Assembly (NCBI RefSeq): GCF_009884975.1
Contig: NZ_CP041970.1
Location: forward strand, 620,001 to 684,000
Reading direction: 5' to 3'
Source: Acinetobacter dispersus
GTDB lineage: Bacteria > Pseudomonadota > Gammaproteobacteria > Pseudomonadales > Moraxellaceae
DNA: 64,000 nt
Position numbers and translations under genes: made by a program. Of this stretch, positions 1 to 64,000 are shown piece after piece. The notes below the pieces were generated by a model. That model was given only the letters and a program-made list of their open reading frames with translations. It searched no databases and was not told where the DNA came from. How positions within the stretch are numbered: the stretch's first letter is position 1; each line of letters starts with the position of its first letter.

Positions 1-994
1 AGCTGAGATGGCTTTTTCGATATTCTGATGGAGTCAGGTGTTCCCATTGTTTAAAGGCACGGCTAAAAGCACTCTGTTCGGCATAACCGAGTAGCAGTGC
101 AATTTCAGTGAGAGACAGCTCTGATTTGACCAAATAGCTTTTTGCTAGTTCTACACGAATGCTTTTAACCAGATCGCTGTATTGCAAATTATAGCTAGTC
201 AGCTTGCGATAAAAGCTTCTTAGCGACAGATTCATCTGTTTGGCAATATTCTCAGCAGAGGGTTCACCAATCTTGAGCATACTAACGATGAGTAGCTGTA
301 AATCTTTTAAGAAAGTATCAGGATTGGGAATGCTCTTGAGCAGTGCTTCTGCCTGCTGATCTAATAGTTTTTTAAGATGCGGATCACGACTTGGAATGGG
401 CAGATGCAGGATTTCAAGTGGTAGCCATAATCTTAATACATCTGAATCGAAACTGACGGAGCAGCCATACACTGCTGCATAGGGTGCGATATCAACAGGT
501 GCAGGAGCAGAAAATTCGATTTCTAAAGGGCAAATCTCAGGTCGCTGCAAGATCTTACGGATGGTACTCAATACGCCTGAAAGCAGCACTTCATTCGAAA
601 GTTGAGAGTTTTTATGTACCACAGGCGTCCAGCACATACAAAAGCGATCTTCTTTTTGCACAATCGAAAATGAAGCCGAGTTTTGCAACAGTGGTTGGAA
701 ATTCTTAAAACAATTCAGAAAGCTGATCAGGTTCGGACTGGATAATGCCAAGTAACCTAATATATGGATATGATGAGGTTCTGAGAGTTCACCAATATAA
801 TGTCCTAACACAGGCGTTGGATGTTGCTGATAGATGTGTTCAAGCAGACTCCACCATTTATGTAAGGGCATTCTCGATTGATTGGCATACTGTTGGGTGA
901 GTTCATTGAGTTGATTATTCGAAATATTGTGTTGCTGTAGATACTTGTCGATGAGTTCTAACAGAACCGATGGAATACTTGGAATTTCAGTCAT
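1..994 (-). CDS. AraC-family transcriptional regulator (3' end cut by window edge)
   Basis: Reading the minus strand from an ATG at 994 gives 331 codons that run off the left edge without a stop. The last part carries an AraC-type double helix-turn-helix: residues reading LSLRSFYRKL (first helix pair), then LTEIALLLGYAEQSAFSRAFKQW and a following TPSEYRKS, the typical end of the domain. The N-terminal two thirds resemble the ligand-binding region of AraC proteins of about 335-345 residues, so only a few residues are missing. It is divergent from the flavin monooxygenase gene at 1345, which it probably controls. The inducer is unknown. Confidence 0.85.
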   Translation of the reverse strand, partial: MTEIPSIPSVLLELIDKYLQQHNISNNQLNELTQQYANQSRMPLHKWWSLLEHIYQQHPTPVLGHYIGELSEPHHIHILGYLALSSPNLISFLNCFKNFQPLLQNSASFSIVQKEDRFCMCWTPVVHKNSQLSNEVLLSGVLSTIRKILQRPEICPLEIEFSAPAPVDIAPYAAVYGCSVSFDSDVLRLWLPLEILHLPIPSRDPHLKKLLDQQAEALLKSIPNPDTFLKDLQLLIVSMLKIGEPSAENIAKQMNLSLRSFYRKLTSYNLQYSDLVKSIRVELAKSYLVKSELSLTEIALLLGYAEQSAFSRAFKQWEHLTPSEYRKSHLS

Positions 995-1344
995 AATTGT
1001 TCTGCTCGTTTCGAAGTCAAATCCTTTAACCCAATTACAGATAAATCATCGCAGCGATCACGTTGTTGATTTACGTTTTTATCTTAGCCGATGCAATTTA
1101 AAATTTTTGTATCATCAAAGGACAGAATCATGCGCTTTGATCTCAAAATCTCTTATTAAGAATCAATAAAATAAGCCATAATTTCATCATAACTCTTTCA
1201 TTTGACTTTGGTTATTTCAAGCTGGCATCCACGGTCAAGCCTTTATAGCTGAATCTCATTATTTTCCATAGATATGTCTTTTAATCCATTTAAAAAAGGA
1301 TTGAACGATTCTACTGACAAGGTTTTATCAGTTTGGAGTGGGAA
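995..1344. other. Divergent intergenic region between araC-type gene and monooxygenase
   Basis: These 350 bases must contain the promoters of both divergent genes. A short open frame at 927-1169 overlaps the regulator and has no ribosome site or recognisable protein, so I do not call it. A GGAGTGG ribosome site sits just ahead of the ATG at 1345. I see no clear operator palindrome. Confidence 0.5.
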
Positions 1345-2829
1345 ATGTCAGATTTAAATCAAGTTACTGTTGTGGATGATTATGCTCTGGATGTTGTGAT
1401 TATTGGTGCAGGGTTTTCAGGCATTGCAGCAGGAGTAAAGCTTCAGAAAGAAAAAATGAATAATTTTATTATTATTGAGAAATCAAATGAGGTGGGTGGT
1501 GTTTGGCGAGAGAATACCTATCCAGGTTGCGAGTGTGATGTACCATCTTCTATTTATTCTTATTCATTTGCACCGAATCCGAATTGGAGTCATATTTTCG
1601 CAAAACAGAAAGAGATACAGCAGTATATTAAAGATGTCGCAAGACGCTTTAACATGGATCAGCATATTTTATTCAATACCGAGCTACGTCAAGCTGCTTG
1701 GTCACAGCAGCAACAAGCTTGGCTGATTGAAACCAGCAACGGAACATATAAGGCAAAATTTATCTTTTTTGCCACAGGTCCTCTAAGTGAACCCACCACA
1801 CCTGATGTGATTGGTTTAGATCATTTTCAAGGACATATTTTCCATTCTGCACAGTGGGATCATTCAGTTGATCTGAGTAACAAGCGTGTTGCCGTGATTG
1901 GTACAGGTGCATCTGCAATACAGATTATTCCGGCGATTCAACCCATTGTGAAGCAACTGTATGTGTTTCAACGAACGGCACCATGGGTAATTCCAAAGCC
2001 CAATATGGTCATTAACAATACCTCCAAAAATGTACAGCAAAAAGTACCATTTACCCTGAATTCCATCCGTAAATTGACCAGTGTTTCCATGGATATGTTT
2101 AGTTCAAGTGTCAACCAACCGCAAACCTTGGAGGTCTTAGGCAAGGGCTTGATTCACTGGATGCATTATCAGATTCAGGACCCTATTTTACGCGAGAAAG
2201 TCAGACCAAAATTTACGCTGGGCTGCAAACGGATTTTATTTTCAAATACTTATTATCCTGCTTTGGCAGCCAAAAATGTGGAACTGATTGATCAAGGCGT
2301 GAAGGAAGTCACGGCAAAAGGTATTTTGGTAGATGGTCAAGAAATTCCCTTGGATATTATTGTTTGGAGTACAGGTTTTGAGGTAGCCAAACCACCGATT
2401 GCCAAACGGATTATGACCAAAACGGGCGTGTTGCTGGATGATGTCTGGCAAATCAATACAGTACAGGCCTATAAAGGCTGTGTGGTGAAAGACCTGCCCA
2501 ATGCCTTTATGTTGCTCGGACCGAATAGTATTAGTTATAACTCCTTAATCAGTGCTGTTGAAAACCAGATTGATTATGCAGTGAAAGCGATACGTTTTGT
2601 ATTGGACCATCATTTAAGCAGCTTTGAAATCTCCGCCTTTGCCGATACTCAATATAATCAAAAGTTGCAAAATAAACTGAATGGCACTGTATTTAATCAA
2701 GGTGGGTGCGCAAGTTATTATCTAGACAGCAAGCAAGTGAACGTTGCCAATTATCCATGGACCATGCAATACATGGAAAAGGATATGGTTGAATTTGATA
2801 GTGATTGTTATACCTTCACAAGTAGATGA
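1345..2829 (+). CDS. Flavin-containing Baeyer-Villiger-type monooxygenase
   Basis: The 494-residue protein has an N-terminal FAD-binding Rossmann motif GAGFSG, an ATG-like FFATGPLSEP segment, and a second nucleotide-binding motif GTGASA for NADPH. Between them lies FQGHIFHSAQWD, which fits the type I Baeyer-Villiger fingerprint FxGxxxHxxxW[PD]. Such enzymes insert oxygen into ketones to give esters or lactones; the substrate cannot be read from sequence. The frame opens at a TTG at 1333, but the ATG at 1345 has GGAGTGG about 8 bases upstream and is the better start. It is convergent with a hydrolase pair at 2934-4717 and divergent from an AraC regulator. Cytosolic. Confidence 0.85.
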   Translation: MSDLNQVTVVDDYALDVVIIGAGFSGIAAGVKLQKEKMNNFIIIEKSNEVGGVWRENTYPGCECDVPSSIYSYSFAPNPNWSHIFAKQKEIQQYIKDVARRFNMDQHILFNTELRQAAWSQQQQAWLIETSNGTYKAKFIFFATGPLSEPTTPDVIGLDHFQGHIFHSAQWDHSVDLSNKRVAVIGTGASAIQIIPAIQPIVKQLYVFQRTAPWVIPKPNMVINNTSKNVQQKVPFTLNSIRKLTSVSMDMFSSSVNQPQTLEVLGKGLIHWMHYQIQDPILREKVRPKFTLGCKRILFSNTYYPALAAKNVELIDQGVKEVTAKGILVDGQEIPLDIIVWSTGFEVAKPPIAKRIMTKTGVLLDDVWQINTVQAYKGCVVKDLPNAFMLLGPNSISYNSLISAVENQIDYAVKAIRFVLDHHLSSFEISAFADTQYNQKLQNKLNGTVFNQGGCASYYLDSKQVNVANYPWTMQYMEKDMVEFDSDCYTFTSR

Positions 2830-2834
2830 TATTG

Positions 2835-2866
2835 AAAGGCCTTATATTGAGATAAGGCCTTTTTAC
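2835..2866 (+). terminator. Rho-independent terminator of the monooxygenase gene
   Basis: An 11-bp perfect stem (AAAGGCCTTAT / ATAAGGCCTTT) with a 6-base loop is followed by a T run directly downstream of the monooxygenase stop codon. Confidence 0.85.
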
Positions 2867-2875
2867 ATTGTTTAG

Positions 2876-2906
2876 CCCAAAAAAAAGGCACTGAATAAGT
2901 GCCTAA
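2876..2906 (-). terminator. Rho-independent terminator of the convergent hydrolase operon
   Basis: A 7-bp stem AGGCACT / AGTGCCT with a 5-base loop is followed, on the minus strand, by a run of at least eight T. It lies just past the stop of the gene ending at 2934. Confidence 0.8.
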
Positions 2907-2933
2907 AAAGAGGAAAGTTTCAGATTCAAGACA

Positions 2934-3863
2934 TTAACAGGCGCGGAGTTTAGTTAAGGCTTTTACCGCAGGAGAGTGATTTAACACCTGTAATGCTTTG
3001 TTGGTATCTCCTTCATGATAAGGGTGATAGTTCGGTTTAACCCAGTGTCTTAAGCTAGAAATCATCGCGAAAAAACTCGGCACTTGTTTACTGCGTGCAT
3101 GTTCAATGGCGGTATGTCTTAATGCCCGAATAAGCCCGTAGTTTTTATAAGGATCTGCATGCTGGTCTTGTTGTGCCAGCTTCTTAAAGCAATGATAAAT
3201 GGCAAAGGTGAATAGAGGAGCAACGGCCAGCATAATCATTTGGCGTTGCAGGTAGGCAAAGGCTTTGTTGTTTTCGCCACATAAATGCATATATAAATCG
3301 AAAGCCACACTTCGATGCTCAACTTCTTCTGCCAAATGCCATGTCATTAAATCAGACATCATTTCATCAGCAGTTTTATTTTGCCATGGTTGATCATCGA
3401 GACACCATGTGCCTAACATCGTCGTGAAATGTTCAACTGCAGCGGCGATACCGACGCGAATGGTAAGCCAACGGTACTCTAGGGAGCTGGAAAGGTTTAA
3501 GCCCAAAGGCGCTGTATTGATTTGTTTAAAGATGTTGTCTAAAGATATAAGAAACCCATCGATGTCATAGTCATAATGGCGTAAATATTCTTGGGCTACC
3601 TTGTGTGCAGAGGCGTGATGCGCTTCCTGATGCACAAAACCTTTTACATCGGCACGTAATTTTTCATCTTTGACGTAGGGAAGTGCTTCATTAAAAGAGC
3701 GGCACATCCACAGTTCACCTACGGGCAAAATAAGATGAACAGCATTAATTAAATGGGTAGCAAAAGGATTGTCATAGATCCAATGCTCTGGCGTATTACT
3801 GAAATCGAATTGCACGCGACGTTGTTGCAGATAATGATTTTCGAGTCGTTGTTGGGGATGCAT
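2934..3863 (-). CDS. Predicted metal-dependent hydrolase (PF10118-like, ferritin-type helical fold)
   Basis: The protein is 309 residues. It resembles the family annotated as predicted metal-dependent hydrolases (PF10118): it is alpha-helical and rich in paired acidic and His residues such as HQEAHHASAH and LAEEVEHRSVAFD, which suggest a dinuclear metal site. The real function is not established for most members. The open frame extends to 3935 but that part overlaps the upstream gene; the ATG at 3863 has an AAGGAG ribosome site (reverse complement of 3869-3876). It follows the alpha/beta hydrolase gene by 11 bases, so the two form an operon ending at the terminator at 2876. Confidence 0.7.
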   Translation of the reverse strand: MHPQQRLENHYLQQRRVQFDFSNTPEHWIYDNPFATHLINAVHLILPVGELWMCRSFNEALPYVKDEKLRADVKGFVHQEAHHASAHKVAQEYLRHYDYDIDGFLISLDNIFKQINTAPLGLNLSSSLEYRWLTIRVGIAAAVEHFTTMLGTWCLDDQPWQNKTADEMMSDLMTWHLAEEVEHRSVAFDLYMHLCGENNKAFAYLQRQMIMLAVAPLFTFAIYHCFKKLAQQDQHADPYKNYGLIRALRHTAIEHARSKQVPSFFAMISSLRHWVKPNYHPYHEGDTNKALQVLNHSPAVKALTKLRAC

Positions 3864-3874
3864 AACACTTCTCC

Positions 3875-4717
3875 TTAGTTCACGGCATTCATAAAATAAT
3901 GGCTGAGTTGCTCGGCATTTTGAGCAGGAATCCAATGTGTTGCATTCATATGGACTTCTTGATATTTGCCAGTAAAAAACTGTTTATTCAGTTCGGCACT
4001 TTTTTTACCGATGGCGATATCTTTATTTCCCCACACAAACAGGGTAGGTACTTTTACTTTTTTAAAGCTTGAACGAATCGGTGCCAAAGGCATACTTCGA
4101 TACCAATTAATGGCTGTGCCAATACGGTTTTCCTGAATAAAATGTTGGTTGAAGTCGATGATTTGCTCGGCACTCATGCCAGAATTTTTTAACAACAAAT
4201 GACTGAGTGATTTCGCTCGTTTAAAGAGTAGTTCAGGAATAAAAGGCAGTTGGAAAAAGCCGATATAATATGAGGTGAAGATTTGGGTACTGCTGAGCAT
4301 CGACTTTAAAAATGCGCCTGTATGTGGCACAGAAACTAAAGTCAGATGCTTTACCAATTCTGGATAGTGCAGTGCTAACTCACAAGCAACGATCGAACCC
4401 CAGTCATGACCAATGACGTATACAGGCTTTCCTAACAAATCAATGAAAGCTTTGACATCGGCAACCAACTCATCAATCGAATATTGGAAACGGCCTTTTG
4501 GAGCAGCGGTTAAGCTATAACCACGTTGTTCAATGGCAAAGGTGCGGAAGTTATGTTGATTGAGGATTTCACTGGTTGCTTGCCAACTTTGTACAGTTTC
4601 TGGAAAACCATGTAAGAGAATAACGGGGTTTCCATCCATGGGACCAGAATCAATCACATTAAAAATCAGGTTATTACGACAATATTGGCGATATCGTTTC
4701 TCAGTCTGTTTTGCCAT
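3875..4717 (-). CDS. Alpha/beta-fold hydrolase, epoxide-hydrolase/dehalogenase-like
   Basis: The 280-residue protein shows the HGFPE oxyanion motif (residues 36-40), a nucleophile elbow GHDWGS with Asp105 as nucleophile, a probable acid Asp233 in WGNKD, and His261 in THWIP. An Asp nucleophile plus an HGxP motif points to an epoxide hydrolase or haloalkane dehalogenase-like enzyme rather than a Ser esterase. It is first in a two-gene operon with the PF10118-like gene. Convergence with the Baeyer-Villiger enzyme suggests one catabolic locus, though the Asp nucleophile argues against this being the simple lactonase partner. Substrate unknown. Confidence 0.8.
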   Translation of the reverse strand: MAKQTEKRYRQYCRNNLIFNVIDSGPMDGNPVILLHGFPETVQSWQATSEILNQHNFRTFAIEQRGYSLTAAPKGRFQYSIDELVADVKAFIDLLGKPVYVIGHDWGSIVACELALHYPELVKHLTLVSVPHTGAFLKSMLSSTQIFTSYYIGFFQLPFIPELLFKRAKSLSHLLLKNSGMSAEQIIDFNQHFIQENRIGTAINWYRSMPLAPIRSSFKKVKVPTLFVWGNKDIAIGKKSAELNKQFFTGKYQEVHMNATHWIPAQNAEQLSHYFMNAVN

Positions 4718-4912
4718 GCTGACCTACTTATCAAAGATGTCTATTTCAATTGATAGTAATCAGCGCTATTGGCACAGTCTTGACAGTAGAGGATAGGATT
4801 TAACTTCTTGTGCCATGACAGCAGCTTTTGGCACATCAAGCATATTGCTTGGCATTTAAAGACAGTTATTCGCTGTTTAATTTGCGTTTAATTGATGGTT
4901 TATCCGTTGTTG

Positions 4913-5770
4913 TTATTCAATTTTTGATTGGTCAAAGCGCTGTTGAAGTACAGCGGTCATACGTTGCAGTAATTTTGAGATAAGACCATCTTTGTCCCAC
5001 GCATAGATTGAAACAGTCATGCTGGGTGCCTTGCCTAAAGGAAGGTATTCACGAACTCGATGGCCTTTTGTTGTTGCAACAGGCAAGAGTGATAAACCTA
5101 AACCTGTTTCAACGCCAACCAGTACACTTGCCAAGCTGTTACTGGTAAATGCGATATACCAATGTTTACGTTCGCGCTCAATACGTTCGAACATTTCCTC
5201 ACGGTATAGTCCACCTTGTGGGAAGGTCACCAATGGGATTGGGTCAGTCCATTGTTTGCTGTGATCGATGCTTTCAAACCATGCAATTTCTTCTGGAAAT
5301 GTTGCATGGTGATCAGAGCTTGCAGCCATTTCTTTGACAACCACAATATCAAACTGTCCGCTGCGATAGCGTTCCATGAGATCACGGCTTAATCCTGCTG
5401 TTACATCCAGTCTGACAGTACGATTTTCCTTACTAAATGCGCTCAACGCCAAAGCCATGTCGGTATTCATTATATCTTCTGGCAAGCCGATTCGAATCGG
5501 AATGGTACCTGCTGGATCACCTAGAATATTTTCTGCCTCTTGTTGCAAGGCTAAAATCCGCCGTGCATAACTAATTAAATATTCACCTGAGCTTGTGAGT
5601 TGTAAGGGCCGTGCATTTCGATCAATTAATTGTTTGCCTACGGACTCTTCCAATCTGGCCAGTTGTTGACTGACCGTGGATTGAGTCATATGCAAGCGTT
5701 CAGCAGCTAAGGTAAAGCTACCAGCTTCGAAAATAGTAACGAAGGCTCGGAGTAAGCGTGGATCAAACAT
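4913..5770 (-). CDS. LysR-family transcriptional regulator
   Basis: The protein is 285 residues from the ATG at 5770. The N-terminal winged helix-turn-helix is typical: FDPRLLRAFVTIFEAGSF, then AERLHMTQSTVSQQLARLEE and GKQLIDR. The rest is a substrate-binding domain with a PIRIGLPEDI strand. A GTG at 5788 could extend it by six codons, but LysR proteins of this type begin at MFDPRLL. It is divergent from the ankyrin lipoprotein / deaminase / MFS operon starting at 5941, its most likely target. Confidence 0.85.
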   Translation of the reverse strand: MFDPRLLRAFVTIFEAGSFTLAAERLHMTQSTVSQQLARLEESVGKQLIDRNARPLQLTSSGEYLISYARRILALQQEAENILGDPAGTIPIRIGLPEDIMNTDMALALSAFSKENRTVRLDVTAGLSRDLMERYRSGQFDIVVVKEMAASSDHHATFPEEIAWFESIDHSKQWTDPIPLVTFPQGGLYREEMFERIERERKHWYIAFTSNSLASVLVGVETGLGLSLLPVATTKGHRVREYLPLGKAPSMTVSIYAWDKDGLISKLLQRMTAVLQQRFDQSKIE

Positions 5771-5940
5771 AGACAGCAACCTTTGCACACACGGGGGTAA
5801 GCGATTTGAATGATTTAACTATTCATAATCTTAATACATTTGATTAATTAATTTAATTTTTAAATATCAATAAATCTGATTATCCTAGGCGCAATTGTTC
5901 ATTTAATCCACTTGTCTAGGTAAATCCTTGGAGCTTGTAT

Positions 5941-6627
5941 ATGCACAAATCATTAATGTCAGCTGTATTTACACTAGCGGTGACGGCATGTAGTCATGCA
6001 ACTTCGGGAGATCCTATACAAGAAGATGCCTTACATACTGCTGCTGCGCGCAATGATGTGGCTCATATTCAACAATTACTCGCTAAAAATATTCAGATTG
6101 ATGCACGTGATGCTTCAGGCTCAACCGCTTTAATGATCGCAACACGTGCAAACAATGTTCATGCTGCACAATTCCTGATAGATGCGGGGGCGGATGTCAA
6201 TGCCAAAGATCGAATTCAAGATAGTCCTTATCTTTATGCTGGCGCGCGTGGCTATTTAAAAATATTGAATATGACTTTGAAGCATGGTGCTGATCTAAAA
6301 AGTACCAACCGCTATGGTGGTACAGCGTTGATTCCAGCAGCTGAACGAGGGCATGTGGATACTGTACGTACGCTGATTGCAGCGGGTATCGATGTTGATC
6401 ACATTAATAACCTAGGGTGGACGGCTTTATTGGAAGCGATCATTTTAGGTAATGGCACTCGACCGTATCAACAGATTGTCGATTTGCTGATTGCAGCAGG
6501 AGCCAATGTCAATATTGCTGATGGTGATGGCATAACGCCGCTTGAACATGCACATGCTCGTGGCTATACACATATTGAGAAAGCATTATTAGCCGCAGGT
6601 GCGAAACCAAAATTTATGGAACATTAA
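5941..6627 (+). CDS. Ankyrin-repeat lipoprotein
   Basis: The 228-residue protein starts with a lipoprotein signal (MHKSLMSAVFTLAVTAC) whose VTAC box places Cys17 as the lipidated residue. About five ankyrin repeats follow, with recurring GSTALMIA, GADVNAKD, GGTALIPAAERGH, LGWTALLEAI and GITPLEHA segments, so it is probably membrane-anchored and periplasmic, binding another protein. The ATG at 5941 has GGAG eight bases upstream, better than the in-frame TTG at 5935. It is separated by one base from the deaminase gene, so the two are co-transcribed. Partner unknown. Confidence 0.8.
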   Translation: MHKSLMSAVFTLAVTACSHATSGDPIQEDALHTAAARNDVAHIQQLLAKNIQIDARDASGSTALMIATRANNVHAAQFLIDAGADVNAKDRIQDSPYLYAGARGYLKILNMTLKHGADLKSTNRYGGTALIPAAERGHVDTVRTLIAAGIDVDHINNLGWTALLEAIILGNGTRPYQQIVDLLIAAGANVNIADGDGITPLEHAHARGYTHIEKALLAAGAKPKFMEH

Positions 6628-6628
6628 G

Positions 6629-7090
6629 ATGGAACAAGCAACAGATTTTCTACGTCAGGCCATTGAATTGGCCTATCAAAATTGTCAGCAAGGAGGCCGT
6701 CCTTTTGCTGCGGTAGTTGTGAAAGATGGAGCTGTTATTGCCACAGGTGTGAATGAGATTTTAAAAAGCAATGACCCGACAGCACATGCCGAGTTACTGG
6801 CAATACGTACTGCAAGCCAACGTTTAGGTACAGCCAATCTTGAAGGCTGTGCCGTATTTGCCAGTGGGCATCCTTGTCCGATGTGTATGGCTGCAATGCG
6901 TTTAGCTGGGATTCAGGCGGTGAGCTATGCATATTCGAATGAAGATGGTGCACCGTTTGGGTTATCAACAGCAGCGATTTATGCTGATCTTGCTAAACCG
7001 TTTGCAGAGCAGTCGATGAATATTCGCTATATTCCAGTCCGAATAGAAGAAAAACCAGATTTATATGTTTACTGGAAATCCACGACCTAA
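6629..7090 (+). CDS. Nucleoside/nucleobase deaminase, guanine-deaminase-like
   Basis: The 153-residue protein belongs to the zinc cytidine/deoxycytidylate deaminase fold: HAE (in PTAHAEL) supplies a zinc His and the catalytic Glu, and PCPMC supplies the two zinc Cys. Length and the ASGHPCPMCMAAM and YAYSNEDGAPFG segments resemble small bacterial guanine deaminases of the GuaD type rather than tRNA adenosine deaminase, but substrate cannot be fixed by eye. The start at 6629 lies two bases past the ankyrin stop; an upstream frame from 6599 overlaps that gene and is less likely. Cytosolic purine salvage or breakdown is the likely role. Confidence 0.75.
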   Translation: MEQATDFLRQAIELAYQNCQQGGRPFAAVVVKDGAVIATGVNEILKSNDPTAHAELLAIRTASQRLGTANLEGCAVFASGHPCPMCMAAMRLAGIQAVSYAYSNEDGAPFGLSTAAIYADLAKPFAEQSMNIRYIPVRIEEKPDLYVYWKSTT

Positions 7091-7114
7091 GCGGTGTGAT
7101 GGGAAAAGACGAAT

Positions 7115-8290
7115 ATGCAAAATAACCGAATATTTTTGGTGACAACGGTTGCCTTGGTTGGATTAAACCTTCGACCATTTATGACCAGTGTTGGGCCTGT
7201 TGCCAATCAGATTCGAACAACAACTGGTCTGAGTTTACAAGGCATTGCACTCTTAACGCTGGTGCCGATGTTGCTGATGGGACTAATCGCCTTTGTTGGT
7301 CCTGTCATACTCAATGCGGTAGGTGAGCGTCGTGCCATTCTCAGTGCTTTGGCAATGATTTGCTTGGGCTGTGCATTGCGTTTTCTTGTCGTAAATGGAT
7401 GGACTTTAATATTTACCGCCGCCATCGTCGGTTTTGGTGTGGCTGTTGTTCAAGCGGTTTTTCCAAGTTTGATTAAAAGAGAGTTTCGAGATCACCTTAG
7501 CCCAATGATGGGGCTGTACTCAGCCATGCTGATGGGTGGTGGGGCGCTCGGTGCTGTTATTGCACCTGTTGTTTCGAATAGCAGTGAAAGTTGGAACATG
7601 GGTCTGTCCATTTTTGCTGTTCCAGCATTACTTGCCATCGTCTTTGCTAGTTGTTTTTTGACAAAAACCTCACATCAATCTAGAAAAATCCCTGCCGTAA
7701 GTGTGCTGTTAAAACAACCACGAACTTGGTTGCTCATTTGTTGTTTTGGCTTAATTAATGGGGGCTATAGTTCGATTGTTGCGTGGCTTGCACCTGCATT
7801 TCAAGCGCATGGTTGGACTGCTACTGCTAGTGGAAATTTGATGGCTGTGCTGACGCTGAGTCAGGCAAGTGCCGCATTGGTTCTACCGTATTTATCGCGT
7901 AAGAACAAAGATCGTCGCGTTTGGATTGCTTTCACCCTGATCTTACAATTGATTGGTTTTGCTGGATTGGCTTTTGTACCAGATACTTTTCCTTATGTTT
8001 GGGCGATAACCGTAGGTATGGGATTGGGTGGCTGTTTTGCTTTATTGATGATTGTAGTTCTAGACCATTTACCTGATCCTGCGCATGCGGGGCAGCTTTC
8101 AGCCTTGATGCAAGGTGGTGGTTTTCTGCTTGCAGCAATTGCACCGTGGTTAGTTGCCGTATTGTATGGTATGACTGGGACTTATGCATCAGGCTGGATT
8201 TGGCATTTGAGTATGGTGCTTGTCGTGGCAATGCTTATGATCAGGCTTGATCCGGTACATTATGCGAAGGTGATTGGGGTAGAAAAATAA
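7115..8290 (+). CDS. MFS transporter, CynX/NimT (cyanate permease-like) family
   Basis: The 391-residue protein has about 12 hydrophobic segments and opens with LVGLNLRPFMTSVGPV, a hallmark of the CynX/NimT family of the major facilitator superfamily. It sits 24 bases after the deaminase gene on the same strand, so it is probably the third gene of that operon. Family members have been linked to cyanate, 2-nitroimidazole and other small-molecule transport; context suggests a purine or related compound, but that is inference. No terminator was seen before vgrG. Confidence 0.8.
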   Translation: MQNNRIFLVTTVALVGLNLRPFMTSVGPVANQIRTTTGLSLQGIALLTLVPMLLMGLIAFVGPVILNAVGERRAILSALAMICLGCALRFLVVNGWTLIFTAAIVGFGVAVVQAVFPSLIKREFRDHLSPMMGLYSAMLMGGGALGAVIAPVVSNSSESWNMGLSIFAVPALLAIVFASCFLTKTSHQSRKIPAVSVLLKQPRTWLLICCFGLINGGYSSIVAWLAPAFQAHGWTATASGNLMAVLTLSQASAALVLPYLSRKNKDRRVWIAFTLILQLIGFAGLAFVPDTFPYVWAITVGMGLGGCFALLMIVVLDHLPDPAHAGQLSALMQGGGFLLAAIAPWLVAVLYGMTGTYASGWIWHLSMVLVVAMLMIRLDPVHYAKVIGVEK

Positions 8291-8473
8291 AAGTAAATGT
8301 CTTGCCGAGCAGAAAAGAGACCTGTCTTAAAACGTAATAATCATTAAGTTCACAAGATAATCCGAAAAATCAAATAAAGTGTGACATTTATTGTCACGTA
8401 GACAGGGCTGTATAGACATTGAATCGTTTTTTTGAGTAAAATATGCAAAATTTAATGAAATGTTCTATAAATA

Positions 8474-11209
8474 ATGTTGGCTAATATATTTCAGGCCTTG
8501 GATAGTTTGGGCCTTACAGCACAAAAACGTGCGATTCATATTCAATTTTCTAATCAAAATTTAAATTCGCAGGTTTTTCTGCAACGTATTGATGGTCAGC
8601 ATCAACTCAATGATGGATTTAAGGCAGAACTGATTTGCCTATCGACCAATGCCACCATTCCACTAAAGCAATTTATTGGCAGCCAAGCTGCGATAGATAG
8701 CGTGACTGATCAAGGCCAGTTGACCCGTGTCACAGGCATTATCACCCAAGCCTTACAAGGACAATCAGACGGTAGCTTAACTTTATATAAACTGACACTC
8801 GAAGACCCAACTGCACTGTGGAAACAACGCCGTAACAGCCGCGTGTTTATGAACAAGAGCGTGCGCGATGTGGTAGAAGTTGTCTTTAAAGAATGGCAGA
8901 GCAAAAGCCCTTTATTTGCATCGAGCCTAACGCTTGACTTAAGTGGACTGAGTCAAGACTATGATGTCCGCCCATTCATTATGCAGTCTAATGAAAGCGA
9001 CTATGACTTCCTCACCCGCTTGATGAGAAGTGAAGGGATTAACTGGTTGATTGATGAAGCCGAGCGCACAGTTCCTCTCAGCAGTGCCGCGATTCAGCCG
9101 CAAAAACTTCGTTTGATTGATGACAATAGCCAGTACCAAGCGTTAGAGCGTCGACAGATCCGTTATCACCGTAGCAGTGCCACTGAACAATATGACAGTA
9201 TGACCAGCCTAGTTGGACAACGTTCATTACAGCCCAGTAGCGTGCATGTACAACGCTGGCAAGCCGATGCCTTAGAACAGGAAGATGGTGCAGGCAGTGT
9301 GCAAAGCACGCACAAACACAGTGATCAACATGACAATGCCAGTCTTGGTCTAGAACAGGCATGGCATTTTTCACCAGCATGGATGCAAGACCTCAATGGT
9401 GAAGACGGGGTAACCCAATCAGGCAATGCCCAAATTGAAAAACTGAATCAGAACTTGGGTCAATACTACGATTTACAATCTAAACAATTTACCGCCAATA
9501 CCACCGTGCGCGATACCCATGTCGGCTACTGGTTTGAATTAGCCGAACATCCTGAAATTGATCAACACGATGGTGCAGACAAAGAATTCCTGATTACAGG
9601 CAAAAAATTTTATAATCAAAATAATTTACCTAAAGATCTACATCAACAGATCAACCAACTCTTAGCCCAAAGCAACTGGCAAATAAAAGAGAGTGACGAA
9701 CGCCAAGCCAACCAGCTCACCCTGCAACGTCGTAGCATCAAAACCGTACCCGAATATAATCCATTACAACACCGTCCAACTGCTTCACCACAACGTGCCA
9801 AAGTGGTCGGACCAAGTGGAGAAGAAATCCATGTGGATGAATGGGGGCGAATTAAAGTTCGTTTCCTGTTTACTCGCAATGAAGATCACAGCCATGATGG
9901 TGGTGCAGGTGCCAATGACAACGACACTGATTCTGCTTGGGTGGATGTACTGACCCCTTGGGCAGGTGAAGGTTATGGGGCACGCTTCTTGCCCCGTATT
10001 GATGAAATCGTGGTGATTGACTTCTTTGATGGCAATATCGATCGTCCGTTTGTAGTAGGACGGATTCACGAAGCCCATCGTAGCCCAACCAAATTCGACA
10101 ATGCAGGTAAGCTGCCAGACACCAAAAAACTGGCAGGGATCAAGTCCAAAGAAGTTCAAGGCGAAGGGTTTAACCAACTCCGCTTTGATGACACCATTGG
10201 ACAAATCAGCGCACAACTACAAAGCAGCCATGCTGCCAGTCAACTCAATCTCGGAAAATTGAGTCATCCCAAAGACAAAGCAGAGAGCGAAGATCGAGGC
10301 GAAGGTTTTGAACTGCGTACCGATCAGTGGGGTGCAGTACGTGCAGGCGAGGGTTTATTACTTTCCACGCATAAACAGGATCAAGCGCAAGGTGAACATC
10401 TGGATGCTCAACCTGCCAAGCAACAGTTGGATGGTAATCAAAATAATGCAAAAGCCTTAAGTGAAGTTGCCAAGAATCAGCAAACTGATGAAATTGAATC
10501 CGTTGAACAATTGAAAACATTTGCAGAACAGATTCAAGAAAAAATCGCCCAGTTTAAAAAATCACTGTTATTACTTAATTCACCCGCAGGCATTGGCTTA
10601 AGCACCAATGAAGATATTCATTTATCTGCGGATGGCCAGATTAATCAGTTTGCAGGCGAGAGTATCAATCTAAGTACACAGAAAAACCTGATTACACATG
10701 CTCAAAACCGAATCAGTGTGTTTGCAGCACAGAATGGTATTAAGCAGGTTGCTGCCAAAGGTAAGTTTGAAGTCCAAGCACAGTCAGATGGCATGGATTT
10801 ACTGGCCAAGCAAGGCATTCAGATTATTTCAACTGAAGATCGTATTGAGATCAGTAGTCCGAAAGAGATTGTGATCACAGCGGGTAGTTCCCAGATCAAG
10901 CTGAATGGGTCGGGGATTTTTCCAATCACAGGTGGCAAGTTTGAGGTAAAGGCGGGGCAGCATTTGTTTATGGGGGGGAGCCGCATAAATTGCCCATTAC
11001 CATACTTGCCTGAAAATGAAAAACAAAAATATGGTCTATGGTTTGATGTTATGGATAAGCAAGGCAATAAATTAGCACATGGAACAGAGTATATTATTTT
11101 CGATGAAGCTGAGAAAGAAATTGCACGTGGAAAATTAGATAGAACAGGTTTAGTCAAATTAGAGACAAATGAACCGAATAAACAATATAAAATACATGTG
11201 GTAGTTTAA
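8474..11209 (+). CDS. vgrG: Type VI secretion spike protein VgrG (TssI) with C-terminal extension
   Basis: The 911-residue protein has a gp27-like N-terminal part (residues ~20-400), a gp5-like OB part with EIHVDEWGRIKVRF and GARFLPRIDEIVVIDFFDGN (about 455-540), a Vgr/DUF2345 needle region (about 700-850, SPAGIGLSTNEDIHLSADGQ and similar), and about 58 extra residues at the end (GLWFDVMDKQGNK onward). The extra part looks like a small beta-sandwich of the transthyretin-like kind that in other VgrGs docks an effector. Start ATG at 8474 has no strong ribosome site. The effector gene begins two bases after its stop. No other secretion-system core genes lie in the window, so this is an orphan vgrG island. 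Confidence 0.92.
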   Translation: MLANIFQALDSLGLTAQKRAIHIQFSNQNLNSQVFLQRIDGQHQLNDGFKAELICLSTNATIPLKQFIGSQAAIDSVTDQGQLTRVTGIITQALQGQSDGSLTLYKLTLEDPTALWKQRRNSRVFMNKSVRDVVEVVFKEWQSKSPLFASSLTLDLSGLSQDYDVRPFIMQSNESDYDFLTRLMRSEGINWLIDEAERTVPLSSAAIQPQKLRLIDDNSQYQALERRQIRYHRSSATEQYDSMTSLVGQRSLQPSSVHVQRWQADALEQEDGAGSVQSTHKHSDQHDNASLGLEQAWHFSPAWMQDLNGEDGVTQSGNAQIEKLNQNLGQYYDLQSKQFTANTTVRDTHVGYWFELAEHPEIDQHDGADKEFLITGKKFYNQNNLPKDLHQQINQLLAQSNWQIKESDERQANQLTLQRRSIKTVPEYNPLQHRPTASPQRAKVVGPSGEEIHVDEWGRIKVRFLFTRNEDHSHDGGAGANDNDTDSAWVDVLTPWAGEGYGARFLPRIDEIVVIDFFDGNIDRPFVVGRIHEAHRSPTKFDNAGKLPDTKKLAGIKSKEVQGEGFNQLRFDDTIGQISAQLQSSHAASQLNLGKLSHPKDKAESEDRGEGFELRTDQWGAVRAGEGLLLSTHKQDQAQGEHLDAQPAKQQLDGNQNNAKALSEVAKNQQTDEIESVEQLKTFAEQIQEKIAQFKKSLLLLNSPAGIGLSTNEDIHLSADGQINQFAGESINLSTQKNLITHAQNRISVFAAQNGIKQVAAKGKFEVQAQSDGMDLLAKQGIQIISTEDRIEISSPKEIVITAGSSQIKLNGSGIFPITGGKFEVKAGQHLFMGGSRINCPLPYLPENEKQKYGLWFDVMDKQGNKLAHGTEYIIFDEAEKEIARGKLDRTGLVKLETNEPNKQYKIHVVV

Positions 11210-11211
11210 AA

Positions 11212-12042
11212 ATGTTGAATGAAGTAGATGCTAATAAAGAAATTAAAGAGAAAGCTAATGATTTGTTAAAAAAAGCACAAGGAAAAGTGGGGCAGACTCC
11301 ACCTGTGATTCCTGTACATATACCAATCTATACGCATAGTTTAACAATTTTCATCGGTGGTGCTGCGGATAAGTATGTGTTTACTCCGGGAGATGTTCCA
11401 ATTGGCTGGGGAAAGTTTAGACCTATCGGACCAACATTTTTTGTTGGGAATTATGTTAATAAAAACTTTTCAAAAATAAAAGAAAATAGTAAAAATGCAG
11501 TCGTTAAATATTATGGCTATGAAGAAGCATATATATCAGCAGATCAAGAAATAACTGTAAATACAAATAAAAATAAAAAGTTAAATGCATTTAAGGATAT
11601 AGAGTCTTTTTTGAAAGTTAATCCACAAACACAAGTTAATATTATTGGACATAGTCTTGGAGGGTGGAATGCAGCTGGCTTGGCTGAGGTATTGCATAAG
11701 AAAAATATATGTAAAGTAAACTTACTAATTACAATTGATCCTGTTGGTGAGATATTGTCAAAAATAGGAATTGGCTCAAGAACTAGTATTTATTATAGTC
11801 GACCAAAACCAGTGTTTAGATGGTGGATTAGTATAAGTTGTGATCCTAAAAGTTATGAATGGAATAATGATTTGATTGCAGATTTAGGAGGGCAATGGAG
11901 TGCTTATCCTAGTACTAATAGCTCTTATTATCACGTGACAAATTATAGTCATGCTGATTTTAGACAGATGATGCAAGAGAAAATTATTGGTAATTCAAGT
12001 GCCCAAGAGATTTTATCGAGAGAGTTAACCAAAATAAAATGA
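11212..12042 (+). CDS. Probable type VI lipase-like effector
   Basis: The 276-residue protein has a nucleophile elbow IIGHSLGG with Ser148, a plausible acid Asp176 in TIDPVGE, and His241 or His247 (in YYHV and SHADF) as the base: a lipase/esterase triad of the GxSxG class. It has no signal peptide, as expected for cargo carried on VgrG, and it begins two bases after the vgrG stop and overlaps the next gene by four. It is short for the described Tle families, which are usually larger. Its base composition is clearly richer in A and T than the neighbouring vgrG, hinting at independent acquisition. A periplasmic phospholipase toxin is the best guess. Confidence 0.7.
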   Translation: MLNEVDANKEIKEKANDLLKKAQGKVGQTPPVIPVHIPIYTHSLTIFIGGAADKYVFTPGDVPIGWGKFRPIGPTFFVGNYVNKNFSKIKENSKNAVVKYYGYEEAYISADQEITVNTNKNKKLNAFKDIESFLKVNPQTQVNIIGHSLGGWNAAGLAEVLHKKNICKVNLLITIDPVGEILSKIGIGSRTSIYYSRPKPVFRWWISISCDPKSYEWNNDLIADLGGQWSAYPSTNSSYYHVTNYSHADFRQMMQEKIIGNSSAQEILSRELTKIK

Positions 12043-12533
12043 AAATTTTTCTATTAATATTAACTAGTATTTTCTTATCTGCATGTAACCCTTTAGAAAA
12101 TAATGATAAGGAGGTGGTTGTCAATGACTTAAGTATAATTAATCTAACTTACTCTCATTTGGATGGGCTAAGTGGTGATGTATTTAAATTTGATGTAGTA
12201 ACAAAAACAAATTTAAATAATTTTTATCAAAGAGAAAAATATAAATATTCACATTTAAAGTGTGATGGAGTTCAGGGTTATTTGGTTGTTGGTTCAGTCG
12301 CTATAGATGAGGGGCGAATTGAAAATGGAGAGTATATTTCATCAGGGTATTTTAAAGTTTGTGAAGATGAGTCAATGAATACATGTTTGGAAAAAAAACA
12401 AGTTGAGAATTTTCTAATTAAAGATGTTTCTTGTAAAATTGTTTTGGGGGGGCTTTTGCAAAAAAGTAAAATAGTAGCTGATAATATAATAATATCCAAG
12501 AATTCTATTATTAAAGCTGGTAAAGAAGGGTGA
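12039..12533 (+). CDS. Lipoprotein, probable immunity protein to the lipase effector
   Basis: The 164-residue protein starts with MKIFLLILTSIFLSAC, a clear lipoprotein signal with LSAC box (lipidated Cys16). The mature part has four further Cys (in LKCDG, KVCED, NTCLE and VSCKI), which could make two disulfides and fits a periplasmic location. The start overlaps the effector stop by four bases (ATGA), implying translational coupling. Periplasmic lipoproteins encoded immediately after VgrG-linked lipases usually neutralise them, so immunity is inferred from position. I recognise no family. The gene is as AT-rich as the effector. Confidence 0.65.
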   Translation: MKIFLLILTSIFLSACNPLENNDKEVVVNDLSIINLTYSHLDGLSGDVFKFDVVTKTNLNNFYQREKYKYSHLKCDGVQGYLVVGSVAIDEGRIENGEYISSGYFKVCEDESMNTCLEKKQVENFLIKDVSCKIVLGGLLQKSKIVADNIIISKNSIIKAGKEG

Positions 12534-12761
12534 TATAATATTATGTTGGAGTGATTTTATCTTTTTGATAAAGATATAGTGTAATATTAATTTTTTGTTT
12601 AGGAGGGTTTTTGAGGTTAACTTTGAAAATTTTAACTTAGAATCTGAGGTTTATAGCATTTCATTAAACACACTCCGTAAAGACCGACTTTATAGTTTAA
12701 GCGTTGTTTGTCAGCGTGAATTTCTTCATTTTCTTATGAGGTTAAACAAGGACGTACAACA

Positions 12762-13946
12762 ATGAAAAAAGCACTGCTTCTCATGGGTTCAATAGGGATC
12801 TTGGCAAATATGCCAGTCTTGGCAGCCGATTTAAGTATCGGTGACCCGAAAACACAATCGGGTGAACTGAAACTGACGGGCGCTATCCGTACCCGCTATA
12901 TCCATAAAGACTATATTGTCGAAGCCAATGAAGGCTCCAAAAATGATGACTGGCGACTAGCCGATATCAAGGCGGTCTTGAGTTATGAAAACCCAGACTG
13001 GATTGCATCGATGGATGTACGTTGCTACCAGTATGACCGCTTATGTGATGCACTGTTTTTAAAAGATGCTTGGGCAGGCTATAAGTTTTCAGATCAGCAG
13101 CGCGTGACAGTCGGTTTTCAATCGGTTGATTTCGGCTTTGGGCGACTGTGGGGCAATAGCTATTATGAAACTTTACTCAATACCGTGGGATTGGAGGACA
13201 TCCAAAACCTTGGGGTGAAATACCAGTTTAAGGACAATCTGTATAACTTCATTCTCGGTTTTTACCCGACTGATGGTGGTAACTACAAAGGCACATCCAA
13301 AGATTCAAGTCGCTATAGCGGTAACTTTGTGCAGGCAGACGATCTGACGCAAGGTACCGATATTGATGAAAAGAATATGTGGGTGACGCGTTTATCTAGA
13401 AAGTTTGAGTTAGATCAATCTCAGAATTTCTCCACGGAAATTGGTGGCTCTTACTGGTATTCGGAATTGGAAAATAATCGCAGTAACCGAGACGGGCATC
13501 GTAGTACATGGAGTATCTTTAGCACCACCAATTATCAGGCATGGCAATGGTTGTTCCTGGCAGGCGAGCAGGACATTAAAAACGCAGATGATCTTTTGCC
13601 AAAAAGTTCGACCATTGGGGCATTTGACTATCCTTATCAAGTGGCCAACAAAGGCAAATATATGGCCAATGAAATTAACTACACCTTTGCCAAGCCTTTT
13701 CATCAGTTAGAAAATATTAAACCTTATGTGTCGTATAGCCGTTTTTATAAAGATGAATCAGGCTATCAAGATTCGGATCGCTTAATCGCAGGCCTATATT
13801 TTAACTATAAAAAAGTCGGCATACAGGGTGAATATATCTGGAGTCGCAATGACCCAATGACGGGCAGTGGCGCAGATGGCCTTGCGCAAGGTGACAGCAA
13901 TCAATGGAATAAGTTGTTCTATTTATCGTTGGGTTATTATTTCTAA
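12762..13946 (+). CDS. Outer-membrane porin-like protein
   Basis: The 394-residue protein has a signal peptide (MKKALLLMGSIGILANMPVLAA) and a mature region of alternating aromatic beta strands that ends in LSLGYYF, the C-terminal aromatic signal of outer-membrane barrels. A ribosome site AAGGA lies about 10 bases ahead of the ATG. It has its own upstream region of about 230 bases and ends at a strong terminator. The nearest catabolic genes are those for carnitine, so uptake of carnitine or a similar amine is possible, but the intervening genes are on the other strand and the link is only positional. Confidence 0.75.
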   Translation: MKKALLLMGSIGILANMPVLAADLSIGDPKTQSGELKLTGAIRTRYIHKDYIVEANEGSKNDDWRLADIKAVLSYENPDWIASMDVRCYQYDRLCDALFLKDAWAGYKFSDQQRVTVGFQSVDFGFGRLWGNSYYETLLNTVGLEDIQNLGVKYQFKDNLYNFILGFYPTDGGNYKGTSKDSSRYSGNFVQADDLTQGTDIDEKNMWVTRLSRKFELDQSQNFSTEIGGSYWYSELENNRSNRDGHRSTWSIFSTTNYQAWQWLFLAGEQDIKNADDLLPKSSTIGAFDYPYQVANKGKYMANEINYTFAKPFHQLENIKPYVSYSRFYKDESGYQDSDRLIAGLYFNYKKVGIQGEYIWSRNDPMTGSGADGLAQGDSNQWNKLFYLSLGYYF

Positions 13947-13963
13947 ATCCAGCTTGGAAAATG

Positions 13964-13993
13964 AGCCAGTCTGTTTGCGATAGACTGGCTTTA
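13964..13993. terminator. Bidirectional terminator between porin and EamA transporter genes
   Basis: A 9-bp stem AGCCAGTCT / AGACTGGCT with a 9-base loop lies between two convergent genes. The T tract is short on the plus strand, and the minus-strand side is only moderately T-rich. Confidence 0.65.
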
Positions 13994-13998
13994 TTCAT

Positions 13999-14832
13999 TT
14001 AGGCGGTTCTTAAGATCAAAGCCCCGATTAAAATGATGCACGAGGAGATAATCCGTACTGCATTGATGCGCTCTTTTAGAATAAAGATCGAGATCAGCGT
14101 GGCAAATAAAATCGAGGTTTCTCTTAGTGCAGCAACAATCGCAACAGGTGCAAGTGTCATTGCCCATAGTGCCAAACCATAAGAGAAAAATGAACCGATC
14201 CCACCGATTAAACCTAAATGCCAATTATGTCGAAAATACTCACCCATCTGACGATACTGCATTTTCAGGGCAAAGATAAAAAAGATCAGTCCTGAAAGCA
14301 CGAAGCTCCATAGGATATAGGCAATGGCTGATCCTGCCAGACGAACGCCATGACCATCCAGCAAGGTATAACCCGCAATCAGGACAGCGTTGAGTAGAGC
14401 CAGACCGATACCTTTGCGTCCCGTTTTGGGTGCAGCCAAAATCATCGATAAAATGCCGACAGAAATGGTAATGATGCCTAGCCATGCATTGAATTGTAGT
14501 TGTTCATGCAGCAACAAGGTGCCTAAAATGGCAACAATCAGCGGTGCTGTGCCACGCATTAAGGGATAAGTCAGCCCCATATCGGCCACACGGTAGATTT
14601 TTGCCACCATGCCAAAATACAGAATTTGTATTGCGGTTGAAGCCAGAATATAAGGCCAGCTCTCGCGATGCGGCATGGGGAAAAAGGGCAGCAGTAGTGC
14701 GGCTAAAACTGCTGCGGATGCAGTGACCAATACGGTAGTTAAAAATTTATTTGTACCCGCTTTTACAATGGCATTCCATGTGGCGTGACATGTCGCTGCA
14801 AGTAAAATAAGGCCAAATATTGCCGTGCTCAT
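13999..14832 (-). CDS. EamA/DMT-family inner-membrane transporter
   Basis: The 277-residue protein has about ten hydrophobic helices in two similar halves, typical of the drug/metabolite transporter superfamily (EamA). The first half contains LTYPLMRGTAPLIVAILG and the second VAIVAALRETSILFATLI, the usual internal repeat around helices 3-4 and 8-9. It is read in the same direction as the LysR gene at 14908-15888, about 75 bases behind it, so co-transcription is possible. Substrate unknown; its location at the edge of the carnitine genes suggests a metabolite exporter, but nothing in the sequence proves it. Confidence 0.8.
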   Translation of the reverse strand: MSTAIFGLILLAATCHATWNAIVKAGTNKFLTTVLVTASAAVLAALLLPFFPMPHRESWPYILASTAIQILYFGMVAKIYRVADMGLTYPLMRGTAPLIVAILGTLLLHEQLQFNAWLGIITISVGILSMILAAPKTGRKGIGLALLNAVLIAGYTLLDGHGVRLAGSAIAYILWSFVLSGLIFFIFALKMQYRQMGEYFRHNWHLGLIGGIGSFFSYGLALWAMTLAPVAIVAALRETSILFATLISIFILKERINAVRIISSCIILIGALILRTA

Positions 14833-14907
14833 AAGCTGCCTGTTATTTCATGATCTTGCTAATGTGCATGATATGGTTGAAAAAAGAAAGCAGGCAGCTT
14901 AGCGCGA

Positions 14908-15888
14908 TTATAGAAATACTTTCTCTGTATTTGGATTGATCGGCTCAATCGGTTGGATCAACTGACCACGGCTTAGGTTCTGGATATGCTGTAAACGGTT
15001 GATCAGTTCATTTTGAATAAACAGGATACAGGTCTGTAGTTTAGACGAACTTTTTAAACGTGAAGGATACACTGCCCAAACATCGGCATCTTGCCAGTAT
15101 TCAGGCAAAATATGCTGTAACTGACCACTAATCAATTCATCTGCGACATCCCAAATCGAACGTAAGATAATGCCATGTCCCTCAATCGCCAACTGGTGAA
15201 TAATCTCGCCATTATTGGAAATGAAGCGCGGTGTGACATGTACCGACCGATCTTCCGAAGGATGGCGTAATTTCCATAATACCGAGGATTGATCACGTTC
15301 ACTGATGGTCAGGCAATCATGATTACGTAAATCTTCCAGACTTTCAGGCATGCCTTGCTGCAGTAAATAGCTGGGTGCAGCGCAGAAAATTCGGAAATTC
15401 GACACCAGTTTTTTGGCAATCATATTCGGGGCAATCTCATTGCCGATGCGAATATCCAGATCAATGCTGTGTTGAATCAGGTCTTTGGTGTTGTCGATGG
15501 TATCAAACTGAATTTCCAGTTTGGGGTACATGGTCATTAATTTAGACAGAATTGGCGCAACATGTTTACGGCCAAAACCGAAGCTGCTGACAATGTCGAG
15601 ATGTCCTGTGGGCGTGCTTAAGGGGTTATTCACCAGCTCACTGATTTCATCGAATTCATCCAGAATATTGGAGACCCGATCCAAAATCAGTTTGCCATCT
15701 TCGGTCAAACTGACATGGCGGGTACTGCGATGGAACAGTTTACAGTTCAGGTTGGTTTCTAAAATATTGATGCGTTTACTGATAAATGCAGGTGAAGCAC
15801 CCAGCTCCTCAGCTGAATCGACAAAACTCTTGCGTTTGGCGACTGTGCAAAAAACCTTTAAATCCGATAGGTTAGGTAGATTATTCAC
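14908..15888 (-). CDS. LysR-family regulator of the carnitine operon
   Basis: The 326-residue protein has a LysR N-terminus (LSDLKVFCTVAKRKSFVDSAEELG, then ASPAFISKRINILE and KLFHRSTRHVSLTEDG) and a periplasmic-binding-fold effector domain. It is divergent from the D-malate dehydrogenase gene that heads the carnitine degradation operon, with about 100 bases between the starts, the usual arrangement for a LysR activator and its target. In Acinetobacter a LysR regulator at this position has been described for carnitine degradation; the specific inducer here is inferred. Confidence 0.85.
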   Translation of the reverse strand: MNNLPNLSDLKVFCTVAKRKSFVDSAEELGASPAFISKRINILETNLNCKLFHRSTRHVSLTEDGKLILDRVSNILDEFDEISELVNNPLSTPTGHLDIVSSFGFGRKHVAPILSKLMTMYPKLEIQFDTIDNTKDLIQHSIDLDIRIGNEIAPNMIAKKLVSNFRIFCAAPSYLLQQGMPESLEDLRNHDCLTISERDQSSVLWKLRHPSEDRSVHVTPRFISNNGEIIHQLAIEGHGIILRSIWDVADELISGQLQHILPEYWQDADVWAVYPSRLKSSSKLQTCILFIQNELINRLQHIQNLSRGQLIQPIEPINPNTEKVFL

Positions 15889-15931
15889 GATCCGTGTCCA
15901 TTGGGGTGATAGTTTTCTTATTGATCATTTT

Positions 15932-15945
15932 TGCTGAAAACAGCA
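15932..15945. promoter_or_regulatory. Possible LysR operator in the divergent carnitine promoter
   Basis: The inverted repeat TGCTG-AAAA-CAGCA lies midway between the LysR gene and the dehydrogenase gene. It resembles a T-N(11-12)-A LysR box. No sharp -10 or -35 element could be assigned. Confidence 0.4.
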
Positions 15946-15988
15946 TGTTTACAGCTAAGGATATTAACCAAAGGTGTAAGGGAGCGTT

Positions 15989-17101
15989 ATGGCAAAAAAG
16001 TATAAAGTTGCCACGATTGCGGGTGATGGGATTGGTTTAGAAGTTCTACCAGAAGGCATCAAGGTTGTAAAGGCAGCAGCAGACAAATATGGCATTCAAG
16101 TTCAAATGGATAGCTTCGATTGGGCCAGCTGTGATTACTACCTTGAACACGGCAAAATGATGCCGGATAACTGGTTTGAAGTCTTGCAGCAATATGATGC
16201 AATTTTCTTTGGTGCGGTAGGTTGGCCTGAAAAGGTGCCTGATCACATTTCATTGTGGGGATCATTACTCCAGTTCCGTCGTCGTTTTGATCAGTATGTG
16301 AATTTACGCCCGGTTCGGTTAATGCCTGGGGTGAAATGTCCACTGGCTGGCAAACAACCAGGCGATATCGATTTTTATGTGGTGCGTGAAAACAGCGAAG
16401 GTGAATATTCAGCGATTGGTGGTAAAGCCTTTGAAGGTACGGATCGTGAGTTTGTCTTGCAGGAAGCAGTGTTTACCCGTCATGGTGTCGATCGCATTTT
16501 AAAATATGCATTTGAATTTGCGGATCAACGTGAGGCTAAAAAAATCACGGCTGCAACCAAGTCCAATGGTATTGCCGTCAGCATGCCGTATTGGGATGAA
16601 CGTGTCGATGAAATGGCAAAACACTATCCACAGATCAAGGCAGATAAACAGCATGTCGATATTTTAGCGGCACGTTTTGTTTTACAGCCTGAGCGTTTTG
16701 ATGTGGTGGTGGCATCGAATTTATTTGGTGACATCTTGTCGGATTTAGGCCCTGCATGTACGGGCACCATTGGTTTGGCGGCTTCTGCCAACCTCAACCC
16801 TGAGCGTAAATTCCCGTCATTGTTTGAACCTGTGCATGGTTCAGCACCCGATATTTACGGTCAGCAAATTGCCAACCCGATTGCAGCGATCTGGTCAGGT
16901 GCGATGATGCTGGATTTCTTGGCAGATGGAGATGAACAAGTCATTCAGGCAGGGCAGGAAATTATGCAGGCGATTGAGCATGTGTTGATGCATGGTCCGA
17001 AAACGCCTGATGTCGGTGGAACTGCCAAGACCTATGAAGTGGGTGATGCGATTGCATCCTGTGTGACTGAGCAAAAAATGGATTTATTCGCGATGGAGTA
17101 A
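15989..17101 (+). CDS. dmlA: D-malate / tartrate dehydrogenase (decarboxylating)
   Basis: The 370-residue protein belongs to the isopropylmalate/isocitrate dehydrogenase family: IAGDGIGLEVLPEG at the N-terminus and NLFGDILSDLGPACTGTIG as the family signature. The close match is to the tartrate dehydrogenase / D-malate dehydrogenase branch. It would oxidise D-malate to pyruvate and CO2 with NAD. In the carnitine route, cleavage of carnitine gives malic semialdehyde, then malate, so this enzyme drains the pathway into central metabolism. GGGAG lies about five bases ahead of the ATG. First gene of the operon. Confidence 0.85.
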   Translation: MAKKYKVATIAGDGIGLEVLPEGIKVVKAAADKYGIQVQMDSFDWASCDYYLEHGKMMPDNWFEVLQQYDAIFFGAVGWPEKVPDHISLWGSLLQFRRRFDQYVNLRPVRLMPGVKCPLAGKQPGDIDFYVVRENSEGEYSAIGGKAFEGTDREFVLQEAVFTRHGVDRILKYAFEFADQREAKKITAATKSNGIAVSMPYWDERVDEMAKHYPQIKADKQHVDILAARFVLQPERFDVVVASNLFGDILSDLGPACTGTIGLAASANLNPERKFPSLFEPVHGSAPDIYGQQIANPIAAIWSGAMMLDFLADGDEQVIQAGQEIMQAIEHVLMHGPKTPDVGGTAKTYEVGDAIASCVTEQKMDLFAME

Positions 17102-17146
17102 GTACCTCTTAGGGAATAGTCACTATCCGAGATGGATTGAATAGAT

Positions 17147-18796
17147 ATGGATAATCAAATTACAAAGCCTTATACAGATAAGACGCTTGCGATCACCAGT
17201 CTTGCCGTTGTATTTACATCGGTGGCTGGGTTGGCAATCTACTCATCTGAATCAATACAACTGGCAGCAAAATGGATGCAATGGACCACGTCGGTGTTTA
17301 CCACGCCAGTCCTGTTATTTGCTTTTTTATCAATTATTTTTACCTTCGGTTTGGCCTTTAGTAAATACGGCAAAATTAAGCTCGGTGAAGGTAAGCCCCA
17401 ATACAGCACCATGTCATGGATTTTCATGTTCATTTTGTCAGGGATTGGGTCATCTACCTTGTACTGGGGCTTTCTAGACTGGGCCTATTATTACCAAACT
17501 CCGGGTTTGAATTTAGCCCCTGAATCGGCTGAAGCCCTGAAATACAGCGTGGCTTACTCGTTCTTTCACTCTGGTTTGAGTGCATGGTCGATCTATGCCT
17601 TGGCATCGATTTCACTGTGCTATAGCTACCATGTCAGAAAGAATAAAGGCTTGAGCTTAGCGTCAATGGTGGAAGCGGTCACTGGCTTTAAAGCGACAGG
17701 CCCAGTTGGACGTGTGGTCGACCTGATGTTTTTGCTGTGTATGTTTGGTGCCTTGACCATTTCACTGGTACTGACTGCGGTCACCTTTACCAACATTCTG
17801 TCGCAGCTCACGGGTATTCCGAATACCTTCATGACCAAAGTCATTATCATCTTGGCGGTATCGGTGTTATTTGCACTGAGCTCTTATGTCGGTATGGATA
17901 AAGGCATGCAGCGTTTGAGTCATATGGTGTGCTTGGGCGTGGTGCTGTTTGCGATCTATGTACTCTGCTTTGGGCCAACCCAATTCATTATGAATAATTC
18001 ATTGATGAGTTTTGGCTTGATGGCGACCAATTTTGTCGATATGAGTCTGTTTACCGATCCGATGGGCGATGGAAAATTCACCCGTGAATGGACAGTGTTC
18101 TATTGGTTGTGGTGGATTTCTTATGCGCCGGGTGTGGCGTTATTTGTGACCCGTGTATCTAAAGGACGCACCATTAAAGAAGTGATTCTTGCCATGGTCA
18201 TCGGCGGTAGCGTTGGTTTATGGTTCATCTTTGGGGTATTTGAAAATTATAGCGTTCACAGCTTCATTCACGGCATGGTCAATGTTCCGCAAATCTTGAG
18301 CCAGCAAGGTGGTGAAGTGGCAATTGGTCAACTGTTGGGCTTATTGCCAGCAGGCAAGCTGATGATGTGGTTGTTCCTTGGCATTATGGTGATTTTCCTT
18401 GCAGCACATATGGATGCGGTGGGCTATGCGGTTTCTGCAACCTGTACCCGTGGTTTAAGTGAAGGGCAAGATCCATCTCCGAATGCGCGTTTGTTTTGGT
18501 GTCTGATGTTAACCCTAGTGCCGATTGCGATGATTTTCTCTAAGGCGCCGTTAGATACCATGAAAACTGCGACCATTGTGACTGCCTTACCGTTTATTGT
18601 GATTATTCTGGTGCAGACCTATGGGTTGGTGAAGTGGCTGATTGAGGATTATTCCAAGGTGCCATCGCATTTGATTGAGCAGAATAGCTTTAATGACTTG
18701 GAAGCACTTGAGCATACGGACTCAAATCAACAGATGCAGATTGATATTGCGGCAACACCACTTGCACATAAAAGCAGTCAAAAGGAATTGTTATGA
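17147..18796 (+). CDS. BCCT-family transporter (carnitine/betaine uptake)
   Basis: The 549-residue protein has about 12 hydrophobic segments and the betaine/carnitine/choline transporter signature EWTVFYWLWWISYAPGVALF around residues 318-337, with a preceding GIGSSTLYWG segment of the substrate-binding helix. It lies 45 bases after the D-malate dehydrogenase gene and overlaps the following hydrolase by four bases, so it is part of the carnitine operon. The long soluble C-terminal tail is rich in charged residues. L-carnitine (and perhaps acylcarnitines) is the likely substrate by context. Confidence 0.88.
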   Translation: MDNQITKPYTDKTLAITSLAVVFTSVAGLAIYSSESIQLAAKWMQWTTSVFTTPVLLFAFLSIIFTFGLAFSKYGKIKLGEGKPQYSTMSWIFMFILSGIGSSTLYWGFLDWAYYYQTPGLNLAPESAEALKYSVAYSFFHSGLSAWSIYALASISLCYSYHVRKNKGLSLASMVEAVTGFKATGPVGRVVDLMFLLCMFGALTISLVLTAVTFTNILSQLTGIPNTFMTKVIIILAVSVLFALSSYVGMDKGMQRLSHMVCLGVVLFAIYVLCFGPTQFIMNNSLMSFGLMATNFVDMSLFTDPMGDGKFTREWTVFYWLWWISYAPGVALFVTRVSKGRTIKEVILAMVIGGSVGLWFIFGVFENYSVHSFIHGMVNVPQILSQQGGEVAIGQLLGLLPAGKLMMWLFLGIMVIFLAAHMDAVGYAVSATCTRGLSEGQDPSPNARLFWCLMLTLVPIAMIFSKAPLDTMKTATIVTALPFIVIILVQTYGLVKWLIEDYSKVPSHLIEQNSFNDLEALEHTDSNQQMQIDIAATPLAHKSSQKELL

Positions 18797-19746
18797 CACA
18801 GCAGCCGAACACGCGCTATGAGTTAAGCGAAGAAATGCAAAGTCTGGTGTATTGGAGCAGCATTTATTCAGCAGCGGATAACGATATTGATTCAATTCGT
18901 GCAGCCTATGATGCGATGTGCCTGCACTACACCTTGCCACGTGATGGTACGGTCAATATTGAAGATAAAACCGTTGCGCATGCCACTCATCCAGTCAATG
19001 TTCGGTTGTATTCACCCTTGGGCCAAGCACCTGCGCAAGGTTGGCCTTGCGTGTTGTTTATCCATGGGGGTGGCTGGATGCTGGGGAATCTGGATTCGCA
19101 TGAATTTATTACCCGTTATTTATGTCGTGATTTGAATGTTGCGGTACTGAGTGTGGATTATCGTTTGGTGCCCGAACATCATTTCCCAGCCGCTTATGAG
19201 GATTGTGAAACGGTCTATCACTGGCTCCGCACGCATGGCGCAGACTGGAACATCAATCCAGCGCAGTTGGTATTAGCAGGTGATAGCGCAGGCGGCAATT
19301 TAGCTGCGGCACTGGCGGTTCAGTTGCAACATACGGGTCATCAGGCCTGTGGTTTGGCCTTGATTTATCCTTGTTTGAGCAGCAGTTTTGATACAGCGTC
19401 TTGCCAGCAGCATGCACATGCGCCGTTACTCACGTTAGAGGAAATGCATTATTACCTAAAACAATATGCTCCGAATGAAAGTGACTGGGAAGATACACGT
19501 TTAGCGCCACTAAATGCACAGGATTTTTCTGACATGCCACGTAGCTTTGTTGCGGTGGCTGAATACGATCCACTGAGTGACGACGGACGTATTTTCGTAG
19601 ACAAGTTAAAACAAGCCAATATTGCTGCCGAGTTTTATCTCGGCAAAGGATTACTGCATGGCAGTTTACGTTTAGTACGGGACTGTCCTGTGGTACAGGA
19701 TTTATATCAGCACATGCTGAGTTCGTTAAAGCAAATGTTCAAGTGA
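18793..19746 (+). CDS. Alpha/beta hydrolase of the hormone-sensitive-lipase type, possible acylcarnitine hydrolase
   Basis: The 317-residue protein has the HGGGW oxyanion motif and the GDSAGG nucleophile elbow of the hormone-sensitive-lipase family, with an acid in AEYDPLSDDG and a likely His in LLHGS. Its ATG overlaps the stop of the transporter gene (ATGA), and cntA follows 64 bases after its stop. Because the operon handles carnitine, an esterase that frees carnitine from short acyl esters would fit. That substrate is inference; the family is broad. Cytosolic, no signal peptide. Confidence 0.8.
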   Translation: MTQQPNTRYELSEEMQSLVYWSSIYSAADNDIDSIRAAYDAMCLHYTLPRDGTVNIEDKTVAHATHPVNVRLYSPLGQAPAQGWPCVLFIHGGGWMLGNLDSHEFITRYLCRDLNVAVLSVDYRLVPEHHFPAAYEDCETVYHWLRTHGADWNINPAQLVLAGDSAGGNLAAALAVQLQHTGHQACGLALIYPCLSSSFDTASCQQHAHAPLLTLEEMHYYLKQYAPNESDWEDTRLAPLNAQDFSDMPRSFVAVAEYDPLSDDGRIFVDKLKQANIAAEFYLGKGLLHGSLRLVRDCPVVQDLYQHMLSSLKQMFK

Positions 19747-19810
19747 TTTGAACACCAGCCAATTTTGATAAAACAGTCGTTAGGACAAAAGAGTTTAATG
19801 GAGTAAAACC

Positions 19811-20926
19811 ATGAATGCAGTTGAAAAATTACCAGAAGATTTCTGTTCAAACCCGGATGTGGCATGGACATTTCCCAAAGTGTTCTATACCTCATCTCAG
19901 GTATTTGAGCGTGAAAAAGAAGAAATTTTTGCGAAAAGCTGGATTTGCGTGGCACATGGTAGTGAAGTTGCCCAGAACAATGACTATATTACCCGTAAGG
20001 TGATTGGTGAAAATATCATCGTGATTCGCGGTAAAGACAGCGTATTACGTGCATTTTATAATGTCTGCCCACATCGTGGTCATGAGCTGTTAAGTGGTAG
20101 CGGTAAAGCCAAAAACGTGATTACCTGTCCGTATCATGCATGGACCTTTAAGCTGGATGGTAGTTTGGCGCTGGCGCGTAACTGTGATCATGTTGAGTCT
20201 TTTGACAAGCAAAACTCTAGCATGGTGTCGTTAAAAGTTGAGGAATATGGTGGTTTTGTCTTTATCAATATGGATGAAAATGCCACTTGTGTTGAAGATC
20301 AGTTGCCTGAATTTGCACAAAAATTGAATGAAGCCTGTGCGGTGATTAAAGACCTGAAACTGGCGGCACGTTTCGTAACGGAAACACCTGCCAACTGGAA
20401 AGTGATCGTAGATAACTATTTGGAATGTTATCACTGTGGTCCAGCACATCCGGGTTTCGCCGATTCAGTGCAGGTCGATAAATACTGGCACACCACCCAT
20501 CAAAACTGGACGCTGCAATATGGTTATGCACGTTCTTCAGAAAAGTCATTCAAGCTAGATCCATCGGTGAAAGATCCGACCTTTAGCGGTTTCTGGACCT
20601 GGCCGTGCACCATGTTTAACGTACCACCCGGTGCAAACTTCATGACCGTGATTTATGAGTTTCCGATGGATGCAGAAACTACTTTGCAGCACTATGACAT
20701 TTTCTTTACCAATGAAGAACTGACCCAAGATCAGAAAGACCTGATCGAATGGTATCGCAATGTCTTCCGTCCTGAAGACCTTGAATTGGTTGAAAGCGTA
20801 CAACGTGGTTTAAAATCACGGGGTTATCGTGGTCAAGGGCGTATCATGACCGACAAGCAACGTTCGGGAATCAGTGAACATGGTATTGCTTATTTCCAGA
20901 ATCTTGTTGCACAACACCATCAATAA
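19811..20926 (+). CDS. cntA: Carnitine monooxygenase oxygenase subunit CntA
   Basis: This 371-residue Rieske oxygenase splits L-carnitine to trimethylamine and malic semialdehyde. The Rieske 2Fe-2S ligands are Cys86, His88, Cys106 and His109 (CPHRG and CPYHAW). The mononuclear iron site is His208, His213 and Asp323. The residue that bridges the two centres is Glu205 (NYLECYH), where most Rieske oxygenases have Asp; this replacement is a hallmark of CntA/YeaW. GGAG lies about 10 bases before the ATG. Its reductase partner CntB is encoded downstream, beyond the semialdehyde dehydrogenase gene. Confidence 0.95.
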   Translation: MNAVEKLPEDFCSNPDVAWTFPKVFYTSSQVFEREKEEIFAKSWICVAHGSEVAQNNDYITRKVIGENIIVIRGKDSVLRAFYNVCPHRGHELLSGSGKAKNVITCPYHAWTFKLDGSLALARNCDHVESFDKQNSSMVSLKVEEYGGFVFINMDENATCVEDQLPEFAQKLNEACAVIKDLKLAARFVTETPANWKVIVDNYLECYHCGPAHPGFADSVQVDKYWHTTHQNWTLQYGYARSSEKSFKLDPSVKDPTFSGFWTWPCTMFNVPPGANFMTVIYEFPMDAETTLQHYDIFFTNEELTQDQKDLIEWYRNVFRPEDLELVESVQRGLKSRGYRGQGRIMTDKQRSGISEHGIAYFQNLVAQHHQ

Positions 20927-21003
20927 TTTTGTCTCAGGCATTAGATCAGGGAGGCGTGGCAAACGATAAAGCCACACCTCACTTCAATCGATAGGAACAT
21001 GAC

Positions 21004-22455
21004 ATGTCAAGTTTGCAAGCAAGTCCGTTATTTCAACAACACGGACTGATCAATGGTCAATGGGTGAGTGCACAATCTAATGCCACCATTTCTGTCACCA
21101 ACCCTGCGACAGGTGAGGAAATTGGTGTAATTCCCAATATGGGAGCAGCAGAAGCTACTGAAGCAGTCGAAGTGGCGTATCAGGCTTTAGCGCAATGGAA
21201 AGGATTGACTGCACAAAAACGTGCAGATCTGTTATTGGCTTGGTATCAACTGGTTTTGAGCCACGCGGATGAGCTGGCACGGATCATGACCATTGAGCAG
21301 GGTAAACCCTTAGCTGAAGCTTTGGGTGAAGTGAAATATGCAGCTTCATTTATTCAATGGTTTGCGGAAGAAGGCAAACGTGTTTATGGCGATGTGATTC
21401 CAACCACCAATAGCCAGCAGCGTTTTATTATCACCAAAGAACCTGTGGGTGTGGTTGCCGCAATTACGCCGTGGAATTTCCCGATTGCGATGATTACCCG
21501 TAAAGCAGCACCTGCTTTGGCGGCAGGCTGTAGCATCGTGATCAAGCCTGCCAATGAAACCCCGTATTGCGCACTTGCGCTTGCTAAACTGGCAGAAATG
21601 GCGGGCATTCCAGCGGGTGTCATTAATGTGGTGACAGGCAAATCGCAAGAGATTGGTTCGGTATTTACCAGCCATGAAAAAGTCAAAAAACTGACTTTTA
21701 CAGGTTCTACGCCTGTCGGTCGTTTATTGATGCAGCAATGTTCAGGCACGATTAAAAAATTGGCGCTGGAACTGGGTGGCAATGCACCATTGATCGTGTT
21801 TGATGATGCGGATCTGGATAAAGCGGTTCAAGGTGCGATCTTTGCCAAGTTCCGTAATGCAGGGCAAACCTGTGTTTGTGCCAATCGAATCTATGTACAT
21901 GACAAGGTTTATCAGGCCTTTACTGAGAAATTTGTGCAAGAAGTACAGAAATTCAAAATCGGCAATGGTTTGGAACAGAATGTACAGATCGGGCCGTTAA
22001 TCAATGACAAGGCAGTACTGAAAGCAAAACAGTTAATTGATGATGCTTGTGGCAAAGGTGCCCAAGTGGCGTGCGGTGGTAAACAACATGCACTTGGACA
22101 AACCTTCTTTGAACCGACCGTGTTAACCGATGTTTCGCGTGATATGGAAATTGTTCAGGAAGAAATTTTTGGCCCAGTAGCACCTTTAATTCGTTTTACT
22201 GAGGAAGAGGATGTGGTCGCGCAAGCCAACGATACCATTTTTGGTTTGGCAGCCTATGTGTATAGCGAAAACATTTCACGGATTTGGCGTGTCGCTGAAC
22301 AACTGGAATATGGCATGGTCGGGATGAACTCAACTGCTATTTCAAATGAAGTGGTGCCATTTGGCGGTGTTAAACAGTCTGGTGTAGGTCGTGAAGGTTC
22401 TAAATATGGTTTGGAAGAATTTATGACTATTAAATATATGTGTTTAGGATTATAG
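21004..22455 (+). CDS. NAD(P)-dependent semialdehyde dehydrogenase (malic semialdehyde)
   Basis: The 483-residue protein is a full aldehyde dehydrogenase of the succinate-semialdehyde dehydrogenase (GabD) type: ITPWNFPIAMITRK for cofactor binding, LELGGNAP with the general-base Glu, and NAGQTCVCANR with the catalytic Cys. Its position between cntA and cntB makes malic semialdehyde, the product of CntA, the likely substrate, giving malate. By sequence alone it could not be separated from a succinate-semialdehyde dehydrogenase. Cytosolic. Confidence 0.88.
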   Translation: MSSLQASPLFQQHGLINGQWVSAQSNATISVTNPATGEEIGVIPNMGAAEATEAVEVAYQALAQWKGLTAQKRADLLLAWYQLVLSHADELARIMTIEQGKPLAEALGEVKYAASFIQWFAEEGKRVYGDVIPTTNSQQRFIITKEPVGVVAAITPWNFPIAMITRKAAPALAAGCSIVIKPANETPYCALALAKLAEMAGIPAGVINVVTGKSQEIGSVFTSHEKVKKLTFTGSTPVGRLLMQQCSGTIKKLALELGGNAPLIVFDDADLDKAVQGAIFAKFRNAGQTCVCANRIYVHDKVYQAFTEKFVQEVQKFKIGNGLEQNVQIGPLINDKAVLKAKQLIDDACGKGAQVACGGKQHALGQTFFEPTVLTDVSRDMEIVQEEIFGPVAPLIRFTEEEDVVAQANDTIFGLAAYVYSENISRIWRVAEQLEYGMVGMNSTAISNEVVPFGGVKQSGVGREGSKYGLEEFMTIKYMCLGL

Positions 22456-22559
22456 CAACAATGCCTGTTGGGACTCTCTTCATCGAGGGTCAACAGGCAA
22501 TATGCAGTTAAAATTAGAAAATGCTTAGATGAGCAGCATGCGGTAAAGAGGATTTAGAC

Positions 22560-23516
22560 ATGGCTAGTCATTATGAAATGTTTGCATCGGTGGTCACACG
22601 CGTAGAGCAACTGACTCCACTGATCAAACGGTTTACATTTAAACGTCAGGACGGACAAAATTTCCCTCAATTCAATGGTGGCAGTCATATCATTGTGAAA
22701 ATGAATGATCAGCTATCCAATGCCTATTCATTGATGAGCTGTGCTCATGATCTATCGACTTACCAAGTCTGTGTCCGTAAAGATATTGAAGGTAAAGGTG
22801 GTTCAGTCTTTATGCATGATCAGTGCAATGAAGGCTGTGAAATTCTGATTTCTGAACCGAAGAATTTGTTTCCATTGGCGGCAGATGGCGAGAAACATAT
22901 CCTCATCGCGGGGGGTATTGGGATTACCCCGTTTGTGCCGCAAATGGATGAGTTGGCTGCACGTGGTGCCGACTTTGAATTGCATTATGCCTACCGTTCC
23001 CCAGAGCATGCAGCACTGTTGGAAGAACTCAAACAGAAACATGGCGAACATATATTTAGCTATGTTGACTCAGATGGAAAATGTTTGGATCTGGATCAGT
23101 TGATTGGCGCTCAACCCAAAGGTACGCATGTGTATGTGTGTGGCCCAAAGCCAATGATTGATGCAGTGATCGATCGTTGTAATTACCATCGTTACCGTGA
23201 TGAATATATTCACTGGGAACAGTTTGCATCTACGGTACCTGAAGAGGGTGAAGCATTTACGGTTGTATTGGCGAAATCCAATCAAGAAGTGGAAGTGCAA
23301 GGCAATCAAACCATTTTGCAAGCGATTGAATTGCTTAATATTGATGTGGAATGTTTATGTCGTGAAGGGGTGTGTGGCACGTGTGAAACCATGATTCTAG
23401 AAGGTGAGGCAGAGCATTTCGATCAATATCTGAGTGATGATGAAAAAGCTTCACAGCAGTCGATGATGATTTGTGTGTCGCGTGCCAAAGGCAAAAAACT
23501 GGTACTTGATCTTTAA
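22560..23516 (+). CDS. cntB: Carnitine monooxygenase reductase subunit CntB
   Basis: The 318-residue protein is a phthalate-dioxygenase-reductase-type electron donor: an N-terminal flavin domain, a NAD domain (IAGGIGITPFVPQM), and a C-terminal plant-type 2Fe-2S ferredoxin domain with ligands Cys267, Cys272, Cys275 and Cys305. It passes electrons from NAD(P)H to CntA. It is the last gene of the carnitine operon and is followed by a strong terminator at 23542. Confidence 0.93.
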   Translation: MASHYEMFASVVTRVEQLTPLIKRFTFKRQDGQNFPQFNGGSHIIVKMNDQLSNAYSLMSCAHDLSTYQVCVRKDIEGKGGSVFMHDQCNEGCEILISEPKNLFPLAADGEKHILIAGGIGITPFVPQMDELAARGADFELHYAYRSPEHAALLEELKQKHGEHIFSYVDSDGKCLDLDQLIGAQPKGTHVYVCGPKPMIDAVIDRCNYHRYRDEYIHWEQFASTVPEEGEAFTVVLAKSNQEVEVQGNQTILQAIELLNIDVECLCREGVCGTCETMILEGEAEHFDQYLSDDEKASQQSMMICVSRAKGKKLVLDL

Positions 23517-23541
23517 TTTAAAGTTTTGAGTTTAAAAATAT

Positions 23542-23567
23542 AAAAAAGCAGCCTAAGCTGCTTTTTT
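23542..23567. terminator. Bidirectional terminator between cntB and aspD
   Basis: An 11-bp perfect stem (AAAAAAGCAGC / GCTGCTTTTTT) with a CTAA loop has T tracts on both strands and lies between two convergent genes. Confidence 0.88.
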
Positions 23568-23592
23568 ATTGATCAGGAACATTAATTCAGAT

Positions 23593-25209
<1,617 letters not shown>

Positions 25210-25250
25210 TTATAGTGACGGCAATAAAATTTTGAATATGGATTATAAAT

Positions 25251-26936
25251 TTAGGCGAGGCCAACAATCAGTGGACCAAGCAGAGTTAAGAACACGTTTG
25301 CCAAGGCATAGGTGATTGCAAAAGGCACGGTCGGAATCGAGTTTCCCGCTTTATCTAGAATTGCACCAAAGGCAGGGTTGGCACTACGGGAGCCAGACAA
25401 GGCACCCGCCATAACGGCAACGTTGTCATAACGCAGCACATAACGCGCGAAAAGCATGGAAAGAATTAGCGGTACCAATGTGACTACGACACCAATCATA
25501 AATAGGGATAGACCACTGTCTTTAATGGTTTGAATGGCTTGTAAACCAGATTGCAAGCCAACCGCAGCAACGAATCCTGCAAGACCCAAATCTTTCAGTA
25601 GTTGCGATGCGGCTAAAGGCATATTGCCATGGACTTGATTACGGCTGCGCAACCAACCAAACAGAAGACCTGAGAGTAACGCACCACCACCTGCACCAAG
25701 TGTTAGAGGGACATCACCAATACGGACTACAAACAGACCAATTAATAAGCCGACCACCAGCCCTGCACCGTGGAAAATCCAGTCGGTTTTTAAGCTTTCT
25801 GGCAGTGCTGTACCTGCTTCTTTGACTAAACGATCAAGATCACTTTTAGTTCCATAAACCGTAATAACATCTCCTTGATGTAAAACGGTGTCATCACTCA
25901 AGCTTTGTGCTTCATCATTGCGTTTAATCGCCAGCACGTAAATCCCATGCTTTAAATAGGCAGGCGTATTGCCTTTGATATCGCCGAGACTACGGTTGAT
26001 ATACTTGGAATTTCTCAGGATCACATCCGTCGTATCCATAATCATTTCCATACCTTGTGAAGATTGCAGCTCAGTACCAATTTGGTCTGAAACAGCAACA
26101 ACACTGGCACGACGGCCAACCAGCAATATCACATCATCTGTTTGTAAAGTTAGTTCTGGTGCAACATCAATCAATTGATCTTTGCGCTTTAAGCGCTCGA
26201 TGGTGATGCTACTTTGTTTGGATTCAAGTTCTGCAACAGTTTGTCCATTGGCTTGTTTGACTTTATAAATACGTCCGACAATTTCAGGCATCGCCAGTTC
26301 TTGACCAGGCGCTAGTTCAAAAGCACCTTTGAGGCGTTCGGATTGTGCTTTCAAAGCATCATCATGAATTTCTTTGCCCATGAATTTAGGCAGAATATTC
26401 ACACAGACAATAATGGCACCCAATGAACCAAAAATATAAGTGACGGCATATCCGATTGCGACATTGGCCTGTAGTTTTTGAATCTCAGCCAAGGGCAGGT
26501 CGAGACGGGAAATCGCATCACCTGCAGTCCCAATAATTGCAGATTGGGTCATACCACCTGCGGCTAATCCAGCTGCCAATCCTTTGTCTAAATGGAATAA
26601 CTTTGCCATGACCAAGACTGTGATTAAGCCGCTGACCGCCATGAAGACTGCTAATAGGATTTCTTTTATCGATTGTGGACCCAATGATTTGAAGAACTGT
26701 GGGCCACTTTCAAAACCAACTGCATAAATAAATAATGCAAATAGAATGGCTTTGACCCCATTATCGACTGGAACACCGATGAGACTGAGTACGACTGCAA
26801 CAAGTAGGGAACCTGCTACACCACCGAACTGAAATTTTCCGAATTGAAACTGACCGATCCAGAAACCTATTGCTAAGGATAAGAACAATAGTATTTCTGG
26901 GCTATGTTTTAATTCGCCTTGTAACCATTCAATCAT
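25251..26936 (-). CDS. aspT: Aspartate:alanine antiporter
   Basis: The 561-residue protein belongs to the aspartate-alanine exchanger family: hydrophobic halves flank a soluble middle (residues ~205-380) with two RCK_C/TrkA_C-like segments, such as LQTDDVILLVGRR and LHQGDVITVYGTK. Conserved membrane parts include AGGMTQSAIIGTAGDA and SGSRSANPAFGAI. It imports aspartate in exchange for alanine made by AspD, and the decarboxylation generates proton motive force and resists acid. It is the first gene of the operon; its promoter lies in the region above 26937. Confidence 0.9.
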   Translation of the reverse strand: MIEWLQGELKHSPEILLFLSLAIGFWIGQFQFGKFQFGGVAGSLLVAVVLSLIGVPVDNGVKAILFALFIYAVGFESGPQFFKSLGPQSIKEILLAVFMAVSGLITVLVMAKLFHLDKGLAAGLAAGGMTQSAIIGTAGDAISRLDLPLAEIQKLQANVAIGYAVTYIFGSLGAIIVCVNILPKFMGKEIHDDALKAQSERLKGAFELAPGQELAMPEIVGRIYKVKQANGQTVAELESKQSSITIERLKRKDQLIDVAPELTLQTDDVILLVGRRASVVAVSDQIGTELQSSQGMEMIMDTTDVILRNSKYINRSLGDIKGNTPAYLKHGIYVLAIKRNDEAQSLSDDTVLHQGDVITVYGTKSDLDRLVKEAGTALPESLKTDWIFHGAGLVVGLLIGLFVVRIGDVPLTLGAGGGALLSGLLFGWLRSRNQVHGNMPLAASQLLKDLGLAGFVAAVGLQSGLQAIQTIKDSGLSLFMIGVVVTLVPLILSMLFARYVLRYDNVAVMAGALSGSRSANPAFGAILDKAGNSIPTVPFAITYALANVFLTLLGPLIVGLA

Positions 26937-27386
26937 TTTTCGATCTCACTTTTATTATTCGATCTATCTTTAGGTTTGAAATTTATTTATTTTTCATGTG
27001 TTTTTTAAAATACTATGCTTCTGTAGCGAATACAAATAGACAGGATTTTAAAGCCTTGTTTTTACTAAATTATTTATATATCAATAAGTTATTTTTTTAT
27101 CTGATTCAATGGATAAAGAACAAACATAAAATTTAAGCTGTTTATTACAATATGTTATTTTTCTATACAAAAAATAACACTTTAGGCGGTGTTTGATATT
27201 TTGTGAGATGAATATTACATTCAATAAATAGTGTTAAATTTTCGTCGGGCCTAGGCCTTTTTTATGGAAAAAGTATTTAATTTAAAACGGTGTGGCACTT
27301 AATTTTTGAATTTAATATTTTGCTTACAGTAAGTGCGTACAGAAAAATTGCAATTTCTATTGGTGACTAAAAAATATAATGAATGT
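26937..27386. other. AT-rich intergenic region upstream of aspT
   Basis: No convincing gene lies here. The minus-strand part nearest 26937 must hold the aspT promoter. A plus-strand frame at 26870-27136 overlaps the start of aspT, has no ribosome site and is strongly AT-biased, so it is rejected. A compact GGCCTAGGCC palindrome followed by six T at about 27248-27264 is noted but its stem-loop geometry is poor. A TATAAT at 27375-27380 may be the -10 of the small RNA called next. Confidence 0.5.
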
Positions 27387-27493
27387 TCACTAAATTAATG
27401 TTCATTTAAGCAAGGGTGGTTAATTTAAAGATACGGACATAAGCCGTAGCAGCAATACACCTTTCGCCACATTTCCAGATGTGGCTTTTTTTT
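27387..27493 (+). ncRNA. Candidate small RNA between aspT and pcaU
   Basis: The plus strand carries a good terminator at 27466-27493 although no plus-strand gene lies upstream. Just before it is a second hairpin TACGG-ACATAAG-CCGTA (27432-27448). A TATAAT box at 27375-27380 would place a start near 27387, giving about 107 nt. No convincing -35 element was seen (TTGCAA is 21 bases away). The 5' end is a guess; only the 3' end is well supported. Confidence 0.4.
27466..27493 (+). terminator. Plus-strand rho-independent terminator without an upstream gene
   Basis: The stem GCCACAT / ATGTGGC with a 6-base loop is followed by eight T. On the minus strand there is no T tract after the stem, so it cannot serve pcaU, which ends at 27500 on the other strand. 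Confidence 0.8.
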
Positions 27494-27499
27494 GCCTGA

Positions 27500-28324
27500 T
27501 TAAATGATTTGGCGTAAATCGCGAGCCGTTTCTTGTAGCAAAGGTAAAATATGGGCAATTAAATAATCCTTGGTGGTGCGCATGGTCGGAGACACGATAT
27601 TTAAGGCAGCAACCACGCTTGCATTGGAATCATATATCGGTACAGCCACAGCATGCACTCCCAGTTCGTGTTCTTCACAGGAATAGCACCAGTCTTGTTC
27701 TTTGATTTCATGCAGTAATTCTAAAAATTGATCAGTTTCGGTATGGGTATATTTGGTTAGACGTTTTAACGGGTATTTTTCTAACCATCGTTTTTGTTGT
27801 TCTGGCGTTAAATGTGCAAGCAGAATCTTTCCAGCAGAAGTTGCATGGGCAGGGAGTCTATTACCTAAATGTAAGCCATAAGGATTGACTCGATCAGTTT
27901 GTTGGTGAGCTGCACTACGGGCAATGGTAATTGCTTCATAACCATCTAAAACCATCACCGAATAAATCAATGAGGTTTGATTGGTTAAAAGATTTAATAA
28001 GGGCTGGCATATTTTAGGAAGTGTGGAACCATCGAGATAAGCCCCAGAAAATTTAAGAATCTTGGGTGATAAATAATAATAATGCCCATCAAAATCTAAA
28101 TAGCCTAAGTATTCTAAAGTGAGTAAATGGCGTCGTGCAGCAGCGCGGGTCATGCCCGTTTTTTCAGCGGCGGTACTCATATTTAAGCGATGCCGTTCGG
28201 GGCCAAAGCATTCCAAAATTGCCAAGCCTTTCGCGATTCCTGCAATAAAGTCTTCATGCCGAATGGTCTTTTTATTTTCGTTATGATGAATCAAACGCGG
28301 ATTCTTTTCCTGATCATTTTCCAT
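27500..28324 (-). CDS. pcaU: IclR-family regulator PcaU
   Basis: The 274-residue protein has an N-terminal winged helix (IAGIAKGLAILECFG, then STAAEKTGMTRAAARRHLLTLEYLGYL) and an IclR ligand domain (LPAHATSAGKILLAHL, SCEEHELGVHAVAVPIYD). In Acinetobacter the pca-qui operon is controlled by the IclR protein PcaU, which responds to protocatechuate. It is divergent from pcaI, with operator repeats between them. The ATG at 28324 has AGGAT about 12 bases upstream. Confidence 0.9.
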   Translation of the reverse strand: MENDQEKNPRLIHHNENKKTIRHEDFIAGIAKGLAILECFGPERHRLNMSTAAEKTGMTRAAARRHLLTLEYLGYLDFDGHYYYLSPKILKFSGAYLDGSTLPKICQPLLNLLTNQTSLIYSVMVLDGYEAITIARSAAHQQTDRVNPYGLHLGNRLPAHATSAGKILLAHLTPEQQKRWLEKYPLKRLTKYTHTETDQFLELLHEIKEQDWCYSCEEHELGVHAVAVPIYDSNASVVAALNIVSPTMRTTKDYLIAHILPLLQETARDLRQII

Positions 28325-28398
28325 AATTTAGACATCCTTGCTAAAACGGGTTCTTTATAAAAACATTCTAAGCGAAAGATGACTATTTTACTTGGATA

Positions 28399-28436
28399 AT
28401 GTTCGATGATCGAACATAAAAAATAATCATCGAACA
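28399..28436. promoter_or_regulatory. PcaU operator: inverted repeat plus a third direct copy
   Basis: ATGTTCGAT-G-ATCGAACAT at 28399-28417 is a near-perfect palindrome. A third copy of its half site (ATCATCGAAC) follows at 28426-28435. Two half sites in a palindrome plus a third repeat match the operator arrangement known for PcaU and PobR in Acinetobacter. Confidence 0.8.
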
Positions 28437-28573
28437 AAATGCACTTCAACGTCTAGAAGTAAGCGCAGAATTTATCAAGAATGAATAGAAGAAATCCGAA
28501 CAAAGCACTCGACTTAATTTCATCGGTTTTCAGGATGAAAATACGAGTGATGCATCGTACAGGAAGTAGTCAG

Positions 28574-29263
28574 ATGATTGATAAAAGCACGCTCTCATTA
28601 ACCGAGGCGCTATCGCAAATAAAAGATGGGGCAACCATCATGATTGGTGGCTTTGGCACCGCAGGGCAACCCGCTGAACTGATTGATGGATTGATTGAGC
28701 TTGGCATCAAGGATCTGGTCATCGTCAATAACAATGCAGGCAATGGTGACTATGGTTTGGCCAAACTGCTTAAAACAGATGCGGTACGTAAAATCATCTG
28801 TTCTTTCCCACGCCAGTCAGATTCATGGGTGTTCGATGAACTCTATCGTGCCGGCAAGATCGAACTGGAACTGGTCCCGCAAGGCAATCTGGCGTGCCGT
28901 ATTCAAGCCGCAGGCATGGGGCTCGGTGCAGTATTTACCCCAACGGGTTTCGGTACCTTATTGGCGGAAGGTAAAGAAACCCGTCATATCGATGGTAAAG
29001 ACTATGTACTTGAATACCCAATCAAAGCAGACTTCGCACTGATTAAGGCACACAAAGGCGATCGCTGGGGCAATCTGGTTTATAACAAATCAGCCCGTAA
29101 CTTTGGTCCAATCATGGCGATGGCAGCTGATGTCACTATTGCTCAAGTGTCTGAACTGGTCGAACTGGGGCAACTTGATCCTGAACACATTATTACCCCT
29201 GGGATTTTTGTACAGCATGTGGTCGCTGTCGATGCAGCCAATGGCACAGGAGCAGAACAATGA
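28574..29263 (+). CDS. pcaI: 3-oxoadipate CoA-transferase subunit A
   Basis: The 229-residue protein is the alpha subunit of a family I CoA-transferase (DGATIMIGGFGTAGQPAELIDGL, VIVNNNAGNGDYGLAKLL). With PcaJ it moves CoA from succinyl-CoA to 3-oxoadipate in the beta-ketoadipate pathway. The frame opens at 28481, but the ATG at 28574 has AGGAAG nine bases upstream and gives the usual length. It heads the pca-qui operon, downstream of the PcaU operator, and overlaps pcaJ by four bases. Confidence 0.93.
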   Translation: MIDKSTLSLTEALSQIKDGATIMIGGFGTAGQPAELIDGLIELGIKDLVIVNNNAGNGDYGLAKLLKTDAVRKIICSFPRQSDSWVFDELYRAGKIELELVPQGNLACRIQAAGMGLGAVFTPTGFGTLLAEGKETRHIDGKDYVLEYPIKADFALIKAHKGDRWGNLVYNKSARNFGPIMAMAADVTIAQVSELVELGQLDPEHIITPGIFVQHVVAVDAANGTGAEQ

Positions 29264-29913
29264 GCTATCAAAAATTAAGCCGTGACCAAATTGCTGAACG
29301 TGTCGCACAAGATATTCCTGATGGTGCTTATGTCAATCTAGGTATTGGCTTACCAACTAAGATTTCCAATTATCTTCCTGCCGATAAAGATGTATTTCTG
29401 CATTCGGAAAATGGCTTACTCGCATTTGGTCCACCACCTGCCAAAGGTGAGGAAGACCCTGAACTGATTAATGCAGGTAAAGAATACGTCACCATGCTGA
29501 CTGGTGGCAGTTTTTTCCATCATGGTGATTCCTTTGCCATGATGCGTGGCGGACATTTGGATATTGCGGTACTCGGTGCGTTCCAAGTGGCAGCCAATGG
29601 TGATCTGGCTAACTGGCATACCGGTGCAGCAGATGCCATTCCTGCGGTGGGCGGTGCCATGGACCTCGCTGTCGGTGCCAAGAAAGTGTTTATCACCACC
29701 GATCACAACACCAAGCAAGGTGAACCGAAGATTGTTGAAACTCTTTCATATCCTGCAACAGGCTTGAAATGTGTCGATCGTATTTATACCGACTTGTGTG
29801 TGATTGATGTGACAGTAGACGGTTTAAAAGTGATTGAGAAAGTCGAAGGTTTGAGCTTTGCGGAGTTACAGGCGTTGACGGGTGCGAAACTGATTGATGC
29901 AACTCAAGGATAA
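29260..29913 (+). CDS. pcaJ: 3-oxoadipate CoA-transferase subunit B
   Basis: The 217-residue protein is the beta subunit of the CoA-transferase. VNLGIGLPTKISNYL begins the fold, and SENGLLAFGPPPA contains the Glu that forms the CoA thioester. The ATGA overlap with pcaI suggests coupled translation at a 1:1 ratio. A palindromic repeat element separates it from pcaF. Confidence 0.93.
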   Translation: MSYQKLSRDQIAERVAQDIPDGAYVNLGIGLPTKISNYLPADKDVFLHSENGLLAFGPPPAKGEEDPELINAGKEYVTMLTGGSFFHHGDSFAMMRGGHLDIAVLGAFQVAANGDLANWHTGAADAIPAVGGAMDLAVGAKKVFITTDHNTKQGEPKIVETLSYPATGLKCVDRIYTDLCVIDVTVDGLKVIEKVEGLSFAELQALTGAKLIDATQG

Positions 29914-29915
29914 TA

Positions 29916-29986
29916 AATCTCCCCTAACCCCTCTTTAAAAAAGAGGGGAACTCCTCCCTTTAATAAAGGGAGGTTGGGAGGGATTT
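29916..29986. repeat. Nested palindromic repeat inside the pca operon
   Basis: Two perfect 9-bp hairpins, CCCCTCTTT-AAA-AAAGAGGGG (29928-29948) and CCTCCCTTT-AAT-AAAGGGAGG (29953-29973), lie inside imperfect outer arms AATCTCCCCTAACC and GGTTGGGAGGGATT. No U tract follows, so it is not a standard terminator. The form resembles dispersed intergenic palindromes found in many bacterial genomes; copy number must be checked in the whole genome. Confidence 0.8.
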
Positions 29987-30005
29987 TAGATAAAGGAAAA
30001 AACAC

Positions 30006-31214
30006 ATGAAAAACGCTTATATCATTGATGCCATCCGTACCCCATTTGGTCGCTATGCAGGCGGTCTTGCACCTGTCCGTGCTGATGACTTGGGAGCCAT
30101 TCCAATTCAGGCACTTATACAACGCAATCCAAGTATCGACTGGCAACAAGTGGATGATGTGATCTATGGCTGTGCAAATCAAGCGGGTGAAGATAACCGT
30201 AATGTGGGACGCATGTCAGCCTTATTGGCAGGTTTACCTTATCAAGTGCCAGCCACCACAGTGAACCGTTTATGTGGTTCTTCTCTGGATGCGATTGCCA
30301 TGGCTGCCCGTGCCATTAAAGTCAATGAGGCTGACCTAATTATTGCAGGTGGTGTCGAAAGCATGAGCCGTGCACCCTATGTGATGGGCAAATCTGACAG
30401 CGCGTTTGGCCGTAACCAAAAGATTGAAGACACCACCATGGGCTGGCGTTTTATCAATCCAAAACTGAAAGAAATGTATGGTGTAGACACCATGCCACAA
30501 ACGGCTGAAAACGTAGCGGAACAATTTAAGATTAACCGTGCCGATCAAGACCAGTTTGCACTTAACAGCCAACAACGTACGGCAACGGCGCAAGCCAATG
30601 GCTTCTTTAAAAATGAAATTGTGCCTGTCAGCATTCCACAGCGTAAGGGTGATGCGGTTGTGGTGGATACCGATGAGCATCCACGTGCATCAACCACATT
30701 AGAAGGCTTAACCAAACTCAAAGGTGTAGTTAAAGCTGAAGGCACTGTGACAGCAGGTAATGCCTCTGGAATTAATGATGGTGCTGCTGCGGTATTGATT
30801 GCCTCAGATCAAGCGGTGGAAAAATATCAATTAAAGCCACGTGCCAAAATCATTGCGGCGACGACTGTCGGAGTTGAACCTCGGATTATGGGTTTTGCGC
30901 CTGCGCCTGCAATCAAAAAACTACTGAAACAAGCCAATCTTTCTCTAGCGCAGATGGATGTGATTGAGTTGAACGAAGCCTTTGCAGCACAAGCCTTAGC
31001 GGTAACTCGTGATTTAGGTTTGAGTGATGACGATGCACGAATCAACCCGAATGGCGGTGCAATTGCCTTGGGTCATCCACTGGGTGCTTCAGGTGCACGC
31101 TTAGTGACGACGGCTCTAAATCAACTTGAACAGATCAAAGGTCAGTATGCCTTATGTTCGATGTGCATTGGTGTTGGTCAAGGCATCGCCTTGATTATTC
31201 AACGTGTTGAGTGA
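30006..31214 (+). CDS. pcaF: 3-oxoadipyl-CoA thiolase
   Basis: The 402-residue thiolase has the acylated Cys in NRLCGSSLDA, the His in GGAIALGHPLGASGAR, and the second Cys in CSMCIGVGQG. It splits 3-oxoadipyl-CoA to succinyl-CoA and acetyl-CoA, the last step of the pathway. AAGGA lies about 10 bases before the ATG, right after the palindromic repeat. The next gene starts eight bases after its stop. Confidence 0.93.
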   Translation: MKNAYIIDAIRTPFGRYAGGLAPVRADDLGAIPIQALIQRNPSIDWQQVDDVIYGCANQAGEDNRNVGRMSALLAGLPYQVPATTVNRLCGSSLDAIAMAARAIKVNEADLIIAGGVESMSRAPYVMGKSDSAFGRNQKIEDTTMGWRFINPKLKEMYGVDTMPQTAENVAEQFKINRADQDQFALNSQQRTATAQANGFFKNEIVPVSIPQRKGDAVVVDTDEHPRASTTLEGLTKLKGVVKAEGTVTAGNASGINDGAAAVLIASDQAVEKYQLKPRAKIIAATTVGVEPRIMGFAPAPAIKKLLKQANLSLAQMDVIELNEAFAAQALAVTRDLGLSDDDARINPNGGAIALGHPLGASGARLVTTALNQLEQIKGQYALCSMCIGVGQGIALIIQRVE

Positions 31215-31222
31215 GGTCTGTC

Positions 31223-32572
31223 ATGAGCCAGTTATACGCCAGCTTATTTTATCAGCCTGAAGTCACTGCCATTTTTAGTGACCAAGCTTTATTGAGTTAT
31301 ATGATTCAAGCCGAAGTGGCTTTAGCCAAAGCTCAGGCACAGGTCAAAGTCATTCCTGCTTCAGCGGCAACGATCATTGAACAGGTCGGTCAAAATGCCG
31401 TAACACAAATCGATTTGGATGCGTTGGCAACAGCAGCAGGGCTGGCAGGTAATGTTGCGATTCCATTGGTAAAACAATTCACTGCTTTGGTGAAACAGCA
31501 GGATGAAGACGCTTCACGCTATGTGCATTGGGGCGCAACCAGTCAGGATATTATTGATACGGCAACGATTTTGCAGTGTCGAGATGCCCAGGCTTTGATC
31601 GAAAAGCAACTGCACCAGGCATATCAAATTTGCTTAAAGCAAGCGCAGCAATATCGCGATCAGGTCATGATTGGACGGACTTGGTTACAGCAAGCTTTGC
31701 CGATTACTTTGGGGTATAAATTTGCACGCTGGGCAGCAGCTTTGAAACGTGATCTTGATCGCTTACAGACAATAAAAACTCGCATATTGACTGCACAGCT
31801 CGGTGGTGCAGTAGGTTCATTGGCGTCTTTACAAGATCAAGGTTCAGCGGTGGTCGAAGCTTTTGCAGCTCAGCTCAATTTAACCGTTCCAGAATGTACA
31901 TGGCATGGTGAACGCGACCGTATGGTTGAACTTGCCAGTATGCTTGCTTTGATTGTTGGCAATGTTGGCAAGATGGCAAAAGACTGGTCATTGCTGATGC
32001 AAACCGAAATCGCAGAAGTTTTTGAACCAACAGCAAAAGGGCGTGGTGGTTCATCGACTATGCCACATAAGCGTAATCCTGTGGCAGCAGCTTCAATTCT
32101 TGCCGCAGCCAATCGTGTGCCCGCCTTAATGGCAAGCGTGTATCAAAGCATGGTGCAAGAACATGAACGTGCTCTAGGGGCTTGGCATGCCGAATGGTTG
32201 GCAATCCCAGAAGTTTTCCAGTTATGTGCAGGTGCTTTAGAACGTAGTTGCGATGTGCTCGAGCATATGCAAATCAATGCAGACGCGATGCAACGTAATC
32301 TTGAATGTACAAATGGCCTCATCATGGCAGAGGCTGTGATGATGGCACTTGCGCCCAAGATTGGTCGTTTAAATGCACACCATTTGGTTGAGCAAGCATG
32401 TCAGCAAGCAGTTGCTCAACAGCAGCATTTAAAAATCATTTTGTCAGCAATGGATGAAGTCAACACTCATTTTAATGATCAGGCTTTGGATGAGTTGTTC
32501 CAGCCAGCAACTTACCTCGGCAATATTCAGGACCAAATTGATGCCGTGCTACACGCAGCACAAGGAGAGTAA
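31223..32572 (+). CDS. pcaB: 3-carboxy-cis,cis-muconate cycloisomerase
   Basis: The 449-residue protein belongs to the fumarase/adenylosuccinate lyase superfamily, with the signature GGSSTMPHKRNP and the HWGATSQDIIDTA segment. It converts 3-carboxymuconate to 4-carboxymuconolactone. The frame opens with GTG at 31211, but ATG at 31223 has GAGG eight bases ahead and is preferred. pcaD starts four bases after its stop. Confidence 0.92.
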   Translation: MSQLYASLFYQPEVTAIFSDQALLSYMIQAEVALAKAQAQVKVIPASAATIIEQVGQNAVTQIDLDALATAAGLAGNVAIPLVKQFTALVKQQDEDASRYVHWGATSQDIIDTATILQCRDAQALIEKQLHQAYQICLKQAQQYRDQVMIGRTWLQQALPITLGYKFARWAAALKRDLDRLQTIKTRILTAQLGGAVGSLASLQDQGSAVVEAFAAQLNLTVPECTWHGERDRMVELASMLALIVGNVGKMAKDWSLLMQTEIAEVFEPTAKGRGGSSTMPHKRNPVAAASILAAANRVPALMASVYQSMVQEHERALGAWHAEWLAIPEVFQLCAGALERSCDVLEHMQINADAMQRNLECTNGLIMAEAVMMALAPKIGRLNAHHLVEQACQQAVAQQQHLKIILSAMDEVNTHFNDQALDELFQPATYLGNIQDQIDAVLHAAQGE

Positions 32573-32576
32573 GCAC

Positions 32577-33362
32577 ATGATCACGCATATCAATAATCGT
32601 CAAGGACATTCACTTGCTGTCCTACATCAAGGCCCGAAAGATGCGCCAGTCATCATGTTCTCCAACTCTTTGGGAACTGACCATGGTATGTGGCAGGCAC
32701 AAGTTGCAGCTTTGGCTGATCATTATCAAATTATTAGCTATGACACACGTGGGCATGGCGCAAGTGCAGTCATTGCCAATAGTACCCTGCAAAATCTGGC
32801 TGAAGATGTGGTTGATATCCTAGATGCTTTATCCATTGAAAAAGTTCATTTTTGTGGCATTTCAATGGGCGGAATTACTGCATTGGCTTTAGCCATCTAT
32901 CATGCTGAACGTTTTCACAGCATTACTGTTGCAAATTCCGCAGCAAAAATTGGTACTGCCGAAGCATGGAATACTCGTGCGGAGAGTGTTGAACAAAACG
33001 GTTTAGCTGAAATTGTAAAGACCACACATACGCGTTGGTTTAGTGAACATTTTGATTATGCGCATGATGTTCTAGCGCAAAAGACCATTCAGAGTCTTGC
33101 AGTGACACCTGCACAAGGTTATGCCAATGCATGTCGTGCTTTAGCTGATGCAGATGTTCGAGATCAACTGCATCAAATTCAGATTCCGACGCTAATTATT
33201 GCAGGGCAGTACGATCCTGTCACAACGGTTCAAGATGCAGAGTTTATGCATCAACTCATTGCAACCAGTCAGCTTGAAATTTTGGCAGCGTCGCACTTAT
33301 CCAATATTGAACAACCCCAAGTGTTCAATCAGACATTGTCCAAGTTTATTCAAAACATATAA
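32577..33362 (+). CDS. pcaD: 3-oxoadipate enol-lactonase
   Basis: The 261-residue alpha/beta hydrolase has Ser in CGISMGG, Asp in GQYDPVT and His in ASHLSNIEQP. It hydrolyses 3-oxoadipate enol-lactone to 3-oxoadipate. The open frame reaches back to 32454 inside pcaB; the ATG at 32577 follows AAGGAG and gives the standard length. It is a separate gene here, not fused to pcaC as in some bacteria. Confidence 0.92.
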   Translation: MITHINNRQGHSLAVLHQGPKDAPVIMFSNSLGTDHGMWQAQVAALADHYQIISYDTRGHGASAVIANSTLQNLAEDVVDILDALSIEKVHFCGISMGGITALALAIYHAERFHSITVANSAAKIGTAEAWNTRAESVEQNGLAEIVKTTHTRWFSEHFDYAHDVLAQKTIQSLAVTPAQGYANACRALADADVRDQLHQIQIPTLIIAGQYDPVTTVQDAEFMHQLIATSQLEILAASHLSNIEQPQVFNQTLSKFIQNI

Positions 33363-33403
33363 CCATAAGGGTTAGAAAGGAATTCGCCTACAAGGAGGCA
33401 ACT

Positions 33404-34756
33404 ATGGCACAGGAATTTGCTGCCCAAAAAAACAGTATGGATGCACAGGCACTGATTAATGAGGCACCTGTAAGCAAGTATCAATGGATGATCGCAATTA
33501 TTTGTTTTCTCATTGTATTTGTCGATGGAATCGATACTGCCGCAATGGGTTTTATTGCACCTGCTTTGGCACTGGATTGGGGCATTGATCGCTCCCAACT
33601 CGGTCCAGTAATGAGTGCTGCACTCGGTGGCATGATCATTGGTGCACTGGTTTCAGGACCAACAGCGGATCGATTTGGACGAAAAATTGTTTTAACCATT
33701 TCCATGTTGATCTTTGGTGGTTTTACCTTGGCTTCAGCATATGCACCGGATCTAAATAGTCTGGTGGTATTGCGCTTTTTAACGGGTATTGGTTTAGGCG
33801 CGGCGATGCCGAATGCGACCACCTTGTTTTCAGAATATTGTCCGCAACGGAGTCGTTCTTTATTGGTGACTTGTATGTTCTGTGGCTACAACTTAGGTAT
33901 GGCTACAGGTGGTTTTATCAGCAGTTGGCTGATTCCGACTTATGGTTGGCATAGTCTGTTCTTATTGGGTGGATGGACACCATTAATTCTGATGGTGTTG
34001 GTGATTTTCTTATTACCTGAGTCTTATCGCTTCCTGATCGTGAAAGGTCAAGATCCTGCAAAAGTACGTAAGATTTTGAGTCATATTGCACCTGAAAAAG
34101 TTCAAACAGCTGAGCATTTCCATATACCAGAAGAACAGTCTGCGGTTGCAGAAAAGAAAAATGTGTTCGGCATGCTGTTCTCCAAACAATATGCCAAAGG
34201 TACGGTTTTATTGTGGTCGACCTATTTTATGGGTTTGGTGGTGATTTATTTACTGACCAGTTGGTTACCAACCTTGATGCGTGAAACGGGCGCAACTATG
34301 GAGCGTGCTGCGTTTATCGGCGGATTGTTCCAATTCGGTGGTGTACTCAGTGCCTTGTTCATTGGCTGGGCAATGGATCGTTTTAATCCAAATCGCATTA
34401 TTTCGGGTTTCTATTTTATTGCAGGTTTATTTGCTGTTGCTGTTGGGCAAAGCCTGAGCAATCCAACTCTATTGGCTGTGTTGGTGCTTTGTGCAGGGAT
34501 TGCCATTAATGGTGCGCAATCGTCTATGCCAGCGTTAAGTGCGCGTTTCTATCCAACCCAATGTCGTGCAACTGGTATCGCGTGGATGACAGGGATCGGC
34601 CGTTTTGGTGCCGTGTTCGGTGCATGGATTGGTGCCGTGTTATTGGGCAATGACTGGTCGTTTACCGCCATTCTCAGTTTATTGATGATTCCTGCTACGG
34701 CAGCGGCCATCGCAATTTTTGTTAAATCGCTAGTTGCTCATACCGATGCAACCTAA
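33404..34756 (+). CDS. pcaK: 4-hydroxybenzoate/protocatechuate MFS importer
   Basis: The 450-residue protein has 12 predicted helices and the aromatic acid:H+ symporter signature DGIDTAAMGFIAPAL in the first helix, with GPTADRFGRK in the first cytoplasmic loop. It imports aromatic acids such as protocatechuate and 4-hydroxybenzoate. AAGGAGG precedes the ATG. Its location between pcaD and pcaC is the known Acinetobacter order. Confidence 0.92.
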   Translation: MAQEFAAQKNSMDAQALINEAPVSKYQWMIAIICFLIVFVDGIDTAAMGFIAPALALDWGIDRSQLGPVMSAALGGMIIGALVSGPTADRFGRKIVLTISMLIFGGFTLASAYAPDLNSLVVLRFLTGIGLGAAMPNATTLFSEYCPQRSRSLLVTCMFCGYNLGMATGGFISSWLIPTYGWHSLFLLGGWTPLILMVLVIFLLPESYRFLIVKGQDPAKVRKILSHIAPEKVQTAEHFHIPEEQSAVAEKKNVFGMLFSKQYAKGTVLLWSTYFMGLVVIYLLTSWLPTLMRETGATMERAAFIGGLFQFGGVLSALFIGWAMDRFNPNRIISGFYFIAGLFAVAVGQSLSNPTLLAVLVLCAGIAINGAQSSMPALSARFYPTQCRATGIAWMTGIGRFGAVFGAWIGAVLLGNDWSFTAILSLLMIPATAAAIAIFVKSLVAHTDAT

Positions 34757-34788
34757 GGCTCATATTTTCAAGATGAGGAGCAACGTTC

Positions 34789-35938
<1,150 letters not shown>

Positions 35939-35950
35939 GGGAGACATACG

Positions 35951-36580
35951 ATGAATGCATGGAATTTTCAGGAATTAAAGGAAACCCCATCACAAACAGG
36001 TGGTCCTTATGTTCATATCGGTTTATTACCGCAACAAGCCAATATTGAAGTATTTGAGCATAACTTTGATAACCAGTTAGTCAATGACCACACTCAAGGA
36101 CAACGTATTCGTCTCGAAGGTCAGGTGTTTGATGGTCTTGGTTTGCCATTAAGAGATGTATTACTGGAAATCTGGCAGGCGGATGCAAATGGTGTTTATC
36201 CAAGTCAGGCGGATACTCAAGGTAAAACTGCCGATCCACATTTTCTTGGATGGGGCCGTACAGGTGCCAATTTTGAAACAGGTTTCTGGAGCTTTAATAC
36301 GGTAAAACCGGGCGCTGTTGCTGGGCGTAAAGGTTCAATTCAGGCGCCGCATATTGCTGTGGCAGTGTTTGCGCGCGGCATCAATATTGGCTTACACACC
36401 CGTGTTTATTTTGAAGATGAAGTGGATGCCAATGCCAATGATCCAGTGCTAAACAGCATTGAATGGGCAGTACGTCGCCAGACTTTAATCGCCAAACGCA
36501 GTGAAGTGGATGGTGAAGTGGTTTATCGCTTTGATATTCGTATCCAAGGTGATGATGAAACCGTGTTCTTTGATATTTAA
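35951..36580 (+). CDS. pcaG: Protocatechuate 3,4-dioxygenase alpha subunit
   Basis: The 209-residue protein is the alpha subunit, with the same beta-sandwich (LLEIWQADANG, FLGWGRTGANFETGFWSFNTV, APHIAVAVFARG) but without the full set of iron ligands. GGGAG precedes the ATG 13 bases after the pcaH stop. It is the last pca gene before the quinate genes. Confidence 0.94.
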   Translation: MNAWNFQELKETPSQTGGPYVHIGLLPQQANIEVFEHNFDNQLVNDHTQGQRIRLEGQVFDGLGLPLRDVLLEIWQADANGVYPSQADTQGKTADPHFLGWGRTGANFETGFWSFNTVKPGAVAGRKGSIQAPHIAVAVFARGINIGLHTRVYFEDEVDANANDPVLNSIEWAVRRQTLIAKRSEVDGEVVYRFDIRIQGDDETVFFDI

Positions 36581-36608
36581 ATATATTAAAGAAACGTATG
36601 TAGAAATT

Positions 36609-36699
36609 AGCTACTCGGGAATGTCATCTGCAATCTGAGCGCAAGACGAGTAGCTATGCTACGAATGTGGTATCGGAAGTGAAACCTTACGGGATGACA
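36609..36699. repeat. Hairpin-forming region between pcaG and quiB
   Basis: The 258-base gap holds two sets of inverted repeats: AGCTACTCG (36609-36617) with CGAGTAGCT (36647-36655), and TGTCATC (36622-36628) with GATGACA (36693-36699). I cannot tell whether this is a dispersed element or an mRNA-processing site. A small GC-rich stretch follows at 36716-36770. No gene seen. Confidence 0.5.
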
Positions 36700-36838
36700 A
36701 TGCTTTTGCCCTTACGAAGCTTCAAGCGCTTCTCAGGGCGGAGCCAAAGTAAGTCCAGCCGAAGGCCTATCCTATCATTTAATCAAAATTCGCTAAGACC
36801 CCGCTGAATGAGCAAATCTATTATTAAGGACGATACAG

Positions 36839-37678
36839 ATGAAAATGAAAACACTGGCAACATTGATGCTGCTTGTTAGCCCTCTATTGATGGTTCAAAG
36901 CGTACAAGCACAAGACAATCTACACAAACAGGTTGAATTATCTGAACTGGCAAAATTGCCTGTGAAAACTATTGTACCAATTACCGCCAAAACCAAAGAG
37001 CAGGCGATTGCACAGGCAAAAGTGATTGCCGCCAATGCTGATGTGGATCTCGCTGAGTTTCGGATTGATTTACTGAGCTTTGCCAGTGATAGCAAGCAAG
37101 TGATTGCCTTGGGTCAAGAGTTAAAACAGATTCTTGGTACTAAGCCGATGATTGCCACCATTCGTACTCATAATGAAGGTGGGCAACTGACCATTAGTGA
37201 TGCAGATTATGGCAAGACCTATCAGGCTTATTTACAGCAGCCATTTATGGATATGCTGGATGTGGAAATGTTCCGCGATCAGCAAATTGTGAAGAATACG
37301 GTCAAATTAGCACATGCGAAAAAAGTGCTGATTGTAATGTCGAATCATGATTTTCAAAAAACACCCGCTGAGGCTGAAATCATTAAACGCTTGCTCAAGC
37401 AAGATGAGTTGGGGGCAGATATTCTTAAAATCGCAGTCATGCCACAAAGCAAACAAGACGTATTTACCCTCATGAATGCGACATTGAAAGTCAGTCAGCA
37501 ATCTAAAAAGCCATTACTTACCATGTCAATGGGTAAACTTGGGACGATTTCCCGCATTGCGACGGCCAATATGGGCGGCAGCTTCAGTTTTGGCATGATT
37601 GGTGAAGCTTCGGCACCGGGTCAGATCGATGTTACGCAACTGAAACAGTTTTTAAAAACGGTTCAACCTACACAATAA
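36839..37678 (+). CDS. quiB: Catabolic 3-dehydroquinate dehydratase, type I, periplasmic
   Basis: The 279-residue protein is a type I dehydroquinate dehydratase with a signal peptide (MKMKTLATLMLLVSPLLMVQ, ending SVQAQ). Active-site residues are His170 in SNHDF and Schiff-base Lys197 in LKIAVMP, at the same 27-residue spacing as in the Salmonella enzyme. It turns 3-dehydroquinate into 3-dehydroshikimate. AAGGA nine bases upstream selects the ATG at 36839 over that at 36845. The signal peptide fits a periplasmic quinate route. Confidence 0.92.
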   Translation: MKMKTLATLMLLVSPLLMVQSVQAQDNLHKQVELSELAKLPVKTIVPITAKTKEQAIAQAKVIAANADVDLAEFRIDLLSFASDSKQVIALGQELKQILGTKPMIATIRTHNEGGQLTISDADYGKTYQAYLQQPFMDMLDVEMFRDQQIVKNTVKLAHAKKVLIVMSNHDFQKTPAEAEIIKRLLKQDELGADILKIAVMPQSKQDVFTLMNATLKVSQQSKKPLLTMSMGKLGTISRIATANMGGSFSFGMIGEASAPGQIDVTQLKQFLKTVQPTQ

Positions 37679-37698
37679 TTTAAAAAGGATTTTTAGAC

Positions 37699-39159
37699 AT
37701 GAAAGCAATTTACTTACGTTTAAGCACTTTAGCGATGGCGATGGCGGTTTCGGGAATGGCAGCAGCAGAAACTTATGTTGTTGATCGTTATCAAGATGAT
37801 AAAGATAAAGGTTCTTTGCGTTGGGCAATTGAACAAGCCAATAGCAAGCCGACTGAAGCCAGCGAGATTCTGATTCAGGCAGTAGGTAAAGCGCCTTATG
37901 CCATTAAGGTCAACAGTCCATTACCTGAGATCAAAGCGCCTGTAAAAATCATTGGGACGCAATGGGCAAAAACAGGTGAGTTTATTGCAGTCGATGGATC
38001 GAATTATATTAAAGGAACTGGTGTTGAAGCCTGTCCTGGTGCGGTTGAAGGGCAGTTCGGGACCAATGTCCGTACCACGACTTTACCAGGCATTGTATTG
38101 CGCGACGTCAATGGGGTCACCATCCAAGGCTTGGAAATTCGTCATTTCTGTATTGGTATCTTGATGAACCGTGCCAGCAATAACTTGATCCAAAACAACC
38201 GCATTATGCACAACTATGGTGGTGCAGGGGTGATGCTGACTGGCGATGATGGCAAGGGCAATCCAACAGCGACCACCACCAATAACAACAAAGTATTGAA
38301 TAACTATTTTCAGGACAATGGCGATGGCCTTGAACTGACTCGTGGTGCAGCATTTAACTTAGTTGCCAATAACCATTTTATTTCTACTGCAGCAAATCCT
38401 GAACCTTCACAAGGGATTGAAATTCTGTGGGGTAATGACAATGCGGTGGTGGGCAATAAATTTGAAAATTATTCAGATGGGCTACAGATCAACTGGGGCA
38501 AGCGCAACTATATTGCCTATAACGAACTGACCAATAACTCCAATGGTTTTAATCTGACCGGTGATGGCAACATTTTTGACAGCAATAAAGTACATGGCAA
38601 TCGGGTGGGAATCGCGATCCGTTCTGAAAAAGATGCCAATGCACATATTACCCTGACCAAAAACTTAATCTGGAATAATGGCAAAGACATTAAACGCTGT
38701 GAGGCAGGTGGAAGTTGCGTACCGAATCAACGCGTCGGCGCAATTATCTTTGATATTCCAGGATTAGAGCATGCACATTTTGTAGGTTCACGTGGTCATG
38801 GCGTCAAAATTGATCCTGCCAACTTGCAAAAAACCTGCAACACATCCGATGAGCAAGGCTGTAATGCTCAACCGAACCAGAATATTCAGGCACCAAAATT
38901 AAGTGTGTCCAAAGGACAAATTGCAGTCGAAGTCAAAGGTCAGCCGAACCAGCGTTATCAGGTCGAGTTTTTTGGCAATACATCGGCAAATTCAAATGAG
39001 GCAGAGCTTTATTTAGGTTCAGCGGTTGCTGCAACCAATGTACAAGGAACTGCAACGCTAACTTGGAAACCAACAACGCAAGTTGCTTCAGTGACAGCAA
39101 CGATCACTGACCGTGTAGGTGCGACATCTGAACTCAGTTCAGCTGTAAAACTGAAATAA
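37699..39159 (+). CDS. quiC: 3-dehydroshikimate dehydratase, periplasmic
   Basis: The 486-residue protein starts with a signal peptide ending MAAAE, followed by repeated short strands with Asn and Gly (NNLIQNNRIMHN, NNNKVLNNYFQDN, NDNAVVGNKFENY, KRNYIAYNELTNN) that form a right-handed parallel beta-helix. It converts 3-dehydroshikimate to protocatechuate. This beta-helix QuiC type is unrelated to the TIM-barrel dehydratases of fungi and Bacillus. It follows quiB by 20 bases. Confidence 0.9.
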   Translation: MKAIYLRLSTLAMAMAVSGMAAAETYVVDRYQDDKDKGSLRWAIEQANSKPTEASEILIQAVGKAPYAIKVNSPLPEIKAPVKIIGTQWAKTGEFIAVDGSNYIKGTGVEACPGAVEGQFGTNVRTTTLPGIVLRDVNGVTIQGLEIRHFCIGILMNRASNNLIQNNRIMHNYGGAGVMLTGDDGKGNPTATTTNNNKVLNNYFQDNGDGLELTRGAAFNLVANNHFISTAANPEPSQGIEILWGNDNAVVGNKFENYSDGLQINWGKRNYIAYNELTNNSNGFNLTGDGNIFDSNKVHGNRVGIAIRSEKDANAHITLTKNLIWNNGKDIKRCEAGGSCVPNQRVGAIIFDIPGLEHAHFVGSRGHGVKIDPANLQKTCNTSDEQGCNAQPNQNIQAPKLSVSKGQIAVEVKGQPNQRYQVEFFGNTSANSNEAELYLGSAVAATNVQGTATLTWKPTTQVASVTATITDRVGATSELSSAVKLK

Positions 39160-39177
39160 ACGGCAAGGAGGCCGAAT

Positions 39178-40506
39178 ATGAAGTCGAATGCATTATTGCT
39201 CAAAATGAGCTGTCTGGCAGTGGCTGTATATGCTGCTCAATCTAGCTTTGCAGATCAAGCTTGGTCACAGGATCGCCAATGGTTACTCGGTGATTGGAAT
39301 GGTCAGCGTCAGCAACTGGAAAAAGAAGGCTATAAATTTACAGCCTCGATCATGAGTCAAGCTGCGACCAATCTGGATGGAGGCTATAACGATGACAATG
39401 CTTTTAAAAATGCAGCGCAATTGTCTTTAGGTGCCAATTTTGATTTAGAGAAAATTGCAGGTTGGAAAGATACCAGTGCCAGTCTTTTAATCACCAAACG
39501 CGATGGTAATGCCTTAACCTTGGATCGAATTAAAGACCCACGTTCTAGTGCATTAGGCAATTCACAGGAAATCTACGGTCGTGGCAAAATCTGGCGCCTG
39601 AGTCAGGCATGGGTGAAAAAAGGCTTTGTTGACAATACGGTGCAGTTCAAGATTGGCCGTATGGGTATGTCAGAAGATTTTAATGGCTCGCAATGCGAAT
39701 TTCAGAACCTGTTACTGTGTGGTGGTCAGCTTGGAAAGTCGATTGGTTCAATCTGGTACAACTTACCTGTTGGATTATGGGGCGCCAATGTTAAATATCA
39801 ATTCGCACCTGAATGGGCGTTAGGTGTCGGTGTCTATGAAGTCAATCCAGACAATATTAAAACTGATCGCAATCGTGATGGTTTTAATCTGGATATGGAT
39901 CATGTCAAAGGCGCAACCATTCCAGTCGAATTGGCATGGCGACCAAAACTTGCTGCCTTCAATGGCTTATCAGGCGAATATAAAGTCGGGGCACTCTATT
40001 CAACAGCCGAAGCCAATGATATTGCGACTGTGGGTAAGGTACATGATGGTAAACATAGTTTTTGGTTGAATGCACAACAACAACTCAGCCAAAAAGGTGA
40101 CGATCCGAAACGTGGTTTGTACGTCAGTTTCAATGCCGTAGTTAATGATAAAGCCACTACAGCAGTCAACAGTACCCAGCAACTGGCACTTTGGTACAAA
40201 GGACCTTTTGATCGTCGTCCAAATGACTCAATTGGTTTTGGTATTGCCAATTACCTCGTAAATGATCGTTATAAAGATCGTCAGATTGAAATTAACCAGA
40301 GTCGTGGTTATGACCAATACGATGCGCTTGCTGCAGGTTATGTACCCGTACAGCGTGATGAGCTCAATGTTGAGCTGAATTATACCTATCAGTGGTCACC
40401 TGCGGTCATGTTAAGACCGAACCTGCAATATATTCATCAACCTGCGGGTGTTAAAGAGGTTGATGATGCATGGGTTGCGGGCCTGAGCATGCGTGTGAAT
40501 TTCTAA
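39178..40506 (+). CDS. quiX: OprB-like outer-membrane porin QuiX
   Basis: The 442-residue protein has a signal peptide (ending SSFADQ) and the carbohydrate-selective OprB porin start (WLLGDWNGQRQQLEKEGYKF), then aromatic beta strands ending in LSMRVNF. Encoded between quiC and quiA, it most likely lets quinate and shikimate into the periplasm. GGAGG lies nine bases before the ATG. Confidence 0.88.
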   Translation: MKSNALLLKMSCLAVAVYAAQSSFADQAWSQDRQWLLGDWNGQRQQLEKEGYKFTASIMSQAATNLDGGYNDDNAFKNAAQLSLGANFDLEKIAGWKDTSASLLITKRDGNALTLDRIKDPRSSALGNSQEIYGRGKIWRLSQAWVKKGFVDNTVQFKIGRMGMSEDFNGSQCEFQNLLLCGGQLGKSIGSIWYNLPVGLWGANVKYQFAPEWALGVGVYEVNPDNIKTDRNRDGFNLDMDHVKGATIPVELAWRPKLAAFNGLSGEYKVGALYSTAEANDIATVGKVHDGKHSFWLNAQQQLSQKGDDPKRGLYVSFNAVVNDKATTAVNSTQQLALWYKGPFDRRPNDSIGFGIANYLVNDRYKDRQIEINQSRGYDQYDALAAGYVPVQRDELNVELNYTYQWSPAVMLRPNLQYIHQPAGVKEVDDAWVAGLSMRVNF

Positions 40507-40522
40507 TACAGGAGTATGACAG

Positions 40523-42946
40523 ATGTCTGAATCTTCAAGCTCACATACCATACTGAAAATATGGTGCTTTATTTTGGCCTTAGTTTTGCTGCTGACAGGA
40601 CTGTTTTTTACAGTCGGTGGCGTAAAGCTGGCGACCTTAGGCGGATCATGGTATTTCGTGATCTCGGGTGTACTCACACTCATCTCTGCTGTTTTTATTT
40701 TTAAGAAAAAAGCATTGGGCGTATGGTTATTCAGTCTGGTTTTTGCAGGAACGATCATCTGGTCATTGATTGATGCAGGTTGGGAGTTCTGGCCTTTATT
40801 TTCAAGACTGATGTTTCCAGCAGGCTTATTTGCCGCGCTGATGTTTACTTTACCTGCCATCCGTCGTTATCAATTTCAACCGAGCACAGATTTACCTGCT
40901 TATGGTCTAGGTATATTGACGGTTATTGGTATGGTGATTGGTCTCTATCAGATGTTCCAACCTCATCCAACCGTGACGGCTTCTGGTGAGGTATTACCAC
41001 TGATTCCTGTAAAAACGGATATGAAGCAGACCAACTGGGCGCATTATGGTCAGGATTCAGGAGGGAGCCGTTTTGCTGCACTGGATCAGATCACAAGGGA
41101 CAATGTACATCAATTAAAAGAGGTTTGGCGTTTTCGGACGGGTGATTTCACCACAGGTTCGGGAAATGGTGCAGAAGATCAAATGACGCCGCTACAAGTG
41201 GGCAATAAGATTTTCCTATGTACTCCGCATAATAATATTTTCGCGTTGGAAGCAGACTCAGGTAAACAACTCTGGAAAGCCGAAGTCAACTCGAAGTCAG
41301 ATGCATGGGAGCGATGTAGAGGGGTTGCTTATTTTGATTCTACCCAAGCCTTGGTTCAGCCGACTCTGGCTGGAGCGACACAGGTAAAAGCGGTGGCAAA
41401 TAATACTTCATGCTTACGTCGAGTCTATACCAATACACCGGACGGTCGCTTAATTGCAGTCAATGCAGACACGGGCGAACGTTGTAAAGACTTTGGTGTG
41501 GAAGGTACCGTTGACCTACTCAAAGGTTTAGGTGAGGGCACAACAGCACCACGTTTTGAGGTGACTTCTGCGCCAACTATTGCGGGTACGGTAATTGTGG
41601 TGGGTAGCCGTATTGCCGATAACTTTGCTGCCGATATGCCGGGTGGTGTAATTCGTGCATACGATGTCATTACAGGTGAATTACGTTGGGCTTTTGATCC
41701 TCGCAACCCTGATCCAAACTATGTGTTGAAGGATGGAGAAACCTATAAACGTAGTTCAGCAAACTCATGGGCAGCGATGTCTTATGATCCTCAGATGAAC
41801 ACGGTATTTTTGCCAATGGGCAGCTCATCGGTCGATGTATGGGGTGGTAATCGTCAACCATTGGACCACAAATACAACTCATCCGTTCTGGCTTTGGATG
41901 CAACCACTGGCAAGGAAAAGTGGGTCTATCAGACCGTTCATAATGACCTATGGGATTTTGACTTACCAATGCAGCCAAGCTTGGTGGATTTCCCAATGCA
42001 AGATGGTAGCAATAAACCCGCTGTGGTGATTGGTACTAAATCAGGCCAGTTCTTTGTATTGGATCGTGTAACGGGCCAACCACTGACCAAAGTGATTGAG
42101 CAGCCAGTTAAACCTGCCGATATCAAAGGTGAGCAATATAGCCCAACTCAACCACGTTCGGTGGAAATGCCGCAAATTGGCAATCAAACCTTAACTGAAT
42201 CGGATATGTGGGGTGCTACGCCATTTGACCAGTTGATGTGCCGAATGAACTTTAAATCGATGCGTTATGAAGGTTTATTCACTGCACCGGGCACGGATAA
42301 ATCATTGAGCTTCCCGGGTTCTCTAGGCGGTATGAACTGGGGCAGTATTGCCTTTGATCCAAGCCATCAATATATGTTCGTCAATGACATGCGTTTGGGC
42401 TTATGGATTCAGTTAATTGAACAAACGCCAGAAGACTTGGCTGTTCAAGCCAATGGCGGAGAAAAAGTCAATACAGGGATGGGTGCAGTACCAATGAAAG
42501 GCACACCTTATAAAGTCAACAAAGATCGCTTCTGGTCGAAGTTGAATATCCCATGCCAAAAACCACCCTATGGCACCATGACGGCAATTGATATGAAAAC
42601 CCGTCAAATTGCATGGCAGGTTCCAATGGGAACCGTGCAAGATACAGGGCCAATGGGCATCAAAATGGGGCTTAAAGCACCGATTGGAATGCCAACCATT
42701 GGTGGACCAATGGCAACTCAAGGTGGGGTGGTATTCTTTGCTGCAACTCAGGATTATTACTTGCGTGCATTGGATTCATCTTCTGGTAAGGAACTGTGGA
42801 AAGCGCGTTTACCCGTAGGGAGCCAAGGTACACCGATCAGCTATGTGTCTCCAAAAAATGGCAAGCAGTATGTGCTGATTACCGCGGGCGGTGCACGTCA
42901 ATCGCCTGATCATGGTGATTATGTAATTGCGTATAGCTTGAACTAA
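40523..42946 (+). CDS. quiA: Quinate/shikimate dehydrogenase, PQQ-dependent, membrane bound
   Basis: The 807-residue protein has about five N-terminal membrane helices (residues 10-145) followed by a large periplasmic eight-bladed PQQ propeller with tryptophan-docking repeats such as LEADSGKQLWKAE, LDATTGKEKWVYQ and LDSSSGKELWKAR, and a HNDLWDFDLPMQPSL segment. It oxidises quinate and shikimate to the 3-dehydro compounds and passes electrons to ubiquinone. It is the last gene before a strong terminator. Confidence 0.93.
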   Translation: MSESSSSHTILKIWCFILALVLLLTGLFFTVGGVKLATLGGSWYFVISGVLTLISAVFIFKKKALGVWLFSLVFAGTIIWSLIDAGWEFWPLFSRLMFPAGLFAALMFTLPAIRRYQFQPSTDLPAYGLGILTVIGMVIGLYQMFQPHPTVTASGEVLPLIPVKTDMKQTNWAHYGQDSGGSRFAALDQITRDNVHQLKEVWRFRTGDFTTGSGNGAEDQMTPLQVGNKIFLCTPHNNIFALEADSGKQLWKAEVNSKSDAWERCRGVAYFDSTQALVQPTLAGATQVKAVANNTSCLRRVYTNTPDGRLIAVNADTGERCKDFGVEGTVDLLKGLGEGTTAPRFEVTSAPTIAGTVIVVGSRIADNFAADMPGGVIRAYDVITGELRWAFDPRNPDPNYVLKDGETYKRSSANSWAAMSYDPQMNTVFLPMGSSSVDVWGGNRQPLDHKYNSSVLALDATTGKEKWVYQTVHNDLWDFDLPMQPSLVDFPMQDGSNKPAVVIGTKSGQFFVLDRVTGQPLTKVIEQPVKPADIKGEQYSPTQPRSVEMPQIGNQTLTESDMWGATPFDQLMCRMNFKSMRYEGLFTAPGTDKSLSFPGSLGGMNWGSIAFDPSHQYMFVNDMRLGLWIQLIEQTPEDLAVQANGGEKVNTGMGAVPMKGTPYKVNKDRFWSKLNIPCQKPPYGTMTAIDMKTRQIAWQVPMGTVQDTGPMGIKMGLKAPIGMPTIGGPMATQGGVVFFAATQDYYLRALDSSSGKELWKARLPVGSQGTPISYVSPKNGKQYVLITAGGARQSPDHGDYVIAYSLN

Positions 42947-42963
42947 ACTTTTTAATCTCTATC

Positions 42964-42997
42964 AAAAAACGGCAATCCTTAGCGATTGTCGTTTTTT
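42964..42997 (+). terminator. Terminator of the pca-qui operon
   Basis: A 14-bp stem with one G-T wobble (AAAAAACGGCAATC / GATTGTCGTTTTTT) and a 6-base loop ends in a T run 18 bases after the quiA stop. Confidence 0.88.
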
Positions 42998-43052
42998 ATT
43001 TCAATCGAATAAAAGACCATCTTGATGATATTTGTGGCCTAGGGAGTAATAA

Positions 43053-43069
43053 TTGGCATATTCATTGCT
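43053..43069 (+). promoter_or_regulatory. Sigma-54-type promoter of the uraD operon
   Basis: TTGGCAT-ATTCA-TTGCT has the -24 GG and -12 GC separated by exactly ten bases. Transcription would begin near 43080, giving a 44-base leader to uraD. A GntR-type palindrome lies just after the start. Confidence 0.7.
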
Positions 43070-43082
43070 TAATTTATGCTAT

Positions 43083-43095
43083 CTGGTCAGACCAG
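43083..43095. promoter_or_regulatory. GntR-type operator ahead of uraD
   Basis: CTGGTC-A-GACCAG is a perfect 6-bp inverted repeat. It is the TGGTC...GACCA form bound by FadR-subfamily GntR regulators. Similar sites lie at 48201 and 49122, around the GntR gene at 48304-49020. Placed at about +4 to +16, it would act by blocking transcription. Confidence 0.7.
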
Positions 43096-43123
43096 TCTGA
43101 CAATGCGATAAATTGGAGCAGCG

Positions 43124-43624
43124 ATGCAACTCGAAACATTCAATCAATTAGGCACTGTAGAGGCAAGTCAAGTCTTGCAGAGCTGTGTGCATATCCCTAC
43201 TTGGATGTCTAAATTGCTACAGCAACGTCCTTATCTATCTATAGAACAGTTTTATCAGACTGCTACTGAGCAAGCGCAAACTTGGCAATGGCCTGAAATC
43301 TCAGCTGCCTTGGAGCAACATCCACGTATTGGCGAGAAAAAAGCGGCAGCGGTTTTGTCTGAAAAAGAACAGCAATTTTCTCAACGTGAACAAGCTCAAG
43401 TTGAAACAGACGCTGTCGTACAACTGGCGCTATATCAGGGCAATTTAGATTATGAGCACAAATTTGGGCATATTTTCCTGATTCGCGCTGCGGGTCGTTC
43501 GGGGCAACAGATATTGTCTGAACTACAACGTCGATTACTCAATACGGTTGCACAAGAGCAAGCCGAAGTAAAACAACAGTTGGCGGAAATTGCCTTGATT
43601 CGTTTAAAACAGGAGATTCAATAA
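43124..43624 (+). CDS. uraD: 2-oxo-4-hydroxy-4-carboxy-5-ureidoimidazoline decarboxylase
   Basis: The 166-residue protein is the OHCU decarboxylase of urate breakdown, with the family motif HPRIGEKKA containing the catalytic His. It makes S-allantoin from the product of UraH. GGAGCAGCG precedes the ATG. The stop overlaps the uraH start by one base (TAATG), so the two successive enzymes are coupled. Confidence 0.92.
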   Translation: MQLETFNQLGTVEASQVLQSCVHIPTWMSKLLQQRPYLSIEQFYQTATEQAQTWQWPEISAALEQHPRIGEKKAAAVLSEKEQQFSQREQAQVETDAVVQLALYQGNLDYEHKFGHIFLIRAAGRSGQQILSELQRRLLNTVAQEQAEVKQQLAEIALIRLKQEIQ

Positions 43625-43959
43625 TGGCGGGTATTAGCACACATATTTTAAATGCATCACTTGGTCAGCCAGCTCGTCAGGTATTGGTGAAATTACGTCA
43701 GGAAATCAATCATCAATATATTTTGCTGGATGAACAGTTCACAGATGCAGATGGCCGTATTCCTGCATTTAAAATCGAATCATTTATCCAAGCCAATTAT
43801 CAATTGATTTTTGAGGTGGGGGAGTATTTTCAAACTTTACATGTCGAAAGTTTTTATCCACGTGTGTGTATTGATTTTAAGGTTGCTGATATTCAACAGC
43901 ACTATCACGTGCCGTTATTAATCAGTCCGTTTTCATATTCAACCTATCGTGGCAGCTAA
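43624..43959 (+). CDS. uraH: 5-hydroxyisourate hydrolase
   Basis: The 111-residue protein is a transthyretin-related hydrolase with ISTHILNASLGQPA at the start and the invariant C-terminal YRGS. It has no signal peptide, so it works in the cytosol. It hydrolyses the product of urate hydroxylation and feeds UraD. Confidence 0.94.
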   Translation: MAGISTHILNASLGQPARQVLVKLRQEINHQYILLDEQFTDADGRIPAFKIESFIQANYQLIFEVGEYFQTLHVESFYPRVCIDFKVADIQQHYHVPLLISPFSYSTYRGS

Positions 43960-44009
43960 ACATAACTTAACAATGTGGACATCATGAACTTAATTTGAGG
44001 AATTAACCC

Positions 44010-45383
44010 ATGCAGCAAGACAATATACGTTCAGAATCAGAAACAAATATATCCGCAGAACATCAATATTTAGGCATGAATAAAAATCTGATGTATGGAT
44101 TGCAGCATGTCTTGACCATGTATGGGGGCATTATCGCACCACCTTTAATTATTGGGGCTGCAGCAGGATTGCAAGCTTCTGAAATTGGATTGTTGGTTGC
44201 AGCAGCGCTATTTGTCGGAGGAATTGCTACGGTCTTGCAAACCATTGGCTTTAAACACTTTGGGGCTAAGCTACCGATTGTACAGGGGGTATCATTTGCA
44301 GGTGTCGCGACCATTCTCGCGATTGTCAGTACCGGTGGAGGATTAGCATCTGCTTTTGGTGCGGTGATTGTGGCGTCCTTAATTGGCTTATTACTTACCC
44401 CATTCTTTGCAAAAATTATTCGCTTCTTTCCACCTGTAGTGACGGGTTGTGTGATTACCATGATTGGTATTTCACTGATGCCTGTTGCGATCCGCTGGAT
44501 TATGGGGGGCAATCCGAAGGCAGAAAATTGGGGTGATCCAGCCAATGTGGGTTTGGCTGTCATGACGCTAGCAATTGTAATTATTTTTAGTATGTTACGT
44601 AGTCAAATGCTCCGTCGTTTGGCAATTCTAGTCGCGATTGTGTTGGGAACCATCCTCGCTTATTTTGCAGGATTTGCCGATTTCTCTAAAGTTACATCAG
44701 GTTCTATTTTTGCCTTACCTAGCTTCTTCCATTTCGGTTCTCCTATATTTGAGTTTTCTGCCATTCTTTCCATGACAATTGTGACCTTGGTGATCATGAC
44801 GGAAACCACTGCCGATATTATTGCGATTGGTGAAATTGTTGGAACTAAAGTTGATTCGAAACGTATTGGTGATGGTTTGCGCGCGGATATGTTATCGAGT
44901 GCAATTTCTCCAATCTTTGGTTCATTTATGCAAACGGCTTTTGCTCAAAATGTCGGCTTGGTTGCTATTACAGGGGTGAAAAGCCGTTTTGTGGTGGCGA
45001 CTGCGGGGGGAATTTTAATCATCTTGGGATTATTGCCAATCGTGGGACGTCTGGTTGCTTCAATCCCAATGCCAGTACTAGGTGGGGCAGGCATTGTACT
45101 GTTTGGTACAGTTGCTGCAAGTGGTATCCGTACTTTAGCCAAAGTGGATTATAACGATCATAAAAATTTGATCATCGTGGCGACTTCACTGGCAATTGGC
45201 ATGATCCCAATAGTGAATCAGGAGTTTTATGCACAGTTTCCAGTCTGGGTAAAAACCTTATTGCATTCAGGCATTAGCTCGGCGTGTATCACTGCAATTT
45301 TACTCAATATCATCTTCAATCATTTGCCATTTAACAAGAAATCTGTGGATGTTGCGACTTTGCCATTAAATTCAGGGCATTGA
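44010..45383 (+). CDS. NCS2-family urate/xanthine permease
   Basis: The 457-residue protein has 14 predicted hydrophobic helices. Family motifs visible are LQHVLTMYGG (the conserved QH of helix 1), MTETTADIIAIGEI in helix 8, and QNVGLVAITGVKSR in helix 10. These fit the urate/xanthine branch of the nucleobase:cation symporter-2 family. Its place after uraDH supports urate or xanthine as substrate; the exact specificity is uncertain. Confidence 0.88.
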   Translation: MQQDNIRSESETNISAEHQYLGMNKNLMYGLQHVLTMYGGIIAPPLIIGAAAGLQASEIGLLVAAALFVGGIATVLQTIGFKHFGAKLPIVQGVSFAGVATILAIVSTGGGLASAFGAVIVASLIGLLLTPFFAKIIRFFPPVVTGCVITMIGISLMPVAIRWIMGGNPKAENWGDPANVGLAVMTLAIVIIFSMLRSQMLRRLAILVAIVLGTILAYFAGFADFSKVTSGSIFALPSFFHFGSPIFEFSAILSMTIVTLVIMTETTADIIAIGEIVGTKVDSKRIGDGLRADMLSSAISPIFGSFMQTAFAQNVGLVAITGVKSRFVVATAGGILIILGLLPIVGRLVASIPMPVLGGAGIVLFGTVAASGIRTLAKVDYNDHKNLIIVATSLAIGMIPIVNQEFYAQFPVWVKTLLHSGISSACITAILLNIIFNHLPFNKKSVDVATLPLNSGH

Positions 45384-45558
45384 TCAATATCAATTTAGAG
45401 GTGGATCTCTAATACAACCATTTTTTTAATCAACAAAAATTTAAAAGTCGCTTATTCATTTATGAATAGGTCTAGGGGAGTTTTTGTCTTGAAAAAGCTA
45501 AAAACAGGATTTTAAAGACCTAAAGCGATTTTTAGATCTAACTTTCGGGGAAATACTC

Positions 45559-46854
45559 ATGAGAAATCTTAAATTAAATGCATTAACATTGACCATCGCG
45601 ATGACCGCTGCAATGCAAGCATGGGCGGCAGATACCAGCTTAAATGGGCTGTTTAATTTGCAACAGGACTGTCAGACTCGCAATGATTCAGTTGCAACTA
45701 TAACTACAGTATTGAGTTGCGGCAGCGTGCATGGTGCAGTGAAATCAGCCTATTATTCTTTGAATAATGGCTATTTTGTCAATAATTTAAACCAAGATAC
45801 AGCTGTGATCGGTGGCTATATCAAATATGAGACCGCTCCTTTTTATGGGGTACAGGCTGCTGTTGGTTATGATATTCAGCGTCGTTTAGACGAGAAGAAC
45901 AAAAATGATGAAGTTTCTGAATTAAAAGAAGATCGTGATGGTTTAGCAGAAGCTTATTTGACATGGAAAAATGATTTGGCTCGGGTGACGGTAGGTAATC
46001 AGCGTTTAAATTTACCTTTTATGGGAGACTACGCAGACCGCCGTGTATTGATGTTTTTATATCAAGCCGCGGATGTGCAGATCGGCAACCAATATGATTT
46101 CATACGTTTGACTAAAGTTAATAAATATAAAAGTTATGCTGAAGATGAGTTTACTAAAAGCTCGCGCCAAAATTCAAAAGTAGAAACGGATGGCGTTTGG
46201 TCAATTGGTGTAGGGAAACGTTTTGAGTTAGACGCGAATAAAACCCTCAAGACACAACTCTGGTATCAAGACTATGATGACTATCTACGCTTGATTTATA
46301 CCCAAGCGGACCTTGGATTTTCACAACTGAAATATGCTCCTGAATTTTCACTACAATATATGTCTGGTAAGGATCAGGGTAAAGCATTTGCTGGTGAGAT
46401 CAACAGTCAGGTTTGGGGTGTACAGGCTGCTTTTAAAGTATTGCCTGCCGCTAGTTTGAAGGTCGCCTATAACTATATTAAGCCAGACCAGAACAGCTAT
46501 TTAAATGGTGCCTTATTAATGCCGTATGCTAGTCAAACCTCATCTGGTGAAATCTTTGCACAACCCTTTTTTACCAGTACCCAGGATTTAGGTGCAGGCA
46601 ATGCTTTGATGTTGTCCTTAGAGGGTAAACTAACTGATCAAGTGATTGCAGGGGCACGTTATTCATTTATGGATTTAAAAGAGACCGAGAGTGCCGCTAG
46701 CCGTAATCAATCAGAATATATGCTATTCGGTATTTATAATTTCGCAGGTGCTTTAAAAGGTTTCAGTGTCAGTAATTTTGCAGGGATTCAGACTTCGCCA
46801 CGTTATGACAAGAATTTTTTACAAAACCGTTTTGCGTTGAGTTATAAGTTTTAA
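45559..46854 (+). CDS. OprD-family outer-membrane porin
   Basis: The 431-residue protein has a signal peptide ending MQAWAAD and a mature region with the OprD-type start and segments (GYIKYETAPFYGVQAAVGYDIQ, VGNQRLNLPFMGDYADRRVLM), ending in a terminal aromatic FALSYKF. OprD porins take up small organic acids or amino acids. The purine genes on both sides suggest a role in purine or allantoin uptake, which is positional only. It ends at a strong terminator. Confidence 0.82.
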   Translation: MRNLKLNALTLTIAMTAAMQAWAADTSLNGLFNLQQDCQTRNDSVATITTVLSCGSVHGAVKSAYYSLNNGYFVNNLNQDTAVIGGYIKYETAPFYGVQAAVGYDIQRRLDEKNKNDEVSELKEDRDGLAEAYLTWKNDLARVTVGNQRLNLPFMGDYADRRVLMFLYQAADVQIGNQYDFIRLTKVNKYKSYAEDEFTKSSRQNSKVETDGVWSIGVGKRFELDANKTLKTQLWYQDYDDYLRLIYTQADLGFSQLKYAPEFSLQYMSGKDQGKAFAGEINSQVWGVQAAFKVLPAASLKVAYNYIKPDQNSYLNGALLMPYASQTSSGEIFAQPFFTSTQDLGAGNALMLSLEGKLTDQVIAGARYSFMDLKETESAASRNQSEYMLFGIYNFAGALKGFSVSNFAGIQTSPRYDKNFLQNRFALSYKF

Positions 46855-46874
46855 TTGATTGAGCGATTGTAGCT

Positions 46875-46906
46875 AATGCATACCTCACAAGAGGTGTGCA
46901 TTTTTT
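46875..46906 (+). terminator. Terminator of the porin gene
   Basis: A 12-bp stem AATGCATACCTC / GAGGTGTGCATT with one wobble and a 4-base loop is followed by a T run. Confidence 0.87.
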
Positions 46907-46917
46907 ATGATCAAAAA

Positions 46918-46946
46918 GATAAAAAAAGCCCCCTTGATCGGGGGGA
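46918..46946 (-). terminator. Terminator of hpxO
   Basis: On the minus strand, a CCCCC / GGGGG stem with a 6-base loop is followed by at least seven T, just after the hpxO stop. Confidence 0.75.
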
Positions 46947-46963
46947 GTTAAAAAGATAAATAC

Positions 46964-48121
46964 TTAATCCAGTGGATTACCAATAATATTGCTAATAATC
47001 CCTTGCATGATATGTGAGCCTTGTTCCTGATATAGTGATTGATACCATTCTTGAGTCACTTCTGGATCTTTCATATGAGTGATATCACAACGTTTACGTG
47101 CTCTGAGTACCATTTCTTTAGTTCGATCATTCCGTTTGTTTTGGTAGCGTGTTAGGGCATCATCTAAACCGAAGGTATTGATTTGCAGGGCACGGGCAAG
47201 GTAAATCGCATCTTCCATCGCTTGGCAGCCGCCTTGTCCAATATCGGGTGTGGTGCTGTGAGCTGCATCACCTAACAATACCACTCGTCCTCTATAGAAA
47301 TCCATAAAAGGTTCAATATCATGGATTTCAACACGATTGGTTTTTTGTTGATCTAAACAGTCTATGAGTTTTTGTACAGGCTGACACCAACCCTGAAAAT
47401 GTGCTTTTAGCTCTTGTTTATAATATTCACGATCATTTGTCAGTCCTGCAGCTAATGGCACATCGAAGAAAAAATAAAAACGATTTTGTGCAACAGGCAT
47501 CAGTGAAACACGTTTGCCTTCACCAATATACGTGGTCCATTGCAGAGCAGGGGCAATATTTTCATCTACCTCGACCAGTCCGTTCCAATTGACATAGCCT
47601 GCATAGCGACGTTCGACTTGATAGCCAAGTACAAACTGTCGAGTGAGAGAGTGAGTACCATCTGCACCAATCAGTAGATCGGCTGTGGTTTGCGAGCCAT
47701 CCTGAAAATGGACCGTGACATCTTCTTGATGAGTTTCTATTGCGGTCATTTTCATGCCCAGTTTGATATCTTCCAAACCAAATTGTTGCATTAACAATTG
47801 CTGCAAATCCGCTCGGGCAATAGGATAGGCACGTTGTCCAACTTCTTTATATAAAGGTGTTAAACTAAATTGGGTCATGGTTTGTTGGCTTAGTCCGTCA
47901 ATATAAGCCAAAGATTCCATTTGCCCACCTAAAGCCTGAATTTGATCGGTTAATCCGAGATAATTTAGGCACTTGACGCCATTTGACCAAAGTGAAATCG
48001 CAGCCCCAACAGGTAATATTTCGGCTGCCTGTTCGTAAATCGTGACCTGATGACCAAATTTTTTTAAAGCGATACCAGCAGTCAAACCGCCCATACCTGC
48101 ACCTACAATCGCAATATTCAT
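46964..48121 (-). CDS. hpxO: FAD-dependent urate hydroxylase
   Basis: The 385-residue protein is a class A flavin monooxygenase with GAGMGGL at the N-terminus, LIGADGTHS and [18 protein letters not shown] motifs, and the length and sequence pattern of Klebsiella HpxO. It converts urate to 5-hydroxyisourate using NADH and O2, so this genome need not use a copper-free urate oxidase. It has its own sigma-54-like promoter. It is divergent in orientation from the porin side and lies downstream of the GntR gene. Confidence 0.9.
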
Positions 48122-48164
48122 CGTTCAGACTCTAAATATATAAATAAGTTTCTAAACAGTTCTA

Positions 48165-48181
48165 AGCGAGAAGTGTGCCAA
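48165..48181 (-). promoter_or_regulatory. Sigma-54-type promoter of hpxO
   Basis: On the minus strand TTGGCAC-ACTTC-TCGCT has a perfect -24 box and GG-to-GC spacing of ten bases; the -12 box has one change (TCGC). Transcription would start near 48154, 33 bases ahead of the ATG. Confidence 0.65.
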
Positions 48182-48200
48182 TTCTAATAACTGGTTTTAC

Positions 48201-48211
48201 TGGTCATACCA
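48201..48211. promoter_or_regulatory. GntR-type operator near hpxO
   Basis: TGGT-CAT-ACCA is an inverted repeat of the same class as the sites at 43083 and 49122. It lies about 50 bases upstream of the predicted hpxO start, between the promoter and the end of the GntR gene. Confidence 0.55.
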
Positions 48212-48303
48212 GATATTTTGCTTTATTAAAAAGCAGAAATAGAAAGGCTGCATTGATGTGGTTCAAAGCATGGGGCAAAGTGGTGCAGATTTAATTTTGG
48301 TCG

Positions 48304-49020
48304 TTAGATCGAGCTGTTATGTCGAGAAAAATAGACCCCAGCCCGTTGCGCAGCCCCAATAATATGCGCTTGCATGGCTTTTTCTGCCGCCGCTGCATCT
48401 TGTTTAAATAAGGCTTGTAGAATGACGTCATGTTCCTGAATGGTTTTAAATGCCAAATTGGGTTGTAGGAAAGGCAGGATTTGACTCTTTTTGATCCATT
48501 CAGTATGCATTTTAAGTGTTTGAATAATTGATTGATTATGGCTTAGTAAAATAATTTGCTGATGAAAAGCATAGTCAGCTTCAGAAGCTGCTTGCCAATT
48601 CTGTTCTTGAATTGCACTAGTCAGTGCTTGATGATGTTGTTCTAAAATAGATTTGTCTTGTGCGGTTAAATATTCACACGCCAGCAGTGCGCAAAAGCCC
48701 TCGAGTACATAGCGTAGTTGGTAGAAATCCTTGAGAGAAATCCGATGCTCGCCATCCCATTGTTCTGCCGCTTGGCTATGCTGTGAAATAACGTAAACTC
48801 CTTTACCAGCCTTGATTTCTAATAGCCCTAAGGCTGCAAGACGGGTTAATGCTTCGCGTAAAGAAGCACGGCTGATTCCTAATTGAAGAGCAAGATCACG
48901 TTGTGATGGCAGGGCAGAACCGACCGCATAAGTGTTCTGTTGAATGCGTTGATGAATCACTTCCACCGCTTGCTCAGTCACCTGAGATGATTTTCCATTG
49001 AGCATAGCTTGTGGACTCAT
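48304..49020 (-). CDS. GntR-family (FadR subgroup) regulator of purine catabolism
   Basis: The 238-residue protein starts with a GntR winged helix (GSALPSQRDLALQLGISRASLREALTRLAALGLLEI) and continues with an all-helical FCD domain (EADYAFHQQIILLSHN and HIIGAAQ segments). A TTG and CTG upstream of the ATG at 49020 extend the frame by two codons but are unlikely. It is divergent from alc, with an operator in between, and sits among the purine genes. Effector unknown; urate or allantoin would fit. Confidence 0.85.
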   Translation of the reverse strand: MSPQAMLNGKSSQVTEQAVEVIHQRIQQNTYAVGSALPSQRDLALQLGISRASLREALTRLAALGLLEIKAGKGVYVISQHSQAAEQWDGEHRISLKDFYQLRYVLEGFCALLACEYLTAQDKSILEQHHQALTSAIQEQNWQAASEADYAFHQQIILLSHNQSIIQTLKMHTEWIKKSQILPFLQPNLAFKTIQEHDVILQALFKQDAAAAEKAMQAHIIGAAQRAGVYFSRHNSSI

Positions 49021-49121
49021 CAGCAACGCACCTTAAATATAAAAATAAACAGTTTGATTCTACACAAAATTTATCTTTGTGTTGGCGTTCTTGATTGAAA
49101 ATAGCTATATTTTTAACAACA

Positions 49122-49130
49122 GGTCTGACC
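49122..49130. promoter_or_regulatory. GntR-type operator between the regulator and alc
   Basis: GGTC-T-GACC is the core of the palindrome seen at 43083; its right side continues to AG, matching the other site. It adjoins the -24 element of the alc promoter and could control both divergent genes. Confidence 0.6.
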
Positions 49131-49132
49131 AG

Positions 49133-49149
49133 TTGGACTGGATCTTGCA
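49133..49149 (+). promoter_or_regulatory. Sigma-54-type promoter of alc
   Basis: TTGGACT-GGATC-TTGCA has the correct ten-base gap between GG and GC, with a less perfect -24 box. The start would be near 49160, about 24 bases before alc. Confidence 0.6.
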
Positions 49150-49183
49150 TAATAGAATAGAAATGAAATATCAGGAATGATCA

Positions 49184-50188
49184 ATGACAGTGCATGTTGC
49201 TAAAAGCGTAGCCTTACCGAACCATTTTCAATGCCTAACCAATCTTGCGGATGCCAGAATTGGTGCAACTATCGTGAGCTGTTCCGATGAGTTTTTTGCT
49301 GAAGCTGCAAGAATGTTGCAAAGCACACCCGCTCAATTCATCGACGGAAAATATGATGATCACGGTAAATGGATGGATGGTTGGGAAACACGGCGTAAGC
49401 GAGAAGCAGGTTATGACTGGTGTATTGTTCATCTAGGTGTGGCAGGGCTGGTATCTGGATTTGATATTGATACTTCTTTCTTTACAGGCAATTATCCAGC
49501 ATCCGCTTCTATTGAAGGCTGTTATGCACCAGATAATCAATTAGAAGGTATGACATGGACTGCATTATTAGAAAATACAGTTCTATCTCCGGATCAGCAC
49601 CATTTCTTTGATTGCTCAGCACAGAAAATCACGCATATCCGCATTAATATTTTCCCTGATGGGGGTATTGCCCGTTTACGGGTGTATGGCCGTGTGGTGC
49701 TTGAAAATGTTGATACAACTCAGCAGATGGATTTGATTGGTTTAAAAAATGGTGGGCGCATTGTGGCCTTTAGTGATGCGCATTTTGGCCATCCGAATAA
49801 TTTGCTAAGTCCTGATCGCGGTTTAAACATGGGAGATGGTTGGGAGACCAAACGTCGCCGTGCACCAGGTTTTGATTGGTGCATTATTGCTTTGGGACAA
49901 ACAGGGCAAATTGAAAAAGTTGAAGTGGATACCGCTTATTTCAAAGGGAATTATCCTGCATTTTGTTCGATTCAAGCGGCTTATGTTGAAGATGCAACCG
50001 ACGCGCAGCTTATTCCTCAGAGTATGTTTTGGTCCTTTTTATTAGAACAGCAGCCTTTGACGATGGACAATATTCATGAATATGTTGCAGAAGTGCTTCA
50101 GCATCAAAAAGTGAATTATATCCGCGTCAATATGATTCCTGATGGAGGGATTAGTCGGATTCGTTTATGGGGGAAAGTAGTTAGGTAA
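49184..50188 (+). CDS. alc: Allantoicase
   Basis: The 334-residue protein contains two allantoicase repeats: each has DGWETRRKREAGYDWCIVHLG or the similar DGWETKRRRAPGFDWCIIALG segment, and each repeat ends with INxxPDGGIxRLRVYG. It hydrolyses allantoate to ureidoglycolate and urea. It follows a sigma-54-like promoter and is 67 bases before the allA start. Confidence 0.93.
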   Translation: MTVHVAKSVALPNHFQCLTNLADARIGATIVSCSDEFFAEAARMLQSTPAQFIDGKYDDHGKWMDGWETRRKREAGYDWCIVHLGVAGLVSGFDIDTSFFTGNYPASASIEGCYAPDNQLEGMTWTALLENTVLSPDQHHFFDCSAQKITHIRINIFPDGGIARLRVYGRVVLENVDTTQQMDLIGLKNGGRIVAFSDAHFGHPNNLLSPDRGLNMGDGWETKRRRAPGFDWCIIALGQTGQIEKVEVDTAYFKGNYPAFCSIQAAYVEDATDAQLIPQSMFWSFLLEQQPLTMDNIHEYVAEVLQHQKVNYIRVNMIPDGGISRIRLWGKVVR

Positions 50189-50255
50189 TTTCTCATGGGT
50201 GAATAGCCTCATTGTGATTCAATGGGGCTGATAAGAAATGGAAGAGAATAAACAT

Positions 50256-50792
50256 ATGCATGAAAAAAATATTGAAATTCGACCTTTAACTCAAGAGAGT
50301 TTTGCACCATTTGGCGATGTAATTGAAAAGAGTGGTAAAGACTTTATTCCAATTAATCAGGGGCTCACTGAACGTTATCATGCGCTTTCACTGGCACAGA
50401 TTTCAGGAGAGCAGGCTACGGTTGGGATGAGTATTTTTCATAATCTGTTTGCAACATCGATTCCATTTCAAATTGAGATGTTAGAACGGCATCCTTATGG
50501 TTCGCAGTCTTTTATTCCATTACAGCAACAGAAATTTATTATTGTTGTGGCATTGCCGTTTGATCAATCACGACCTGATGAACAACGGATTCAAGCTTTT
50601 ATCAGTAATGGGCAGCAGGGGATCAGCTACCATCAAGGAGTGTGGCATCATCCTTTAATTACCTTAGAGGCAAATAGTGATTTTCTAGTGGTAGATCGGA
50701 TTGGTGGCGGTAGTAATTGTGATGTACATCATTTATCTCAACCGTACTGGATCACTGAAGCTTTAGTACAGTCAGAGATTGTGAATCTCTGA
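50256..50792 (+). CDS. allA: Ureidoglycolate lyase
   Basis: The 178-residue protein is of the ureidoglycolate lyase type (EIRPLTQESFAPFGDVIE, ERHPYGSQSFIPL, GVWHHPLI). It splits ureidoglycolate to glyoxylate and urea, the last step of this route. An ATG at 50238 begins the frame; the ATG at 50256 has GGAAGAG nine bases upstream and is the better start. Same transcript as alc. Confidence 0.88.
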   Translation: MHEKNIEIRPLTQESFAPFGDVIEKSGKDFIPINQGLTERYHALSLAQISGEQATVGMSIFHNLFATSIPFQIEMLERHPYGSQSFIPLQQQKFIIVVALPFDQSRPDEQRIQAFISNGQQGISYHQGVWHHPLITLEANSDFLVVDRIGGGSNCDVHHLSQPYWITEALVQSEIVNL

Positions 50793-50806
50793 CTGACTTA
50801 GTAGTT

Positions 50807-51820
50807 TTAATATTTCCCTTTAAAATTCGCACTAATTCTTTGTTTTAAATATTCCTTCGCCGTGATGGCTGGATATTTCTGTTGCGGACTTTCAATCAGC
50901 ACATCTTCATTGGCTTGGCAGAAGAAGGCTAGGCTATAACGCGCTCCTTGATACTCATTTGCTTCTGGATTTTTGACACGATGGAAATTAGAAGGTAATT
51001 GATCATCACTCCAACGCATCAGCATATCGCCAATATTACAGGTGATCACATCATCACGTGGCTCGATACTGGTCCATTGTTGTTGTTCCATATCTTTACC
51101 TGGACAGACTTGCAATCCGCCTTGACCTTTACGTTGGAACAGTAGGGTCAAACAATCAAAATCGGTATGTGCACCGGCACGCCATAGCCCTAATTGGTCT
51201 TTTAATGCTGGATCAATTGCATAGTAGTGCAACATTCTTAAGGTACTTTGATAGCTGTCTTGTTCAGGATCGTGGGCAAGACTAAAGAAATTATCGGCAA
51301 AACCCAGTTTATAAGCAAAGCAGGAGAGTATTTTCATCCCAACTTGCCAGCAGGCATGTTCAAATTCGAGCATGGTATTTTTAAAGTCAGGCAGCTCTTG
51401 TTCGGTTGGATACAGTCCCTCCATTCGTGGACGAGTAATTTGGTAGGATTCTTTCTGGTCTGGGGTACTGGTTGATGGACGAACCTGAGCCTTACTTTCC
51501 CAACCCGCATTTCGATTAAGCGGATAGCGTGCTTTGACAGGTTCAGGTAGAGCAAAAAACTGTTGTGTCATGTCAAATGCAGTTTGGATTTGCTCAAGTG
51601 GAATACCATGATGTGAGACCTGAAAAAAACCGATATCAGTAGCAGCGGCCCAAAGCTGCTCCGCGATTTCATACTTACGTTGTTCAAAGTCAGATAAATC
51701 AATCACCCGAACTTCACGTTCAAAGGTTTCTTGTCCCAAAGCACCCATACGGGCTTCTTTTTGTAGCTCTTCTAAGCTGTAGTCATTTTCCGCTAATGCT
51801 GTCATGTTGGCGCTATTCAT
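50807..51820 (-). CDS. 2-oxoglutarate/Fe(II)-dependent oxygenase, isopenicillin-N-synthase type
   Basis: The 337-residue protein has the jelly-roll iron ligands His218 and Asp220 (HTDFD) and His280 (SNFHRV), and Arg294-x-Ser296 for 2-oxoglutarate. The N-terminal segment IDLSDF and GFFQVSHHGIP are typical of the isopenicillin N synthase-like oxygenases. The open frame extends to 51955, but the ATG at 51820 has GAGG eight bases upstream. In the purine cluster it may hydroxylate a purine, but no substrate can be read from sequence. Confidence 0.78.
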   Translation of the reverse strand: MNSANMTALAENDYSLEELQKEARMGALGQETFEREVRVIDLSDFEQRKYEIAEQLWAAATDIGFFQVSHHGIPLEQIQTAFDMTQQFFALPEPVKARYPLNRNAGWESKAQVRPSTSTPDQKESYQITRPRMEGLYPTEQELPDFKNTMLEFEHACWQVGMKILSCFAYKLGFADNFFSLAHDPEQDSYQSTLRMLHYYAIDPALKDQLGLWRAGAHTDFDCLTLLFQRKGQGGLQVCPGKDMEQQQWTSIEPRDDVITCNIGDMLMRWSDDQLPSNFHRVKNPEANEYQGARYSLAFFCQANEDVLIESPQQKYPAITAKEYLKQRISANFKGKY

Positions 51821-52282
51821 ATTTTCAACCTCATCTTTTGGATAAACCGTGACCCAATCAAATAGATTGAAAGAGACGGGGTCACATTCAAAAAAGAGCC
51901 GCACTTTTTCCATAAGAGAAAGCTTGGTGGAAAAAGTGAGCTGATTTCTGAGCAATGACCCACATAACAGTCGATGTGACTAACTATGCTGAACGCTTCT
52001 ACTCTGACATAAAGTCATAAGCATTTTTTATACCAGTTTATAAATGAATGAAAATGGACGAATACACAGATAAGTTCTAAGGTTCACAAATGGTTTTCTT
52101 TCCATCAAAGTACAAATGATTCATTGCTGGGCATAAGTTTGTTTTAAAACAGTGCATTTAGTATTCAATTTTATTTTTGATTGCGCACAAAATTGAAAAA
52201 ACAATCTGGATGCTTTAGCTAGGAACCAATAAAAATAAATCCAATCTAGATTATGACGATGAAAAATATGATGAAATCAATC
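51821..52282. other. Upstream regions of the oxygenase and the ABC operon
   Basis: No gene is seen. A weak sigma-54-like element on the minus strand at 52021-52036 could serve the oxygenase. The rest is AT-rich without clear palindromes. Upstream activator sites for the sigma-54 promoter at 52283 might lie here but I could not pick them out with confidence. Confidence 0.45.
52021..52036 (-). promoter_or_regulatory. Weak sigma-54-like element ahead of the oxygenase gene
   Basis: On the minus strand CTGGTAT-AAAAA-ATGCT has the GG-to-GC spacing of ten bases but departs from consensus at the third to sixth bases. It would start transcription near 52009, 189 bases before the ATG. Confidence 0.35.
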
Positions 52283-52299
52283 TTGGCACAGAGCTTGCT
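52283..52299 (+). promoter_or_regulatory. Sigma-54 promoter of the purine ABC transporter operon
   Basis: TTGGCAC-AGAGC-TTGCT is a near-perfect match to the sigma-54 consensus, with GG at 52285-52286 and GC at 52297-52298. The expected start is at about 52310, three bases before the first helix of the structured leader. Confidence 0.85.
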
Positions 52300-52309
52300 A
52301 AATCATTAC

Positions 52310-52487
52310 TGAGTATAAGCGGTCAGTGTGTTGTGAACACACGGGACATTGCTCTACAGCGTTTGCTGTTCCTCTTTCGGGGACAAAGCCAATTGATTTG
52401 GTTTTGAGAGAAATGTGTAGCTTATACATTGATTGCCCCCTAAAAAGAATAGCAAGATGAATCCATACAGATTTAGGGGTCTTACTT
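52310..52487 (+). promoter_or_regulatory. Structured 5' leader with buried ribosome site: riboswitch-like element
   Basis: Folding by hand gives P1 GTATAAGC/GCTTATAC (52313-52320 with 52420-52427); P2 GTGTGTT/AACACAC (52326-52332 with 52336-52342); P3 ACATT-G-CTCT with AGAG-A-AATGT (52346-52355 with 52407-52416); P4 ACAGC/GCTGT (52356-52369); P5 TCCTC/GGGGA (52370-52383); P6 AAAGCCAA/TTGGTTTT (52385-52405). P3-P6 meet in a four-way junction with only two unpaired bases, and P1-P3 meet in a three-way junction. A hairpin CCCCTAAA/TTTAGGGG (52437-52444 with 52472-52479) then covers the AGGGG ribosome site of the gene at 52488. Its 5' arm could instead pair with GGGG-A-CAA of P5/P6, a possible switch. 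I do not recognise the class. Confidence 0.7.
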
Positions 52488-53480
52488 ATGAATATTCAGC
52501 ACTATGTAGGCAAAGGGCGACGTACTGTTATCGCAAGCACGTTATTGGGTTTAGGAATACTTCTTAGTTCAACCAGTTATGCAGCCGATAAACTTGTTTT
52601 ACAAACCACATGGTTTGCACAAGCCGAGCAAGGGGGATATTACCAAGCACTGGCACAAGGAATTTATAAAAAATACGGGCTCGATGTCGAGATTAAAATA
52701 GGTGGGCCACAGGTCAATAACATGACCTTATTATTATCAAAGCGTGCCGACATTATTATTAATTATGACCTACAGGTCTTAAAAGGCATCGAAAGCAACT
52801 TTCCCATCAAAGCGGTGGCAGCACCATTTCAATTTGATCCACAAGGCGTGCTCACTCACAGCGATGTAAAGTCTTTGGCCGATCTCAAAGGCAAAACCAT
52901 TCTTGTTTCGACCAGTGGACAAGCAAGCTGGTGGCCTTGGTTAAAAGGTAAATATAAATTAGATGCTGCACAAGCACGCCCATATACCTTCAATATGCAG
53001 CCTTTTTTAGCAGGCAAAAATGTCGTGCAACAAGCTTATGCGACCTCTGAAGTCTTTCAGGCAAAAAAAGCAGAACTATCGAGTAATTTCTTTTTATTTG
53101 CTGATGCTGGTTATCCAGCCTATGGCGGCATTTTAGTGACCCGCAATGATGTCATTCAAAACAAACCTGATGTGTTGAGCCGTTTTGTCCAAGCTTCGAT
53201 GGAGGGGTGGAAAAACTATTTAGCCGATCCGCGTTTGGGCAATAACATCATTAAAAAAGAAAACCCGAATATGAATGAAGAATTACTGACGTTTGCAGTT
53301 GGGCAAATGCGCAAATTGAAATTGATTGATGGAGGAGATGCCAAGACCCAAGGCATTGGCGTGATGACAGATGCACGTTGGAAAGCAACGCGAGATTTTA
53401 TGGTGAACTCAGGCTTACTCAAAGCTCAGACCAATTGGAAAGCTGCTTATACCACGCAATTTATTAAAGCTAGCAAATAA
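52488..53480 (+). CDS. ABC transporter substrate-binding protein (SsuA/NMT1-like)
   Basis: The 330-residue protein has a signal peptide (ending TSYAADK) and the NMT1/THI5-type binding fold: LQTTWFAQAEQGGYYQALAQG, GLDVEIKIGG, VKSLADLKGKTILV. This periplasmic family serves sulfonate, nitrate, riboflavin-like or pyrimidine/purine transporters. Here it is followed by its ATPase, its permease and a purine-type amidohydrolase, so a purine or purine breakdown product is likely. Its ribosome site is inside the leader hairpin described above. Confidence 0.85.
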   Translation: MNIQHYVGKGRRTVIASTLLGLGILLSSTSYAADKLVLQTTWFAQAEQGGYYQALAQGIYKKYGLDVEIKIGGPQVNNMTLLLSKRADIIINYDLQVLKGIESNFPIKAVAAPFQFDPQGVLTHSDVKSLADLKGKTILVSTSGQASWWPWLKGKYKLDAAQARPYTFNMQPFLAGKNVVQQAYATSEVFQAKKAELSSNFFLFADAGYPAYGGILVTRNDVIQNKPDVLSRFVQASMEGWKNYLADPRLGNNIIKKENPNMNEELLTFAVGQMRKLKLIDGGDAKTQGIGVMTDARWKATRDFMVNSGLLKAQTNWKAAYTTQFIKASK

Positions 53481-53544
53481 TCTTAGCTCTAAATCATGGT
53501 TGAAGGGTTAACAAAATAGTGCATTCGCATCAAGGGGAAACCAC

Positions 53545-54366
53545 ATGAATTCTGCTTTATCAATTGAGATACCAATACAAGAATCTTCTAACTTTATTAC
53601 GCCAATGATCATGGCTAGAGGGGTTGAAAAAACTTATCCCAATGGCACCAATGCCTTACAAAGACTGGATTTAAATATTGCACGCGGCGAGATTATTTCA
53701 TTATTGGGACCATCAGGTTGCGGTAAAAGCACCTTGCTGAAAATGTTTGCCGATCTCGAGCAACCTTCTGCTGGATTAGTGCGCTGGAATGGTAAAGCTG
53801 ATATTCAATCACAGTGCAAAATGGCCATGGTGTTTCAGGAAGCCACGCTGATGCCGTGGGCCAATATTGAGGACAATGTGCGTTTACCTTTGGACTTACA
53901 GCGTATTGCCAAATCAACCAGTACGCCCAAAGTCCAAGCTGCTTTAAAAGCCGTTGGTTTAGAAAAATTCAGCACAGCTTATCCACGTGAACTTTCAGGC
54001 GGCATGCAAATGCGTGCCTCTTTGGCCAGAGCCTTAGTGACAGAACCTGATCTATTGTTGATGGATGAACCTTTTGGTGCATTGGATGAGTTTACCCGCC
54101 ATAAACTGGATAGCGATATTCGTCAATTATGGTCAGAACGAGATCTTACAGTGGTGTTTGTGACCCATAGTATTTATGAAGCGGTGTATCTGTCCTCACG
54201 GGTCATTGTGATGGGTGCACGACCAGGGCGTGTGGTGGCGGATCTGAAGATTAAAGGACCATACCAACGTGATGAGTCTTTCCGAAGCTCAGACATCTTT
54301 ATTCAACAATGTTCGCATCTATCGCAATTATTGGCCGAAGCGAGTGAAGGGCATGCTCATGATTAA
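53545..54366 (+). CDS. ABC transporter ATP-binding protein (SsuB-like)
   Basis: The 273-residue protein has all ATPase motifs: Walker A GPSGCGKST, Q loop VFQEATLMPW, signature LSGGMQMR, Walker B LLLMDEPFGALDE and the switch His in VTHS. It follows the binding-protein gene by 64 bases and overlaps the permease start. It powers import with the permease encoded next. Confidence 0.92.
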   Translation: MNSALSIEIPIQESSNFITPMIMARGVEKTYPNGTNALQRLDLNIARGEIISLLGPSGCGKSTLLKMFADLEQPSAGLVRWNGKADIQSQCKMAMVFQEATLMPWANIEDNVRLPLDLQRIAKSTSTPKVQAALKAVGLEKFSTAYPRELSGGMQMRASLARALVTEPDLLLMDEPFGALDEFTRHKLDSDIRQLWSERDLTVVFVTHSIYEAVYLSSRVIVMGARPGRVVADLKIKGPYQRDESFRSSDIFIQQCSHLSQLLAEASEGHAHD

Positions 54367-55153
54367 ACCATTGCTACAACATCCAACTTTACAACGTATT
54401 GCCGCGCCATTGGGACTCGGTTTGATCTTCCTACTGTTTTGGCAACTGAGTTTTCAACAACTTGAAGTCCCTGTTTATGTCGTACCTAAACCGAGTGATA
54501 TTGTCATGGCACTGATTAATCAGTCCAGTGTGCTATTCGGTAGTTTATGGGTAACTTTAAAAATCACTTTATTGGCTTTTGTCTGCGCTGTAATGATTGG
54601 GACATTGATCGCTTTTGTATTTGTACAAAGTCGCGTGCTTGAAGCTTGTTTTATGCCGTATGCCATTTTATTTCAGGTGACACCGATTGTTGCAATCGCA
54701 CCTCTAGTTATCATCTGGATTCAAAATACCACTTTGGCGTTAGTGGTATGTGCCATGTTAGTCGCAGTTTTTCCGATACTGACCAACACCACTTTAGGTT
54801 TGCGTAGTGTCAATAAAGGTTTGCTCAATCTTTTTCAAATCAATAAAGCCAGTCGTTGGCAAGTTTTAATGCGCTTACGTGTACCGAATGCTTTACCTTA
54901 TTTCTTTGGTGGCTTACGGATTTCCTGTGGCTTGGCACTGATTGGTGCTGTGGTTTCTGAGTTTGTTGCAGGCGCGGGTGGCACCAGTGCAGGCTTGGCT
55001 TATCAAATCTTACAAGCAGGTTTTCAGTTGGATTTACCCTTGATGTTTGCTGCACTATTCCTAATTACTTGCACAGGTTTGGGCTTATTTGTATTGATGT
55101 CCTTATTAAGTCAGTTCTTTTTAAGCAAATGGCATGAGAGTGAGCAAGTATGA
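54359..55153 (+). CDS. ABC transporter permease (SsuC-like)
   Basis: The 264-residue protein has about six hydrophobic helices and the cytoplasmic EAA-like loop (NKASRWQVLMRLRVPNALPYFFGGLRI) that contacts the ATPase. The open frame begins at 54269 inside the ATPase gene; of the nearby ATGs, 54359 is placed seven bases after GAAGGG and is preferred over 54353. It overlaps the ATPase stop and, at its end, overlaps the amidohydrolase start by four bases. Confidence 0.88.
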   Translation: MIKPLLQHPTLQRIAAPLGLGLIFLLFWQLSFQQLEVPVYVVPKPSDIVMALINQSSVLFGSLWVTLKITLLAFVCAVMIGTLIAFVFVQSRVLEACFMPYAILFQVTPIVAIAPLVIIWIQNTTLALVVCAMLVAVFPILTNTTLGLRSVNKGLLNLFQINKASRWQVLMRLRVPNALPYFFGGLRISCGLALIGAVVSEFVAGAGGTSAGLAYQILQAGFQLDLPLMFAALFLITCTGLGLFVLMSLLSQFFLSKWHESEQV

Positions 55154-56604
55154 GTACAAAGCAATTAAATCAAAGCTATTTAATTCAAAATGCCCATGCC
55201 ATTTTGACGGGTTTGACTGGGGACGCAGCACGTTGTTCATCTACTGATATCCGCATCCAATCTGGAAAAATTACGGAAATGGGGCGATTAAGCGCTCTGC
55301 CGAATGAACAGGTGATTAATGCCAAAGATTGTGTGATTTACCCAGCATGGATAAATACCCATCATCATTTATTTCAGTCTTTATTAAAGGGCGAGCCACA
55401 AGGATTGAATCAAAACCTGACCTCATGGCTTGCCAGTACACCGTATCGGTTCCGTGGCGCATTTGATGAAAAGACTTTTCGGATTGCAGTGCGTATTGGC
55501 TTGATCGAGTTGTTACGTTCGGGGTGTGCAACGGTAGCAGATCATCATTATTTATATTGGCCACAGATACCGTTCGATGGTGCTGCAATTTTATTTGATG
55601 AAGCTGAAAAATTGGGTATGCGCTTTGTGTTGTGTCGTGGCGGCGCAACCTTAACGCGTGGTTTGGAAAGTGAGTTACCTCAAGCCCTGCGTCCTGAGAA
55701 GTTTGAAGACTATATGTTGGATATTGAGCGTTTGGTGAAGCACTATCATCAGCCAGATTCAAATGCTTTCCGAAAAATCGTGATGGCACCGACTTCAACC
55801 TTGCATTCGACCACAGCGCGGCAATTACGCGAAAGTGCCAGAATTGCCAGACAATTGGGGATTCGGATGCATAGTCATTTATCTGAAACGGTAGATTATC
55901 TGGATGCAGCTAAAGCCAAGTTTGGTATGACCCCAGTCCAGTTCTGTGCCGAGCAGGACTGGATTGGAAGTGATGTCTGGTTTGCACATCTAGTGAAATT
56001 ATTACCTGAAGAAATTCAGTTGTTGGGCCAAACTCAAACAGGAATTGCGCACTGTCCACAGAGTAATGCACGTTTGGGTAGCGGTATTGCTGATCTTGTT
56101 GCTTTGGAACGGGCAGGCATGACCATTTCGATTGGAGTTGATGGTGCGGGTTCCAACGAAGCCGCAGATATGTTGTCTGAAACTCATGCTGCTTGGCTAT
56201 TACAACGCGCCAGAAAGGGGATGTTGGCGACACCTCAATATGAGGGCGGACAATTTGAAGGTGGTGCCGACGCTGCCAGTATTGAGGATGTGATCCGTTG
56301 GGGAACGGTGGGTGGTGCGAAAATCTTGGGCTTTGATCAAGTCGGTACAATTGAAGTCGGGCAACAGGCTGACTTGGTCATTTATCAGTTAGATGATCCT
56401 CGTTATTTTGGCTTGCATGATATGGCGATTGGGCCTGTGGCAAGTGGCGGACGAGCGCATATTAAGGCGATGTTTATAGCAGGGAAAATGGTGATGGAAA
56501 ATGATCAGATTCCTGATCTGGATATGATGGAGTTGGCTTGGCAAGCCAAGCAATCGGTAAAGTTGTTACAACAGCGGAGTATGGACATGGCGAAAATAGC
56601 CTAA
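55150..56604 (+). CDS. Amidohydrolase, 8-oxoguanine deaminase-like
   Basis: The 484-residue protein is a metal-dependent amidohydrolase: NTHHHLFQ holds the first metal His pair, HSHLSE a further His, AHCPQSNARLGSG another His, and VDGAGSNE the metal Asp. It resembles the cog0402 branch that includes 8-oxoguanine deaminase and hydroxydechloroatrazine ethylaminohydrolase. With 8-oxoguanine as substrate it would yield urate, feeding HpxO directly, which fits the cluster. Substrate remains inferred. Its ATG overlaps the permease stop. Confidence 0.78.
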   Translation: MSTKQLNQSYLIQNAHAILTGLTGDAARCSSTDIRIQSGKITEMGRLSALPNEQVINAKDCVIYPAWINTHHHLFQSLLKGEPQGLNQNLTSWLASTPYRFRGAFDEKTFRIAVRIGLIELLRSGCATVADHHYLYWPQIPFDGAAILFDEAEKLGMRFVLCRGGATLTRGLESELPQALRPEKFEDYMLDIERLVKHYHQPDSNAFRKIVMAPTSTLHSTTARQLRESARIARQLGIRMHSHLSETVDYLDAAKAKFGMTPVQFCAEQDWIGSDVWFAHLVKLLPEEIQLLGQTQTGIAHCPQSNARLGSGIADLVALERAGMTISIGVDGAGSNEAADMLSETHAAWLLQRARKGMLATPQYEGGQFEGGADAASIEDVIRWGTVGGAKILGFDQVGTIEVGQQADLVIYQLDDPRYFGLHDMAIGPVASGGRAHIKAMFIAGKMVMENDQIPDLDMMELAWQAKQSVKLLQQRSMDMAKIA

Positions 56605-56743
56605 GCCATAGATGATTAATTTTTACTATATTCCTGTAAATATTTTTTGTATGCGCTGTTTTAATGAGGGTATTTTAAACTCGCTATACAGATATTTACA
56701 GGGTCAGCAAAATAGCTGATTTACAGTGCCAAATTTTTGTTTA

Positions 56744-57307
56744 TCAAATTTCTGTTTTACGATCAACGCTATAATGTAATTCAACCATACCTTCACCCAT
56801 GTGATGAACGGAGATCAATTTAAGTGTTGGAGCAAGTACTCTTCGGGGGAAAAGCGCTTTTCCTTTTGCAAGAGTAACCGAACCAATTTGTATAATGAGT
56901 TCATCAAGCAAATTTGCATCATAGAACTGACCAGCCAATTCGCCACCGCCTACAATCCAAATATTCTTATCCTCAATGATGGATTGTATTTCAGCATAAA
57001 CAGGAGTGATGTCTCCTTGTACAAAATGGATATTTGCACCTTCAATCAAGGGCAGTTTACGGCTGGAAAATACCCAGGTTGGCTGAGTATAAGGCCAAGG
57101 AGAACCTGTTTCAGCAGCAACTTGCTCTGCGTTATTCAATATCCATTCATAAGTTGCCGATCCCATCACTAAAGCACCAACATTTGCAATAAACGCGGGA
57201 TAACTTGAGTTATCTAGTTCGCCTAATGCAAATAACCATTCTAAAGAATCGTCTTCGGTCGCAATAAATCCATCTAGTGTACTCGCTGCAAAATACTGTA
57301 CTTTCAT
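56744..57307 (-). CDS. Dihydrofolate reductase / RibD C-terminal domain-like protein
   Basis: The 187-residue protein has the RibD C-terminal/dihydrofolate reductase fold: FAASTLDGFIATEDDSLEWL, MGSATYEWIL, IWIVGGGELAGQF. Such stand-alone proteins are often of unknown role. An ATG at 57316 is too close to the AAGGAG ribosome site, so the ATG at 57307 is chosen. It lies 100 bases behind puuE on the same strand and may be co-transcribed. No known place for it in purine breakdown. Confidence 0.75.
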   Translation of the reverse strand: MKVQYFAASTLDGFIATEDDSLEWLFALGELDNSSYPAFIANVGALVMGSATYEWILNNAEQVAAETGSPWPYTQPTWVFSSRKLPLIEGANIHFVQGDITPVYAEIQSIIEDKNIWIVGGGELAGQFYDANLLDELIIQIGSVTLAKGKALFPRRVLAPTLKLISVHHMGEGMVELHYSVDRKTEI

Positions 57308-57407
57308 CCTGATCATCTCCTTATTCTAAAGGAGTAGCTTAAAGCTTATTTTGTTTGGATAAATTGTTTAAATCGGATATACGACACATGATGACGCTTT
57401 AATAAAT

Positions 57408-58358
57408 CTAAGCCTGAAAAGGATGATGTGTATACCAATGCTCGGCAATCTGCTGACGGGTGCAAATCCAGACGCGATCATGATTTTGTACATAGTCTAG
57501 GAAACGTTGTAATGCTTTAAAGCGGGCAGGACGTCCTAAAATTCGACAATGCATACCAATTGAAAGCATCTTGGGTGAGGTTGCACCTTCTGCATACAGT
57601 ACATCAAAAGCATCTTTTAAATATTCAAAGAAATCCTCACTACGATTAAAACCAGTCGGTGAAGCAAACTTCATATCGTTGGTATCGAGCGTATAGGGAA
57701 TAATTAAATGCGGTCGTGTTGTGCCCGTTTCATTACTGAGTGTTGTCCAAAAAGGTAAGTCATCGCCGTAATAATCACTGTCATATTGCACATGATCATA
57801 TTCAGCCAATAATTGACGGGTATTGGGGCTATCGCGGCCTGTATACCAGCCCGTTGGCATTTCACCAAACAGATCTTTGAATATTTGCATGGCTTCAGCC
57901 ATATGTTGCTTCTCGGTTTCAACATCCATATTTTGATAATGAATCCAGCGTAAGCCATGTGAGACCACATCATAGTTATTTTGTTTAATCGCTTCGACCA
58001 CCAGTGGATTTCGTTGCAATGCCATCGCTACAGCAAAAATAGTCATAGGCAATTGGCGTTTGGCAAATTCCTGCTGAATGCGCCAGAAACCGACTCGTGA
58101 ACCATATTCATAGATTGAGTCCATTGAAAGGTGTCGTGCAGGATAACTTTCCGCACCACTGATTTCAGACAAGAACTGTTCCGAGCCTTCATCGCCATGC
58201 AGAATATGTTTTTCACCACCTTCCTCATAATTCAGTACAAACTGCACCGCGATTTTTGCTTGATTGGGCCATTGGGCATGGGGCGGTTGATCGGCATAAC
58301 CGACCATATCTCGAGGGTAGTCTGCTGTTAAATGAGTGTCTGTATTGGGCCAAACCAT
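57408..58358 (-). CDS. puuE: Allantoinase, polysaccharide-deacetylase fold
   Basis: The 316-residue protein is the PuuE-type allantoinase, related to polysaccharide deacetylases: YPRDMVGYADQPP near the start, FVLNYEEGGEKHILHGD, VVSHGLRWIHYQ, and PTGWYTGRDSPNT. It opens the hydantoin ring of allantoin to give allantoate for Alc. It replaces the zinc amidohydrolase allantoinase. It is transcribed away from the LysR gene at 58486. Confidence 0.92.
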   Translation of the reverse strand: MVWPNTDTHLTADYPRDMVGYADQPPHAQWPNQAKIAVQFVLNYEEGGEKHILHGDEGSEQFLSEISGAESYPARHLSMDSIYEYGSRVGFWRIQQEFAKRQLPMTIFAVAMALQRNPLVVEAIKQNNYDVVSHGLRWIHYQNMDVETEKQHMAEAMQIFKDLFGEMPTGWYTGRDSPNTRQLLAEYDHVQYDSDYYGDDLPFWTTLSNETGTTRPHLIIPYTLDTNDMKFASPTGFNRSEDFFEYLKDAFDVLYAEGATSPKMLSIGMHCRILGRPARFKALQRFLDYVQNHDRVWICTRQQIAEHWYTHHPFQA

Positions 58359-58485
58359 AGCAATGCCTGAATCGTGAAAAGGTGAATCTTCACATCAACT
58401 TAACCTAAGAAAACTTTGGGTGTCAAACACTATATTGATTTAAATCAATGGTTTGTGTGTTTTGTTTTGGTGCAAAAATACCATG

Positions 58486-59418
58486 TTATTGATGAATATT
58501 TATTAGCATGCGCGATTTTAGTGCTTCCATCTCGATAATGATTTGATTCATCATGATTTGAGCAATCCGAGAAAGTTGCCGTTTTGGTGCAACACAAAGT
58601 GCGACCGTAATTGGATGTAGACCATGGTCATTGATCGCTCTAAATTCAAATTCACCATTTTCAATATAAGGGGCTGCATCCAGATAACTCATGATGCTGA
58701 TGCCTAGGTTTTGCCTGAGCAATGAAATCATCATATGAATATCATTGCATTCGATGGTATGGCGTGGGTGAAAGTCCTGTTTTTTATATAAGGCGGTGAC
58801 ATGGTCATGAATAACCAAAGGCTCGGCAGGAATAATATGATTGAATTCCAGCGTATCAGAGAAGTAGATTTTTTCTTTATGGGCTAAAGCGTGCTGTTTA
58901 GGAATCACGAAACCCAAGGGCATTTCAATAAAGGCACTGATCTGCAATTGATGCTGATGTTTGGGATTCAGAATCAAGCCAAAGTCGAGTTCAGCATTGA
59001 TCACTAAATCAGCGATACGATCACTGTCCAAGACACGAACCTTAAAATTAATCCATGGATATTGTTGAACAATAGACTGCATTACGGCACTGACAAAGCT
59101 TTCACTGAGTGCTGCAATCATCCCAAAATCAATTGAACCGCGTTGTATGCCTTGGATTTCATTCAAACGTTTCTGTGTGATTTGGAACTCTTTTTGCCAG
59201 CTGCGTAGATCGGCATAGAGTAATTCACCAGCTAAAGTCAGCTTAAGCCCACTGGGCAAACGTTCAAATAAAGCCACACCGAGTTCTTCTTCTGCCAAAA
59301 CAATCTGCCGATGTACCGCGGAGACAGAAATAAACAGTTGATCAGCCGCTTTTCTTAAACTGCCTGTTTTGGCAACGGCAATAAAATAATCGGCAAAACG
59401 TGAAAATGGCAGCGCCAT
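58486..59418 (-). CDS. LysR-family regulator divergent from the Rieske oxygenase
   Basis: The 310-residue protein has a LysR N-terminus (FADYFIAVAKTGSLRKAADQLFISVSAVHRQIVLAEEELG) and a ligand domain (DFGMIAALSES, ISIMSYLDAAPYI). It is divergent from the HpxD-like Rieske gene, with a strong inverted repeat between them. It could also act on puuE downstream. Effector unknown. Confidence 0.85.
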   Translation of the reverse strand: MALPFSRFADYFIAVAKTGSLRKAADQLFISVSAVHRQIVLAEEELGVALFERLPSGLKLTLAGELLYADLRSWQKEFQITQKRLNEIQGIQRGSIDFGMIAALSESFVSAVMQSIVQQYPWINFKVRVLDSDRIADLVINAELDFGLILNPKHQHQLQISAFIEMPLGFVIPKQHALAHKEKIYFSDTLEFNHIIPAEPLVIHDHVTALYKKQDFHPRHTIECNDIHMMISLLRQNLGISIMSYLDAAPYIENGEFEFRAINDHGLHPITVALCVAPKRQLSRIAQIMMNQIIIEMEALKSRMLINIHQ

Positions 59419-59488
59419 TGCAAACTCACTTGAGATAAAGCAGGTTTTAATACAGAAGCAATTTTAGTGCCTGTGCTGTTCTAATTTT

Positions 59489-59514
59489 TAGAATGATGCA
59501 TATAAATCATTCTA
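59489..59514. promoter_or_regulatory. LysR-type operator in the divergent promoter
   Basis: A perfect 9-bp inverted repeat TAGAATGAT / ATCATTCTA with an 8-base spacer lies midway between the LysR gene and the Rieske oxygenase gene. Confidence 0.65.
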
Positions 59515-59582
59515 ATAGACGAGAATATTGATCTATTCCACACTGCTCATGAAGAGAAAAATCTTAAAAATGAGCACAGGAT

Positions 59583-60638
59583 ATGAACGCAATTCCATTC
59601 ATCAATCTTCCAAATAAGCCATGTCATAGCCAATTTGATGATCAGGATTGGCAGATTCTTGCACAACATTGGTATCCCGTGGCACGTATTGAAGATGTGA
59701 GCAGTAAACCGCAGCAAGTGACCTTATTGGATATGAACCTGGCTTTGTATAAGACCGAAACAGGGCAGATTCATTTAGCTCGGGATATTTGCCCGCATCG
59801 CGGTGTGCCTTTGAGTAAAGGCTGGGTTGAGGGAGATACTTTGATTTGTCCTTATCATGGACTTCATTTTAATGAAGATGGCAAATGCTCTAAAATCCCA
59901 GCTCAACCTGATTTAACTAAAATCTCAGAGCGCTTTTCGCTGACCAAGTTTCCCGTGGTTTTAAAATATGGACTGGTCTGGACCAGCATTTTGGGCAGAG
60001 ATGAAAGTTTGGCAAATTTCCCTGTATTAGACACATGGGAGAGTGAGGCACATCAAGCCATTTTACCGCCTTCAGTCGATATTGCCGGTTCAAGCGGTCG
60101 TCAATTGGAAGGTTTTATTGATGTGGCACACTTTGCTTGGGTACATCATCAGGCCTTTGCCGATCGAGATAATCCTGTTGTACCTAAATATTCGACTGAA
60201 CGTACCGATTATGGTTTGCATACAAACTACATTAGTAATGTCAGCAATTATCCGCATGGGATGCAGCATTTAGCACCTGATGATTTTTTATGGGAGCGGA
60301 TCTTTGATGTTTATCCGCCATTTTCAGCAGTGTTAACCATTCACTTCCCGAATGACGGTGTGCTCAAGATTTTAAATGCCTGTTGTCCCATCTCGCATAA
60401 TAAAACTCGCTTATTTGTACCATTAACCCGTAATTTTGATACTACGGGGGATTTACAGGCGGTGTATGATTTTAATGCGCAGATTTTTGCCGAGGATCAA
60501 GAGATGGTAGAGGCGCAAAAGCCAGAAGAATTACCTTTAGATATTAGTATGGAAGCACATTTTGAAGCAGATCGTTCTTCGACCATGTATCGCCGTATCT
60601 TGGCTGAATGGGGTTTAAGCAAACGCTATACGGTTTAG
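59583..60638 (+). CDS. Rieske oxygenase, HpxD-like
   Basis: The 351-residue protein has a Rieske centre (CPHRGVPLSKG then CPYHGLHF) and an oxygenase domain with a FIDVAHFAWVHHQAF segment carrying iron His. It resembles vanillate/HpxD-type oxygenases, and HpxD in Klebsiella is linked to hypoxanthine oxidation. No reductase gene (HpxE-type) lies in this window next to it. Purine oxidation is therefore a hypothesis from homology and place. Confidence 0.75.
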   Translation: MNAIPFINLPNKPCHSQFDDQDWQILAQHWYPVARIEDVSSKPQQVTLLDMNLALYKTETGQIHLARDICPHRGVPLSKGWVEGDTLICPYHGLHFNEDGKCSKIPAQPDLTKISERFSLTKFPVVLKYGLVWTSILGRDESLANFPVLDTWESEAHQAILPPSVDIAGSSGRQLEGFIDVAHFAWVHHQAFADRDNPVVPKYSTERTDYGLHTNYISNVSNYPHGMQHLAPDDFLWERIFDVYPPFSAVLTIHFPNDGVLKILNACCPISHNKTRLFVPLTRNFDTTGDLQAVYDFNAQIFAEDQEMVEAQKPEELPLDISMEAHFEADRSSTMYRRILAEWGLSKRYTV

Positions 60639-60720
60639 CTTGAATAAATTTGGGATATTTAAGAGATTAAATCAGAGTTGTTTATCTTCTATTAAGCCTA
60701 AATTGTTTATTTGTATAGGC

Positions 60721-60732
60721 TTGTATATACAA
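60721..60732. promoter_or_regulatory. HutC operator at the hutC promoter
   Basis: TTGTATATACAA is a perfect palindrome of the HutC type (TGTA-N2-TACA). A half-site copy (TATACAA) follows at about 60749. The same palindrome lies ahead of hutU. Confidence 0.75.
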
Positions 60733-60786
60733 TTGCGCTAAATTCAATATACAATGAGTTATAGTATTTAGTATGAGTTTTAGCCA

Positions 60787-61539
60787 ATGTCAAGAGCGAC
60801 AAAGCAAAACGATTTAGATTTGTCCTTAGAAGAAGATAGTCCTGTTCCTTTGTATTTACGTGTGAAACAAATGATTTCGCAAAAAATCTATGAAGGAACA
60901 TGGACCGTCAATAAAAAAATTCCATCAGAAAGTGAATTGGTTAATTTACTCGGCTGTAGTCGCATGACCGTGAATCGTGCCTTGCGCGAACTCACCAGTG
61001 AAGGTTTGTTAGTACGTATCCAAGGTGTTGGTTCTTTTGTTGCAGAAGGACAAGGGCGTACCGCTTTATTTCATGTCAATAATATTGCCGAAGAAATTAT
61101 TGCCCGAAACCACAAACATCATGCCGAAGTCTTGGTACTGGAACAGATTCAGGCCAATGCTGAACAAAGTATGCTGATGCAGATTCGAGAAGGGCAAAAG
61201 CTATTTCACTCAATCATCGTGCATTATGAAAATGATGTGCCTGTACAAATCGAAGATCGACTGGTTGATCCGATGTTGATTCCAGATTACTTGGCACAAG
61301 ATTTTAAGTCCATCACACCAAATGCTTATTTAATGTCGAAAGCACCCGTGACTGAAGGGGAACATGTGGTGACAGCAATTCTTGGGTCAGCACAAGAATG
61401 TAAATGGCTGAAAATAAATAAGACTGAACCTTGTCTGTTGATTCGTCGCCGTACCTGGTCGAATAAACAACTGATTTCTAGCGCACGATTGATCTATCCC
61501 GGTAGTCGTTATTATCTGGAAGGTAAGTTTACCCAATGA
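60787..61539 (+). CDS. hutC: GntR-family histidine utilisation repressor
   Basis: The 250-residue protein has a GntR winged helix (KKIPSESELVNLLGCSRMTVNRALRELTSEGLLVRIQGVGSFV) and a UTRA ligand domain (EGQKLFHSIIVHYENDVPVQIEDRLV). HutC represses hut genes until urocanate binds. It probably controls itself, as its own operator is just upstream. It overlaps hutD by four bases. Confidence 0.9.
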   Translation: MSRATKQNDLDLSLEEDSPVPLYLRVKQMISQKIYEGTWTVNKKIPSESELVNLLGCSRMTVNRALRELTSEGLLVRIQGVGSFVAEGQGRTALFHVNNIAEEIIARNHKHHAEVLVLEQIQANAEQSMLMQIREGQKLFHSIIVHYENDVPVQIEDRLVDPMLIPDYLAQDFKSITPNAYLMSKAPVTEGEHVVTAILGSAQECKWLKINKTEPCLLIRRRTWSNKQLISSARLIYPGSRYYLEGKFTQ

Positions 61540-62117
61540 TTCAACACTTAGACACGGCTGACTATAAACAGATGCTGTGGAAGAATGGTGCAGGTTATAC
61601 CATTGAGCTTGCCCGAAGTGATGGCGACAGTCTGGATAGGTTTGATTGGCGTATCTCCATGGCTGATGTCAAAACTTCGGGGGATTTCTCCAAGTTTAAT
61701 GGCATGCAACGCATCCTCACAGTATTGGAAGGTGCTGGCATCGTATTGAATATTGATGATGATTCCGAGCATCTAAAAACCTTAGAATCCGCTCAATTCA
61801 GTGGGGATAGCACGACCAGTTGTAGACTAATCGACGGGCCGATTCGGGATTTTAATCTGATTTATAATCCTGAAAAATGGCGTTCTCGCTACCAATGGAT
61901 TTTTGAGTCAGCAAGCACTGAGATTTTCAGTTCAGCCGATCTGATTTTTATTTTTAATCAGAGTCCAGAACCATTAGAAATTGAAGTGGATCGGCAGGTT
62001 TTTCGTTTAGCGCACCATGAGAGTCTTAAAATAGAGCAGCAAAAAGCATTGAAAAAACTGGTTTTAAAATCTGAGCGTTTTAAGCAAGCTTGTCTGATCG
62101 AAATCACAAAAATCTAA
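61536..62117 (+). CDS. hutD: HutD family protein
   Basis: The 193-residue protein matches the HutD cupin-like family (YKQMLWKNGAGYTIELAR, FDWRISMADVKTSGDFSKFNGMQRILTVLEG). HutD modulates histidine use, perhaps by limiting urocanate or related metabolites; no enzyme activity is established. It is coupled to hutC by the ATGA overlap and ends before a terminator. Confidence 0.9.
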   Translation: MIQHLDTADYKQMLWKNGAGYTIELARSDGDSLDRFDWRISMADVKTSGDFSKFNGMQRILTVLEGAGIVLNIDDDSEHLKTLESAQFSGDSTTSCRLIDGPIRDFNLIYNPEKWRSRYQWIFESASTEIFSSADLIFIFNQSPEPLEIEVDRQVFRLAHHESLKIEQQKALKKLVLKSERFKQACLIEITKI

Positions 62118-62135
62118 TTTTTTGCAAATTTCACG

Positions 62136-62169
62136 AAACACATATGACTTCAGGTTGTATGTGTTTTTT
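62136..62169 (+). terminator. Terminator of hutCD
   Basis: A 9-bp stem AAACACATA / TATGTGTTT with a 13-base loop is followed by a T run. Confidence 0.75.
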
Positions 62170-62276
62170 ATTGCCGATCAAAAAATAAATCTATTTATTT
62201 CATTAGCTTGTAATTTATTTTCATAAAAGAATTGAAAAGCATCTTTTCAATATAAAAGTTTTGTGTAGTATATGGA

Positions 62277-62286
62277 TGTATATACA
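62277..62286. promoter_or_regulatory. HutC operator at the hutU promoter
   Basis: TGTATATACA, continued by AG, is the same palindrome as ahead of hutC. It lies 70 bases before the hutU start, so hutU probably has its own HutC-controlled promoter. Confidence 0.75.
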
Positions 62287-62355
62287 AGTTAATACATTGC
62301 TATACAGTAAAGCAGGTTAATTTGCTGATTCAAACTCAATGGAAGGAGTCCGATT

Positions 62356-64000
62356 GTGACAACAACGACAACAAAATTTCGTGATGTAGAAATTCGCGCA
62401 CCACGTGGTACAAAGCTCAATGCAAAAAGTTGGTTAACAGAAGCACCGTTACGCATGCTAATGAACAATCTTGACCCTGATGTTGCAGAGAATCCAAAAG
62501 AGCTTGTTGTTTACGGTGGTATCGGTCGTGCTGCACGTAACTGGGAATGTTTTGACAAGATCGTTGAAACACTAAAGAATTTAGAAACTGATGAAACCTT
62601 GTTGGTCCAATCTGGTAAGCCTGTGGGTGTGTTTAAAACCCATAAAGATGCACCGCGTGTTTTGATTGCAAACTCGAATCTTGTTCCACATTGGGGAACG
62701 TGGGAGCATTTCAATGAATTGGATGCTAAAGGTTTGGCAATGTATGGTCAGATGACAGCGGGTTCTTGGATTTATATTGGTAGCCAAGGCATTGTGCAAG
62801 GCACTTACGAAACGTTTGTAGAAGCAGGTCGCCAACACTATAACGGTGATTTGACAGGTCGTTGGGTCTTGACTGCTGGTTTAGGTGGTATGGGCGGTGC
62901 ACAACCTTTAGCTGCAACATTGGCAGGCGCATGCTCACTCAATATCGAATGCCAACAAAGCAGTATCGATTTCCGTTTACGTACGCGTTATGTCGATGAG
63001 CAAGCCACTGATTTAGATGATGCTTTGGCGCGTATTGAAAAATATACCAAAGAAGGTAAGGCTGTTTCGATTGCATTACATGGCAATGCAGCAGAAATCT
63101 TACCTGAATTAGTCCGTCGTGGCGTACATCCAGACATGGTGACTGACCAAACCAGCGCACATGATCCATTAAATGGTTATTTACCAATTGGCTGGACATG
63201 GGAAGAGTACCGTCAGCGTGCTAAAACTGAGCCAGAAGTTGTAGTTAAAGCAGCGAAACAATCGATGGCACAGCACGTTCAAGCGATGTTGGATTTCCAA
63301 AAAATGGGTGTTCCAACCTTTGACTATGGCAACAACATCCGTCAAATGGCACAAGATGAAGGCGTAGCAAATGCCTTTGATTTCCCAGGCTTCGTTCCTG
63401 CCTATATCCGTCCATTGTTCTGTCGTGGTGTTGGTCCATTCCGTTGGGCTGCACTTTCAGGTGATCCAGAAGATATCTATAAGACAGATGCCAAAGTAAA
63501 AGAACTCATTCCAGATGATGAACATTTACATCGCTGGTTAGATATGGCGCGTGAACGTATTAGCTTCCAAGGTTTACCAGCGCGTATTTGCTGGGTCGGC
63601 TTAGGTTTACGTGCAAAACTCGGTTTGGCATTTAATGAAATGGTGCGTAGTGGTGAACTTTCAGCACCTATCGTGATTGGTCGTGATCATCTAGATTCAG
63701 GTTCAGTGTCTAGTCCAAACCGTGAAACAGAATCAATGAAAGATGGTTCAGATGCCGTATCTGACTGGCCGTTATTAAATGCCTTGCTCAACACTGCTGG
63801 TGGTGCGACTTGGGTGTCATTACATCACGGCGGCGGTGTAGGTATGGGCTTCTCTCAACACTCAGGTGTGGTGATCGTATGTGATGGTACTGATGAAGCA
63901 GCAGCACGTATTGCACGTGTATTGACCAATGACCCTGCGACAGGGGTGATGCGTCATGCCGATGCGGGTTATGACATTGCGATTGATTGTGCCAAAGAGC
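62356..64000 (+). CDS. hutU: Urocanate hydratase (3' end cut by window edge)
   Basis: The frame starts with GTG at 62356, seven bases after GGAAGGAG, and runs off the right edge after 548 codons. Motifs include [34 protein letters not shown] and [14 protein letters not shown] with Cys412 as the expected catalytic Cys. It converts urocanate to imidazolonepropionate with tightly bound NAD. Family members are about 560 residues, so roughly a dozen are missing. The rest of the hut genes should follow to the right. Confidence 0.93.

Follow-up and report, generated by a model that had tools for sequence, protein, structure and literature searches.

The xanthine riboswitch, or NMT1 motif RNA (Rfam RF03054), was described by Yu and Breaker in 2020 (PMC7373994) with xanthine and uric acid as its ligands, and the main text of that report gives NMT1-type binding proteins, dioxygenases and PRK12393 amidohydrolases as the genes associated with the class. 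The same paper notes that in Hydrogenophaga two aptamers lie side by side and point in opposite directions. The published sign of control is OFF: in the Hydrogenophaga intermedia leader, picked partly for the short distance between its aptamer and the ribosome site, a core mutant expected not to bind ligand raised reporter expression. As given in the main text, this evidence is a reporter comparison of the wild type with one core mutant of one leader, in rich and minimal medium, and no reporter titration with added ligand is described there (PMC7373994). Among the papers listed by our literature search, which covered titles and abstract openings and few subscription papers, none dealt with an ON xanthine riboswitch or with a sigma-54 promoter for the class, and for xanthine riboswitches in Acinetobacter the same search gave no paper.

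We analysed a stretch of 64,000 nucleotides from Acinetobacter dispersus (NZ_CP041970.1, positions 620,001 to 684,000; hereafter the window), in which a preliminary description had proposed a new riboswitch class for the leader of an ABC transporter and amidohydrolase operon. An Rfam scan of the whole window returned two matches, both to RF03054, which lie among the following features:

52306..52359, plus strand: xanthine (NMT1) riboswitch aptamer (RF03054, 56.9 bits, all 56 model positions)
52311-52315/52350-52354, 52323-52324/52345-52346 and 52326-52332/52336-52342, plus strand: aptamer stems P1, P2a and P2b, respectively
51945..52009, minus strand: second xanthine riboswitch aptamer, serving the divergent dioxygenase gene (RF03054, 55.5 bits)
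50807..51955, minus strand: 2-oxoglutarate dioxygenase with a DIOX_N domain (PF03171, PF14226)
52488..53480, plus strand: substrate-binding protein, Pfam NMT1/THI5-like (PF09084, E 2.2e-27)
53545..54366, plus strand: ABC transporter ATPase (PF00005)
54269..55153, plus strand: ABC transporter permease (PF00528; the true start may be later than the first GTG of the ORF)
55150..56604, plus strand: amidohydrolase (NCBIfam PRK12393, 760.9 bits, cut-off 543)

Both RF03054 scores exceed the gathering threshold of the family (36 bits), and the plus-strand match is a full-length alignment in which P1, P2a and P2b are present, the conserved AAGCGGUCAG and CGGGACAUUGCUC are matched and the core bases are intact. 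A permissive Rfam search of positions 51700-52700 (E up to 1) found no family besides RF03054, the purine, ykkC/guanidine and other riboswitch models giving no match. The genes expected of the class, namely the PF09084 binding protein, the ABC subunits and the PRK12393 amidohydrolase, all lie 3' of the aptamer; for the amidohydrolase, the next-best model was 8-oxoguanine deaminase (380.9 bits, below its cut-off of 532). It had been stated that no known class fits this leader, xanthine/NMT1 included, and an Rfam search had been set beforehand as a check; its hit to RF03054 within the leader contradicts that statement, and the claim of a new class therefore falls. The broader expectation, that the leader is a metabolite riboswitch and that its ligand is probably a breakdown product of purines, was borne out by the class, urate having been among the candidates listed. 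As judged from sequence, the leader is a riboswitch of the known xanthine/NMT1 class and, by class membership, a predicted sensor of xanthine or urate, whereas its expression platform would be a new variant, with a reversed sign predicted by folding and a wide distribution. In the literature consulted, including the text of PMC7373994, this platform is undescribed, and Supplemental Figure S1 of that report may already draw related platforms.

The surrounding region (46000-62000 of the window) holds a purine-breakdown cluster with an HpxO urate hydroxylase, an allantoicase and a PuuE allantoinase, which adjoins a Rieske oxygenase and a HutC-type repressor; the ORF at 50238-50792 resembles a ureidoglycolate lyase by eye. 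PMC7373994 connects gene types or pathways of this kind with the class. Homologues of the dioxygenase begin at MNSANMT, internal to the ORF 50807..51955. On that side, the leader (51800-52009, minus strand) has a platform unlike the one on the binding-protein side: an alignment of 12 loci (8 distinct leaders) displays a conserved hairpin of the GUGACCC...GGGUCAC kind, the first strand of which is also complementary, by eye, to the aptamer's own GGGUCAUUGCUC, and this complementarity suggests a second kind of anti-aptamer switch.

A sigma-54 promoter had been noticed just upstream of the leader, and an element of this type is indeed present:

52283..52299, plus strand: sigma-54-type promoter (-24/-12 elements TTGGCAC-AGAGC-TTGCT, 12 of 13 consensus positions)

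Presuming that the -24/-12 consensus and the usual sigma-54 spacing rule apply here, transcription would start at about 52310, from which the mRNA is predicted to begin at the aptamer stem P1. In 64 of 68 leaders, as against 0.8% of shuffled upstream regions, a GG..GC element agrees with the consensus at 9 or more of its 13 positions, and in those 64 it ends 11-14 bases 5' of the aptamer's GAG; the four leaders with no match include two (L078 and L080) in which the aptamer start was mis-located. Nitrogen control, as the promoter type suggests, would form an AND gate together with the riboswitch, expression then needing both nitrogen shortage and an oxidised purine.

Between the aptamer and the start codon lies a platform of 128 bases (52360-52487), and the elements assigned to it and to its exchange with the aptamer are the following:

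52313..52427, plus strand: 8-bp outer stem (52313-52320/52420-52427), a clade-limited anti-aptamer helix excluded by P1
52352..52410, plus strand: four-way junction closed by P3 (52352-52355/52407-52410)
52356..52369, plus strand: junction hairpin h1 (ACAGC/GCUGU), 100% of cells paired
52370..52383, plus strand: junction hairpin h2 (UCCUC/GGGGA), 96.3% of cells paired, little variation
52384..52406, plus strand: junction hairpin P6, 8 of 9 pairs changing on both sides (38 distinct sequences)
52412..52430, plus strand: linker hairpin P7 (52412-52419/52423-52430), from sequence inspection
52365..52453, plus strand: putative antisequestor (52365-52371 with 52447-52453; 52375-52382 with 52437-52444, one mismatch)
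52437..52479, plus strand: sequestor hairpin over the ribosome site (52437-52444/52472-52479)
52474..52480, plus strand: Shine-Dalgarno sequence UAGGGGU

The helices drawn in the preliminary description are present in the sequence, and the 178-base leader has a folding energy of -54 kcal/mol. Its dinucleotide shuffles lie at -41.8 (sd 3.75), which places the leader at z -3.25, and 1 of 200 did as well. The six-helix fold into which they had been assembled is not the aptamer; it corresponds instead to the ligand-free state, with the aptamer unfolded, together with the expression platform, and its 8-bp closing stem takes up bases that belong to the actual aptamer. The predicted probability of that closing stem is 1.00 in the free transcript when this ends at 52430, and drops to 0 once P1 has formed, but the stem is absent from the final minimum-energy fold, and it did not hold as a general feature, being found in close relatives only, with its partner absent or broken in other clades. 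The four-way junction, the separate hairpin over the ribosome site and an alternative partner for the sequestering 5' arm, which proved to be the junction hairpins h1 and h2, were all recovered. The 5' strand of P3 is made of three bases of the P1 3' strand (52352-52354) and the next base, so that P1 and P3 are mutually exclusive; in the free ensemble P3 forms with P=0.79, and with P1 formed this value is 0. The loop and 3' side of h2 resemble the Shine-Dalgarno region, and would act in this sense as a decoy, because they are nearly complementary to the sequestering arm. The antisequestor would engage h1 by its 3' half and h2 over its full length (GCUGUUC with GAAUAGC; UUU-GGGG with CCCC-AAA), thereby excluding the sequestor, since 52437-52444 is common to both, and also h1 and h2, with which it shares bases. 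Counterparts of P7 in other clades were recognised by eye only, that of Alkanindiges being weak. An ATG at 52457-52459, within the sequestor loop, does not share the reading frame of the binding protein in the window; its counterpart does share it (MNPYRFRGL...) in several close relatives, with a weak ribosome site there, and an upstream start of the binding protein at this position was rejected on these grounds.

RF03054 matches were found in 31 of 149 genomes of the genus, 29 of which have at least two, and in 4 of 369 genomes of the class, 2 of them over the cut-off. When named genomes were searched for the binding protein (80 of 118 loci kept), the set was extended to Enterobacterales, Pseudomonas and Burkholderiales; in 64 of the 80 loci the binding-protein gene has a loose aptamer pattern upstream of it, and when 11 divergent loci were put through Rfam, all 11 had an aptamer on the binding-protein side and 8 a second, opposing one. 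Alignment of 29 binding-protein-gene leaders (28 distinct, out of 30 loci) revealed a conserved block straight 3' of the aptamer, composed of CUCU, h1, h2, a variable P6 and GAGAG, where CUCU/AGAG forms P3. Over the 24 junctions that are distinct, there is hardly any variation in P3, h1 and h2, and 7 of the 9 P6 pairs change on both sides. A junction model (R1), built with no Enterobacterales, Alkanindiges, L062 or L063 sequences, scores the window leader at 82.5 bits, this leader being itself in the model-building set. R1 matched 36 of 348 genomes of the family (2 of 16 genera), once each, and in the class sample of 369 genomes its sole match was the genome of the window itself, yet named Enterobacterales loci do match: among 54 loci outside the main Acinetobacter set there were 14 matches (L098 and L061 being the same place), including Citrobacter, Pantoea, Enterobacter, Franconibacter and Alkanindiges, and none in two Mangrovibacter loci or in the Pseudomonas and Burkholderiales loci. 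Acinetobacter baylyi carries a leader of the window type (L095).

The junction was then represented by 38 distinct rows, drawn from 44 junction matches from 46 sources, many of the Acinetobacter ones having built R1. Across them 95.8% of the pair cells pair, and the P3 pairs, four in all, are intact in 37, 38, 38 and 31 rows. Compensatory changes in homologues, which had been anticipated, were seen in the P6 arm; in h1, one pair changed on both sides (Alkanindiges) and the rest is nearly invariant. Covariation over the whole structure was 0.262; shuffling gave 0.131, with 0 of 500 shuffles reaching the observed value, and sliding the structure gave no more than 0.089. The alignment was fitted to the junction model and so leans towards it, and nearly all of the covariation lies in P6. 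As an isolated duplex, P3 is no stronger than shuffles in most leaders. Because the P6 arm covaries, we judge from these comparisons that the four-way junction is real.

Several further observations were made among the relatives. Pseudomonas leaders have possible P3 counterparts, CUCUUGC with GCAAGAG, seen by eye and not distinct from shuffles in a duplex test. At L066:2486-3859, one Acinetobacter genome harbours a third xanthine aptamer, 5' of the gene for a FAD_binding_4-domain protein, a gene type absent from the gene list of the class in the main text of PMC7373994; its P1 strand can pair, by eye, with an adjacent GAGC and with a GAGAGC near the start. Three Pseudomonas loci (L114, L115, L117) and three of Burkholderiales (L128, L130, L134) have an upstream ATG in phase with the binding protein, adding about 46-58 residues, and in L114, L115, L117 and L130 its strong Shine-Dalgarno sequence comes from a GAGAG/AGGAG strand able to pair with the P1 3' strand; such a start could provide a leader peptide or an N-terminal extension under direct control. 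Finally, the leader and gene of L103 (a record titled Chryseobacterium sp. 18061) are close to those of Citrobacter L101, and this record is possibly a mislabelled or mixed assembly.

For the putative antisequestor, the window leader alone provides modest evidence, and the case rests on its relatives. The duplex of the window has an energy of -20.1 kcal/mol, and 15 of 300 shuffled arms were as low; 7 of 32 arms from other groups were as good, and 23 of 32 foreign junction segments paired better with the window arm. In other clades the sequestering arm and the Shine-Dalgarno sequence change together and, in divergent relatives, the h2 loop bases change together with the arm, which supports the antisequestor itself, since these loop bases are unpaired in the junction. 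Thus, complementarity is found between UCAAUAGAGGG and CCCUCUAUUGA in Alkanindiges (Shine-Dalgarno AGAGG), UCGUCAGGGG and CCCCUGAUGA in Pantoea, CUCAAUA and UAUUGAG in the Acinetobacter paralogue type L062, and, as read from the sequence, CCUCAUCAGG and CCUGAUGAGG in Mangrovibacter. In 11 Pseudomonas leaders, the loop region of an h2-like hairpin can form a nine-base pairing with the arm, in six distinct combinations; 95 of 99 cells in this register are paired, whereas permutations averaged 87.2 and peaked at 94 (0 of 2000 as high). With length-matched segments, the cognate duplex was better than the non-cognate average for 40 of the 43 leaders from Moraxellaceae and Enterobacterales and for all 11 from Pseudomonas, counts that include two representatives (L101 and L110) with a mis-picked arm. 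With full-length duplexes of 17 group representatives, from 0 to 16 of the 16 foreign arms were at least as good, a test confounded by the long, G+C-rich Pseudomonas arms. When arms were shuffled, no more than 19 of 300 shuffles did as well for 13 of the 17 representatives, the others being L121 (20), L118 (31), L125 (86) and Citrobacter L101 (153). In a contiguous-match test, the cognate arm was outright best in 2 of 12 groups (L082 and L098), the arm being cut off by the test window in L106 and L110.

The direction of control was predicted by constrained folding, with energies that ignore ligand, tertiary contacts, pseudoknots and kinetics. For the window leader taken from its predicted start, the free ensemble put the sequestor at a probability of 0.98 and the antisequestor at 0.02; forming P1 changed these values to 0.31 and 0.69, and forming P3 to 1.00 and 0.00. 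An earlier run, in which the leader was longer by 18 bases upstream and shorter by 8 bases on the coding side, yielded 0.93/0.05, 0.00/0.97 and 0.99/0.00 for the three conditions, and a more open ribosome site with P1 in 21 of 28 leaders, L026 moving clearly towards the sequestor. Formation of P1 changed the energy needed to open the Shine-Dalgarno sequence of the window leader by -2.69 kcal/mol, a value matched by 0 of 40 shuffled platforms. This opening energy fell in 39 of 43 Moraxellaceae and Enterobacterales leaders (mean -1.23; aptamer starts corrected); L101, L103, L107 and L108 gave the OFF sign, and L062 and L063 hardly switched. In the run over 68 leaders (L078 and L080 with mis-located aptamer starts; L085 left out, no start codon having been located), the ON sign was obtained for 31 of 31 Moraxellaceae, 8 of 12 Enterobacterales (the record L103 included), 9 of 10 Burkholderiales and others, 1 of 11 Pseudomonas leaders of the long type and 1 of 4 other Pseudomonas. 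All but at most one of 16 shuffles were beaten by 15 of 31 Moraxellaceae, 3 of 12 Enterobacterales-type, 5 Burkholderiales and other, 1 long Pseudomonas and 0 other Pseudomonas leaders. In a control with 40 shuffles, on 13 leaders hand-picked out of the 68, the number of shuffles as low was 0 for the window, L084, L095, L109, L112 and L113, 1 for L087 and L098, 3 for L079, L099 and L102, 5 for L097 and 18 for L062r.

Folding of the growing transcript showed that, with its end at 52455-52471, the antisequestor is favoured with or without P1, its h1 part having probabilities of 0.77-0.94 in the free and 0.96-0.97 in the P1-bound chain; the two conditions part at 52480, so that the decision would fall as the ribosome site is made. 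Holding the 3' strand of P3 open in the absence of ligand lowered the opening energy in 28 of 40 leaders and brought the antisequestor of the window leader to only 0.03-0.04, indicating that P3 alone is not the coupling and that other pairings of the aptamer 5' half matter. In three leaders from Ramlibacter, the Shine-Dalgarno region is itself a direct partner of the P1 strand, in duplexes for which 0 (L138), 14 (L139) and 0 (L143) of 200 shuffles were as low; the opening energy there is lower with P1 by 0.7, 0.3 and 1.0 kcal/mol, respectively, and ON control is also predicted by these models.

Taken as a model, the window leader is probably an NMT1-class riboswitch for xanthine or urate that acts on translation and turns its operon ON upon ligand binding. 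Without ligand, the 3' strand of P1 would pair downstream as P3, helped in the window's clade by outer pairings of the aptamer 5' half, and the four-way junction would close, with h1 and h2 holding the Shine-Dalgarno decoy busy; the arm 52437-52444 would then be free to cover the real Shine-Dalgarno sequence (OFF). Xanthine or urate would lock P1, so that the junction could not close; h1 and h2 would open, the decoy would take the arm through the antisequestor, and the ribosome site would be left free (ON). The ON logic comes from P1 fitting either the sequestor or the antisequestor, and the closed junction only the sequestor, and our preference for it in the window leader reflects the narrow basis of the OFF sign in the published main text together with the Ramlibacter prediction. 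We are also a little more inclined to accept than to doubt the wider proposition that the class includes ON switches, with a conserved three-state platform (P1-P3 exchange, decoy and separate sequestor) in Moraxellaceae and Enterobacterales, a counterpart in Pseudomonas, a sigma-54 AND gate and direct ON control in Ramlibacter.

The same class and pairing elements could instead work as an OFF switch, the P1-bound RNA keeping h1, h2 and P6 and hence the sequestor, and the ligand-free RNA being kinetically trapped in an antisequestor made before the Shine-Dalgarno sequence is transcribed. OFF is the sign published for one class member (PMC7373994, main text), the antisequestor preference of the free transcript at 52455-52471 makes such a trap possible, and the long Pseudomonas leaders had a slightly positive mean energy change (0.43, not clearly different from the 0.20 of shuffles). 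We nevertheless consider this reading unlikely for the window leader, as P1 excludes both P3 and the outer stem, two elements of the fold that allows the sequestor, no pairing was found by which P1 favours the sequestor, the P1-bound growing chain favours the antisequestor at least as much as the free one, and the equilibrium sign is ON in the 39 of 43 leaders given above. That the platform is uncoupled from the ligand in vivo, aptamer and hairpins being independent and serving, for example, as an mRNA-stability or ribosome-standby element, seems very improbable. In its favour, P3 is short (4 bp), isolated P3 duplexes do not rise above shuffles in most leaders and the window leader responds little when P3 alone is opened; against it, the P3 strand is kept across two bacterial orders and the loop of h2 varies in step with the sequestering arm. 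The conservation of the junction, with RF03054 as the only Rfam family in 51700-52700, could speak for a new riboswitch class built around a nested four-way junction; that very aptamer, complete and high-scoring, occupies the same bases and rules the class out for this leader, and in the 36 positive genomes of the family there is one junction match each, to a model that includes the P1 strand of the aptamer. We attach next to no weight to it.

If the ON reading is correct, the class would gain an ordinary role, the induction of purine use as a nitrogen source, on the basis of an ON-predicting platform, a transport operon within a urate/allantoin breakdown cluster and a nitrogen-type promoter. 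In the proposed decoy design, the regulated part would be a near-copy of the Shine-Dalgarno sequence hidden in the junction. A direct test is feasible in A. baylyi, a laboratory species that has such a leader. The window leader is like the RF03054 leaders in the main text of PMC7373994 in its aptamer core, its P1, P2a and P2b stems, its gene associations, its opposing aptamers and the sequestration of the ribosome site, and unlike the short OFF platform tested there in having 128 bases with a junction, a decoy and a separate sequestor, with ON control predicted. With the purine (guanine/adenine) riboswitches it has the metabolic area in common, and no Rfam match to them was found in the leader. 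In the add adenine riboswitch, a translational ON switch, P1 competes directly with the sequestering pairing. As in add, ligand is predicted to stabilise P1 of the aptamer in the window leader and thereby to free the ribosome site; unlike in add, control would pass through an intermediate junction and a decoy.
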